A stretch of DNA of 64,000 nt from Ehretia macrophylla (lineage: Eukaryota > Streptophyta > Magnoliopsida > Boraginales > Ehretiaceae): NCBI GenBank assembly GCA_037974665.1, contig CM075782.1, forward strand, positions 47,539,351-47,603,350, given 5' to 3'. Below are positions 1 through 64,000 of the stretch, piece by piece. The position numbers and the translations under genes were made by a program. The notes below the pieces were generated by a model. It had not been told where the DNA came from. It did no database searches and saw only the letters and a program-made list of their open reading frames with translations. How positions within the stretch are numbered: position 1 is the stretch's first letter; the number at the start of each line of letters is the position of its first letter.

Positions 1-562
1 GATTTTGTCGCAACGTTAACGGGAGATTCAATAGTGGGAAACTGTGGAGGACTTGGATTCTAATGGAGTGTTATAAGATTATTTAAATCTGTAGAGGATT
101 TGGATCTTAATGAAACTCGTTTTTTCTTACTAACTTTTTCGGTTGCATACAATGTACTCTGAATTGGTGATCTTGCGCATGGCAGGATCTTTGTATGTCG
201 GGCTTTAGTTTTAGTTTCCTCTAAATCTAGTATCATTCCTTGATTGACTATAACAACCCATATCATTAATCTTGATGTAGACTTGAACAAATAGTTTATT
301 TAATTTCGTTTTTATATATAGTTGAAATTTTATATATCTAACTAATGGTGCTCTACACAAAAGGTATTTAGTAGGAAAAGGACATGAGAAATAACAAAGA
401 TTGTGTTTCATTTATATGAAAAAGAAAGTATGAAAGGGTTGCTTGACAAAAGGGTACAAGAGGTCTTGAGGAATTGGCATGACAAGTTCGTAGCAAGGGT
501 CATAGCATGAAAAGTTCTTTCGACACTTTCATTCAAGGCCTATCCATCATTCCAAGTATAAT
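1..562. other. AT-rich intergenic, no gene seen
   Basis: No convincing coding region. Short open frames on the minus strand lack codon structure or family motifs. The segment ends at the first inverted-repeat element. Confidence 0.5.
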
Positions 563-1531
563 GTAGCGTTTGGTTCGCGGAATTATATGAGATTCCTATG
601 AATGTGAAGTTTGGAATATACTATTCTCATGTTTGGTTCACGGAATAAAAAAATATTTTTGAAAATATCACATTATTGGGAATGTAATATTTTCATGATT
701 TACTCAATTTCTATTCTTATGTGAGGGGTGGGAATCTTACATTCCTAAGTTGTGGAATGTTTTGGAGAAAGTAAAAGACACAAATACCAATCTTAAAAAA
801 TACAAAATTAAAAAAATAACATAACATAATTTCAAAAAATAAATATATAAAAAAAACATAAAAATAAAAATAAATAAATAGTAAAATAAAAATAAAATAA
901 AAATATATAAAATAAAATAAAATAAAACAAACAATAAAATTAATATAAAAATAGGATAAAAATAAAAAATAAAATAAAATAAATAAGAATAAAATAAAAT
1001 AATTTTAAAAAAATAAAATATTTAGAAAAAAATAATAAAATAAAATGAAATTTATTTATTTTTAAAGTTAAACTAACATTTTATAATTTAAAAAAAAATA
1101 AATAACATAAAATAAAAATTAAATAAGATAAAATAAAATAAAATAAGATGAAGTAAAAAATAAAATATAATATAATTAATCAGAATAAAATAAAATAAAT
1201 TAATAAGAATAAAAATAAATAAAAGTAAGACAAAATAAAATATTTAGAAAATAGTAAAATAAAAATAAAAATAAAATAAATTAAAATTATTAGGTTGTTT
1301 TTTTGAGTTAGGGGCATTGTTGAAAAATTGTTCAAGATTCCTAGAAATATTGAGTCTAACCAAATATAATAAAAAAATATTCATAGAAATTTGACAAAAA
1401 TATTCTTAAGAATATTTTGATGTACCAAACAGTTTTAATCACATTCACAGAAATAACATTCTTGAGAATGTCAATCCCAATAATATTATTCACATGAATA
1501 AAAAAATCAATCCGTGAACTAAACGCTCCTT
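563..1531. mobile_element. Long MITE-like inverted-repeat element, AT-rich core
   Basis: The left end (GCGTTTGGTTC, about 566) and the right end (GAACTAAACGC, about 1516) are imperfect inverted repeats. The homology continues inward, with ACGGAAT-type and ATTCTCAAGAATG-type blocks on both sides. Imperfect 9-bp flanks AAGTATAAT (554-562) and AAGTGTAAT (1532-1540) look like a target-site duplication. The middle (about 780-1290) is almost pure AAAATA/AAAAT low-complexity sequence. There is no transposase. Superfamily is uncertain; a 9-bp duplication would suit Mutator-like elements. Confidence 0.55.
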
Positions 1532-2571
1532 AAGTGTAATAAATAGTTCTAATTACGGACTAATCTTATCAAATGGAGACTTAGTAAGATGAAAACGTTA
1601 TTTAATAAATTTTTATATCATAATGCCCATTTCTTTAGTTTCAAGTTATTTTATAGCATAATACTCTATATAGATTAACAAGACAATAAAAGAAATCCAA
1701 TCACCTCTAGACATCTTAGAACACCATAAAACAAAGTGAATATATTTTGAGTAAATGTAGTCTCATATTGTATAGCAAATTATAGTATAAACTCTTTACA
1801 CTAATAGTGTTGAGATCACTAAATATTATTAATTTAGCGAGATGTCAATTTATCAAGATATTTTTTTTTATTTTTCGACTTAATAGTAAATATATTATAT
1901 TTATAGTATTTTTTTTTTTGAAAAGTGACTCATGTTTTTTATGGCCAATGTGACAAAACAAATAGAAAAGTCTAACGAGAATAGAAGATAAGAATATAAT
2001 TTAGTAGGATTATAACAAGTTTCTTTAATTTCGTATCATAATTAGAATTAAATTTTTTTTATCTAATCTTATAGTCAATTTATTATGTAATTTTTAACAA
2101 ATTATTAATTTATGAAATATTTAGATCAATAAAATATAAATAAAATATTTTAAATGTATTATCTTGTAATTTTATCAAAATTATTAATTTTTAATAGTGG
2201 TCCGAAGTGAGAACTTTACATTTTTATTATTTAAAAGAGATTATTAATTTATCAAATATTAATTTAAATATGTTATACTTTACAACTAATCAATGAATAT
2301 TGTCACAATTTCTAAAAACTACAAACAAAATTTACTTTTTGACTGAAATATTGCTTACTCATTTATCAACATCTATATCTATACACACCCACCCACACAC
2401 ACACATATATATGTATATCTTTTTTCTTTTTTTTTTAGCTGCGCATCTTTATTTCATTAAATACCCAAAAATATTATAACATTTGCATCTAAATAAGTTA
2501 AGAGTAATTGAACTCCAAACACTTATTTAATGTGACATATTACGTATATAACCAAACTAAACCTTATCTTA
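1532..2571. other. AT-rich intergenic, no gene seen
   Basis: Poly-A/T-rich DNA without coding signal. About 2448-2550 is the first of three diverged copies of a roughly 110-bp block, recognisable by TTTCATTAAATACCCAAA and a later TTATTTAA-TGTGAC. The others lie near 2895-3000 and 3060-3180. Confidence 0.45.
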
Positions 2572-3185
2572 TTAGGTGAAGTCGGTAATATAGATTATGT
2601 GACGTCATTTTTTCATGTCGAGAGTCATCTCTCTTATAAACTGTATACACGCAAGGTCTCGTCTAATTATCTTCGTCCAAATAATCTTAGATCTACCTCT
2701 ACCATTTTTTAATGTATTATTTTTAAACTTTGGCATCTTTTAACAGGACGCTTCAACAAGTTGTCTCTTAACATGGCCAAACAATCTCATACAATTTTCT
2801 CTTATTTTATTCTCAATCAGAGTCACCCTTACTCTTTTATATATTACCTTATTCTTAATTTCGCCCTTCCTAATTTTGTAAATTACACCTTGTATCTTAA
2901 AGCATCCAACATTTTTGTAACATTTGTATCGAAATAAATTAAAAGATAAAGTAACTTCAAAACTTATTTATTTAACGTGACTTATCATGTACTAACTCAT
3001 AAAATTAAAAAGTACAAAATGGATTAACCTTTTTATATATGTGTATACTATTTCATAACGTTTTAACCTTATTTCATTAAATACCCAAATTTTTATAGTA
3101 TTCTTATCTATATAAATAAAATTAAAAATAATTCGATCTCAAAACTTTTTATTTAACATAACACGTAACATGTAACACGTACTAA
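2448..3185. repeat. Three diverged direct copies of a ~110-bp block
   Basis: Blocks at about 2448-2550, 2895-3000 and 3060-3180 share, in order, ATTTCATTAAATACCCAAA (first and third), an ATCTA-ATAAATTAA core, then CTTATTTAA and GTGAC or ACACG motifs. They flank the LINE remnant. They may be parts of one decayed element or an old tandem array. Divergence is high. Confidence 0.4.
2572..2890 (-). mobile_element. RTE-clade LINE 3' end, decayed remnant
   Basis: Translating the minus strand in pieces gives the C-terminal signature of plant RTE-type LINE ORF2. Near 2755-2815 is RENCMRLFGHVKRQLVEAS, compare the usual R-x3-RLRWFGHV-x-RRP. Near 2590-2705 is GRGRSKIIWTKIIRRDL, compare GRGRPKKTWxEVVRxDL. 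A degenerate trailing stretch (REMTLDMKK, then RHIIYITD, compare TLDRxxWRxRIHVAD) follows. Frames are interrupted by stops and shifts, so this is an old fragment without the reverse-transcriptase core. It could instead be a domesticated relic, but nothing suggests function. Confidence 0.7.
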
Positions 3186-3191
3186 CTCTAA

Positions 3192-3608
3192 CCCCCAGTT
3201 TGGATTGTACATGGGAAAAGAAAGAAAAGTAAGGTAGAGGAAGAAAAATAAAAGAAAGAAAATTTATTTTTTTTTTGTTTAAATTGTAAAAAAATAATAA
3301 GGAAAAAAAAATGAAAAAATTTTATAAGTTATTATTTAAATTGGAGAAGTAAAAGAAATAAAATAATAATTTTAAATAAAAAATTACTTTATTATCATTT
3401 TTATAAGATAATTATAGAAAAAATTAACGATAAATTAACCTTTTTATTCATTTTTCTTTCTTTTCTCTCTATTTTATCTCAAATTAAAAAAATTATAAAA
3501 TTCTTCACATTAAAAAAAATAAAAGAATTTTGGAATCACTCCAAATCTTTTTATTGAATCTGACCCCTTCCTTTACTTTCCTTTAAAAAATGCAATCCAA
3601 ACAAGCTG
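3192..3608. mobile_element. MITE-like element, PIF/Harbinger-type ends
   Basis: Terminal inverted repeats CCCCCAGTTTGGATTG (left) and CAATCCAAACAAGCTG (right), flanked on both sides by TAA, the target duplication typical of PIF/Harbinger elements. Purine-rich sequence inside the left end is mirrored by pyrimidine-rich sequence inside the right end. 417 bp and non-coding. Confidence 0.5.
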
Positions 3609-3977
3609 TAAATAAAATACGCAACCGGTGTCATTGATTTTGTTGCTTCAAAACGAAGTTGGTATACTGTGAACTAACAGTGGCGAGCCATAGGTATGCT
3701 CTTCTCATCTTTATTACAGATCTAAAAATCTCAATTTTTTTTTCCAGTTAATTAAAATTAATCTTTTTCCATTTCTACGTAATCAATCAAGCTTGTTTTG
3801 TATGTGAAAATTTTGTTTTGTAAATTACAGTTTTTATTGCCAGTAAAATGAAATTAATTTTCTATTTTTTGTTTTTTTGGAATTGATTCACGGAATTGAA
3901 GTGTGTAGCTGCCGCTGATTGATTTTTCGTTTATCACCGGAGAACGATCTGCTGAAATTCAATTCAATTTGCATTCG

Positions 3978-4250
3978 GCGATGATGAATTCTCGAAGGTT
4001 TTGCCCTAATCTTGTCGGCACGATGTGTTGTACGTGTAAATATTGATGGAATATATGTATATAATTGTGTGAGTGTGTTTGTGTGTGTGTGCGTTTGTGT
4101 GCTCGTGCAAGCATTCTTATATACTGATGAATTTTTGAAGGTTTGTCCCTAATCTTTTTTGTTTTATGTATATATGTGTGCGTGCGCCGGTACATTCTTG
4201 TATACTGATGAAGTACTGAAGATTTTGTCCCAATCTTATCCGTTTTGTAC
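3978..4250 (+). repeat. Start-codon/donor region of the SNARE gene repeated in intron 1
   Basis: The stretch around the first coding exon and its donor (about 3978-4018) has two diverged copies downstream, at about 4124-4162 and 4203-4242. All three share a GATGAA start, a TGAAG or CGAAG just before the donor position, and a TTTG(T)CC(C)TAATCTT-like tail. GT-rich microsatellite-like sequence separates them. Only the first copy keeps an open frame into exon 2. Confidence 0.6.
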
Positions 4251-6745
4251 ATAAAGCCGAATATGTGTGCGCACGCACCTATATCTATCAATTTATCTAT
4301 CTATCTTACAATATATATTATGTATATATTCGTGCAGTCATTCTTTAGTTATCAGATCAATGGGAAATTAGAGTTAGCTGTATATGTGATGGTAGAGAAT
4401 TTTACATAGCTGAAGATTTATTGAAGTATTTAACTATTGGTATGTGCGATGAAATGGTTTTTTCATAAGGATAACATGGTTTGTGGTTGGATGATGTGGA
4501 TTATCGGTTTAGCACTAATAGTAATCCCAAATTCTCTGTGTCTGCTTAGTGATGCTTTAGTTCTTGATCCGTATACCACTTTGTGTTCAGTTTGGTTTTG
4601 TTCCAATATTAATCTTGAGATGCTGGAAGGTGCAAATTAAAGTTTCCCGGTATCATATGGAATATCAAAATAGTCGGATGAAATACTTGATCTATACATG
4701 TAAAAATCTTACTATTACTCAAGCAGTCAAGCTCTCTATGTTTGTCGAGAAAGGGCAGATGTTTTAATTTTATTCTGGCAAGAGATGCATTGTAGGCATT
4801 CTCACATCTGCGCTTTAACTTCATGGTAAACAAGTGTTATTAAATAGTTTTGTTTGTACGAGAAGGGTTAGCAGCAAATGTTGTTATCGCATCTTAATCC
4901 ATCTGTATAAACTCAGTTCTATCCTTTGACAAATAGAGAGGTTGAGGCTGGTTCTTTTACTCTTATTGCCGCTTCCACATCGTAAAGAAAGTTGATAAGA
5001 AAATGCTCTCTCATAATTCGTAAAAACTATCGGTCAAAAAGAAATATGCCATTGTAGGAAGTCCCTTTGTCGAGCTTCTTGCCAACATGAATGGGGGAAC
5101 CATTATGGCTTTGCTGGTTTCCACGAGGTCTTGAAGAGTCAAAATTGGAATTAGCTACATAATGTCTTATCCTCCTGACGGTTAGAAGTCATCTTATTTG
5201 ACCATTATGCATAACTCTTTACAGTTTATCGTCTTCTGGTGATTTAACTGTATTTTAATTTTATTACTATGCTTATAAAGAATTGATTTCCTATATCTAC
5301 TTGGCTTGCTTGCTGAGACCATATGTTAGTTTGAGGAATTTCCTTTTTAAAATTCACCTGTTGGCCTCCTAACCTTAATCTTCGAACTCAGGGACCGTGC
5401 AAATAGAGTTGCTCTTTTTGATGGCATTGAAGAAGGAGGCATTAGGGCTTCTTCATCTTACTCATCTCATGAGATTGATGAACATGAAAATGAAAGAGCA
5501 CTTGATGGGTTGCAAGATCGAGTTAATCTGCTGAAAAGGGTAAGTATTGTGTTTGGCAAGACTTTGTGTTTAACTGTTGACTGGCCTCAAGTACCTAATT
5601 TTGAGAGTCATGAGTTGGATAAAGGTCAATTGGTTGTCTCTAGTTGAGTTTATTCTTGCTTTAATGATAGGTTGAGAAACAAGAAGGGAAATTTAATAAC
5701 TACATAGTCAGACAATGATTTGGAAAAAGATGCCATGTGGTACTTTTTGTTTACATATTTCTCCATTCTGAAGGAAATAATACATTACGTTCTTTACTGC
5801 CACTATAAAGTGTGGAGATTGTTCTGAAAATCTTAGTGATGCACGAATTGAGCTTATGGTTTAAATTTGGATGAGTATTAACGATAAAGCCTTTCTGGTG
5901 TGTGGAGCTGTGGCATCGAATTTTCCAGGACTAATCTTTTTGTGAATTTTATATGTGGATAGGATAAGTTCTTTATAGATGCGTGATCTTACTATTCAAG
6001 CTGGATGAATGCTGAATATTAGCAATTGAATCTTTGCTTGTCCTTAAGAAACAAGGTATTTTTATTATGGAAAATCTTGTGCGATGCCTTTGTTTATTAA
6101 GATATCAGTAATCATGTCGTCTTTCTGAGTAAAATTTCTGGCAATGGACTGAACTTTCGTGATTAAGCACTTCTATAAATTGTTGATGGAGGACCTCTTA
6201 AGACCATTGAGCTTTAAACTTTGATTGTGTTTGCTACCTCTCACCTCAAATAAATGTCTGTACTTGCGCATTAGGTTATACATGCCGTCCTGTATACATA
6301 TATATACCTGGACCAAAAGCATGCTTTGGTTGATTCTGACTGTCCCCAACGTTCTTCTTGTACTTTAACACAGTTGTCGGGTGACGTACACGAGGAAGTG
6401 GAGACTCATAATCGTATGCTGGACAGAATGGTATGTATGTCTGGCTAGTGATTTTTTATTGTATTTTGATGATATGTCGTTAACTCTTATCTTCTTTTCA
6501 GGGAAATGATATGGATGCTTCAAGGGGAGTTTTGGCTGGGACGATGGATAAATTTAAGATGGTACTCAAAACTAAGGCCTCAACCATTTGATTTAGTTTT
6601 CCTTTTGGTTCGATAATACATTCTTCACTGAAATTGAGCCATTTCTGCACTCTAGGTATTCGAGACGAAATCAAGCCGAAGAATGTTTACACTTGTCGCA
6701 TCCTTTGTGGTTATTTTCCTGATCGTGTACTATCTCACTAGGTAA
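3981..6745 (+). CDS. BET11: BET1-like Qc-SNARE (five exons)
   Basis: Membrane-anchored SNARE of the Bet1/Sft1 family, which acts in ER-Golgi and intra-Golgi vesicle fusion. Exons: 3981-3997, 5392-5539, 6374-6430, 6502-6561, 6656-6745, all with GT/AG borders and compatible phases. From the second of two adjacent ATGs (3984) the product is 122 aa, the length I recall for the Arabidopsis BS14 proteins. Recognisable pieces in order: N-terminal RRDRANRVALFDG, then EEGGIRASSSYSSHEIDEHE, the SNARE helix (ERALDGLQDRVNLLKR, LSGDVHEEVETHNRMLDRM, GNDMDASRGVLAGTMDKFKM), and a C-terminal tail anchor (about residues 104-122) ending VVIFLIVYYLTR. Intron 1 is about 1.4 kb and contains repeats resembling the start-codon region. 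No frameshift; it looks functional. Confidence 0.92.
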
Positions 6746-7022
6746 TTAATTGGTGATGGAAATTGGAGCCTCATTTACATTAATGTATCGAGACGGGAAC
6801 GATCCCTTCACTTGATTAGCGTCAACACCATCATCTGCCTGTAAGATGTCGTTACATATGAATCTGTGTAAAGGTGTTGTTTAAAATGCATTGAAAATTT
6901 TTGGTTGTGATGGTCTGCTATGGCTGAGGATGTTTCTGCCGTTGAAAGCTTTGATCTTTATCTTTCACATTTGCTGTTGCCTTATGTAGAAGGTCGTTTT
7001 GGTGAAGGTTTTGACGAACTAG
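6746..7022. other. 3' flank of the SNARE gene
   Basis: Probable 3' UTR and flank; no coding potential. No single poly(A) signal can be chosen. Confidence 0.4.
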
Positions 7023-7023
7023 A

Positions 7024-7158
7024 CGGATTTGGACCCCTTCATAATTTATAATGTTGTGAAGGAGACGAGATCATTTTATCTTTACTGCATTATCAGTTTA
7101 ACATCGTTGGATCCCCTCATAATATTATATTATTATGAGAGAATCCAAGTCCATGACC
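7024..7158. mobile_element. Small hairpin-forming MITE relic
   Basis: Starts GGATTTGGACCCC and ends in AGAGAATCCAAGTCC, its imperfect inverse. Inner hairpins such as GGATCCCCTCATAATATTAT facing ATTATGAGAGAATCC (7110-7147) are plain. A related element lies at about 24717-24861. Non-coding; class uncertain. Confidence 0.45.
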
Positions 7159-7366
7159 CAAAATGTTCTTCTCACAAAGACAATTATCTCGACTTCAATG
7201 GTTCAGGCGGACAACATTAAAATTTTAATGTTTGACTTGAGAATAGAATTTTTATATTTGACTTGAGAATAGAAAATAATCGATTAAAATGCGTGACACC
7301 TTCCTTCTTGTGTTATATAGAAGATACATATTAGAAGAAAAAGATAATCGTACGAAAATGATATGA

Positions 7367-7399
7367 TGCACCAGCCGGGAATCGAACCCGGGGTGGCAT
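7367..7399 (-). pseudogene. tRNA-Gly 3' fragment (T-arm and acceptor strand)
   Basis: The minus strand reads GGGTTCGATTCCCGGCTGGTGCA, the T-arm/B-box and 3' acceptor strand of plant tRNA-Gly(GCC). Just upstream is TGCCAC from the anticodon region, but the rest of the anticodon arm and the 5' half are absent. An intact gene would begin GCACCAG about 70 nt upstream, and none is present. A poly-T run follows at 7440-7456. It is a truncated tRNA relic or piece of a tRNA-derived retroposon, not a working tRNA gene. Confidence 0.65.
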
Positions 7400-7459
7400 A
7401 ATGGATCCAAGTGAACCTAATCCCCAAAGAAGTCGGTCCTTTTTTTTTTTTTTTTCGGA

Positions 7460-8670
7460 GTTTAAAGGGAAGCAAAGTCGAGTAACATAAAAGGATGTAA
7501 AATCGGATGACAAATAAAGAATGTGTCATCTTATTTATTATTTTCATGTCTCAATCATGTTAAGGAATGTGTCATCTCGTCTATCATTCTCATGTCTCAA
7601 CTTGTTTCAAGTTTTTGATTTGGGCCCCAACCCTCTTATCAGAAACTTTGTGCATGCAGTTACAGGGCTAAATTTGTTAGATTAGGATGTTTTCATAACT
7701 AATTAATGATTTGTTCTAGCATTACATCTTAGCCAATCGTTTAACTTTTAAACTACAAAAATAGAGGGAAAGTGTTGTTAGTGAGTGAATCAAATAGTTG
7801 AGATACAAGTTGATATGTTAAGATAAAGCATTAATTAAGACAAGATTTCGATCCAAATTTTCCGTGTTGCTTAATGAAGATCTACATGAAGTACGAACAA
7901 AAACATGAGTGCATGTTCAAACACTTGGTGATCTGAAAGATAGAGGACTGTAAAGAATAAACCCTTGCTGGTCAAGTCAACCTAACTCTGACCAACCTAA
8001 GGACCATAAAGAACAAAAATGCAGGCCATAGAGTGTTTGAATTGGTATTTGAGCCACAAATTCCAGACAAAGTTAATATAATATGCCACAAGAAAAATGA
8101 AATGGAGTATCATTAACATGGAACTTATAGGAAGCACAATACACCCAAATATTTCTATTCAAACATAGGTTTTTCTAGATCAAGCTTGCAGTGCACGTCA
8201 TGTAGCGATCTAGCTAGATCTAATTATTAACATGTTAATAGATCGATCATAATCAATTGACTCAAAATATTTAATTTAAACTCATGGTGACAATAGTAAA
8301 TAACTTTTAAGTAATTATAAACTGAACATATATTTTTAAACTAAGGTATTAGAAGACTAGTAGTTAGATTTGGATTATTACACATTATGTTCTTGATCTC
8401 GATGTTCTTATAATATGTATGTGCCGCGCGCTTGCGAGTGTGTGTGTACGTGTATAACATTTGGTTGGCTCTCGGTCGATATATAGGGCTACACCTTATA
8501 TAGTTGGCCGATGCATTAATGTAAATCAAGCATATTAGCTATTCCATCATTATTAGTATATACAATGTGATCATGGGAAATATGAATACAAATATGCCAC
8601 ATTTTCATATACGAAAACAACAATATTTCTTTTTCGATCTGATTTGCTCCAAAGCAAAACTAGTGAATCG
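7460..8670. other. Intergenic, no gene seen
   Basis: AT-rich with no sustained coding frame. Around 7670-7830 there are fragments similar to the TCTAA...TTGAAT MITE-like sequences seen near 25.8 and 49.7 kb. Confidence 0.4.
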
Positions 8671-9011
8671 TGTTAGAATATACACTCGTCCAACATTGAA
8701 AAATCAGAAATTAACTCTAAAATCACCTTATAAGATCTTAAGCTACTTTACTTGGCATGCACCAATAGGTTTTAAGATGAAACTTCATAATTCTTAACAT
8801 GGTATCACAGTTGGGCCCATTGTCCAGTTTCATTCATCCGCGTGTGACCCATCAATCTTCCACGTGTTAGAATATAAGGTCACACGTGAGGGGGAGTGTT
8901 AGAATATACACTTGTCCCACATTTAAAAATCAGAAACTCTAAGACCACCTTATAAAATCCTTACTCCACTTTTTAACCACCTTATAAGATCTTGGGCTAC
9001 TCCACTTAACA
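8671..9011 (+). mobile_element. TRIM: miniature LTR retrotransposon (fossil)
   Basis: Two diverged direct repeats beginning TGTTAGAATATACAC and ending TTAACA lie at 8671-8799 and 8897-9011. Directly after the first is TGGTATCACAG, a primer-binding site of the tRNA-Met type (canonical TGGTATCAGAGC). Directly before the second is GTGAGGGGGAG, a polypurine tract. Only about 97 bp separate the repeats, so no gag or pol is present. This is the defining layout of a terminal-repeat retrotransposon in miniature. Flanking AATCG / AAGCG may be a 5-bp target duplication. LTR divergence suggests an old, non-autonomous insertion. Confidence 0.75.
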
Positions 9012-9019
9012 AAGCGTGG

Positions 9020-9251
9020 TATGAAATATTTAGTTGCATTTCATAATCACAATTATTAATGTAAAACTTAAACATGTTCTAGTCCTATATGGATAGGTGA
9101 ACTATGAAATATTTAGTTGCATTTCATAATCGCAACTATTAATGTAAAACTTAAACATGTTCTAGCTAGTCCTATATGGGTGGGTGAACTATGAAATTTT
9201 TAGTTGCATTTCATAATCGCAATTATTAATGTAAAACTTAAACATGTTCTA
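9020..9251. repeat. Three-copy tandem repeat, unit 83-87 bp
   Basis: Units at 9020-9102, 9103-9189 and 9190-9251 (last one partial) each start TATGAAATATTTAGTTGC or a near match and contain TTAATGTAAAACTTAAACAT. They differ by a few substitutions and a 4-bp CTAG insertion, so the array is fairly young. It begins just beyond the TRIM. Confidence 0.85.
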
Positions 9252-9371
9252 TGCACGGGGAAGACTGGACTAGTTTGCTGGCTAGCTCGCCTAAAAATTA
9301 TCAAGACTTGGTTCAAACTTTCAATCAATTAGTCAAGTAGCACTGACTTTGCTCTCAGACGCTATCCTTCT

Positions 9372-9396
9372 CCTCTCTCTCTCTCTCTATATATAT

Positions 9397-9449
<53 letters not shown>
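9372..9449. repeat. CT/AT compound microsatellite
   Basis: A run of (CT)n followed by (AT)n, about 78 bp, with one GAT interruption. Confidence 0.9.
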
Positions 9450-9451
<2 letters not shown>

Positions 9452-9714
9452 CTTGATATATAATACTAGACTTTTGATCATGGGAATTACAAATTATTTA
9501 CATGCTTAATGTTAATAATTAATATATATATAGATGAATCAGGAGTTTATTTCTCACTGTCTAACAAAAGAGTGTTCACTACTCACGGTTAGTTCTATCT
9601 TAATTATATTATAGAAGGATTATTGGCAAGTAACTTGCATAAACCAAAACTTGAAAAGAGATATGTAGGTAGTCTAACATCTCTTAATATACAGACTCAA
9701 GATTTTCAGAGTAG

Positions 9715-9886
9715 CAAGTCGTGCTTGGCGCGATGGCCAAGTTTTCATTATTTGAATATTAGGTTTCGAGTATAAGTCTTGAAAACAACATATTTAGAAG
9801 CAGAAATAAAGTCGCATATATCTATCTTCCTCGGACCTTACTATTTGTAGGAGCTGAGCTTTGTGCAAAATGAATATGACCTTTTT
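9715..9886 (+). mobile_element. Au-like tRNA-derived SINE
   Basis: The order of blocks matches the plant Au SINE: CTTGGCGCGATGGCCAAG (A-box region), GGTTTCGAGTATAAGTCTTG (B-box), then AAACAAC, GCAGAAAT, a CATATATCTATC stretch in the place of CATAGACC, CCTCGGACC, GTAGGAGCTGAGCTTTGTGC, and a T-rich end TGACCTTTTT. About 170 bp, near full length but diverged. No clean target duplication was found. Confidence 0.75.
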
Positions 9887-10275
9887 AATTAATTCACTTG
9901 CACGCATAAATATGAAACTATATAAGTGATTATATACTTCATATATCATCATGATTGTACCTTTACTTTTGAAGATCATTCTCCTAATTAATTAAGTTCA
10001 GGCTTATATAACTTCATTAGTCAATAAAGGTTAAATTTCCTTATTTGTGCATATGCATCTTAAAGTTTCAGCAATGTCTTTGTTTTACCTTTTGTAAGTC
10101 ATGCTTAACAAAAGACCGTTTAATTAGCAAATTCAATTAAGCATTAAATCACCTAGAAATAGTTCAGACAAATATTGGATATATAGATGCTCCCAGCTCT
10201 TAATATATATGATATGGTATAAGATTGAAAACCTTCTATACAAGAAGTTGATATTGTAATCTGAATTGCATCTTA
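9887..10275. other. Intergenic, no gene seen
   Basis: AT-rich; only spurious short open frames. Confidence 0.4.
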
Positions 10276-10284
10276 ATATTAATC

Positions 10285-10859
10285 GGGTGAAATGCATTAG
10301 ACCCCCTTGTACTTTAGCGAAAGTGCACAACACCTCCCTATAGTTTAAAAACCCCCTGAGTTAGTCCTTGTAGTTTTTCAAAAATGCACAACACCCCCCC
10401 ACCGTTAAAAAAATCCGTTAAATTTAACGGAGAGTATACTTCATACGCGTTAAGTGAGATTTTTTTTTATTTTTAACGAATTTATTCATTAAATAATTAT
10501 AAGAATTGACCAAATTACCATTTTTTTAAAAATAATAATAATAATAATAAAAAGTCATCTTCCCCAACCCCTCCCACCCCACACCACCCAGCCCCGTCAC
10601 CCACCCCCCACCCCCCCCCCCCACCCCCTTCCCCCCTCCCTAGCACCCCCACACCCTTCAGCCCACACCCACCCCGTCACCCACCCCCCCACCCCCACAC
10701 CCTTTAGCCTGCACCCACCCCCACCCCCCACCCTCTCCCCCCTTGTTACCCACCCCTACCCCGTCACCCCCCACCCCCCACCCCCACTCCTACTGCCACT
10801 GTGTGTTTTATGTGTGTGTATTTTTTTTTAATGTGTGTGTATATATATATGTATATATG

Positions 10860-10890
<31 letters not shown>

Positions 10891-11154
10891 TTCTTTTATA
10901 TATATATATATATATTCCTTTTTCTTTTTTTTTTGGCCTAAACAAAAGAGAAAATGGCAAAAGAGAGAAATGAAAAAAAATTGAGGGTATTTACGTCTTT
11001 TTTACAAAATCTGTTAAATATGACGGGTTTTTTAACTGTAGGGGGGTGTTGTGCACTTTTAAAAAACACAGGGACTAGTTCAGGGGGTTTTTGAACTATA
11101 GGGGGGTGTTGTGCACTTTCGCTAAAGTATAAGGGAGTCTGGTGCACTTCACCC
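10285..11154. mobile_element. Mutator-like MITE with long TIRs (family A, copy 1)
   Basis: Begins GGGTGAAATGCATTAGACCC and ends with its inverse (about GGTGCACTTCACCC). The inverted homology extends roughly 180 bp inward, including ACTTTAGCGAAAGTGCACAA and its inverse near 11110. Flanks ATATTAATC (10276-10284) and ATATTAATA (11155-11163) are a near-perfect 9-bp duplication, as in Mutator-like elements. The loop contains an extreme C-rich tract (about 10561-10800) and an AT microsatellite (about 10837-10915). No transposase. Copy 2 is at 15871-16804. Confidence 0.8.
10561..10800. repeat. C-rich (CCCCAC-type) low-complexity tract
   Basis: About 240 bp, nearly all C, with A, T or G interruptions. 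The apparent Pro/Thr-rich open frame here is only this repeat. The minus strand is strongly G-rich. Confidence 0.9.
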
Positions 11155-11163
11155 ATATTAATA

Positions 11164-12249
11164 TTAAGGCCAGATTTCTATTCGATATTTCTAAGTTAGC
11201 ATTCCAGATACAAGGACTCGTTTATACAATGAAGGCCGAAACTGTGATTCGAATTTAGAATTTCTGATTATAACATGTCGTTATCTGACAATTTCACCTA
11301 ACTCTTGGGTATATATGGTCTCCTTTACTTGCATAAAATTACGTACAAGTTAACACACTTCAAATCCATATTACAAAATCTTGTGCATTTGTATTATATA
11401 CTTAACGTTGCTATGCAACTGTTTGTGCCAGTGTTCTTTAATATTTGACAATAGTAGCTATACCAATTTCACGTGGAACTAGTCTTGCGTGAACAAGTAA
11501 ATTGCTTCTGTCACTTAATTATGAAGAGACAACTTATGCAACAAATCTTATTTTCGGTCTTATTATTATGATATATTTGATTGTTAAGTATCACAAATGA
11601 GATTCAACAATGTGAAGCATGCCAAAGAATCTAGGCAAGTAAAACAGACCGAAGCCATGTTGTTCAATCACATAAACTGAATACGCGAGAGAGAAATATA
11701 CATATTATAGTAGGAGTTTCGTGTAACGAATTACCCTTTTATAATTATTCAATTATACTCAAATTAGGGTAAGATTTTCAGAGGGACAAGATAAGTACCT
11801 TGTATAAGTGAGACCCTTTTCTCAGTTAGCCTCCATTCAAAGTTCAAAAAACTCCAACTGTGCAACCTTTCCTCCTCCATCTTCACAGAGGGAAGCAACC
11901 GTAGGCAAAGAAAAAGGAAAAACAGTTTTAGCAAAGAGAATGGTGTTATTGCATAAAGAAGTGACAAGTTTTACAAGGTCACGAAGAACACATAGCTCTA
12001 CATGATCATCTTCAAACTGATCAGACAAACTGAACGAGAATGAATACCACACAGAAGAGTCAAGATGACCGGGCTTCCTAATGGAATGTTTAACCGATTC
12101 ATTTCGGATAGACCAAACTGGTACGAATGTTATAACATGGAAAAACTATAGAAAATACGACTTATTTAAATAATCAGGCGACGTACTAATTGTGAAAGGA
12201 GGATTTTTTGGCAAGCTATATAAATTCACATGTGTAAGACCAACTTCTT
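11164..12249. other. Intergenic / 3' flank of zinc-finger gene 1
   Basis: Short overlapping frames on both strands around 11764-12050 show no family motif and are regarded as chance. The right end should contain the 3' UTR of the minus-strand zinc-finger gene. Confidence 0.4.
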
Positions 12250-12744
12250 CTAAGGGTCGGGGCCTAGTCGAAGCTCTAAATCTAAATCGTTTTCTTGTTT
12301 CTTGTCGTTCGACATTTTTCCCATATTTTCCACAAGCTCTGCACCAAATTGCAAGCTGAAGCTCAATTTCCAATCATCTCCATATGGATTTAAACCCTCC
12401 TCGTTGCGATCATGTGAATTATTACAATGGTTTTCATCATACAACGATTTTGCTGATGTTGATGCTGGAAAAAACGTGCGATAATTCATTAATTGTGCTT
12501 CATGAGATGCAAATATTTGTTGGTAAACCCTAGGCCCTGTGTAATTATTCTCTTGATCATGCTTGTTCGAAGTCGTCGTAGGTTTGTTCTTGGCTTTGTC
12601 TTTTCTGTGGATGTTCATGTGGCCACCTAAGGCTTGTGCTGTTGTGAAGCCTCGTTTGCAAAACACACACTCATATGATCGCCCTAAACCAACGTTGTTG
12701 TCTTCATTGGAGTTTTCAGATTCACCAACATGGTTCGATTCCAT
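12250..12744 (-). CDS. C2H2/EAR zinc-finger repressor, TAC1/SUPERMAN type
   Basis: Single-exon nuclear transcription factor of 164 aa. One C2H2 finger with C26, C29, H42, H46 carries the plant-specific QALGGH (residues 37-42) and reads [20 protein letters not shown]. The C-terminus has the EAR repression motif LDLELRLG, which in this family recruits TOPLESS-type corepressors. The short acidic N-terminus before SYECVFC resembles TAC1-like rather than SUPERMAN proteins, but subfamily placement is inferred. An in-frame ATG at 12792 would add 16 residues. I prefer 12744 because the TATA box is at about 12827-12834, putting the likely transcription start at or just before 12792. No introns or breaks. 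Confidence 0.9.
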
Positions 12745-12826
12745 GGCTATATGGTAATGAAAATCTTGGAAAATATATTTGTCTATGTTCAAATTTGTGG
12801 TAAAACAAAGCTGTGATATGCAAATG

Positions 12827-12834
12827 TTTTTATA
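12827..12834 (-). promoter_or_regulatory. TATA box of zinc-finger gene 1
   Basis: TATAAAAA on the minus strand, about 85 nt before the preferred start codon. It favours the 12744 ATG. Confidence 0.55.
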
Positions 12835-12916
12835 GTGAGATAGAGGTGAGGAGGATCATAGGCAAGAAACAATTAATTTTAGGGTTTAGCCATTTCCACT
12901 TTAGCTCATTGAAGTT

Positions 12917-12960
12917 TTGGGGATGGGGTTGGGTTTGGGGTGGAGGGGGGAGACCATGGG
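12917..12960. other. G-rich tract upstream of zinc-finger gene 1
   Basis: Repeated GGGG or GGG runs with 2-3 nt spacers (GGGGATGGGGTTGGGTTTGG) on the plus strand, C-rich on the gene's coding strand. It fits the pattern of a G-quadruplex-forming sequence. A similar tract sits upstream of the second zinc-finger gene. Confidence 0.5.
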
Positions 12961-14074
12961 GAGACAAGGTCTCAGATTTTTGTTGAAAGACTCATCTGTC
13001 AAAGCCGGCTGTTAATTTGGAATAAAATATAGATCCTTCTTTTTGCAAATCATTTAACTATATTCTATATTTGTTGCAAGGGCATGACCCAGTAATAGTA
13101 GGGTAAAATTATTTTTATGAGGTCGTGAGTTTGACATTCTCTAGTGCTATAGAATTTTGCTCTTAACTAACTTGGTACATGTGTAGGGGTGCACTGCTGT
13201 ACTTAGGAGTTTATCAGTTTGTGGTTGGACTCTGTAGAATAATTTAATAATCAGATTCCGCCAACTGAGTTCTCACATCATCCAAAAGAAAAAAACAATA
13301 TTCGACGTTCATACTTTGATTTATCTAAGAATATATTGATATATGATCTATACTAGCTATATATGTTGTCTTTCAGAGTTGGTAATTATTGATCTCTTAG
13401 ATTTTCTCCTTTTGTAACTTAATTCTTTCACGCGGTTTTGATATGTTTTTATTAAATGTTGGGCTGATTATTTATGTCTGTCCCACTTCTTCATAGTTAA
13501 TCTTCTTCATACTAGACTAGAGACCAGTGGTGGTGAATTGATAATGCAATTATAGTAAAATGAATTAGATTTTTGTGTGCAGATCAAATAACTACATCAT
13601 TATTTCACCACTATTAATTTCCCTAATAATGTGATTATATTATTAGGGGATCTAAATCCTAGAAGAAAATACTAACGAAGGGGATTCAGACAATGTTGTT
13701 AATATATAATGACACTGAATCTTCTCATAACATCTATTGTCTCGTGATGTTGTGGTAACAGGAAAAGAAGAAAAAAATTTAAACAATTTCTCATAAAAGC
13801 GAATGTAATGCCACTAAAACTAAGAAGCATGTTGCAATTATAAATTGACTCCAACCTAAATTTAATAATTGGGAAACATATAGGAAGTTTCTTACATGTC
13901 CTACGATGGAAAAAATTAGCATAATATAACTGCAAATTTGTAGCTTATACTTGGCATCTAATGAACTTTAATTGAAGTCCTTTTTACGTCAGTTTTAATT
14001 GGATTTGTTTAATTTACTCAGCAACGATAATTACGCTAATTTTGTTCGGTGGTGACGGCCTAGCAGATGGGAAA
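12961..14074. other. Intergenic, no gene seen
   Basis: Upstream region of zinc-finger gene 1 followed by AT-rich DNA. The minus-strand frame at 13699-13935 has no recognisable feature. Confidence 0.4.
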
Positions 14075-14265
14075 CACTACAAAAAAAAATTGCTTTTGGT
14101 GACGGTCAAAATTCATCTCCAAGTCGTCGCTAAGAGGATATTTTGCGACAGCTAGCGACAGTAAAGAAACGAAAATTAGCCGTCGTCAAAAATATCATTG
14201 CTAATTTGTCGCCTTATCGCCAATTCGTCACTTTTGGCGACGGTATTTTAGACGCATCAAAATCA
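14075..14265. mobile_element. CACTA (En/Spm) end-like fragment
   Basis: Starts CACTACAAAAAAAAATTGC, close to the plant CACTA terminus CACTACAAGAAAA. It is followed by subterminal GCGAC/GTCGC-type repeats in both orientations. No matching opposite end was seen, so this is a single-ended or strongly reduced copy. Confidence 0.55.
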
Positions 14266-14840
14266 ATCCTACGCCTACTGTAACCACAAAAGGGCCAGTG
14301 AAATACTAACACATCTCAGTGGTCGGATTCACTTAGGGTCTATATATTATAATTAGGTTAGCGTGTAATATTGAAAAAAGTTGTTTTTGTGATTCGAATT
14401 TGTGATATTTAGTATCACACGTTGATAACTTTGTTGATAACTTTCTCGTCGTGCAAGGCTCTCTTTCTTCTGATACAAATTAAGGATAATCAAAAGAAAT
14501 AATTTTAGGTCATTGTGTGTGTTTGTGTGAAAATTTTAAAATATATTACAATAAGCTCGCGACTCTAATAGAAAGAAACGAGAAGCTCTGATTTGCTCTA
14601 TTTGAAAGCTCTTACTATAGTATAGAATAGAAAGATTCATTAGACTCAAAATATCTTTGATCAAAGGAAACGAAGAAAGCTCATTAAAGGAAAAATTCTC
14701 ATGCATATGATAGTCTTCTAACATGTATGTGCGTTTAACTTCTTGCAATTCATGACTTATAGGTTATAGGGGGACAATTCTACTGTTGTGTCAAGAATAT
14801 TCCCTTGTTTCGATGCACAAAAATAATCACGAAAATTAAT

Positions 14841-15261
14841 GGGTAAATAGCACATTACCTACCTGTATTTTGCTAAAAATGCACAATACCCCCCTGTGTT
14901 TTAAAAATTAGTTGATTACCCTCTATATTTTGTTAAAAGTGTACAATACCCCCTATGTTTTAAAAATTAGCCGATTACCCCCTTGTGATTTGCTTAATGT
15001 AGCTGATTATCCCATTTTGTTTTATAAAAGTAGCTGATTACCCCCTTATATTTTTTAACAAATGCGCTAATTTTTAAAAAGTACAGGGGGGTAATTAGCT
15101 ATTTTTATAAAATACAGGGGGGTAATCAGCTAATTTTTAAAACACAGGAGAGTATTGTGTACTTTTAGAATAACACAGGGGGGTAATCAATTAATTTTTA
15201 AAATACAAGGGGGTATTGTGCATTTATAACAAAATACAGGGGGGTAATATGCTATTTACCC
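14841..15261. mobile_element. Mutator-like MITE, long TIRs (family B)
   Basis: Ends GGGTAAATAGCACATTAC and its inverse GTAATATGCTATTTACCC. Flanked by a perfect 9-bp duplication AAAATTAAT (14832-14840 and 15262-15270). Inside, blocks related to TACAGGGGGGTAATCAGCTA alternate in both orientations, making nearly the whole 421 bp an inverted repeat. Non-coding. Confidence 0.85.
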
Positions 15262-15263
15262 AA

Positions 15264-15310
15264 AATTAATTTCAGGCCACATTGGGTGTAAAAAAATTAA
15301 TTTCAGGCCA
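15264..15310. repeat. 15-bp direct repeat next to family B element
   Basis: ATTAATTTCAGGCCA occurs at 15264-15278 and again at 15296-15310, immediately beyond the element's right target duplication. Confidence 0.7.
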
Positions 15311-15861
15311 GGGGTAACATATAATAATGTAGCAAAATTAGAATGGTTTCTATCTCTCTCCTGCAGGCCGAATTGTATATGAAGATTAGGTTTTCAGTCA
15401 ATAATTGGTTGATGTCCTTGACCAACGCCAAATATATTGTGATAGTAACTGCTCACGAAGTCGTCACATGCTACTTATAATAAACCCAAAAAAAAAAAAA
15501 ATGACGTCTTATCCAACTAGATTGAATTTATTATATATAAATTTGATGATATGATTTATTCTTATCGAGTGTTATATCCTCTTTTAATTCTATACACTGA
15601 AAATCACGTAATACTTATAAAATTAGGATAGTCTAAAAATCGCAAGATTGTATTACGAGTCTAAAAATCGCAAGATTGTATTACGACTAGTTAGTGATGT
15701 ACTGACAGTGATTGACACATCGATCTTTAGATTTGTAAATAAGCTTGAGCTGTTCGGTGTTAAGAATTATGATATTTCATCTTAAAATCAATTAGTGGTA
15801 AGTAGAGTAATTCATAATCTTATAAGATGACTTTAGAATTAATAATTTTTTAATGTGAGAC
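15271..15861. other. Intergenic between two MITEs
   Basis: No gene. Contains a perfect 28-bp tandem duplication at 15631-15686. Confidence 0.45.
15631..15686. repeat. Perfect 28-bp tandem duplication
   Basis: The unit beginning GTCTAAAAATCGCAAGATTG is present twice back to back (15631-15658 and 15659-15686) with no difference, implying a recent duplication. Confidence 0.9.
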
Positions 15862-15870
15862 AAATATATA

Positions 15871-16513
15871 GGGTGAAGTGCACCAAACCCCTTGTACTTT
15901 AGCGAAAGTACACAACACCCTTTTATAGTTCAAGAACCCTCTGAACTAGTCATTGTGATTTTTCAAAAGTGTACAACACTCCCCTACCGTTAAAAAATTC
16001 GTTAAATTTAACAGGGAGTGTACTTCACACGCATTAACTGAGATTTTTTTTTTTAATTTTTAACAAATTTATTCATTAAATAATTATAAGAATTGACCAA
16101 CTTACCATTTTAAAAAAATAATAAAAAAAGTCATCTTCCCCAATCAACCCCCTTCCCTACCCCCAATCCACGGCACTGCGCAGCCATCTCCCTCCCTATC
16201 ATCTCCATATCTGCATTAATGACTAGATCTGCAATACAAATATTTGGTTACATATTGATATATCTTCTATCACTAACTAAATTCGGTATATCATAAACAA
16301 AAAAAAGAAAGAAAAAAAAAGAAATTGTGTTCTATCATATCATGCAGCAGTTTATTTTGTGTTCTACTTCATTGATGTCTCTCGATCAATATGGATCAAA
16401 ACCACAATTTATTATCAGAAAAAAACAACATATGTTGTAATCTTGGTTCATAGAGAAAACTAGTTGTACCTACGTGCATAGCTACTTTTTATTTTTTATT
16501 TTTTATGTGTGTG

Positions 16514-16556
<43 letters not shown>

Positions 16557-16804
16557 TATATATATTCCTTTTTCTTTTATTTTTTTGGCCTAAACAAAAG
16601 AAAAAAGGGCAAATGAGAGAAAAAAAAATTGAAGGTATTTACGTTTTTTTTACAAAATTCGTTAAATATGACATATTTTTTTAACTGTAGAGGGGTGTTG
16701 TGCACTTTTAAAAAATACAGAGACTAGTTGAGGGAGTTTTTGAACTATAGAGGAGTGTTATGCACTTTCGCTAAAGTACAAGGGAGTCTGGTACACTTCA
16801 CCCC
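15871..16804. mobile_element. Mutator-like MITE with long TIRs (family A, copy 2)
   Basis: Begins GGGTGAAGTGCACCAAACCC and ends in the inverse. Perfect 9-bp target duplication AAATATATA (15862-15870 and 16805-16813). Its arms match copy 1 (10285-11154) over roughly 270 bp on the left and 300 bp on the right. In place of most of the C-rich loop it has an unrelated segment (about 16150-16490) of ordinary composition, possibly captured host DNA. No transposase. Confidence 0.85.
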
Positions 16805-16813
16805 AAATATATA

Positions 16814-18351
16814 TTCTAACAAGATAGGCTCCACTTTAGCTCAATCAAATTCGTTCAGATTGCAATACTCTCGTCTATGATGATCTACTAGGCTTACCTT
16901 CTTTTTTTTTTATTGGGACGAATTTGAATAATCCTTATTTGAGCTCGCTAGGCTCGTGAACTTTAGTATATATACATATATTAATATAATATGTCCTAAT
17001 ATACTAATTATGTTTCTTAATCTCCTAAAACAGTTTTCATATACGTTTCTTACCTTTTGTGAAGAGGAAGTGCCTTATTAGGTATTAGTCCATGTGTACA
17101 AAGTAGTAAATCAGACTTACCATTCCTCATTTGATTCTAGTAATTTGATTCTCGTTTTACATGCGAAAGATTTTAAAATTAATTAATGTATAACGTATTT
17201 TATCGTCTTGCAATGTTCTTATTTTATAATTTTTTTTATGGCAGAAATCGCCATTAGATAGCCATTTAGGCTCATACCAAGATCCGATCCTCAATATACA
17301 TGACTTCACTTGGTAGAAGTATGCTGTGAATTAACTGAAATTGGCCCTAAAAAGAAAATAACACATTACTTCACCTGGTAGAAGCATGATTTAAACTAAT
17401 TATGCACAAAATTTACGAGAATTGGACCTAAAAAAAATTAGTCTCTTGACTAATTCAAACCTAATTAGACATAAGTCCAATATTCTGATTTTAGCACCTT
17501 CCTAGTCACCACTAAATGTCTGAAAACTAAATACTTTGACAAGTTCTTAGCAGATATTATTTAATGGGTGTTCTTATTTCTTACTTGACTTAGGGGAGAC
17601 AAAAAGGCTTGAAGTGGTTCAAAATAAGTAAGAAGACAAATCATACTGTTCGTTTCTGTATGGCATAGCCTGAAGATGGACCAGAAAATGCTTCATGATG
17701 TAAGATTTGATTTTTAAGGTAGCAAACAAGATGTTCTTTTGAAGAAGTCTACATGGGAATTAAATTGGTCCTCATCGATGACAACATGAGTGTTTCTTAA
17801 CCACTACCCCTTTCTACCAAATCATCCGTCCTGTACTATGTTTTTCTTTTTTCTTGTCTTTTTAATACCGTGAAGTTAGAATTATATTAGATTCATTTTA
17901 AAATTACAAATTCTATGGTATAGTGATACGTCTTTAGCCATGATCCAGTTCAGTTAACATAAGTGCTCTATTAATTTTCAAATTTACAAAAGAGTGAAAG
18001 TTATTACACTTTGACAATAAAAATAAAAGATACAACCCAAAAAAAACCAAGTTAAACAAGAAATCTAACATCAAGTTTCCAAGCAATAAAGATAGCTTGG
18101 TTTTGAGGGGTGGTGTATCTATACTTTATGTTTATGTATAGTTTGTTCTTAATATCTCTGTCAAACAATTGTTCTTTAGTACATGTGGTAACTTGAAGCA
18201 GTCTTGTATTCATTTCGAGTCAAATTTCATTTTTTCTAATCTCATAGTTATTGATACCTCATACATTCTTTTTTTCTTTGCCATATTTCCCTTTGAAAGA
18301 AGATTTGTAAAACTGTATGCTCATGCGTTTCTGTATTTCTCTTAATAACTT
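16814..18351. other. Intergenic, no gene seen
   Basis: AT-rich. Two imperfect copies of a TGACTTCACTTGGTAGAAG-type block lie near 17299 and 17371. Nothing else is supportable. Confidence 0.4.
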
Positions 18352-18796
18352 GGCTCCGTTTGTTTACTGTAAAATAACTTGCTTGTGTAAAATATTTTCC
18401 GTGGAAAGTGTTTTCCTGGAAAATAAAATATTTTACAAGGCTCCGTTTGTTTGCCGTAAAATAACTTATTGAGAGAAAATATTTTACTGGAAAATAGAAT
18501 ACTGAAAAATATTTTCTGGTGTTTGGATGTAGGGGAAGTTCGGTAAAATATTTTCTTATCCCAAAGGACATGAAAACATTTTACATAATTTTGTACTAGC
18601 CGCAATTGTTGACCGGAAAATATTTTACGGTTGATTAATTTTCCGGTGTTACCAAACACCGTAAAATTAAGAAAAAGCAGCCGTAATTTCTGACTGGAAA
18701 ACATTTTACGGTTGACCAATTTTCCAATGTTACTAAACACCGTAAAACCCGGAAAATGTTTTCCGGTAAAATATTTTACAGCAAACAAACGGAGCC
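18352..18796. mobile_element. MITE with GGCTCCGTTTGTTT ends and a repeated left end
   Basis: The right end (AAACAAACGGAGCC, to 18796) is the inverse of GGCTCCGTTTGTTTGC at 18439, giving a 358-bp element. A second left-end copy, GGCTCCGTTTGTTTACTG, starts at 18352, 87 bp outside. The interior is full of AAAATATTTT and ACCGGAAAA-type motifs. The long minus-strand open frames here are by-products of these repeats. Flanks do not give a clean target duplication. Confidence 0.65.
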
Positions 18797-21775
18797 TAAA
18801 TTCACTAAAAATGCCTTCGAGAAAATAGTGCAATTTAATACGTTGATGGGCCAGAGAAGAGTTATCCAACAAAGATGATATAACCTATCCAGAGGATATG
18901 GGCTTCTTACCCAAAAGGTTGGTATGTTGTTAAATGGGCCTAATATAGGTATTTATATTTTTCTGACTACTCTCAGCCCAATGGTTGCGCCCAAGTTTGA
19001 TCTTCCGAATTGGTGGTAATGGACTGATATACGATAGTTAATTTAGAATATCTTATTAATGAGAACTATGCAAATATTAAGTTTTGGTGACAAAATTAGT
19101 GAACGATAAATGATTTTACAATTTGAAAATATAAAAAAGAGGGAGATTTTAAAAAATTTTGTGAGACCATTAAAAATCTTTTCCTCCCTCTTATATCTCC
19201 TTTCTGGATCAGATGGTAGTTCGTGAATGTCTCTATTTGTTCGAGAAACCACCTTGGTTGCATGGCCTGGTTCGATGAATGGAGCCTTTTGGATATTAAG
19301 TGCCGATGATCCCTATGAATATGATTTTAAAAATATAGTTGAGACGACGATATCAAACAAAACCCCTACACTTTTGTTATGTAAATTCAATAAATTTAAA
19401 TCAAGATCGTCTATTGAACAAAATAAATTGAGATTTGTACATGTGAACAAAAGAAGCCGTATATAAATAAATAAAGGACACGATCTTCTATTGAAATATC
19501 TTGCAAGGTGACAAGATATTTCAATTCCAATGCTTCTCATGACCAACTGAAAGCAACATTCAAATGAAATTGAGTGAATGAAAAGGGACTAGCATGAATG
19601 CATAATTGCAGTGACGTATGCTCACTGACTCCCTTGACCTCATATCCCATTCTCTTTCACTAAAACAAACACTCTGGCAGGGTCTCATCCACCCCCAAAA
19701 ATCTCTATTTTTGTCCTCCAATTTTCACCTGTGATTGATACCTACCCTCTTGTAGTTCATAGAACACTTGAAACACACACACAAACATATATAGTTATGC
19801 ACAAACATATATAGAGGTGGATGTAGAAGTTTATATTAGCAGGGCTATAATACACACTTTGATAATCACACAAACACGATATTTTATAAACATTACAATA
19901 AGCTAGTGGGATCATAGAGATTAAGTGATTTTGCAAATTAAAATTAGTAGATTAGTGGGGACTTATAATTTTGTGTTTTGGACTAAAATACGCACAAATT
20001 TAAAGTATTTTCTAGGATTAATAGGGACTGCAGTCCTAACTCATATTTATATCTGTCACTGCACATATGAGAACAAATATATTCATAATGTCAAAACTTT
20101 ATGAGTAAACCTAACAATTGTGAATTGTTAATATATATAGTTACAATAAAATAATGTAGATAATTCACGATCGTTGAATCCCGCATATAATATTATGATA
20201 TTGTGAATGGATTGCTATTCCTACACATACACGAGGGAGAGAGGGAGGGGGAGAAGGGGAGAGGGAGAGAGAGAGAGAGAGAGCATAATGGATCGTTTTC
20301 TTGGTTAATGGCTAGAAAACTCGACCAAATTTGTGTTTCTAACTAGGGAAAGGTCATCATAACACTAACACTAAGACTCATGTTGGGAACATGCAAAGCA
20401 ATTACAGAGATGTTGGAAAATGCAACATCCCAAAAATACCAATTCGAATCAATAAACAAGGCAAAGGGTACAAAATTGAAGTACTATCAAACTATTGCTA
20501 ATTTTACAGTCTTTATTCTCTCACTGTCTCTGACAATTATATCTGAAGACAAATATGAATTGATTGACTTTTTTCTTAAATATCCCTCCAATAATATCCT
20601 ATGAAATGTTATGTCATCTTCTTTTTCATGAAAGAAATTTAATGCATGTATGTTTAACTTTCTTGTGTTCCACTTGAGTAATAATTAAGAAGCATAGAAA
20701 TGCCACCTACTCTAAAATTTATTGTCCATTAATGGTTTCATCATTGCTTTTCTGCAAACTAAAAAAATCTTTTTTTTTTTGGATTCAAGGGAGGATTAAG
20801 TCGTTCATATCACATATTTTTCGCTCACAAGAATTGATTTCATAATCTCTTACATTTACAACAAGGAGTATACCACTAAACCAAAAGCCTGTTGGTAAGT
20901 AAAAAATCTTTCACAAACGGGCAGTTTCTAATGTCTTCTATGATGACGAATTAGAAGAATCGAGCTCAGAGAGTAAAATATTATTTAATCTAATTCCACA
21001 ATCTAATTCTACAACGCATAGGTCTTGATTCAGAATAATCTCTCTTACCGAATGTCTATTCAAATTCAAGGAAGAGTTTCGCTCTAATTGTCCGGTAGTG
21101 ACTAATTGTGATCAAAGGATCTGAGTTTGAACATATGCACTCCTATCACCGATAGTGTATATCCCCTTGACTAAACAGGAATATACATTAGGGTCAGTTG
21201 CTGCATCGCAAGATTGTAGTCTTGTACTGAATCTAATACAAACCTATTTAAGGTGAGTTACTTAAAAAACCGAACGATCTTACTCATCGTGCATGTAATC
21301 CTTTTATAATCAGTGCTCTTGGACATTCTATTTATCTGGTTGAGACATACATGTTAATTAACTTAATTCAAACCAAGCCTTTATCTCAATGAGATGCCAG
21401 CAACGAACTTGAAAATTGAACTTGGGCGAGATTAGGATTTAGGGATACTTCTTTTGATCATGCTTTTGTGATATACTTTTTCAAGTAGATAGATGTGTAC
21501 TTGAACGACACTAGGCTAAATATATCAAACAATATTGAGCTTTAACCCGGGGTTAGTCTCAGACACGTTTATTGCGAAGTGAATAATTATGCGAAGTACT
21601 GATTTTTAAATTTTGACTTGCATCAACTTTTAAGGGGACACTTCATCAATCAAGCAGCGGATTGACTCTCTTGCAGCAAGACAAGAGAGGGAAGACAATC
21701 CCTTGATGGATATATGAGTAGCCGGTTGACCTACTTGTATAATTGTTGATGTAATTGGCTGGACTTTCTTTCTTG
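18797..21775. other. Intergenic, no gene seen
   Basis: About 3 kb without a supportable gene. A purine tract of GAGAGG/GA repeats lies at 20230-20284. Fragments resembling transposon flank sequence occur near 20820-20890 and 21620-21780, the last ending in a poly-A run. Confidence 0.4.
20230..20284. repeat. GA/GGGAGA polypurine tract
   Basis: About 55 bp of uninterrupted purine made of GAGGGAG and (GA)n repeats. Confidence 0.85.
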
Positions 21776-21790
21776 AAAAAAAAAAAAAAA

Positions 21791-22257
21791 GATGAATAGC
21801 CCCGGACCTTCCTGTGGTCCAAAAAATATAATCGGATCCCTCTGTAGTCCACCCGTTGATATACATCACCCCCCTCCGTCAAATTTTCTGTCAAAACTGA
21901 CGAAAAGTGTACCACAGCGCGTAAAATGTGATTTTTATTAGTTTTTAACGTATTTAATAATAAAATAATATTAGTAATTAAAAAAATTTATTTTTTATTT
22001 TTTCTTTTCATTTTCACCTATTTTTTTATTTATTAGTAAAAAAATATATATATATTATTTTATTACTAAATACGTTAAAAACTAATAAAAATCGCGTGCG
22101 TGTGGTACACTTTCCGTCAGTTTTGAAAAAAAATTTGACGGAAGGGGGTGGTGTGCATCAACGGGTGGGCCACAGGGGGGTCAGACTATATTTTTTGGAC
22201 CACAGGAGAGTTATAGCTAGTTTCGCTTGACCACAGGAGGGTCCGGAGCTATTCACC
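21791..22257. mobile_element. Long-TIR MITE inserted in a poly-A tract (family C)
   Basis: Left end GATGAATAGCCCCGGACC and right end GGTCCGGAGCTATTCACC are inverted repeats extending about 165 bp, with blocks such as GACGGAAAGTGTACCAC and inverse. Both flanks are runs of A, so a 9-bp A duplication is possible but uninformative. The loop is AT-rich and non-coding. End structure is similar to families A and B. Confidence 0.7.
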
Positions 22258-23261
22258 AAAAAAAAAACACATAGACAAGACTAAATTTAAAGATACAAAT
22301 TTATGGGACTTGCATAGTTATAACTATTGGCTTTTCTTTTGAAGTACTTGCACATATGGTCAGGGGCAGATCCATTTTTTTTTTTTTTTTTTCAGTGGGG
22401 GTTAAAACATATAATTTTTCATATGTGGGGGCTAATTAATTTTTTTTAACTAAAAATACATAGATGTTTAATTTTTTTTTAAAAAAAATATATAAAATTT
22501 TTAACGTTCTTTTGAACCAGTGAGGATTGCAGTATCCTCTGACCCAATGGTAGATCCTCCACTGCATATGGTGGTACATAACATTGCTCCCCTTTCGTGG
22601 AAATAATCCCCAGGAGAGTTTTTCCTCATCTACATTATTTGTTTCGAGCCTGTTGGTGTATCTTTTTTTTTTTTTTTCCCCATATATTCTGGAAATAAAA
22701 CCTAATCAATATATATGAGGCTTAACCTATCAAGCTCAACCAAAAAAGGAAAAAAGAAAAAAAATGCAATGCAACAAGGAAAAAAAAAGAAGAGAGAATT
22801 ACTAATAATTTAAGTCTTAAGAGATAAGAGCTTCACTGCTAAAATTACGTTCAACAAAAGAAAAAATGTGATGTAAAAAGAAAAAAATAGAGGATGAGTA
22901 TTCCTAATAATTTAAGTCTTCAAAGAAGAACTTCACTGCAAAAACTAGGGCATTTATTCATATTTAATAAGACTTTTAATGACCAAATTGAAAGGAAAAT
23001 CATATTTAGATTTCCATCGAGCTAGAAAATGAACATGAAAAAAACTGATACATATGATCAAGGTAAAATGAAGTGGAAACATCTCATCAATTCTTCATCT
23101 CTTTTCCAAGTACAAAAAAGACAAACAATGATGGCAAATGGAGGCAGCAAAAGCAGCTTCGATCTATAGACCATAGTTATATAGGGCTGAACTATGATGC
23201 TGACGATGAAATATTAAAGCTAGAACAACAAATGGCAGCCGTGCATAAAGCTTCGGCTATA
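22258..23261. other. Intergenic, no gene seen
   Basis: Poly-T/A-rich sequence. A TTTAAGTCTT-AGA motif with a following CTTCACTGC is repeated near 22810-22835 and 22910-22940. The plus-strand open frame 23073-23324 has no recognisable domain and overlaps the duplicated zinc-finger 3' end, so I do not call a gene. Confidence 0.4.
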
Positions 23262-23396
23262 CGTAAGGTTTGGAGAAGGATCGAACCCTGTAAAATGAAC
23301 TATCAATGGGATTTATTATTCTAAGAATACCCAAGTCGAAGTTCTAAATCCAGCTCCTCCCTTTGCATCTTGGAGCAAATATGAACTACAAGTTCA
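23262..23396 (-). pseudogene. Partial tandem duplicate of zinc-finger gene 2 3' end
   Basis: Matches 23430-23553, covering the last codons and proximal 3' UTR of the neighbouring gene. On the minus strand it still encodes [12 protein letters not shown] followed by a stop (TAG here, TAA in the gene). Upstream of this the reading frame differs by a one-base length change in the GGGAGGAG run. Without promoter or zinc finger it is a fragment, unless used as an alternative 3' end. Confidence 0.75.
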
Positions 23397-23493
23397 AACA
23401 GTAAAAAGAAGCTTGTACACGAAACTCTCGTTATGTGTAAGATCCAGAGAATGATTGAACCCTACAAGAAGAAGTAGTAGCGAAACTATTTGT

Positions 23494-24102
23494 TTAAGAA
23501 TACCCAAGTCGAAGCTCTAAATCCAACTCCTCCTTTGCATCTTGGAGCAAATCAATGTCAAAGTCCAGTGTAACCATCTCCTTTTTCTTCGAAACCCTAA
23601 AACCACTTCTCTTTGCAAAACCTGTCAACTCTCCAAGCTGAAGAAAAGCTCCTTCGTTCAGATTCTTCACTATATCTCCTCGGCGAGGGTTCATTGGATC
23701 GCGCAGAGAACGAGCGACAATGGGTAAGTTTTTATCATCTATGGAGGCTGAAGATGGTGAAGAGATCTCAGTGAAAGATGACTTATATGCCATAGAAGGT
23801 AAAAACCTAGACATGGGTGATGATGGTGGATGATGTGTTGATGAAGAATTAGGGTTAGGGTTTTGTTTAAGGATATTATTATCCCATGAAGGTGAAAGTC
23901 TCATTTTAGCCCTATCTCTCCTGTGAACATTCATATGACCACCAAGAGCTTGTGCAGACTTGAACTCTTTCTTGCAGAAACTGCACTTGTAGTTGTTTCT
24001 TTGAGGCCATGAGTATCCATATGTAAGATCTTTTACAAAGCTAAATTTGGTGATGTCTCGTGTGCCTTTGAACTTTTCATTCCTCAAGTTCACTTTCTCC
24101 AT
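23494..24102 (-). CDS. SUPERMAN-like C2H2/EAR zinc-finger protein
   Basis: Single-exon nuclear repressor of 202 aa. The SUPERMAN-type N-terminal block [15 protein letters not shown] leads into one finger (C40, C43, H56, H60) with QALGGH at 51-56 and the basic tail [14 protein letters not shown] Ser/Pro-rich middle follows, and the C-terminus ends with the EAR motif [10 protein letters not shown]. This order (SWP, finger, basic, Ser/Pro, C-terminal EAR) is that of SUPERMAN, RABBIT EARS and ZFP10/11, regulators of cell division and organ boundaries. The exact orthologue cannot be settled by eye. A TATA box lies about 150 nt upstream. A partial copy of its 3' end sits 100 bp downstream. Confidence 0.9.
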
Positions 24103-24147
24103 GTCTTTTTTTCAATGTTAAGATCTGAAACAACAGAACTATACCCC

Positions 24148-24202
24148 CAAGAGAGAGAGGAGGAGGGGGGTGGGGGGTGGGTTGGGTTGGTTGGGTGGAG
24201 GG
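24148..24202. other. GA- and G-rich tract in zinc-finger gene 2 leader
   Basis: GAGAGAGAGGAGGA followed by GGGGGGTGGGGGGTGGG and repeated TTGGG on the plus strand, so the transcript leader would be C/U-rich. It is 45-100 nt before the ATG. At least four G-runs with short spacers fit a G-quadruplex pattern on the template DNA. Confidence 0.55.
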
Positions 24203-24221
24203 GTGCAATTTTTACATATAC

Positions 24222-24476
24222 AAGATCACTAATGGTTATAAGTTGAGGCATATTTATAGAGAAATCTAATATAGGCGTGGATTAGTTGGTTAATTTTGGC
24301 CTCACTCAACTTGTTGGAAGTTATTATTTTGCGGATCCTTGGGACCCTCACAAGCTGCTTATTGAGAAGGATAGTAGGGTGAAACATCTTTTAGGTTCAA
24401 TTTATTTTTATATAGTCCGGCTTAGGTGTCGTTGTAAAAAGAAAAAAAAAAAAAAAGGGAAAGATCACTAATGGTT
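24222..24476. mobile_element. Retroposed SINE-like segment with 16-bp target duplication
   Basis: AAGATCACTAATGGTT occurs identically at 24222-24237 and 24461-24476. The right copy directly follows a poly-A-rich end (about 24437-24460), the hallmark of target-primed retroposition. The enclosed segment contains GGCGTGGATTAGTTGG (A-box-like) near 24273 and a 3' part AGGGTGAAACATCTTTTAGG that recurs near 53013 and 59935. The first 35 bp, before the A-box-like motif, are unexplained and contain a TATA-like TATAAATA (minus strand, 24251-24258). Confidence 0.7.
24251..24258 (-). promoter_or_regulatory. Candidate TATA box of zinc-finger gene 2
   Basis: TATAAATA on the minus strand, about 150 nt before the ATG at 24102. 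It lies inside the segment bounded by the 16-bp duplication. Confidence 0.45.
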
Positions 24477-24716
24477 GGTGAATTTTGAGTTTGGTACAAA
24501 GGAACCAAGAATAAGTGCACTGTTTAACGTGTTGCTTTATAGTGAAGCTGTACTCAAGTTCTAGTGAATTTTGCAGATATCCCACCTGCAAATGTCTGTT
24601 ACTATATATGGAGTTTACTTGGCTAATGAATTTAGAACCATGGTCGTTCAGTGCTGTTGCTTTTTTGCCATATGGAGGCTAGGTGTAGTTGATGATCAAT
24701 ATGATCCTTTCGACAT

Positions 24717-24861
24717 GGATTTAGATCCCGTTATAATATTATAGTGTTACGAGAGAAATTTAATGGTTGAAAAATATTTAGATTATTCACTATATTTATA
24801 TGGACAATTTACCACTATTAAATTTTACCGTAATGTTATAATGTTATGAGTGGATCCAAGT
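24717..24861. mobile_element. Small hairpin-forming MITE relic, second copy
   Basis: Left GGATTTAGATCCCGTTATAA and right ATAATGTTATGAGTGGATCC match the ends of the element at 7024-7158 in inverted arrangement. AT-rich and non-coding. Confidence 0.4.
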
Positions 24862-25773
24862 TCTACAAATTATACTACTATACCTTTGATTTGAACAACG
24901 ATAAATAAGGAACTACACAATATATGGCTATGCTTTCTAATATTTTCCATGTATATGCTGGTTTAAAGAAGCTATGGAGATTAATATGTGGGAATATAGT
25001 TTTAAGGTTTATTGCAACAATGGATTAATGTTTTTATTTTTATTTTTATTTTTTCAAAACTAAGCAGTGAACAAGAAATTAAAAAACAAATGCCAAGGCT
25101 TTTATAGATATATCTCCCACGCTATACATGAAAGAAGAAACAAAATTGCATGCAAAATACAACTGATCAAACTAGATACTTGCATTAATTATCTTAATAA
25201 TGTTTTTGCACGTTAACTAGCTAGTCGTACACATAAGATATGATAAAGCGGTAATTAAAAAAATCTACCAAGCATTGTCACATTCCTTGGAAACAGGACT
25301 TTTTAGAGGTAAAGATGAGAAACCTAAGAGATTGCAGCATTAATGCTGCAATTAATTATTTTGTGAAATTAGTTACTTATAAGATATTTAATACTACAAT
25401 ATTTATTGAACCGAAAGAGCAAAAAAATGTGGTATTCTATTGGTCAAGAAAACTAATTATACCAGCCAAATTAAGATAGGAGAAACCACCGTTACAGAAA
25501 CACAATCAAGATCAACAAAGGGGAGACAATTAAGTAAAGGGATTGATCATCCGCATTTTAAATTTTCGTTTTTCACGCAGTTAGATCCTTAAAGTGAGTT
25601 CGATATCTCTTCAAATCTTCTAATTAGCGAAAACTTTATCCACCGGGGGACCCTTTTACACATGCTGCAGGTATAACACACTGCCCAACCATGCACGATG
25701 GTATTTTCTGTTGCTACTCTGATGGTACTTATGTAAACATAATGATTTATTTTTTTCACATGAAATGTATAGT
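24862..25773. other. Intergenic, no gene seen
   Basis: AT-rich DNA; no coding or RNA gene signal. Confidence 0.4.
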
Positions 25774-25782
25774 TCAATTGCA

Positions 25783-25962
25783 GGATTAGGATCCACTCTT
25801 AACTAAAAATCATTCTAACCTTCTAATATTGTATTATAACCATTCATTTGAATTTCAAATTACAAACATTGGAGGGAATATATTTCTGTTAAGTGAATGA
25901 ATTGCTAAGATATAATGTTAGGAAGTTAGAACAAACTTTTAGTTAAGAGAGGATCCAAATCC
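25783..25962. mobile_element. 180-bp MITE with perfect 9-bp target duplication
   Basis: Ends GGATTAGGATCCACTCTTAA and its near-perfect inverse (TTAAGAGAGGATCCAAATCC). The flanking 9-bp TCAATTGCA is identical on both sides (25774-25782 and 25963-25971). The arms pair through AACTAAAA and beyond. The duplication length points to a Mutator-like non-autonomous element. Fragments of similar sequence occur near 49.6-49.85 kb. Confidence 0.85.
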
Positions 25963-25971
25963 TCAATTGCA

Positions 25972-27704
25972 AGAGTCACAAATACATTAATCTACGGCTT
26001 TAGCAAAAAGAGTAGTCTATCAAAGATTGTTTTAATGTATTCATCTAGATGTCTTTTTTCATTTTTTTTTATTGACGAGAAATTCAATTTAAGTAAAACC
26101 ATATTAGATCCACATTAAGATTATCAATCCAGTGATGCAACGGCATGCCCTAATGCATGATCCAGATCACTAGAAGGAAATTAGGAGTAGAGATTTTGAA
26201 TCCGGTACCTTCATTATAACGAACCGTTGACATACCGTTCTGCTTAATGCCTACTAGAGTTTTTTTAAAGCTTCCAAAGCCCTCTCTTACTCAACAATAA
26301 CATCCAACTAATAACAATCATGAGTGAGACACAAGAAACATAAAATGGCAAAGATAAGCAAAGTACTACAAGCTTCCCTATAGAATGGAGAACAGAAGAA
26401 TTCTTGACCATCTGTACTATTTGGGAAACAATACTATACACAAGCTCCCTACAACTCAAATTTGATCGGGAGGTCATCGCCCGACACAGTTATGAAAAAT
26501 AATGAATATGGTCGCGTTTCCAGTTCGATAACAATGTTCAGCTTTCCTATATAAGTGGTGCTAGAGAATTTGATTACCAATTGCAAGAGTAGTGAATGAG
26601 TGATCATCCGGACTTGCTAAGCGATCTGGTGCAAGAGAATAATGTCCTTTAAGCGTCCGAGCACTTCTGTCATGATTGATCTGATACAAGAACTCCTGAC
26701 GTCCTCAAAGCTCGGCGAATCTGGTTCAGGAGTTGAAACTATTCGAAATTCAGAATGCAAACGAGTTTAAGCTTGAAAGCTTTAGCCGAAACCATCCATC
26801 CACGGTACATGATGACTTCTTTCATAGCACCAAACCACAGTGAATCTAGTTCAGGAGCTGAAATGATTAAAAGTTTCCACAGTTAATAAGAGAAATACAC
26901 GAATGGTCTGTTTAAAGTAGGATAAACATACGTTCTTGTGCATCAACATCTTTTCTGCATCACGAGTCAATTCACTGCTGGTTGTTTAAAGTAGCGAGTA
27001 TAAGATCTAAATTTTAAGTCGTAAATCTTAAGAACTATACATTGTTTCAGCTTTTGATAGTCGAACCACAGTGAACAAGAAGCCTTTCATTCATGAAGGA
27101 CACAAAAGCGCAGAAAAAGGAAGAACAAAGAAGTGTCGATGGAAGCAATCATACTATTTTAAGTCGTAAATCTTAAGAACTATACAGAAAGCTCTATCAT
27201 ATGAAAAAACGAGAAAAACAATACAAACTCTGGTAGATCCAATGGGCTTACGGACACTTCCACCACCATCACTCAAACTACAGCTACATAATGACCTCAT
27301 ACTAAAATCATCAGCTACACCACAGACTGAAATGAAAAAATCAGCAAATTTCGAGGATCCCATCTTATAATTTTATAGATGTAACATGCAACTTATCAGA
27401 CTGTACGCATCTAATATAACATTTGAGAGCTCAAGTAAGGCAGAAAGACCCAACACAACGTGTAAACTACCATGGCGAAACAAGCACGAGGAATAAAGAG
27501 GAGATAAGGCTACTTCTAGAGTTCAGCACCGCAATCCAGAACAAGACATACATATACATATATAAACATATTCCAAGGATAGTTTGATTGTTACTCGGGA
27601 CATGCATTAGTTAAGCTTAATAATTTACGAATCACGTACGCAATAACATACCTCGTGGGTTAAGATTCCAACAAAAGTCAAAGAGAACCTTGGTAAGTGA
27701 TTTT
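25972..27704. other. 3' flank of the myosin gene; no other gene supported
   Basis: The right end should hold the myosin 3' UTR. Minus-strand open frames at 26265-26477 and 27154-27363 have no motif. An exact 30-bp direct repeat (27011-27040 and 27156-27185) and a GAATCTGGTTCAGGAG / GAATCTAGTTCAGGAG pair (about 26719 and 26842) are the visible structure. Confidence 0.4.
27011..27185. repeat. Exact 30-bp direct repeat, 145 bp apart
   Basis: ATTTTAAGTCGTAAATCTTA plus AGAACTATAC at 27011-27040 and again at 27156-27185, identical. The space between is unrelated. Confidence 0.85.
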
Positions 27705-30700
27705 TCAGCCTGCAACAGTCGGCAGTAAGAAGCTGAATCCTGAATTTTCACGAACAAGTGGCGGTGGTTCAATATCTGAAATATCAATCTGGTCCATTGA
27801 TTTGGACAAGTCATCAACGGAGAAAGGTATACTGCAAAGAGTAGCTGAGAGAACTCAGTAACCAATATATACAATAAATTTCCAATAACAATGGGGAAAA
27901 ATGACGAGCAATAAGAAGAAATTTGCAGCAACAATAACCTTGAATCATCGTCCAGTAGAAAAGAACTGCTGACAGCATTGTTTGAATCTTCGGTCATTAA
28001 CACCCTCATGCTTGCTATTACCTGTCAACAAACAAATAAAATAACCATACCTGTCCCAGTCAGCTGATTTCGCAGTTCAGCTGGATAAACTGTCAACCGA
28101 GATGAACAACCTAACAACACTACAGAAACGTACGAGTAGAATCAAAGCGATAAATGCATCAAGCACATTAATTAGAAGAAGCATACACAAGTGACTAAGT
28201 CAATCCCACCAAGACACAAAGAACTCGTGAAATGCTCCAGCTTGAACATTCCTTCTATTAATTGAAGCAAGCATATAAAACACTTGTTGGAAAGCATGGT
28301 AATTTTTTTATGAAATTAAACTGTGTGGCATGCTTTTCAAAAGATTATAGCTACAGAATGACTCACTGGGACCCTTCATTCAACCTGATTTTCATGCAAA
28401 ATATTTTGAAAATGACAACGCCATGAGAAGCATTCAGAGTTAATTCTCACCCTGAGTTGATACATGGAATTATGAAAGCATATCCCCACAATAACATGGA
28501 AGTACAAATGATATTGAAAATGGACATTCTTCAGTTAGTCAGTCCATCCATGTGCTCCGGTTCAGTTCGCCATGCGTGATCTACAGTGTTATCTGATTAC
28601 TACAAAGGACTCGTATTGTTCTATGTCATCGGCATTACTGCACGGTTTTTTTGTGGTGTCTCTGTTTGTCTAAAACCTATCTCGGCTCTAGGTCTCTTCA
28701 TGCTGGTTTCTGTTGATGCCACTCATAGTTCTTGCTCCTTGTTCCCATCAATCCCCGGTCACGCTTAAGGAAGGGTGTAAGTATATATATGGGTGTATCC
28801 CACATGGAAAATTTAAGAGTTCTACTGCTATCATATAATGATCCTAGGCTAGTCCACCTAATATCAATTGGTTTTATGATGGAAAACCATGTTCTTTATC
28901 AGATAGAAATTTCTCTCTATTGTTTGATATTCCAAAACGCACATTGAGAAAATGAACGATAATGGTAAACCCATCAATAAAGACAACATGCTTACCGCCA
29001 TATAACTAATCTGCAGCCATCACATATTAGCATTAACTACGTCATAAACGGACTCCGTGGTGATGCACCTTAGAAGAATGGTTAATTCGACCATGTGTCC
29101 CCCATTAAATAATGGCATATAAGGTTTTGAGATGCTTGAACAAGTTAGTTTATAAGAAATTACAAATATTACGCTTTATTTGCAATGGGATATCAATTAG
29201 GACTTACATCTGGAGAAAGACTGTGTGTGCCATACTTGTCATCCCAGTACATCGTGCTAATTCTGTAGAGCTGTTGAATACTTAGGACCTGTGATAGTAA
29301 ACAACTTAATAAGTCGGTATCAGTTCAGACAAAAATCTCTATAGAAGACAAAATTAGAGCACCACTTACAGGGCACAAGTCATGACTAATTTCATCCAGT
29401 GTCTTGTTTGGCTTTTGATGAATGACCTAACCCAACAACAAAAGAAGTAAATAAGTATACAGATGGCTTATACAGTCGAGCAGTCTTAGGAAGTACAAAG
29501 CATTCAAGGAGATCTCCTCCTTCTGGTTTCATTTTTTCCAATCTCTCTCTATCTATTTATGATTTTCACGTTTTGTCCCATAAGTGGAATAAGTTTGAGA
29601 CCATACTTGAAATGGAATTTGATTTGCACTAAGAGCAAAGAAATTAATCGACAAGAGATATATATATATATAATATATCCCGCATTATTTTCTTCTTAAT
29701 TTGAATCATATGATAACAGATAACTTGCTGCCATCTTTTCTTTTCTAAAAAGGAAAATTTAGCATAAGAAGCAAAAGGAATCTCTCGAAAATTGAGAAAA
29801 AAGTCAACTTAGTACCAGGAACCCGATAGACTGTCTAATATGTTTGAGCTCTTCCCAAGCAGACCCTGCATACTGGAATGGATTTTCTATGTTAATTGGG
29901 GGAATAAAAGGCAAGAAGCATTGCTGACAGATAAAAAGGAGGGATACCTCATCTGTTGCCTTATAACACCAATGTTCGAGCTCAGCCAATCCAGCTTTTA
30001 CATACTCACCATTACTAAACGAGCAGCATTCTCGTCTCAGTAAAAGACTACAACAAATTTTTGAACAGTCAAGAAGATGCTGCAATCCAAATATAAAGTC
30101 TCGAGGCTTAATTACCAAAAGAAAAAGAAATAGATGCCTCTAGGAAACAAACCTGTTAAATAGTTGCACGTTGATAAAAGAAAATACTTGCGTGTGCAGT
30201 TTGCGAACTAAAAATGGAGGCACCTGACAAAAAAAATGCAGGATCGTGTTTTAAATGAATCATGGGGAATCCAGTGATAATGAAACATCATAAGACTAAA
30301 TTTATATCCAATCTAAACATGTTAAATCTTCCACCCCGAAAACGCTCGATCTAGGCATTCAGAAGAAACCTGTAAAGTTGTTATTTAATATCACAGAAAC
30401 AACGGAATTTGATGAAGATATACTCTAAAATATTTAACTAGTGACTGAGGCTAGAGTAAAATTGTATCATGAGATTTAAACAAAAGCCAATGGTACATAC
30501 TAAGCAAAAGATCATCAAATTTATCGTGATAAAAACTGTCTTTCAGAACTTCCCTCATACCAAATTACCCTTAGAGCTATAGTTAAAATCTAAACGAGTG
30601 GAAAGACGACCTTTTAGGACCAATAGGTAACTATTGATGTTGGCCGTGTTCTGACATAACTAGTATGCAACAGCAATAATCCTAAAAGGAGAGGAAAAAT

Positions 30701-33700
30701 AAATAATACCGTGGGAGAAGTTCGAGATTTTCAAAGCAGTTAAGAAATTTGGCAAACTCCAAAAATCCCATCCCAATCCTTCCATTAACAAACGAGAAAT
30801 TCAGACACGAATGAATAGAACCCAATAGGTTTGTTGATGTTCTATTAGCTGTTGAATCCACAAGACTTCCATTTCAAATTCCTCACATGTTGAGAGGCCC
30901 AAGTCATAGAATACATGGAAAAATAGGTGGTAAAAAGAAAATAGAACTCCATAATGTTTCGGATCAAATGGTCATAAACAGACAATTCCATGGCATTACC
31001 ATATATGGACCTATTCCATGAAAAGTTAGGTCAGGAGTCAACATAAGAAACATTTCAGTGAAAGAGTAATCTTTATAAAGCATGTCCAGCTGACAAGTGA
31101 AATAATGTTAGCAATAAAGCACAAAAAGTTGTTCTCTCACATGATTGGCTTTTAAGATGTCCAAAAAGCTTCCAAGGCTCTTTACAATTCCTTGCCAGTG
31201 AGCAATCAAAATCTCCTGAGCCGCAGCATTTGCAAGTGTTCGGGCAGTCCCCTTGAGTAAGCTTGCTCTGGATATTCTTGGTGCCTAGACCATTCAATAT
31301 GTACAAACACAATAAAGTCCCCAAGTAAGCTGGTGGTGAAAAGAATGAAAGATGAATAACGATATTGATTTTGTTAAAAAACTTGTTCATCCATTAAAAG
31401 TAAGATATACCTGAATGCACAATCCAAGGAGTGGTGATATTTCTTTTTTCAGATTATCACGGAGCATTCCATAAATCTTTTCAACATATGCTGTCAGCTG
31501 CTGTTTGAACAGCAAAGCAGGGTATTTCGCTTCAACTTGGCGTAAGGTATCCCCTCCACTTGCCCCATCACTAATTAGAGAAAGATTAACGCCTTGAGGT
31601 GTTCCGCGAAAACTCTAAAAAATCGATAATAGTCAGTACTATTCAACAGATGGTATTAGAAAATCTCAAATAAAAACTTCTTTTACTTGTGTCATTCTCC
31701 CAAATAGACTTGCTGTCCGACGGTATTGTGGAGTCATACCAGCAGCGCCACCTGCTTTCAATGTGCGCTGCAGCAGCAGCAACAAAGTTGACGCATTTGA
31801 TAGCCAATACGCCAGGGCCTCATTATTATCCTGAGTCTTCAATAGGGAGAAGTATTTCAGAAGTTAGAAGAGCACCGTTTGCAAACCTAGACCTGCACCA
31901 GATACATATTCCACATGTTGATTATACCTCAATGGCTTGGCCAATTGTTTGTATTATCTTGTCAAAAATGCTAGTTCTCTCAACTTCAAAAGAACGCCAC
32001 TGCCTGAGGCACTTGTAAATGATGCAGGCAGCCACAGGTCTTCCCTTAGAGAAGCCTAGATGTTGTGCAATACACCGAATTAGCAAGTCCTGATACTCCT
32101 GTTGTTTTTCATTGAGTGATTTTTGTGGTCTTTCCTCTACTTCTGACTGATCCCTTGAGTTCATGGAAGCACTATGCAGATCCTAAAATAATTTCATAAT
32201 TAATAAAAAAATCAATCCGAGATCTAATGGCATAACATACACTTTTTTATGTAAGCATTGTACTTACCATATTGCTTTTTGAGCTTTCAGTCCTCTGTCA
32301 ATTTTCATCAGAAAAGCAAAAGAGTAGAAAGTAAATAACTGATAATATTTGAAGTTCAATAAAATGAGAGCCTTTCTCTAGTGTTACCTGAACAATTGAC
32401 CTTGAGCGTCCTGATAGCACCTTATTATTTTGTGCCAATGATAAAGCCTGCTGGCGAAGAACTTTATTCTCGGACTCTAAGTTGTTGAGCTTCTCTTCAA
32501 GCCTATTTGCACAAGGACAAGAGATCCATTAACGGCACCCTATAGAAACATTCAAGTAGAAGAAATATCCAATTTGAAGTACAAGGTCATCAACAGGTCA
32601 AGTTAGGCAACCTACTGAATTTTTTGAGAGAGTAATTTCAGATTTTCACCCATCCAAATCAACATATGGAATAAACAGATTAATATTGTATTTAAAAAAA
32701 ATAAACACAAGTTCATGCTAAGCAGAAGAATACCAAATGTTGAGCTTTGGAAGCTTCAGGTTACTAATGCATAGATTTATTACAAAAGGAGAAAAGAGAA
32801 AAAGACAAGTCCGTCGGAATGCAGCAAATAGGCATGGTACAATTCCAAATTAATATCTGAAACATGTAAACATTTTCAGATGATTGCAGTGTTTACATTT
32901 TATCATTTTAAAAGAAATATTTCTTACAGTTTTGACTTAACTTTTTGACCATCATAAAAGAAACTATTTCCATAATATCATGTGATATCTACACTATCAT
33001 ATGAATAGATAACTAGTGCTAAAGTATTCTATGGGAACTACTAGAATCAAAAGAAGAGCAAATGCCCTCTGCCAAGGGAGGAGACCTCTAGTCTAAGAAA
33101 ATCCTTTTCATTTTTGTCAAGAATATGCCTCAGGAAGATCCAATATCATCTCGGCTAAAATAGTGGCAAAGAAGAGGAAATTGGATGGTAATTTTTCTAT
33201 AATATTAAGCAGTTTTCACACACGAGCATTATTTGTTTTCTTCTCAAAAGAAATCCATAAAGTTGTAATAACCTGATCTTAACTTTCAAGAGGTCAAATA
33301 AAGAAGGGCGACTACGACTTCAAAAATTTCTATCCTTATCTGTCATTTATAAGTATTCAGAGATCAACATTCCATATAGTATTCTTTCTATTTATCCTAT
33401 CATGTATTTAATGAGGGGGGTTGCTAGTACCAAGAATGTTGAGGAAAAGAGAGGAAAAAGAAACCAGGCTTGGCCTGTCATTTGGATATATCTGAATCAC
33501 ATATAATAGGATTAATCACAAGTGGATAGGTTTTCTCATAGCTGAACTAAGCATTTATGGGTGTCTTAAGGTCCACCATGCTAGATTTCCAACCAACTTG
33601 CTCAAGTATAGTAGCATCTTAAAATAGGCTCGAGTTATTCTGCTAGAAAGCCTTTGCTGTCTTTCAGCTGATGGCTATTAAAGAGAAAGAGTTCACCGGT

Positions 33701-36700
33701 GCTTCTTGGTAAAAGCATGCTTCACTGATACATCTTCACTGCTTTCATTCAGCTTTCTCTTAACCTACAAACCTTTCTGAAGATGAGGAAGACAAAACCA
33801 GAATATAAAGGACTTTGAATAAAAACATTGCAGAAATGCACCTATTAGGAAGAGTTGAAAGAACCAGAAAATGGAAGTCTTAGAGAAGGTCAAAGAAAAG
33901 GAAGATTGAGAACCTGATACTAAAGGAACCAGATGATGATGCTTTATGCGGGCCTTCCACTGGTACTGATGTGCGAGGGGGGGGGACAACATCTTTCTTC
34001 AATGGAGGTACACTTATCGATAAGGTTTGTACGAGAAGAGTGCAAGACAATGAAAGCAACATGCTAGATGTATCAGATAAAGACCAAGTACTTGAAATTA
34101 AATTCAGTCTCAGAATTTTAGCAAGGTTGGAACGAAAAGCCAAGTTTCTATAAGACAATCTTGACCTCAAATATCTAGGACATCTAAAGGTAAAACAAGT
34201 CAACTTCTCTTCTACATACAAAGACTCTATCAGGGAAAACTAGATCCATAAAAATAATGCTGAGTGGCAAGTGAGATTCATTTTCACAATGCCACAACAA
34301 AAAAATATTCTGCTGTTAAGGAGATAGGCTTCCCTAGATGAACCTATTACTGTACTAGCAACAAATTACGTAGACACAAAGCTTCAACCTTTTACCAATC
34401 TTTTATTATTGACCATTTAAAACAGATTTATATCATTCTCCTATCACTTGGAGAGACAAATTTAACGAAACAACATATTAACTCCATATTAAGGGCATAA
34501 AATAAAAAGTTATGATCAACTAAGCTAAAGAGGTTAATTAGTTTTGACAAGCAAATGAAATATATTCTATTAACTGAAGGGGTAAGTACATGCTAGTATG
34601 ATACAAAGGTAACAAATCTATTCTGCGTTGAAATATCTATTAAAATGCTAAAATGTTAGTGTTTAGTTAGACTCACACCTAGCTAGCACGATATACACAA
34701 AATTGAAAGAGCAAGTTCCATCAGAAGAAGTCATCAAATGCCCCCTCCCTGTCACTTTCCCAGTTTTCAGATCCTGCACAATGCAACCATCAAGAGAAAA
34801 AGAGATATATAATGGAGTTTCTTACACGGTGTCCTAGGTAAACAAAACTGAACGTAGCTATGGAATAAAACTATGTAGGGTGAGGAGCAAGGAGGGATCA
34901 ACACTGAACTGGAAAGAAAGGCTATATTAGAAAGGTTCTTATTCCTCAATAGCGAGAAATATGATCAAATCTTGGCCTATAACTTCCGTTAGGCTTTGAA
35001 TAGTAGAAAACAATTGGATCATGTGCTAACTTGCCATTAGCAACAGAGTTTTAAGTGTAGGTGGAAGACTCTAAGATAACTAGACTAACCTGGAATTTCA
35101 GCAGCTGAAAGATCCTGAACTATGAGCTGGAAAGCACCAGGGTTGAGGGAAGGAAAATTTGCTGGAGTTGAAGCGGGAGCAGGAAATGTGAAATCAGAAT
35201 CAGTGGACGTAGTGTCGGAGGAAGTGGAAATATCATCCCCATGACCATCTCTAACAATAAGTCCTGAAGTTGAACTCGAGTTGGATGAGCCACTTAAAAT
35301 CATTTTCAGCTCCAAAAATTGGTCTGACATGCTGTATATCATCCTGAAGCACACTAGACCATATCTAGCATTAGTCAAATAACAGAAGGATTCCTCTGTA
35401 GAACTTCCCCAGACAATGTCGGAAACCTGACTATTTAATCATAATCTTCAACAAGTAAAATGGACTAAGCTAGATCAGAACCAAGAAAATGACTACGTTC
35501 AGAAATACCAGGCAAATCAGAACATAATTTTACTTAATGAACCATGTAGATGTTGTTAAGGAGATCCACTTCAAAAGAGAGAGAATCAATTTATCACTGT
35601 CTCCATATGTTCCATTGATGTCATTACTGTTTCCAGATATTCTAATCTTCCTATTATGGCTTCAACTTCAACCAAAATCCTACACCTGAATTTTTATCCT
35701 CCCGAACACTACCATTGAAACAGGTTGGCACTAAATTGTTTTCCCTCTGTAAAATCTTTTATGTTTCCTGCTCCACCAACATTTTTCAAACCTTCTTTTT
35801 TCTTGAGAATGATATATCTCATTACTTTCACCAAAAGTCTCACTGTTGTTTTATGCAAGAAACATGACCTAGTTTCTCCTCTTTATTAATTTAGACTTGG
35901 TAAGGCAGCAGTTATTCAAGTAATCCAAAATCTTAACATAAAATCAGGAACAAATTTAGGCTAGTCCATATTAGAATTTCTGCCATGATTTAACTGTGAG
36001 GACCGAAAAAAATTAATAAAGAATATGCATCTACACTGAAACTATTCTTATATGCATTCGGAATAAAAGCTCTAAATGTATACATGCAAATATATATGCA
36101 CAAATATATGCAACCACGCAACAGATGTTAATATAGGTTCTATAGTATATGCAGATGAAATATATCTACTGGAACCACTTTAAACACATGGCGTTCCTGA
36201 ATCCAGAACCCCAAACACAAAGCTAATCATTAACCATGTTCCTTAAAATCTAGTTTCAGTCATCCAGGTATAAGTTCATAAAAAATGCAGTGCTCCATGC
36301 TCTATTACTAATTAGCTCATTGCGACTCCTAATGTACTTACCAATGGAGAGAGACATATTTAGACTTGTCACAAGACTTGTTAGCCATCACAGATCAGAT
36401 ATTGACCTTAGACAGATGGGGTGCAAAACTAACATCATGCATGGTGCTCCTGAAGTATTTTATAAAGACGTTGTTGGAATGTGTATAAATGGAATAGGAA
36501 GAATTAGAAAATTTAGAGGCCTACCCACAATAAATCCAACATCACTTGACATAGCCTCTTAATTTAAGGAAAAGGGAGCTAAAGCTTATACACCACGTGT
36601 TGGAATCAAAATTCAAATTCCTCTACTTTTGATCCCTTCAAGTCTTTGATTGAACGTAGCACTCAATCAATTAAAGAAAAATGCGCTCTCACAATGAATG

Positions 36701-39700
36701 AGCATATCCAATGGTTGCAGCAAGATAACAATTTGTTTTAGACTAATAAATATGAAAAAGATTGGACTTCCTTAAAATCAAGCTAGTGCAGAAAGAAGTA
36801 TTTAAGCCCAAACATACCTCGCTGGTTGATTTTAGCAGATTATAATATCAATAGATTTGCAAAAGCAAGAGAGTGAATCTACATCAGTTTATGAAGGTTG
36901 CACTACCTATTTATAGATTCCTGAAGTTGATGAACTCTTCTTTCAGTTTCTTCCAACTTCTGACGCTTTTCTTCATTTGATTCCAGTGCATCTGCACATC
37001 TTCTCTCAGAATCATCGGCTCGTTGTTTCTCGGATTGCAATAGCGCCTGAGTAATTCAACACGACGGAAGAGATTGAAATCATTATTGGCAATTAGTAAA
37101 TCTCCATCTCGTGGCTGGAGGAGAAAAAGAAGAGAAAGTAAGATGCCGTTTAAGCAGAAGCACCTTTAAATTTTCCACTTCCGCAGTTAGAGTCTCAATC
37201 TTTTCTGTATTTTCAACAGGAACTGGTGTTTCTTTGACAATGGAAGAGGCTTCTTCGATTGCTTTCTGAGCAGCCTCACGTTCCTTGACGAGCAATGCAT
37301 TAGTTTCATCCAATTTGTTTTGCACAACTTGCAAGGATTGCTGCAACTTTGCTATCTCCTGACCCTTTGCATCTTCCAAGTCAGTCTGCAGACGTGATGT
37401 CCAGCACTTGATTAACGGCGCGTACGAAGGAATATGATGAAATTCCAGAAAATACGTATGGGAAACTGATAAATATATTAGGGCAGCATACCCTCAGACG
37501 TTTCTCCAACTGCAAACGCCATGTAAGTTCTTCCACCTGCTTTTCAAGTTTATCTTTTGCTTCTTTGAGTGCACCAGTTTCTCTTGCAGCCTAAAGATAT
37601 CCAAAAGATATATTAGTGGCTTTCTCATTTTCTTCCAGGACATATTAATTTAATTCTAATATGTCAAACATTATACTTTACTTCACAGATTGCTTTCCTG
37701 GTCAAGTAATGAAAATAGATTCACTGCTCTTTTTTCTACATTGCATACATGATGCAATCCCAAAATAAAAGTTACACAAACATGCATATATGTTCATCAT
37801 CTTTGCAAAACAACTGTGTCCATTCTGTTACCACGAGAAGTAAACCCAAAATTCAACGTGACTGTTCATGATATTCACTTGAAATTACGCATCATGTCAT
37901 ATAATTAATAAGCCTGATGATTTATTTTACACTATTTAGCTTTTTATTATGGAAAGACAAAAGGCATACAGGAGACTGCCAACTACTTTTAGTGTCTTTG
38001 AAAAAAAAACACTACTTTCATTATCCAAGTCTAAAACAGGACACTATATATGTCATCAGCATAATTGTCTCACAACTAGCATTGGCACTGTTAGTTAGAA
38101 TGGACATCTGGATATAAACTAGGTTGTATCTGATATGGAACACCATAACCTACCATCTTCAGTTTGCGAAGTTCTCGCTTTGCAACCCTTCCTCTCCATC
38201 TGCATTGTGTTATAATGGATGCCCTTATGAGTTTTTTAAAGTATAAAAGAGCTCGACGACCACGCCAATGAGCCTGCGAATATCATATTCAGTTAATAAC
38301 AGAACAAGTATTGAGCTGGTCCTGCAACCCAAGAAGAAACTAGTTACTGACCTCTATCATAGTTGCTGCCTTGGTCTGCCTCCTATATCTGAATTCCTTA
38401 CGGGCAGCCATTGCCCGCATTCCTGTCTGCACCACAATTGCTGTTGACTTCAGACTATGGTAGGCCTTTCTATACGTATGCCCTCGCAAATTTGTCTGAA
38501 TTTTGAGAGAAGCTGCCTTCCGTTTCATATTATCAAATAATCTGCAAGCTAGTCTTCCTGGTAGTAATAAAAGTAAAAGGTAAACTCAAACAGTACAAAA
38601 GGTGGAGATACAATGGGAATCCAACTTCTCAAGCAGAGGATAGCAGTAAACTGCATGCAAATATGAAATAGTTATAAATAGAGAAAGAAAAAGAAAAATA
38701 GAATACAAACAACTATATCTGACATCCCAAAATTCATAATGGCCATTTTCAATATCCAATAATTATTCAATGAAAAACTCCTTCAATTACAATAAAATTC
38801 CAAGGCATAAGAACTCTATAATTTTCTTTCCTATAATTGTTATAACATTTGAAAAATACATCTATGGATTTTTCTCCTTTTCTTATTCAAAACAAAGAGA
38901 AGAAGTTAAAAAGTATATCAGCATCAGAGCTGACCTTTTATTTATTTAAGAGATGTAAAGGCTTCTATAAAACTGTATTAGGCTTACTATAAATCTTTCT
39001 CATGTAAATACAAAATATAGTAGCATTACATGTATCATCTATTTAATTTCATAAGATCCATAAACTCAGGTAAAAGGAAAACTTAAAGAAAAATCTCATA
39101 GGCAAACCTCGACACAAGGACTGGATAAAAACTGCAGCCTTCTGTAAAGCAACAAAATGTTTTTGAGCAATATGAGTTCTAATCTTCCTTTGAATTATCT
39201 TGGCTGCATTATTAAGTTTTTGTGCTCTCCGTGCATCTAGCTCAGCCATCTGACCAGCTCTTAGGAAAATTTTAGTTTTCCCTATCTGCAAATACAATTA
39301 TCAAGATGTTTATTAGTTACTGAAATCCACAAATATATAGATGTTTACTGCATGAGAGGAAAGAAAGAATGTGCCAAGGTGAAGAAAAGAAGCACATCAT
39401 CTAAGAAATATGACCTGTTTCTTCAATAGGGTAAGAAAGAAATGAGGGAAACAAGAAGACTGATCATTTAAGGGCAGAATGAAAATATTGAAGAAAAAAG
39501 CAGCACATTTGTAATTCATGATGCATAAAACTAATTACACTTTCACTTTCATGTTTACTTCAACATTAGAATTTATGTTCTCCTATGTCAAGTTTAACCT
39601 CTGCACGATTCATAAAAAGGACACTAAATCAATAAAAACTGTTAATCTAGGAATACACACTTGAATGTTAATACGGTACAGATATTCCTTTGTTTATCTT

Positions 39701-42700
39701 TTTCCCAAAGATGTAGGAATGTGTTCTTTGTTCAATTTTTCAGACACCAACTTCAACATAGCACAATTTGGATTCGGTATGTTAGATAGCATCATTTTTC
39801 TGATATGGTATTTCAATGTTCCATTGTGAGCTCCACTAAATGGAAAATGTTTCTCAAGTGGTCAAGAAATAAGACAAACGTCATCTTACCTGAGATCCTT
39901 TAAGCCCCATCTTGTCCAAAATCTTTTTACAAGCTAGTTTTTCATCAGAACTGCAAATATACATGAACAGTACAAAATTAATTTTGTACAATGGCAGCAA
40001 CTCAAGCTGATTTAGAATGAAATATGGCTAAGAGACACATAAATGTCTTTCCCCCCTCTGACTACATTAGTACTTACTTTCCTTCCAAGGCCTCAGGAGC
40101 AAGAAGACCAAACCGATTCAGAAACTCAAAAAATGTCTTGCGAGTAGGGTACCCAGCACAACTAATTCTAATTGCCTCAAGAACACCCTACATTTATATA
40201 AAAGTTAGCATGTTAACTAAGAATTATTTTCTTTACTAGATTACATTTAAAAGAAAAAAAGAGTGAAATGTCTTGGTATCGAAACATTTAATAGAACTCA
40301 CGCCACAACGTAATTGCTGCAGGATATTGACATTCTCAAAAATAGCAGGTTTAAGAAGATTATTGGGTTTCACACATCTAATATAGTGGGGTTCTGTAGA
40401 ATTTAGCGTCTCCATCAACTGCTGAAGTTGTAACTGCACACAAGACAAATTTCACATATAAGCTTTTACTATTTGTAGCACAAAGGACATGAGACCTTTG
40501 GTAATCACACCCTTGCTAATATATTGCCAGGGATTAAATTTCCATACAAAGCTATCTGCATACCTTAAAGCGAGAACCAATAGATGAGAACTTTGAAGAT
40601 TTGGATGAAGATTTACTAGTCTCCTCGGGGATGGGAGGAAAAAGCGCTGCTACAAAAGAGCATTTTGAAGCACTTAACAAATCTTGATGCTCAGGGACAA
40701 CATAGTCTTTGTTCTTATCTAAAAATTGATCAGACTGATATTGAACCTGACAAAAAAGAAAGAACCTTCAATGCAGCAGAATTCTATTAAGAGAACACAT
40801 AATAGAACTCTTAAAGGTAATAAGCATTTCAAATTACCTCTCCAGCATAATGAGCAATGGTAAAATCGGTGCGAGACAATTTAGGTTTGACAAAACGCTT
40901 GTGTTTGTTGAACGTCTGGTATAGCTTTTGAGAAAATGTTTCATGAGTTGACTTGGGAAACATACTGCAAAATAAAGGAATTCCATTAAGTATGTGAATC
41001 AATTCCAGTGTCATAAATAATAGCATGAGAACCAACTTTCCATGACAATAGCAATCAAACCGGCTGAAAAGCATGCAAATATACTTAAATGGACCTACAC
41101 ACAGATACATATGTACATTGCAGATAGAGTATCCATTTTACCAGGCTTCATCAAGAAGAGCAATAATCCCTCCAGGTTTCTGCAAAATAGGCAATACAAG
41201 ATCTCTTATTATAATAATGCTTCAGAGGTGGAGTGGGAAAATCTATAACAGCAGCAACTAAGAACAGTACAAAAATTTACAATGAGTAATCACAATGAGT
41301 AACTCATTCAAAATCAGCTATTGCCCCCCTTCTGTGAGACACTATAATTAGCCTCACAGCCATTCTTCACATATAAAGGCTAAACCCCACAGAAAAAGAA
41401 CGTTCTAAGCAAACTCTTTCATCTTTCCATTGTGAAAGTTAAAATTCTCAGCTGTGGTGCATTATCCATTGCAAATACCTAATCAAATAATTCCAAGGTT
41501 TAAATTGACTGCCAAAAGCTTTTACGAGAGACTATAAAGGTCTTCAAAATGAATTAAAATGCCATGAAGCATTCTAGACTCTCGATTAAAGTCCAACTTT
41601 ATATTTCATTGGACTTTTTCATTGCATCTATTCAATAATGCATCTAATTTTTGGTTTTGTTCTCTTATTCTTTTCATATTTTAGCTTATTAAAATATCTG
41701 GAACAGAGATGTTGGCTTGTATGGTATTTTGATTGGGCCTAAGAAACTTTTTCTTAAAAGGGAACGTACTGCTATAATTATGTTAATAAAGATTTTCAGA
41801 TGGAAAAGAACAAAAAGGAAAAAGAAAAAGACTATTCAATCACTGCTTTGTCCTAACAAGATACAACTAGTCACATAAATATTACATCACAGCTCCAACT
41901 TTTATGCCATTGGGAAGCTTCTGTATGCACACATTTATCACCTTGACAAGATGTATGCAATCATCCTTACTAATATTGAATTCAACTTTCGTAGACTCTG
42001 CATATCGTTGATGAAATAAAGTAAAACACAAACTAGTAAATAATTTCAAGTGGCAGAAAAAAAGAAGAAACCAAGCAAAGATATTGGATGATATTCTGTT
42101 GTACAACAGATCAAATGGACCTTGGCCCTTGTGGCAAAATTTTTTTCCTCAAAATGCTTACATTTTAGATATGCCAGAAACTAGAGAAACTCGGACCTAT
42201 AATTGGCCAATCTTAACGCAGCAGGGCACTATGCACAGAGTTCATTGTCAATATACAACTCCAGAGCAATATTCCCACACAGATACAGCAATAAGAACAT
42301 ACTAAACAAAGAAAAGAAAATTCCACTCTAGCCAGGTGGGCAAACCTTTTCAATTAGATCCAGGACATCTTGATTGTCAACAAATTCTATGTAGCTCCAA
42401 TCAATTTCTTCTTTGGTGTACTCCTCCTGCTCCATCTTAAACACATGCTGAAAGAGACAAATACTTCAGTTAAATTTGGGAACCAGATTAAAAGGAGGCC
42501 ACCAAATATGTCAATATCTATACCTGGTTAAAATGTTGTTGCAGCTTCTCATTCGTAAAGTTAATGCAAAACTGTTCAAAACTGCCAAAACAGATTGTAA
42601 TTGTAAATAAGCCAATCCAAGGAAAAAGATCCTCATAACTCCATGCATATCATTTTTGTTCTCTTATCTTGCCTACCTGTTAGTTTTAAAACTTTCAAAA

Positions 42701-45700
42701 CCATATATATCAAGAACACCAATGAGAGATTTCGAGTTTGGATCTTGCCCAATTGAGTTATTAATTTTGTCCACCAACCTAAAAAAATAATAAGAACAGA
42801 AACATTTTAAGCGCATAGCTGATACCGAGGAACAAATGGCTAGCATAACAATTATGACGATTAGAGAAAGAAATGGTGGTGAAACCAGCATCATACCAAT
42901 CAAACAAGCGTGAATATAAGGTCTTAGCTAAGCCGTCCCTACTAACAGCTGCACCATCAGGGTCGAGACTTCTTTTGATAACTTCTTCAGGGGTAACCAT
43001 TACACGCTTCAAAAGTGCATCTTCCAGTGCCTCAGGATCACACCTGATATATGACGGAAAATCAAATCAAATGCAAAAGAAGGACAAGGGAAAGAGAGAA
43101 TTATCAAGGCTTTGCCCATACATAAGAAGCTCTGCCGTTGTTTGAAGATGGAATTTAGATTTCTCATCTTTGAGAACTGACGAATCAATTTCTTTACCCT
43201 TGGCAAATTCAAGGTTACCAATATGGAGAATTGAAGCCACGACTCTGAAAATTGATTCCTGAAAGACGAAAAAATCAGATATTTGCAACTTTCGGTATAT
43301 AATTGTAAGCATGTACAGAAAAACATACTTGTCTAGAGCTGTACCTGCTCCTGTTGACTTATTCCAACAACATCCATGGCCCTTCTCGTTGCAAGGTAAT
43401 CATGAGCATCACTTACACCAACCAGTTCATAGCAGTTGGACTGATTCAGATAACGAAATGATTTTGGATCGCTCAACTTATACTTCTCGATTTCCTGTCA
43501 AAACAAATGATGTGGCAAAAAATTGGCAGGCTTTTCGACAAGACATGTATGACACCGGAAGAGAACATCACATTAATGCAAAATACCTCCTGTGGTGCTG
43601 CACAAAGAAGATAGAAACAGTGATAGTTGCGTTCAGGATCTGAAATTTGACAAACTCGAGATCTCTCAAGAAGGTAAGTCCTAATGGCTGCTCCTGATAT
43701 TCTTCCATTCTTATCAAATTGGATCTCAACAAATTTACCAAAGCGACTGCACCAACAGATTTAATAAGCATCAAGATGCAGGAGTAACAGACTACTACAG
43801 AACTTTCTAAATGCAATTAAGTCAGTTTAATATCACTGGATGATTCCACTACTGGCTCACCTGGAATTATTGTTTCTGACAGTTTTTGCATTGCCAAATG
43901 CTTCTAGCACCGGGTTTGACTGCACATAGAATATAAAGATAAAACTGTATACGATCGAGAACAGAAAGGTGATATATAAATATAAATTATCTCAACCATA
44001 AGTCAACACAGAAGTTGCATATCAAAACTTTGTCCAAGAAATAGAAACCAAGAGAAACTTTTTGAAGATTTTGAGAAAAACATTGATGATAAATCTGCCA
44101 CTATTAGAACCCGTTTTCTTCCCTTTATTCCTATCCAAAGCAAGAAGTCAGCAATCCCTTTACCCCGTTCCCCTTGTAAAATACTGGATTTCTATCCACA
44201 CTGTTCCTATATTTTGAATTGAAACAAATTAGAATTCTCAACTCTCTATGTAATCTTAATTTCAATTATTCTAGAACCTAAACATTTTAGACTGTTCATT
44301 TACAACATGAATTGCTACATTATGGTTATAACCATTATCCTTTCAACACCTTTCAAGAAAACATGTTCCATTAATTTAAATTACATTGTTTCTAGGGCCT
44401 CAATCTTAAATAGGGATCTGCATGCATACACTAATTTCATATATAGAATTTGGCTTATCATATTTGGCATGACTATCATATTATGGCAAGCTCAAGTCTG
44501 CCAGATGCCAAATGATGCAACAAGATCATATCCAAGCTGAGCAAATCAATCATGTACGTATAGTACATTTCCAATAACACATGGAAATACAGTGGAAATG
44601 AAACAATCTGATACTCAGAAGTAGTATAGTGTTTTGTGGATTCTGAAAATTATTTGAAAACTTGTGAAATCTCCATCGATATATCCATGCTATTGCAAAT
44701 ATATATCCTAGAAGATGTCTATTATTTGGTCCTAATGGAGAAGGAAATATCCAATCAATATCATCAACAGAAAGATTGGATCCATCTCCATAGCATAGGC
44801 ATTGGATATAGGTATGAGAATCAACCATTACAAAGAGATTTTAATCACTTGTGCATAAGCATATAAGGAATCTCCATAGATCCAGAGCGTTCAAAAATGT
44901 TTCTGAAAATTGATAGCAGAGGCTGGAAGCTTTGAATTTTCTTGCAGTCTATTTTCATAGTCCTTAACATGTACAAAAGCTCAAGGGGTTTACTTAATGC
45001 AAAGCTACAAATCAACATCAAAAAGTCAATAAAGGATCATACAATTCTAAGGAAGTGTACTGATCCACACCTCCTATCTTTTCCTTAACCCTTAATCTGA
45101 ACAGAAGCATCAAAACTATGTTAAATGGAGACCTATATTTCCTAGGCCCAACCTGTAAACTTATAAATCAACCGTCACTTCTTCTTAGCATGCTATTTGA
45201 AGCTGTCCAATGATTGGCTGTGTTTTGGCAACATAATCCATGTTCTATGTCAATTACCATTCATTGATAGAGAACTTAGCAAAGAGTTCAAGAAAAGCAT
45301 GAAACTTTAGGGGCACAGATGAAGTTGCATCATCCTCTTACCTCTAATACTTGCTGTTCTACAGTCCTTCCTTCAGTGCCTCTGCGGCCACCCAGATAGG
45401 CAAGGTAGCGCATAAGCATTTTGGTGGTTTCTGTCTTACCAGCGCCACTTTCACCACTGACCAAAATTGAGTTACTCTTCCCCTCATTGATCATAGCTCT
45501 GTTACACTTTTAGCAATTTAGTATACTACCAACCTGAAATATGTACAACAAAATCTGAACAATCACCTGTAAGCAACATCTGCAATTGCAAAAACGTGAG
45601 GGCTCAATTCTCCAAATGGTGCTCCTTTGTATTGTTCCATCATGTGGCCATCATACAAGTGTGGCAATCTTTGGAATGGATTAATGGCAATAAGAATACC

Positions 45701-48058
45701 TCCAGTGTAAGTCTGCCATAGTGTCAGAGTAGGATATAATATTATGAGTAAGCCACCCATAGCTGTAGTAATTCACTGTTTTCTTTCACCACTGCGAGCG
45801 AATGTCAAAAGAGAAACTAATCCTATTAGATCTTACATAAATTTCATTAAGTTGATATCTTGCTGCCAAGTTATGCAGAACTCCGGGTTCATGCAGATAT
45901 GATAGTTTGGTCATGTCATCAACTCCCCCAGCAGGAGCATCCTCATCTTTGGGGTAAATCTTTGACAAATTTGCAGTAACCTGGAAATTTGTAAGATTAC
46001 TATTAGTAATCTGCCAATAAGAAAACATTATTTCTCGAATTAGATGAGTATTGACACAAGCAGAACAGTGGATAAATTGTGTACATAACTGGGCAGTAGG
46101 CGCCCAAATAGTGGTTATGCAAGGGAATTAGTCTTTAATTTTTGCTTTTGGACTCTCATACCCAATATGGGAGTACAGCATTTAGTCGATACTAATACTA
46201 GAAAAAGAAGCTATCCTACGAAAGTTAAAGTAGGTGTTTTTCTCTAAAAGTGTCTGTGTCATTGTCCTTTAGGAAGGTGAAGTGTGTGAAATCAGAAATA
46301 TAAACTGCTATTTGAAATGTATGCTCTTCAATTACCGTCCTTCCATCAGATGTATTGATCTCAACCTCTTCTTTATTTATCTTCGTTACTTGTCCATCAA
46401 TCCAAGCAACGTTTGGGTCTTCAACCCAAACATGAGAACCCACAATGATATTAACAGGAGTACCCTGCAATTGAAGTTCTAACTTTTCAGAACAAGATAC
46501 TTAAACCAATACTAAAGATATGCAGTCTGATAATTATATAGGTAACTATAACAACAAAGAGAAGCTAAATGTACAACAAGCAAGCAGTCCAAACTTTGCG
46601 AAACTTGTCCCTTTATTGATATTGAGAGTAAAACAAAGTTTGACGAAACTAATTGTTGGATGTATACTTCTACATCAACAACAGATATGATGTTTTACAT
46701 GAAAATGTACGTAAGTTTCTTATTCCATCTCAATAAGATGACAACTAGTTCTCCGAGTCAACTTCGTTTTGACTGAGACAACACTAATTTTTCACTTTAA
46801 GATGTTAACATCTATTGACAAAAAGAGTAAAACTCATTATAAAACCAAAAATATGCTTCTCCTTCACTCCCATAGTGAAATAGAAAAAAATATACTCTAT
46901 GTCTCATGTTCTTCAGATATCATTACATTTTACATAATGCCTCTATTTTCCACCTTATTCAAATTCACATGTTAATTAACATTAATACGAAACTTATGTG
47001 ACAACAAATTTCAATTTCAGTTATATAATTTAGTACCTAATTCATCAACAACATTGATCCTCCAAACCCTAATCACCATATACACTTTCATTACAATTGT
47101 AAAACACAATATTTCCAGAATTTCCTTAAACAAGGAGAGATACAATAAGACATGCAAAAAAATCTTCAGCATTTTGTCTAAGTATTATGCCGAAGTTGCA
47201 CGATAAATCTTATGATATCAAGATAATCAAATGAGCAAAGAAGAATAAAACTCACTACACCTTGTGTACAGTAACATGTCAAGTAGCAGCCTTAGGTTCA
47301 TAATATTGTCACATTCTTATAAAACATATGTGTTATTACATTATTACATGACCGATGATCTTATCAATGATAGGCATTATTACATTATTATGATACTAAC
47401 AAAAAATTTAACATGGAATTTCAATAAAATACGATAAGTTTTTTATAACCTTTTTAACTCTAATTTTGATAGTTAAAAGCAACTAACATTGAAATCCTAT
47501 CACATCAATATAATCTGACAAGCAAAGAAGAATATAACTCACTGCACCTCGTGTCTAGCAACATCTCCAGTAGCTGCCTTGGGTTTATTATCACATTCTT
47601 ATAAAACATACACGTTATTACATTATTACAAGACTGATGATCTTATTAATAATAGGCATTATTACATTGTTACGCTATTAACAAAAAATCTAACATGCAA
47701 TTTTGATAAAATATGGTAAGTTTTTTAACCTTTTAACTCTAATTTAGATAGTTAAAACCAATTAACATTGAAATCCTATCTAGCAACATGTCTAGTAGCT
47801 GCCTTAGGTTCATTATCACATTCTTATAAAACATACGCGTTATTACATTATCACATTACAGATGATCTTATCAATAATAGGCATTATTACATTATTACGC
47901 TATTAACAAAAAAAAAAAAAATCTAGCGCGCAATTTCAATAAAATACGATAATCTTTTTTTAAACCTTTTTACAGTAATTTAGATAGTTAAAAGCAATTA
48001 AAATTTAAATGATCAGATCTTTCTCCATTGATTATAAGTAAAAGAAATCCATTACCAT
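27705..48058 (-). CDS. Class XI myosin heavy chain (XI-K/E/J-like), 38 coding exons
   Basis: Actin-based motor for organelle transport. The coding exons, all GT/AG and in phase, total 4,575 nt = 1,524 aa, normal for the family: 48056-48058, 46336-46464, 45837-45980, 45567-45712, 45342-45498, 43861-43919, 43587-43746, 43345-43494, 43122-43258, 42897-43043, 42677-42778, 42524-42581, 42346-42447, 41142-41179, 40838-40964, 40564-40746, 40302-40433, 40078-40187, 39890-39950, 39108-39285, 38352-38557, 38154-38273, 37492-37590, 37164-37385, 36907-37046, 32388-32502, 32268-32294, 31928-32182, 31687-31830, 31411-31614, 31141-31284, 30153-30223, 29948-30047, 29816-29872, 29370-29426, 29208-29288, 27939-28021, 27705-27831. 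Seen: SH3-like start [14 protein letters not shown]-loop GESGAGKT (156-163), switch I NNNSSR (209-214), switch [10 protein letters not shown] (434-441), six IQ motifs from about 742 to 880 (the fifth has IE for IQ), coiled coil about 884-1075, and a DIL/globular cargo tail with [20 protein letters not shown] and [10 protein letters not shown]. The coding part of exon 1 is only the ATG. XI-K/E similarity is inferred from memory; XI-J is possible. Confidence 0.95.
32503..36906 (-). other. Myosin intron 25 (4.4 kb), carries foreign exon-like sequence
   Basis: By far the longest intron of the gene. Exon 25 ends and exon 26 begins in matching phase (AG/G), so splicing across it keeps the frame. 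It contains the exon-like pair described separately and a short Pro-rich open stretch at about 33915-34013, partly due to a run of Gs on the plus strand (33967-33977). Confidence 0.75.
34721..35426 (-). other. Unassigned exon pair nested in myosin intron 25
   Basis: A 337-nt open exon at 35090-35426 has a canonical acceptor (GTCAG) and donor (GTTAGT). It begins [20 protein letters not shown], continues [20 protein letters not shown], then a Ser/Thr/Asp-rich stretch, and ends [15 protein letters not shown] plus one base. Joining in phase to an acceptor at 34773 gives [17 protein letters not shown] and a stop (34721-34723). I do not recognise the family. It is not part of the myosin consensus. 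A myosin read-in is possible only through an internal acceptor just before the ATG of MIYSMSD (phase AG/G). No upstream exons were found, so it is either the 3' end of a captured gene, a nested gene, or an alternative myosin terminus. Confidence 0.45.
46465..48055 (-). other. Myosin intron 1, with 3-copy ~287-bp tandem repeat
   Basis: The intron separates the ATG from the rest of the coding sequence. Copies at about 47217-47503, 47504-47776 and 47777-48001 share GCAAAGAAGAATA-AACTCACT (copies 1 and 2), GTAGCTGCCTTAGGTTCAT or close variants, and a TTATTACATTATTAC core. The third copy lacks about 60 bp at its start. Identity is moderate, so the array is not recent. Confidence 0.75.
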
Positions 48059-48449
48059 AATGCATTCGATACGAAATCAATTTCTCTATATCAAATCTCT
48101 TCTTCTTCTTCTTCTACTAGTCATCCTCCGTTCATACAAACGGCTTTTTACCGAACCGCGCGCTGCGTTCTATGGCGGTCGCGTGATCATACGAGTGAGG
48201 ATTATCGAATGCAGGCGATGATGTTTTGATTTGTTTTTCGATAGTTTCAGTTTGATGAAAAGTGTTTTTGGATGCGAGAAGAAAGATGATGAATGGGTTT
48301 TGTGTGGAGGTGATGACATTTGTGCTCTTTACTTAGTTTTTGTTAGAGGACGCTAACTGTTGTCAGAGAATGCTGAGTGTTCGGAGAGCGTTGAATGCTT
48401 CTGAGCTTTTCTTGTGGCTATTTTTCATTCTTTGTGTGTGTGTGTGTTA

Positions 48450-48483
<34 letters not shown>

Positions 48484-48600
48484 TCTTTGTTGTGATCGGT
48501 TTTGGCGGGGAGACTAGCGGGACTGCCAGCCTTTTTGCCTGGCTATTTTTGCCTGGCCTCCGAGGTTAGAAATTCAGGTCCACAACTGAATCTAGTATTG
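48059..48600 (-). promoter_or_regulatory. Myosin 5' UTR and promoter region
   Basis: Immediately upstream on the minus strand are a purine-rich GAAGAAGAAGAAG stretch (48098-48115) and, at 48432-48483, a (GT)n/(GA)n microsatellite, read as (TC)n/(AC)n by the gene. An out-of-frame ATG lies 7 nt before the start codon (48065). No unambiguous TATA box was chosen. Confidence 0.45.
48432..48483. repeat. GT/GA microsatellite
   Basis: (GT)n with one TAT interruption followed by (GA)n, 52 bp, in the presumed myosin leader or promoter. Confidence 0.9.
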
Positions 48601-49855
48601 GATTTTAAATCAACGAGTGTAAAATAGTTAATTTCAATTATAATTGATTAGCCCAATAACATTGTATTCATACGATGTAATATTTTATTTCATATATTAT
48701 TTAAGTCTTACATTTAAATGATAACTAGCTCTAAATAGCATTCAGTCATGTTTCAAGACAAAACCGCAAACACAAAAATAGAACTAGTGTTATAGATATA
48801 ACAAATAACTACTTATACCTTATATCAATATGTTAAAATAGTTAGTTCAAGTTATCAATTAAATTTATAATACTTACTTATAAACTACTCATTTATTAAG
48901 ACTAAAATCATGATTTGAATTCAAAAAATTTTATTTTAATATATTAATAATCGACCATTCCGCCTAATTCTTGGACATTACATTTCACCAGTCAAATCCA
49001 TTCTTGTTTTGCCATGTCACCACATGTAAATTCTGATGATTATTCTTCTACAAATTTATTTTCTCTCGACATCATATTATCTCTCCGTGTATATTTCTCA
49101 AATTTCTTCCACATTTATAAGTATATTAATAAGGCTAAATAATTGAGGAGTCACAAATTATTTTTTCAGTTTTAAATAGATCAATGTGTTATTTTTTATT
49201 TCAAAATAATTATTACACAGTCAAAATGGACTTAATGTGGCCCATTCATGGATAGCTCCTAAAGAACTGTAACGGAAGAAAAAAAATAATTAGTAAAAGT
49301 TAAGACATCCATATGAATTTATTTTTACTTTTGATTGTTTATGTCCTTTTTGTCTTTCTCTTTTACTTTTTTTTTTTTTTTTTAAAAAAACCTATGGAGA
49401 ATGATGAAAAGAATTGTCTTCTAATTTGATCTTATGTACCTCACAAAGAAACATGATAAATGGATCTAATTATTAAGAGAAATTTGATATATGAAACTCC
49501 TGCTAAACATAGAATTTGGGAAAGAGATAGATCTACTTTGGAGTAGGAGTGAATATAATATACATAAAATATTTACCAATTTTTAACTTAATTTTGCATT
49601 ATGAAGAGAGAGCATGCATCAAGCTATTAGCTTAGGATTATGATAATATTCTAACTAATAATTTATTTTAACTTTCTAATATTGCATTCTAACAATTTGT
49701 TTAATTTTAAACTACAAATATATAAAGGAAGTATTTTTACTCGATGAATGAATAGTTGAAATGAATGGTTGAAATTAATGTAATATTAGAATGTTAGAAT
49801 AAATTATTAGTTACGAGAGGATTGATATTGATCCTAACTCGTTAGTTGTTAGATA
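48601..49855. other. Intergenic, no gene seen
   Basis: AT-rich. The section near 49.6-49.85 kb contains TTCTAACTAATAATTTATTT-type sequence and a distant inverse, related to the 180-bp MITE at 25783. Confidence 0.4.
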
Positions 49856-49864
49856 TTATTTGTA

Positions 49865-51196
49865 TGAGTAAGAAACTTTTAGGTCCCTTAAGTTTTGTAA
49901 AAGTAATATTTTGGTCCATCAACTTTTAAAAAGTGATTATTTGATCCATTTTTTACAAAAAATTGACAAAAAATGTTCACTTTTTTTGTGATTTTCTTAT
50001 TTTACCCTTGAACCCATTTTCTCTCTCATGCATGGCATTATGCACCATTTTTGGCAGCCATGGGATATCACAAAAAATGAAAAAAAAAATTTCACCAAAA
50101 ATCACCAAAAAATTCACAAAATATACTTGTCCAAACCAAAACAAAAAAATACAATTTCTACAAAATGACTTAAACATCATCATCCACCACAGTTAGAGAA
50201 TAAATAAACAGAAAAATTATAAAGTTAAAAAATATGAGATATTTTGTTTTTTCTCTTTTAAAATCAAAACAAAAAAATGAAGTGGTCCACTACAAGAAAA
50301 ATTGAAACGGGCGACGAATTTTTTTTCATCACTAACTGGCAATAGATTTAGCGAGAAAAACATTCAGTCAATAATTAGTAACGGATTAATGACGACTGAA
50401 AAAATTTATAACTAAATTTTGTCACTAATCTCTCGCAACATCCCGACGGATTAGTGATGACCGATAGATTTGTGACGGAATAGCAACGGCATGTCGTAAT
50501 TCCTTCACTAAATCCGTCACTAAATAGCAACAAAATTAGCGACGAAATTTAGAAAAAAATTAAAGATAAGCAATAAAATAAACCTGATTTTGTCTATTTT
50601 CATTCTGAAAATGGCTCGGACATCAAATTAAGTTAAAAAATACTTGTTCATATTGTCAACGGAGTGTTAAATGCATTTTATAAGAAATTATGATTTGTAA
50701 CATTTATTTTTTGAGATAAATACTTATTTTTTTAGCTAATTCCGTCACTAATTAGCGACAGATTTAACGACGGACTTTCATATTTCTAATTCAGATATGC
50801 GATCAATTACTTTTGACCCACAATAATATCTCATATTTTTTAACTTGATAATTGTTCCGTTTATTTATTCCCTAACTGTGGTGGATGATGATGTTGAAGT
50901 CATTTTGTAAAAATTGTATTTTTTTATTTTGGTTTGGACATATATATTTTGTGAATTTTTTGGTGATTGTTTGTGATTTTTTTCTGATTTTTGGTGATAT
51001 TTCATGGCTGTCAAAATGGTGCATAATATCATGCATGAGAGATAAAATAGGTCCAAGGGTAAAATAGGAAAATCACAAAAAATTAATATTTTCCATCACT
51101 TTTTCATAAAAAATGGACCAAATAATCACTTTTTAAAAATTGAGAGACTAAAAAGTTACTTTTACAAAACTTGAGGGACCTAAAGGTTTTTTACTC
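49865..51196. mobile_element. Foldback / Mutator-like long-TIR element (family D)
   Basis: Perfect 9-bp target duplication TTATTTGTA (49856-49864 and 51197-51205). The arms are inverted repeats of about 370 bp, from GAGTAAGAAACTTTTAGGTC at the left to the inverse at the right, through TTTGGTGATTTTTGGTGAAA-like and CTAACTGTGGTGGATGATGA. The two arms differ by scattered substitutions. The loop (about 50250-50820) contains a CACTA-like end. The open frames in the two arms are mirror images and not genes. Confidence 0.85.
50288..50777. mobile_element. CACTA-like sequence in the loop of the foldback element
   Basis: CACTACAAGAAAAATTG at 50288 is a canonical plant CACTA terminus, followed by many subterminal CGTCACTAA / TTAGCGACGA motifs to about 50777. 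The opposite terminus (TTTTCTTGTAGTG) is absent. It appears to be a truncated element lodged inside, or captured by, the foldback. Confidence 0.6.
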
Positions 51197-51205
51197 TTAT
51201 TTGTA

Positions 51206-53840
51206 TACCTAGCATATATAATAGCTATAGTTTCAAAATCGTTCATTTTAAACCTATCTACTCTATGAATTTGTACTTGTTATGTATTCACAACTATTAT
51301 GTAGGATGTTAAATAAATCATCTGTACTCTTAAAAGAAAAATTAAAGGATTGATCAATTTTATATTCATCTTAGCTATCCTGAGAGTATCAACTTTATAA
51401 CAGTTTATGTTCATATTAAAGTGCAATTATTTTATTTCTACGATACAAAATATTTGGAGAATTTGATGCAGTATATATTATTTTTATGAGAAATTTTTTT
51501 TTTTGGGAAGGTTTTCGAATTTACAATAGTGGTGCCAAATTCAGGTCTCTCCCCTCCCCCGCGAACAAGACATGGTCCATAGTCCGGTACAAGGACTAAT
51601 GAAAAATTATATTTGTATAGTTGATAAATTATGTTTTATAACTTCTATCGAGATTAAATTCTAAATCCGCCCTAATAAGGTTTATCGAAATAACTCCTAA
51701 GAAATTAGCTTTTCTAGTTTATTTGAACTTGAGACGTGAAAAAATCTCTTACTTATATTTCAAGTGTTCTACCACTCTACCACTAAACTAACCCCTAATT
51801 TAATATCGTATACTTTTGCATGTTTTTATACATCTCACATGAAAACCCAAAAATTGAAAAAATCTCACATGCAAGTGAAGGGTTTTTAACACGTCTGCGT
51901 ACATTTATTAGTCCTTGGGTCAAGTCCAAGTGTTTTTCTTTTGCTTTAATTTTTTTTCTAAATAAATAGTTCGGAGTAATTCCCAATTTTTAGGTATGTC
52001 CAATCTTTTACTAAAAAGTATTGAAATTTAACCCACAAAATAATTAATTAATTTGATCTCCAGATATCTTCTACAAGCCAAATAATTAGGAAAAATTTAT
52101 CATAGTTTTACTCCAACAGCTTAAACCTCTCTTGAATAAAAATAAATAAATAAATAGACATTTGAAAATGCTGTGGGGAAAGGCCTAAGACGCGTAAGGT
52201 GCTGCGATGGAGTTCAGTCAATTCCGCGGACTTGATCAATTGAATACCATTTCGCCTTTTTAGTATGTCGCGTAAAAATGTAATCATTGTATAACAAACA
52301 CTGTAATTAATTGAGATCAAAATCTTGACTAAATCAGTATATGTATTGGAGCGTAATTCTACATTTATAAATTTATCAATTGGTGATTATGTTTTACCGA
52401 AAAAATCAGTAATCGAACTCTCTCCAAAAAATCAGTGGTCGAACTTCGTTGAAAAATCTAATCATCGATCTTCGTTAATTGGATTTCCACATCAACCAAA
52501 AAGAATAATAATAATAAACACTGTGAACAATAGCGCAACATTCTTTTTATTCTGGTCAAAACAATACTGCAACAACATACGACAGCCACGACCTTTGCAT
52601 GAAAATTTTATACGTTATTCAAAGCCACGAGAAGTAAACGCATTCCTACGTGCTGATTTCTGATGAATAAAGCGTAATAGACTTGGTTAGATTTGAGCAA
52701 TTAAGCCCCGGTCATTTTAAGGATTAATTGTGCCATATATTACGTACGTGCATGAGTCAGATAAATTGTTGAACATTATCGTTTGAAGTGATCATCACGT
52801 AAACATATAGGCTTTTAGCAGAAGAAAAGTTCCAGTCTTTGGATTGTAAACGCATTATTCTCCTCCGACGTGCTCATTACGGGATGGTATATGTTTATCG
52901 TACAGCTAATTAGAGAGTGAATAGGCTCGATAACTTTGAATTATTACAACCTTTTAAATGTCATGTTGGGATTATTTCATGTACCCTGTTTTGTTGCTAT
53001 TGGAGAAGGATATAAGAGGGTGAAACATCCCCTTAAGTTGACATTATATATTTTGTAATCGGCTTTGTCTTCTTTAAGAAAAAAAATTTCAATCTTCATT
53101 AAGTGAACCATTAGTGTATATGAGATAATTTTTAATATATGTATATATATATACCCGAATCTCTTGTAAAATACATATAAAATTGCATACAACTGATCTA
53201 ATCTGATATGATATTTTTCTTGACCTCGTGCATTCTAGGAGTTTATTTCTTTGCGTTGCCCAATTATATACCCTAGTAAAATAGCGACTTATATTAAAAT
53301 CTACGTTAATCGTCCAAGTGAATTATTCAAGTTTTAAGAGTACCTACGTATATATTTCTGGACATAAACAAATTTTATTTTCATTAGAGTTTATTCCACA
53401 CCATGTCCACATGAGAAAATATAGTATAGTAAAGATCGGACTCACACTTTTAGTACTATCTGCTACTAAATTATATATAAATTCAATCGAGAGAAATACA
53501 TGCGCGCACATATTTCCGGATACCCTTGTGATGATTTTCTCTTCCCTCACCCCGACCTTTATAAATTTTTTGTTTAGGTTCACATTTGTATCATGAAAAG
53601 TATACTAGTCCGTTTTGTAAACCCAATATGTATTTTTGCTTTCTATACGGTGGAATTGCATGATTCTAAGTCAACCAATATACTAAATTAAAAAATGATC
53701 TCTCTCTCTCTCTCTCTCTCTCCCAATTAAGGACCTATTCAAGTTCAAATATTTTGAAATATTGTCCAGTCAACAGTCATAGCCTTTCCATCAGGGAAAA
53801 ATATGAAGAATTCAAACAAGCCAATTCAAGGTTTAATGCA
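51206..53840. other. Intergenic, no gene seen; one SINE 3'-end copy
   Basis: AT-rich, no coding gene. At about 53000-53090 the sequence GAGGGTGAAACATCCCCTTA, a GTAATCGGCTTTG stretch and an A-rich end match the 3' part of the retroposed segment at 24.3-24.46 kb. A (TC)n run lies at 53699-53723. Confidence 0.45.
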
Positions 53841-53850
53841 TATAAATATA
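53841..53850 (+). promoter_or_regulatory. TATA box of the small secreted peptide gene
   Basis: TATAAATATA, 77 nt before the ATG, giving a short leader of about 40-50 nt. Confidence 0.55.
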
Positions 53851-53917
53851 TCAACTACTTATTCTCATTATCATCCATCACAGTTCTATCTGCACTCTCT
53901 GCTAATTGTGAAACAAG

Positions 53918-54253
53918 ATGAAGACTATCAATATGATCTTAGCTTGTCTAGTCATGGTTATCATTCTAAGTTCTTTTAAATGTCACGAAGCGATTAGAAT
54001 CCTCGATGAAGATGAAGAAGTATTGATGAAGAGGGAACACATCCTGCTACCATCTCTGCCAAGGGGTCCGGTTCGGCCTCCTTCACCGAATGGATGCACG
54101 TTCATCCCCGGTGGTGGTGGTAGCCCATGCACGTTAAACGAGAGGAACTTTGCAGGACATGCTATGACAACCTCTCCTCCTCCTCCTCCTCCTCCTCCTC
54201 AAGCATATCCACAACATACGGTTTCTTTCGGTGTTGCAACTGAAAAAAAATGA
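53918..54253 (+). CDS. Small secreted Pro-rich, Cys-containing peptide precursor
   Basis: 111 aa, single exon. An N-terminal hydrophobic signal peptide (residues 3-20, MKTINMILACLVMVIILSSF, probable cleavage by about residue 25) is followed by an acidic/basic spacer (RILDEDEEVLMKRE). Then comes a likely mature core (about 45-81) SLPRGPVRPPSPNGCTFIPG, GGGSPC, and TLNERNFAGH, with two cysteines (C60, C71) that could pair. The tail has eight consecutive prolines (87-94). Layout, length and the RGP-x-PPSPNG-C core resemble plant signalling-peptide precursors that are cut and hydroxylated, but I cannot assign a named family. A TATA box sits 77 nt upstream. It could also be a cell-wall Pro-rich protein; the conserved-looking core argues for a peptide. 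Confidence 0.75.
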   Translation: MKTINMILACLVMVIILSSFKCHEAIRILDEDEEVLMKREHILLPSLPRGPVRPPSPNGCTFIPGGGGSPCTLNERNFAGHAMTTSPPPPPPPPQAYPQHTVSFGVATEKK

Positions 54254-54682
54254 GTCAGCATGCTGCTAGTGACCGTGACAACATAATACAATATTCTTTG
54301 ATCTTAATTATCAGTGTCCCTAACAAAGTAAAGCCAACATTTGTTTAACTCAATTATTATTTTTTTCATTAATTTTGGATTCGTTTTGTATATTTTCAAA
54401 GAATAGGGGGAAAAAAAAAAGTAAAGAAAAGATTAAGATTTGTATCAATATTTTGTATTGTATACTTCTGATAAGCTCAATTGCCTTCTTAGGCTAACAA
54501 TTTCACTATCTCTTGTTGTTCAATTTGTACTTGTTGAATTGAGTTGATACATATTTTTGGTAAAACTTAGGTATTGAAGCGAAACACCAACCCCCCCTCC
54601 CTCCTCCTTCCCTCCCAACACACACACACACACACACACTCTACCGCAAAAAGAAGGTCGTTGAGACATTCCAGATACAGAG
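54254..54682. other. 3' flank of peptide gene and (CA)n tract
   Basis: No gene. A C-rich stretch and a CA microsatellite (54618-54640) lie just left of the point (about 54683) where homology to the second SGS3 copy begins. Confidence 0.5.
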
Positions 54683-55258
54683 TTGAAAAGAAAATAAATA
54701 CGGCACACTTGCAACGTAATGAACCATGTCCAACCATTAACATGTCAACATATTGAAATGGTTAAACCTGTATTGATAATATTAACAAACTTAAGTCACT
54801 ACAAACTGTATGTATATATTTTATAGAATCAATGTGGATTACATATAGAAGAGAAAATTGACGTCCAATTCCTTACAATTAGAACCGAAATAGAGGATCA
54901 TAACCATGACATAAACTATTCCAGATACATAATTAGTTTGACCAGAAATAGGAGAAGTGGCATGATGATCAAATCAGAATTCTAGCAAGTGTAATCCAGA
55001 AGAAAGCCCCGAGTCAAATGTCGAGCAGTTTTTTTCCTTCCTTTATTTTTTATGACGCTATAAAGTCCGTGGTGCACTGGTGTATCCCAACAAAAGACTA
55101 GCATTTTATCATACACACAGAATCCCCTTTTTATCCCTTAATCAAGGCAATAGAACATACAAAAGCTCCTCTTATTTTCCTTCAGTTAAGGTAAACCTGA
55201 CGCTAACTGGGCAGTGGAGAAAATATCGTCAAAAACTCATTACCTGTGCCTATGATCC

Positions 55259-58200
55259 TCAATCGAAGGAGGATTGCCTTGAGACTCCTTCACCCTTCTC
55301 TTCCTGCTGTATCTTCTCGAAATTCTCCTCCTTAATCATCTGCAGCATCATCTTCAGCATCATCTTCAGCCCCTCCTTGACGAACTGCTCCAGCGAATCC
55401 ATCTAAGGAAAATGCGACACAGCAGCAATTAGTAAAGAGAAGCGCAAATTTGAAAATACAAGCAAGCATGAACTACAAAACCGCAACTATGGCCAACAGA
55501 ATGATGCTGTAAAAAAATTGAGGATAAAACAATAGAGAAGATATCAACTAGACCATTCAGCCTAACTTCTAGTACGAAGCCTGTATGCTGTTAGTTGAAT
55601 AGGTTAAGCAATCATTATTTGTTTAAAATCCAAACTACCAATTTATAAGTTTGGAACAAATCAGTCCAGAATCTTTGCTTTAGTTGATTGAAAATCTATT
55701 TTCATTTTCATTTCCCTGATTTGATAGATAATGTAAGATTGCAATTAGAGAAGTACTACCTCTTCTTTACTCTGTTCCTGATGCATCTTGATTCTCTCCT
55801 GGAGAATTTGATTTTCTTCAAACGTCTTGCGATATTTCTCACTTAAAATACTGTAAGCTTCTTCAAGGGCCTTCGAATGTTTCTGCTCCTTGGCAACTTT
55901 GTTCTTGAACCAAATGAGCTGTTGGTTGTCCTCACTCATTTGTTTCACAACCATTTCTTGGTATGAACGCATCTCAAACTTCAACTTCATTTTGCCTACT
56001 CAATAAGACAACATGTCAGTCTAGCATTATCATATTAAAGAGCATAAAATTTCAATTTAATCATCCCGTGTCATATGGTGAGAGATCGAAAAAGGAGACA
56101 CACCTTGAGAGTGCTGGTTGAAATGTTCCAAATCTCTTTTCTCAGCCATGTAACCAAAAAGCTGGCGTTTTCCACCAGGACAGAATGCTACACGCCGGCT
56201 TTCCCAGGCAGTCCTCTCCCTTCCATTGTCCTCAAAATGCTTACTTAGACGCTCTGCTTCTAAGTATCCAATTGCTGATGCCTCAAAGATCAAGACACTC
56301 ATACCGCGGTGTCCCTGTGGACCATAGGAATGCCGAGCCTTTACAGCATCATAAGAGCTAAAGCAGTCTAGAAGCTCTTGATTTCCCATGCCAATCCACT
56401 GCAAAATATTCAACAAAAAACAAGCATAATTAGGAGATTGATCCAGATTTCTGTACCAGAAGTTCTGGAGCCAAGTGCTCTGCAGACAAGTGTTGAACCG
56501 AGATAGAAATTGGAATGCAGGATTGAACATGATAGATAATAACTTTAAGAGCATAATCAGCAGGCTGGGCTGATGAGAAAGTGCTTATCACACGAGGAAG
56601 GAGAGAAATATGAGCAAATTCCAGGAAGCACGTAGACAACCTTACAAGCTTCTGGCAGAAGTTGCTACCACAGTTCAGCAAAGAACTTGTGAGAATACAA
56701 CCAAAGGCATACCTTTCGAGTAATTGTATAGGGCTGTATGCCTTCACTGTTAATGTCATTCAATGAATTATGACCATAGTTACCAGATTCACCCTACTCC
56801 CCTTGGAATTGCGTATAGGATTCCACATCCCAATTCGCGGTACATTTGCATATCGAAACGCTACAATTCGCGTTTCAGTTTACCCAAACAATATACAAAC
56901 TTTTAGTAGAAAAATAATAAAAGTGAACAAAGAACCTAAAAATTACTTACATATATATGTAAAGTGTAAACATTTGTTAAGATATAAAAATATTCTAGTT
57001 TGTTTTTGTGTCTTTTGCTTGATATACAATATTAGAAAATTATCTTAGCTTATGGAATTTGGATTTTGGACTTTAGGCTTAACTTTGCAACAAATTGATT
57101 TTAGTATTATTTTACATAATATTTGGTAAACAAACCTAATAATTCTTCATATCGTACTGTGAATCCAATTAGCGTACTAAAGAAATCTACCCCCATTGTA
57201 CCCTATAAACTTCTAGTGTCATATCCTGTACCCGAACTCGTACCACGACTCGAAACGTACCCCGTAACTATGATTATGACTAACAAAATAAATTTAGTTA
57301 CCAAAAAGAAAATTATTCGTTGCAGAAAGGAAAAAGGCATGATTGTACCTTGTCATTTTCATCTTTTTCAAGTATTGTGTTCATGATGATCACCATAGGA
57401 GGCCAAACTATTTCTTTTTCTACTCTTTCATCCATTCCTTTCCATGACCCGAAAACTTCCCCAGCAGATATGACTGAAGTTCCCCTTCTTCGCAACTCTT
57501 CTTCCAATAGTTCAGCAAGTTTTCTGTGGCGCTTCACCCTTTTCGATCCTTTTGTTTTAGCGTGCGTAATGAGAGGCTGCAACCCATTATACCATTCAAT
57601 TGCCCCAGGACCTCCTTTGCATGCAGGGCAATGCCACTGTCTTTCTGGCTCGGTTATCTGCTCTACTGTCAAGCTATCCAAACATTCAAATAGCTCCTTA
57701 AACCAGCGATCCTTCTTATATGTCTCGTGGCTCTTCTTGCTAGCATCAGAGTCAAAACCATCACTTAGAAGTTCATCATCACTGTCATCAAGAACATCTG
57801 AGTCATCAACCTTAACATCCTCAACGTTTTCAGGATTAACACTTGCCACATTATTCTTTCTGCCCAGTCCATCTGATGACTCAGCAGATGCAGCACTTGT
57901 GGACCAACCCCACTCATTCCTAAGAGGAGGACCAATAGCAGGTGTTGGTGCAGCATTGTTATTATCATAACCTCGGATCAATGATTGCGGTTTCCGATTT
58001 GCCCTGCCATCAGGCCTCTTAGGCTCAGTAGGCTGCGTACGCCAGTTCTTGCCAGGACCCTTTCCTGACCCAGCATTGCTCCGCATCCGCAGCTTCTGAA
58101 CAGGGACCGCAATGCCCCGCGCTTTGGAAGCAGAATTCTTAGGAACCCGTTTTCCGCCACCATTTCCAGCCTTGTTCTTGGACTTCCTTGAATAAACCTC

Positions 58201-58359
58201 CCGTCCTTCCTCCTGCCCTGCATCCAAGCTGACACCTGCGACACCCTGACAAGACTGATCGGGCCCTGGGCTCGATCCTTCTACTACAATTTTCCCCTTA
58301 ACTGATGGATCAGAAGCACCAGTACCAGAAAGCTTTTCACGTGCCCTTCCCGAACTCAT
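55259..58359 (-). CDS. SGS3: SGS3-like protein, copy 1, lacking the terminal exon
   Basis: SGS3 binds RNA and works with RDR6 to make double-stranded RNA for tasiRNA and antiviral silencing. Exons: 57349-58359, 56104-56398, 55760-55995, then 55402 to a stop at 55261-55259. Predicted 561 aa (Arabidopsis SGS3 is about 625). Exon 1 has the low-complexity N-terminus, an acidic DDSDDELLSDGFDSDASKKS region and the zf-XS domain (QWHCPACKGGPGAIEWYN, H-x-H). Exon 2 is the XS domain (HSYGPQGHRGMSVLIFEASA). Exon 3 starts the coiled coil. Exon 4 is one base longer than in copy 2; after QQEE the frame shifts and stops, and the final exon (VEEIANF-) is missing downstream. Start chosen at 58359 (MSSG, as in Arabidopsis MSSR). 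It may still yield a zf-XS/XS protein with a cut coiled coil, or be a decaying copy. Confidence 0.85.
56775..57272. mobile_element. hAT-like non-autonomous element in SGS3 copy 1 intron 1
   Basis: 498 bp bounded by inverted CATAGTTAC ... GTAACTATG and by an exact 8-bp duplication ATTATGAC (56767-56774 and 57273-57280). The corresponding intron of copy 2 (near 63880) runs straight through one ACTATGAC, the empty site. No coding sequence; the 8-bp duplication points to hAT. Confidence 0.85.
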
Positions 58360-58367
58360 TTTCGCAT
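58357..58367 (-). promoter_or_regulatory. Three-codon uORF overlapping the SGS3 copy 1 start
   Basis: ATGCGAAAATGA: the upstream ATG at 58367 encodes M-R-K, and its TGA overlaps the main ATG (58359-58357) by two bases. Confidence 0.5.
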
Positions 58368-58378
58368 ACAATCACTGG

Positions 58379-59211
58379 CTGCAACACACAAAAAGCCTTA
58401 AAAATTAGGTAAAGAACGGTGTTGTTAACAACAGAAGTATCAGATGATATTGATGATGGCAAAGCACTACCCAACTCTGATTTCATGTTAAGAATCTCTT
58501 AACAACAGTGTTGAATATAACAAATAATATAATAAATCTCTTTATAATAATTTTAAATGATACGGTTATTTAACATGGTATCAAAGCATGGGTACCAAAA
58601 AGATCCTGAATTTAAAACTCACCGCCACCCATTTAAAAACATTAAAAACTGTCCAAGTACGCAATTAGGAAAACCACAGTTTATTAGCTAGGAAAAAAAA
58701 CTGGATTAATTAGAACTATCAGAAAAAAAAAAAAAAAAAAAATTGTTGCCATGGCATGTAAGCTAAATTATGATACTTCTGAATAGACAAGATTACCTGA
58801 TCAAAAAGAAAAACATCACCATTACATGTCTGCCAAATTCAAGAAATGATCCAACAAGGACCAAAGTTTCAAGAACAAAACCAAAAGGGTATCGATCAAA
58901 AAATTCATACGCGTTTTGATAAAGTTGTACTTAGATATTATGTTACAATGATAATTTAGTATTTACAAGAACGTAACAAATAACCTCCCATTATTATCAA
59001 ATACACAAGACTGTCGTTAAACAAATACGTTAAGCTAATACGAATCTAACATAAAATTTCGACAAAACTATGCAACAACGTAAACTAGACTGCATGCTGC
59101 AACAGCAAAGTTTAGTAACACATTTCCACCAAAAAATAAATAGAAAGAAAAATAATACAATGAATAAAGCAAAATAAATAAATATAAACAATAAAATTAA
59201 ATGCTTCTAAC
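58379..59211 (-). other. Probable 5'-UTR intron of SGS3 copy 1
   Basis: A good acceptor (TTGTGTGTTGCAG) lies 19 nt before the ATG, and a donor-like TTTCAG/GTTAGAAG at 59212/59211 follows a GC-richer stretch (about 59212-59275) that looks like a first exon. The intervening 833 bp are AT-rich with poly-A runs. Inferred, not proven. Confidence 0.45.
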
Positions 59212-59279
59212 CTGAAATGCTTACAAGAATGGCTTCGTAGTGTTGAGAGTGTGTGCGTGTTTGGAGTGTGTGTTTTAGA

Positions 59280-60297
59280 AGTTTATTAATAGAAAGTGAG
59301 GGAGATAGTGAATAGACCAAAATACCTTTAAAAGAAGTGGAGGCCACAGTGAATTGACCAAAATGCCCAAACAAAAGTATTTCTCAAGTCAAGCAATAAG
59401 AGGTAAACTCTATAGAGAAGTCAATGTGTGGGTCCATCATGCAACGGAAATATCAGGTACCAATAATTTTCTTAGACTAATATATTCCACTTCTTTTAGT
59501 TGAAATTACTATAATCACCCCTGTTGCATGCATAAGAGGGTCATGACCAGAAGGACAATCTCGGTCCAATTGAAGAAAGTTATAAAAGCAAAAGGAAAGG
59601 TGAAAGACACGAAAGAGAGGAAAGGAAAAGCATTTGATAGGACAACAATGAGTTAATGACTTGGTGGCAAAGAATGGAATGAGCCAGATTCCCAAGTTGT
59701 CGTGCAGCTTTTTCAACAAAAGATTCCAGCCCACAGCCCATTGATGCTTCACTCTGAAGGATTGTCAGAATATTTTGAAGGGTAATTGTAATTATTAGTT
59801 AAAGTATATCTTTTGTGAAATTAATTAATGTGTAAATTGAATAGTAAATTTTGATTTATAATAGGTATTAAAAGTTTAAGTGTTGAATCATTTTTTAAAT
59901 GCGTTGCGACCATTTTTGGAGTCAAATAAGCAGGGTGAAACATCACTTAGAATTGTTACTGTTTAAATCCCGACTTTTAGCCTCTTTCTAAACAAAAAAA
60001 AAAAAGAAAAAAGAATGGAATAGTACTGAATGAAAAAAAAAAGAAAAAGGAATGGAAGAGGTAAAAAAAGGGAGGAAAGGAAAAGCATTTGATAGGACAA
60101 CAATGAGTCAATGACTTGGTGGCAAAGAATGGAATAGTTTCTCCCTTAGCCTTCGTCCAGTGGTATCCTTTTCGGCTGCAAGAGATTTTGAATTTAACTT
60201 TGGTAAGTGATACTTTTTAACATTTATTGTACGATTTATATTTTTCTTGAATAAAAAGAAAAATGTAGTTATAAAAGATATAATGGAATTGTTAATA
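59280..60297. other. Intergenic between SGS3 copies; no gene seen
   Basis: Contains a 64-bp direct repeat (59617-59680 and 60072-60135, one mismatch) and, between them, another copy of the SINE-like 3' end (AGGGTGAAACATCACTTAGA near 59933, followed by poly-A at about 59993). Confidence 0.5.
59617..60135. repeat. 64-bp direct repeat, 455 bp apart
   Basis: The stretch starting GAGGAAAGGAAAAGCATTTG occurs at 59617-59680 and 60072-60135 and differs at one position. Confidence 0.85.
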
Positions 60298-60625
60298 TCA
60301 CGTGTCATAGTATGATTTGAGGGAAAAATATCGATAAGATTTTGAATATTGAGATATATGATTTTTAATGTTACGCGTTATATTGCAAATATCACATGTT
60401 GTAGTACAATTTAAGGAAGAAATGTCAATAAGATTTTGAATGTTGCAATACAAGAAATTTATACGATGAGATTTTTAAATTTACGTGAATGTCCGTAAGA
60501 TTCTGAATGTTGCAATACAAGATATTTATACAATCTCTTTAAATGTCATTTGTTATAGTTTGATTTGAGGAAGAAATATCGATTAGGTTTTGAATATTGA
60601 GATGTAAGAGATTTATATGATAGAT
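60298..60625. repeat. Degenerate tandem array built on AAGATTTTGAATRTTG
   Basis: About four units, each with a TCATRGTATGATTTGAGG-like and a GATAAGATTTTGAATATTG-like block (near 60305, 60405, 60475, 60545), spaced roughly 65-110 bp. Confidence 0.6.
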
Positions 60626-61067
60626 TTTAATCTGTGTGTATAAGCACAAATGGTCCAAAATTGTAACGATATAGGACTTACTTATCGATTTTACCGTATT
60701 TTTTTGGTCTTGTAATTTGTAGGCCCATTTCTTGAGTAGATACACGAGTTTTTTTTTCATTTTTTTTTTTTTGGTTATGTTAACAAAGACTTGTATAAAT
60801 AATATAAAGACGAGCTGTTAAGAACGTAACAGAGGTAGGATGGACACTTAGAATGATTTACAAGTAGCCAGCACCATATTTAGAAGATTTTACTTGAAAT
60901 GCTAGCATCAAGTTGCCAACAATCATAGATAGATGAGTTCAAAAAAGTTGGCAAAAACTTCCAAGTAATTATTTTAGTGAGGAAAAATTACACAAATGGT
61001 ATCATAGTATCATACTACAATTAACAAAAGGTTTTGGGTTTAAACCACCCTGCCACCAATTTGAGAA

Positions 61068-61104
<37 letters not shown>

Positions 61105-61501
61105 AAAAGACACAATCCTGCTCGTACGAAAATAACACGTTAAACTTGTAAACGATGCGGTTGATTATCAAGCTATGCCCCACAATTACACGTCACCAAG
61201 CAGAGAAGCAAGATCCAGAAATAGAGATGGAAGAGTACTTTTCAAGTAGAGAAACAATATCAAAGCAAACCGGTCATGAGCACACAATATACACACAAGC
61301 AAGAAGTATGAGGCCTTACAACACAAAAGACATTAACCATCATTGAACACCAAGATTTTCCAAAAGCAAAGCACCAAAGTTGCTATAAATAGGTTTTACA
61401 TGCTTCTATTCAAGTATCCTGGGGGCCAAAGTCATATCAAGCTTAATAACGATCTAAACAAGGCAAACAAGAAAAGCAAATCTCTCGGCAGTGATCATGC
61501 A
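60626..61501. other. Intergenic and 3' flank of SGS3 copy 2
   Basis: No other gene. A (CA)n(TA)n microsatellite lies at 61069-61104. The part next to 61501 should be the 3' UTR. Confidence 0.45.
61069..61104. repeat. CA/TA microsatellite
   Basis: (CA)n followed by (TA)n, 36 bp. Confidence 0.9.
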
Positions 61502-64000
61502 TCAGATGCTGCTGTTATTGCTAGTGACCAGCTCAGAATGGTCAGGGGTGTATTTCTTCATCAACTTAGCAAGTTCAGCATCAAACTCTTTCTCTAAAGC
61601 AACCTGTTCTTCCCAATGCCGACGCTTCAGTTCAAGCATTCTCCCTTCATGGAGTTTTATCAACTTCTCCCTCTCTGCAGCAAATTCTTCCATTTCGTGA
61701 TCCTGGCACTGAATGAAGTTTGCAATTTCCTCCACCCTATATGGGAAAAGAAGAAAAGAAAATAAATACGGCACACTTGCAGTGTAATGACCCATGTCCA
61801 ACCATTACCATGTCAACATATTGAAATGGTTAAACCCGTGTTGATAATATTAACAAACTTAAGTTACTATAAAGTGAATGTATATCCTTTGTATAACCAA
61901 TGCGAATTACATATAGAGAAGAGTAATTGGTGTCCAATTCCTTACAATTGGAACTGAAATAGAGGATCATAACCAGCACATAAACTATTCCAGATACATA
62001 ATTAGTTCAACGAGAAATAGGACAGTGGCATGATGATCCAATCAGAATTCTAGCAAATGTAATCCAGAAGAAAGCCCCAAGTCAAATGACAAGTAGATTT
62101 TTTTATTTTTTATTTTGAGGAGGAGGCTATAAACCCCGAGGTGTGCCCTAACAAATGATAAACAGTTTATCATACAAACAGAATCCCCTTTTCTCCCATT
62201 AATCAATCAAGGCAATAAAGCATACAAAATTTCTTTTGTTAGTTTCCATCAGTTAAGGCAAACCTGATACTAACTGGACAGTGGAGAAAATAGCGTCAAA
62301 AACTCATTACCTGTGCCTATGATCCTCGATCAAAGAAGGATTGCCTTGAGACTGCTTCACCGTCTCTCGCTCTTCCTGCTGTATCTTCTCGAAATTCTCC
62401 TCCTTTGCCTCCCTGGCTTCATAAATCATCTTCAGCTGCTCCTTGAAGAACTGCTCCTGCGAATCCATCTAAGGAAAATACGACACAGCAACAATTAGTA
62501 AAGAGAGCAAATTAACAGAAAGAGAAGCACATATTTGAAAATACAAGCAAGCATGAACCACAAAACCACAACTACTGCCAACAGAATGATGCTGTAAGAA
62601 AATTGATGATAAAACAATAGAGAAGATATCAACTAGACCATTCAGCCTAACTTCTAGTACGAAGCCTGTATGCAGTTAGTTGAATAGGTTAAGCACTCAT
62701 TATTTATTTTAAAATCCAAATTATCAATTTATAAGGTTGGCAACAAATCAGTCCAGAATCTTTGCTTTAGTTGATTGAAAATCTACTTTTATTTTCATTT
62801 TCCTGATTTGATTGATAACATCAGATTGCAGTTCCAGAAGTGCTACCTCTTCTTTATTCTGTTTATGATGCATCTTGGTTCTCTGCCGGACAATTCGATT
62901 TTCTTCCAGGGTCTTGCGATATCTCTCACTTACAATACCATAAGCTTCTTCAAGGGCCTTTGAATGTTTCTGCTCCTTGGCAACTTTGTTCTTGAACCAA
63001 ATGAGCTGTTGGTTGTCCTCACTCATTTGTTTCAATTGTTTCACAACCATTTCTTGGTATGAACGCATCTCAAACTTCAACTTCATTTTGCCTACTCAAT
63101 AAGACAACATGTCAGTCTAGCATTACCATACTAAAGAGCATAAAATTTCAATTTAATCATGCCGTGTCATATGGTGAGAGATCGAGAAAGGAGAAACACC
63201 TTGAGAGTGGTGGTTGAAATTTTCCAAATCTCTTTTCTCAGCCATGTAACCAAAAAGCTGGCGTTTTCCACCAGGACAGAATGCTACATACCGACTTTCC
63301 CAGGCAGTCCTCTCCCTTCCATTGTCCTCAAAATGCTTACTTAGACGCTCTGCTTCTAAGTATCCAATTGCTGATGCCTCAAAAATCAAGACACTCATAC
63401 CGCGGTGTCCCTGTGGACCATAGGAATGTCGAGCCTTTACAGCATCATAAGAGCTAAAGCAGTCTAGAAGCTCTTGATTTCCCATGCCAATCCACTGCAA
63501 AATATTCAAAAAAAGCAAGCATAATTAGGAGATTGATCCAGATTTCGGTACTTATATATATTCTCTTGTAGCCAGAAGTTCTGGCGCCAAGTTCTGTGCA
63601 GACAAGTGTAGAACCAAGATAGAAATTGGAATGCAGGATTGAACATGATAGGTAATAACTTTAAGACCATAATCAGCAGGTTGGGCTGATCAGTAAGTGC
63701 TTATCACATGAGGAAGTAGAGAAATACGAGCAAATTCCAGGAAGCACGTAGACAACCTTACAAGCTTCTGGCAGAAGTTGCTACCACAGTTCAGCAAAGA
63801 ACTTGTGAGAATACAACCAAAGGCATACCTTTCGAGTAATTGTACAGGGCTGTATGCCTTCATTGTGAATGTCATTCAATGAACTATGACTAACAAAATG
63901 AATTTAATTACCAAAAAGAAAATTATTCGTTGCAGAAAGGAAAAAGCATGATTGTACCTTATCATTTTCATCTCTTTCAAGTATTGTGTTCATGATGATC
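61502..64000 (-). CDS. SGS3: SGS3-like protein, copy 2 (3' part; 5' exon off the window)
   Basis: Tandem paralogue of the gene at 55-58 kb, with an uninterrupted frame in all visible exons: 63958-64000 (end of exon 1, partial), 63200-63494, 62847-63091, 62311-62468 and 61502-61736. Exon 2 gives the XS domain and exons 3-5 the long C-terminal coiled coil that mediates SGS3 self-association. Exon 4 reads MDSQEQFFKEQLKMIYEARE and exon 5 VEEIANFIQCQDHEMEEF, ending at a TGA (61504-61502), as expected for full-length SGS3. Differences from copy 1: three extra residues (KQL or LKQ) in exon 3, RYVAF for RRVAF, and ENFNHHSQ for EHFNQHSQ in the XS domain, where the Arabidopsis protein has FNQHSQ. The start and zf-XS domain lie beyond the right edge. 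Confidence 0.92.

What the first reader, a model, noticed from the sequence alone, without database searches (positions are those of the whole stretch)
54683..64000. Asymmetric SGS3 tandem pair: one copy has lost its last exon and has a shifted exon 4
Copy 2 keeps the normal C-terminal exons. In copy 1 homology stops at about 54683, exactly where copy 2's intron leads into the last exon (61753), and exon 4 carries a net +1 base that replaces the conserved tail with a short different one and a stop. Exons 1-3, with zf-XS and XS domains, remain fully open. A truncated SGS3 with RNA-binding domains but a cut coiled coil could act as a dominant-negative or modulator of tasiRNA production, or be a recent pseudogene.
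Basis: partly seen in the sequence, partly recalled or inferred. Interest (0 to 1): 0.72.

Follow-up and report, generated by a model that had tools for sequence, protein, structure and literature searches.

The report
Truncated tandem copy of plant SGS3
Next to what looks like its one complete SGS3 gene, which plants need to amplify small silencing RNAs, this plant carries a partial copy that lacks the end of the protein but keeps an intact RNA-binding part; it may be a shortened working protein or a slowly decaying relic.

Summary
Two tandem SGS3 genes lie on the minus strand. Copy 2 runs past the window edge and is intact there: 5 exons, 655 aa. Copy 1 has open exons 1-3 with zf-XS and XS, a changed exon 4 (+6/-5 nt) ending at TGA 55259-55261 after 561 codons, and no exon 5. 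The copied block includes about 2 kb upstream of the ATG. Three old intronless SGS3 retrocopies of the same genome served as outgroups: full length is ancestral. In copy 1, codons 346-494 (XS, first coil) took 4 clear silent and 0 clear replacement substitutions, plus one 3-residue deletion; codons 495-536 took 9 replacement and 1 silent. So the tail seems released while the RNA-binding core stayed constrained, and 'recent pseudogene' fits poorly. Against this: exon 1 looks largely relaxed, counts are small, divergence is patchy so gene conversion may keep copy 1 looking intact, and no expression data exist. A selected truncated protein and a conversion-refreshed pseudogene remain close rivals.

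The parts
57349..58359 (-). copy 1 exon 1 (ATG at 58359, 337 codons, zf-XS inside)
   Evidence: open frame; copy 2's exon 1 is its 92% aa match in the genome; Pfam zf-XS 244-282
56775..57272 (.). 498-bp MITE-like insertion in copy 1 intron 1, absent from copy 2; 8-bp target duplication GTCATAAT (57273-57280, 56767-56774), inverted ends CATAGTTAC
   Evidence: genome copy number not obtained
56104..56398 (-). copy 1 exon 2 (most of XS domain)
55760..55995 (-). copy 1 exon 3 (first coil); 9-nt in-frame deletion relative to copy 2 and to three of three retrocopies
55244..55402 (-). copy 1 exon 4, +6/-5 nt, in-frame stop TGA at 55259-55261
54685..55243 (-). copy 1 remnant of intron 4; homology to copy 2 ends at 54684/54685; AATAAA at 55047
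54668..54679 (-). 12-nt string TGTATCTGGAAT just beyond the break, also in copy 1 intron 4 at 54929: possible templated filler of break repair
   Evidence: 56 of 20000 random window 30-mers share as long a string with intron 4; the string also occurs at 11212 and in copy 2 intron 4 (61998)
58360..60640 (-). copy 1 5' leader, its intron and upstream region, duplicated with the gene; carries a private insertion with a 97-bp direct repeat (59584-59680 / 60039-60135)
61502..64000 (-). copy 2: exons 5 (61502-61736), 4 (62311-62468), 3 (62847-63091), 2 (63200-63494) and the last 43 nt of exon 1 (63958-64992, continues beyond the window)

Best explanation
Copy 1 is a partial tandem duplicate of SGS3 that arrived, or early became, without its last exon. 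It carries a copy of the promoter region and an open frame for a 561-residue protein with the N-terminus, zf-XS, XS and first coil but no C-terminal coil. Most likely the protein was kept by selection for its RNA-binding core for a good part of its history and acts, if it still acts, as a non-standard SGS3 that binds dsRNA ends or joins SGS3 bodies without the full dimer interface, so as a dampener or accessory of copy 2. Shown: anatomy, ancestral state, lineage-specific pattern of change. Inferred: expression, protein stability, early loss of exon 5, any effect on RDR6-dependent small RNAs.
For: The copied block includes about 2 kb upstream of the ATG; 5' leader region 7.6% and next upstream part 5.3% diverged. 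With retrocopies as outgroups, copy 1 codons 346-494 (copy 2 numbering) have 4 clear silent and 0 clear replacement substitutions (P 0.0012 if neutral; 0.005 if one unclear site is charged to copy 1); codons 495-536 have 9 replacement and 1 silent (Fisher 0.005). Pairwise: body dN 0.013, dS 0.070; tail dN 0.120, dS 0.077. Over the same XS stretch copy 1 scores 98.7 bits and copy 2 96.9. The three indels between the copies in exons 1-3 are multiples of 3, against 4 of 27 in non-coding DNA; about 6.9 frameshifting indels expected in a neutral copy, P(0) 0.001. The stop is 15 nt before the exon-4 end, so junction-based decay is not expected (rule recalled). Literature passages: XS binds RNA and the coil forms the homodimer (PMC5333915); OsSGS3b does not homodimerise yet pairs with OsSGS3a, for which the coil of OsSGS3a is essential (PMC10366173).
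Against: The '0 replacement' count leaves out a 3-residue deletion that copy 1 has in the same stretch. The body/tail border was chosen after seeing the alignment, so the p-values are post hoc. If only copy 1 were neutral, the pairwise body count has P 0.043-0.074, not strong. With the lower indel rate of introns 1b and 2 the chance of no frameshift is 0.14. In exon 1, 12 of 26 substituted residues point to copy 1, 5 to copy 2, 9 unclear, by a recalled outgroup, near neutral (P 0.06-0.22); three tryptophans are lost; exon 1 pair dN/dS 0.45. In the stretch between zf-XS and XS covered by the C8 retrocopy (codons 293-345) copy 1 has one clear replacement (916) and one unclear (949). Divergence is patchy, so gene conversion may have refreshed exons 2-3. 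The outgroups are themselves decaying retrocopies. No transcript evidence.
Confidence: 0.47

Rival explanations
1. Copy 1 is a pseudogene of moderate age whose 5' two thirds look intact because gene conversion from copy 2 keeps refreshing them.
For: Patchy divergence: a low stretch over intron 1b to the start of intron 4 (48 of 783 intron sites vs 135 of 1385 overall; 0 of 5000 shuffles, sites taken as independent); intron 4 twice as diverged as intron 3 (p 0.003); exon 1 nearly relaxed and tryptophans lost; MITE and upstream insertion only in copy 1.
Against: Clear substitutions of copy 1 in codons 346-494 are silent (4 of 4; two replacement sites and one silent site unclear). Exons 1-3 differ by in-frame indels only (3 of 3).
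Confidence: 0.4
2. Copy 1 matters as RNA, not protein: its transcript, similar to copy 2, is a source of small RNAs or a decoy that regulates SGS3 itself.
For: Copied promoter region and 88.6-92.1% DNA identity to copy 2 over the two main blocks. That pseudogenes can give small RNAs is the subject of PMC2708354 (title and abstract start in search listings only).
Against: Does not explain the lack of clear replacement substitutions in the XS region of copy 1. Both copies have the same orientation, so no hairpin by arrangement.
Confidence: 0.08
3. Assembly artefact: a misjoin at 54684 removed exon 5 from a normal second gene.
For: No reads available; the junction is next to a GT- and GGA-rich low-complexity run.
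Against: The frame is already closed in exon 4, upstream of the break; the genome search for exons 4-5 gave 4 matches: copy 2 exon 5, copy 2 exon 4, a C11 retrocopy and a 60% fragment at C19:32.1 Mb, so no second close exon 5; the tail shows relaxed change.
Confidence: 0.05

Closest known systems
SGS3 (Arabidopsis, Nicotiana, rice OsSGS3a)
   Same: zf-XS, XS, coil order; copy 2 has all of it
   Different: copy 1 lacks the C-terminal coil and has changed N-terminal tryptophans
Rice OsSGS3b (PMC10366173, passages)
   Same: second SGS3 in one genome; reported not to form a homodimer
   Different: OsSGS3b is described there as carrying the plant-specific domains like AtSGS3; here the second copy is tandem and truncated
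XS-domain relatives FDM/IDN2/FDDM
   Same: XS domain; IDN2 and FDDM1 bind 5'-overhang dsRNA (PMC3342958, PMC8872474 passages)
   Different: those carry an XH domain; Pfam lists none in copy 1 at E up to 0.1; three other whole-region matches of copy 1 in the genome are only 24-26% identical

Membership tests
SGS3 | zf-XS domain | tested here: met
   copy 1, Pfam PF03470 39.2 bits, cut-off 22
SGS3 | XS domain | tested here: met
   copy 1, PF03468 119.2 bits, cut-off 25
SGS3 | C-terminal coil region after XS (exons 4-5) | tested here: not met
   copy 1 ends in exon 4, no exon 5; copy 2 has it
SGS3 | no XH domain | tested here: met
   one search lists XS and zf-XS only for copy 1
SGS3 | needed for RDR6-dependent siRNA production | not testable with these tools
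   needs mutants
Processed pseudogene | introns removed | tested here: not met
   copy 1 keeps introns 1-3 and most of 4
Duplicated (unprocessed) pseudogene | disabled frame, no constraint | tested here: inconclusive
   exon 4 disabled, exons 1-3 open; XS region constrained, exon 1 near neutral

The most novel reading that the evidence does not exclude
A plant genome has kept a dedicated short SGS3 that retains RNA-end binding but lacks the second coil, beside its single full-length SGS3, giving a built-in brake or tuner on secondary siRNA amplification.
Probability: 0.2. Interest if true: 0.6.

Novelty: new variant of a known kind. Interest (0 to 1): 0.36.

Why it matters
The genome searches found only one complete SGS3 gene here (the tool scores only the best candidates), so a change of its dosage or partners would act on the whole tasiRNA and antiviral amplification route. 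A natural separation of XS from the C-terminal coil would let the role of the coil be tested without engineered deletions. If it is only a relic, it is an ordinary partial duplicate.

Tried and rejected
Search for relatives in viral contigs: 5 stretches matched a pattern, 0 confirmed. PDB sequence search: no SGS3 relative at E up to 1, only two weak Pno1 hits. Rfam: 0 matches at gathering score in the window. Structure prediction was not tried: by its description the tool takes proteins that the DNA gives letter for letter, and these are spliced. An exon 5 further left was looked for in window and genome and not found. A misplaced allele was rejected on divergence. Target duplication around the copied block: nothing longer than 4 nt shared. 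One search used a copy 2 exon-1 end two bases short, so its e1end row is dropped (corrected); carry a like slip for copy 2's exon-1 end. The intron 1a row (88 sites) lies beside the MITE; it was used but left out of the indel counts. Whole-genome copy number of the MITE was asked twice and not answered. A scan for its end within the window found the two ends only.
Full report
Check of the observation. Both SGS3 copies are on the minus strand. Spliced by hand at GT-AG borders, copy 1 has exons 57349-58359, 56104-56398, 55760-55995 and 55244-55402. Its frame ends at TGA 55261-55259 after 561 codons. Pfam gives zf-XS at 244-282 (39.2 bits) and XS at 314-428 (119.2 bits). The net +1 is +6 and -5.

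What lies beyond the window. Copy 2's exon 1 is at C19:47603308-47604342, open and 92% identical to copy 1. Joined to the window it gives a 655-residue protein with five exons. The homologous block is 54685 to about 60640 for copy 1 and 61753 to about 66940 for copy 2; it includes about 2 kb upstream of the start codon, the outermost part at 82.6% identity. Right of copy 1 the block ends sharply against copy 2's own 3' flank, and no target duplication longer than 4 nt joins the two ends. The order is: left flank, copy 1 block, copy 2's 3' flank and exon 5, copy 2 block. This arises in one step if a block without exon 5 was inserted left of the gene, or in two steps if the whole gene was duplicated and the left exon 5 then deleted. 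The data do not separate these. A 12-nt string from intron 4 sits just beyond the break, as filler of break repair would; 56 of 20000 random window 30-mers share as long a string with intron 4.

Other SGS3 sequence in the genome. A scan for XS domains gave 15 places; the copy 1 protein gave 13 matches; the tool calls such counts lower bounds. Among these matches only the two C19 genes look like SGS3 genes with introns. Three places (C8, C11, C13) are intronless SGS3 pieces, two of the three with stops, at 78-83% DNA identity to copy 2: old retrocopies. Of three further XS places that I fetched (C14, C7, C17), one gave a 24.5% match to copy 2's protein and two gave none at E 0.001. A query of exons 4-5 gave 4 matches: copy 2's two exons, C11, and a 60% fragment at C19:32.1 Mb; none near copy 1. 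So one complete SGS3 gene was found.

Which copy changed. The C11 retrocopy continues through exon 4 into exon 5 sequence, so full length is ancestral; three of three retrocopies keep the 9 nt that copy 1 lacks in exon 3. In codons 346-494 (copy 2 numbering) copy 1 has 4 clear silent substitutions (CDS positions 1101, 1146, 1236, 1482) and no clear replacement; copy 2 has two replacement sites in one codon. One silent site (1461) and two replacement sites (1309, 1320) are unclear. The 9-nt deletion of copy 1 lies in this stretch and is not in that count. In codons 495-536 copy 1 has 9 clear replacement sites (two in one codon) and 1 silent; copy 2 has 3 replacement sites and two sites in codon 505 that are silent one by one; three replacement sites are unclear. 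The copy 1 contrast gives Fisher p 0.005, and 0 of 4 has probability 0.0012 under neutrality; charging one unclear site to copy 1 gives 0.005. The border between the stretches was set after seeing the alignment. On a recalled Arabidopsis sequence the body gives copy 1 0, copy 2 3, unclear 1; the tail copy 1 15, copy 2 3, unclear 10, including the shifted stretch. Pairwise dN and dS: body 0.013 and 0.070, tail 0.120 and 0.077; exon 1 0.035 and 0.079. Body against tail in pairwise counts (5:6 and 16:2) gives Fisher 0.028; if only copy 1 were neutral, the body count has P 0.043-0.074.

Frame survival. Non-coding alignment columns (2575 sites) hold 27 indels, 4 of them multiples of 3. A neutral copy of exons 1-3 (1542 nt) would be expected to carry about 6.9 frameshifting indels; copy 1 carries none (P 0.001), and the three indels between the copies in exons 1-3 are multiples of 3. 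With the lower indel rate of introns 1b and 2 alone the same probability is 0.14. Substitution alone would leave the frame open with probability 0.19, 0.11 or 0.01 at 2.5, 3.5 or 7% change.

Evidence against a working gene. In exon 1, 12 of 26 substituted residues point to copy 1, 5 to copy 2, 9 are unclear, gap columns apart (recalled outgroup); copy 1 lost tryptophans at 53, after 71 and at 81. This is near neutral (P 0.06 to 0.22). Divergence is uneven: upstream 5.3%, 5' leader 7.6%, intron 1a 12.5%, intron 1b 5.3%, intron 2 4.6%, intron 3 7.6%, intron 4 14.1%. The low stretch is not reached in 5000 shuffles that treat sites as independent. Gene conversion between the copies would give this and would keep exons 1-3 alike without function.

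Mechanism. Passages say that XS and coil of SGS3 serve RNA binding and homodimer formation (PMC5333915), that the coil of OsSGS3a is essential to pair with OsSGS3b and that OsSGS3b does not homodimerise (PMC10366173). A crude heptad count of my own sees a coil-like pattern in exon 3 of both copies and in exon 5 of copy 2. Copy 1 could then bind RNA ends, pair poorly or only through the first coil, and dilute or tune copy 2. That step is inference. The stop lies 15 nt before the exon-4 end and an AATAAA lies at 55047, so a stable message is possible.

Novelty. Paper searches (listed rows only, some lists cut: 15 of 25, 25 of 130, 10 of 16, 10 of 13, 15 of 101 and 8 of 22) showed no title or abstract start reporting a truncated tandem SGS3; passages of six papers were seen. 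The library holds only openly licensed papers. A truncated tandem duplicate is a common kind of thing; what is less common is the contrast between a kept XS core and a released tail in a core silencing gene. I rate it a new variant of a known kind, of moderate interest.

Noticed in passing
53918-54250 (+): Small secreted-peptide-like ORF (signal-like start, Pro-rich, PSPNGCTFIPGG...NFAGH), convergent with copy 1; no Pfam match at E up to 0.1.
   Followed up: partly
56775-57272: 498-bp element with 8-bp target duplication and 9-bp perfect inverted ends, only in copy 1 intron 1; hAT-like by recall of target-site length.
   Followed up: partly
59584-60135: 97-bp direct repeat flanking 358 bp upstream of copy 1, where copy 2 is contiguous.
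   Followed up: partly
L022:4143-4706, L023:4329-4951, L021:4021-4175: Old intronless SGS3 retrocopies on C8, C11 and C13.
   Followed up: yes
L027 (C19:32116674-32116883): A 60% identical fragment of the SGS3 exon-5 region, 71 residues long, 15 Mb away on the same contig.
   Followed up: no
about 40800-46500 (-), probably to 27000: Myosin gene: Myosin_N over cut-off; of three Myosin_head pieces one is over the cut-off and two below. Extent and class XI by eye and recall.
   Followed up: partly
12253-12855 (-) and 23497-24111 (-): Two single-finger C2H2 proteins with LDLELRLG near the end, like SUPERMAN-type repressors (type by recall).
   Followed up: no
49863-51199: Inverted repeat: 50001-51199 matches its own reverse complement at 69%.
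   Followed up: no
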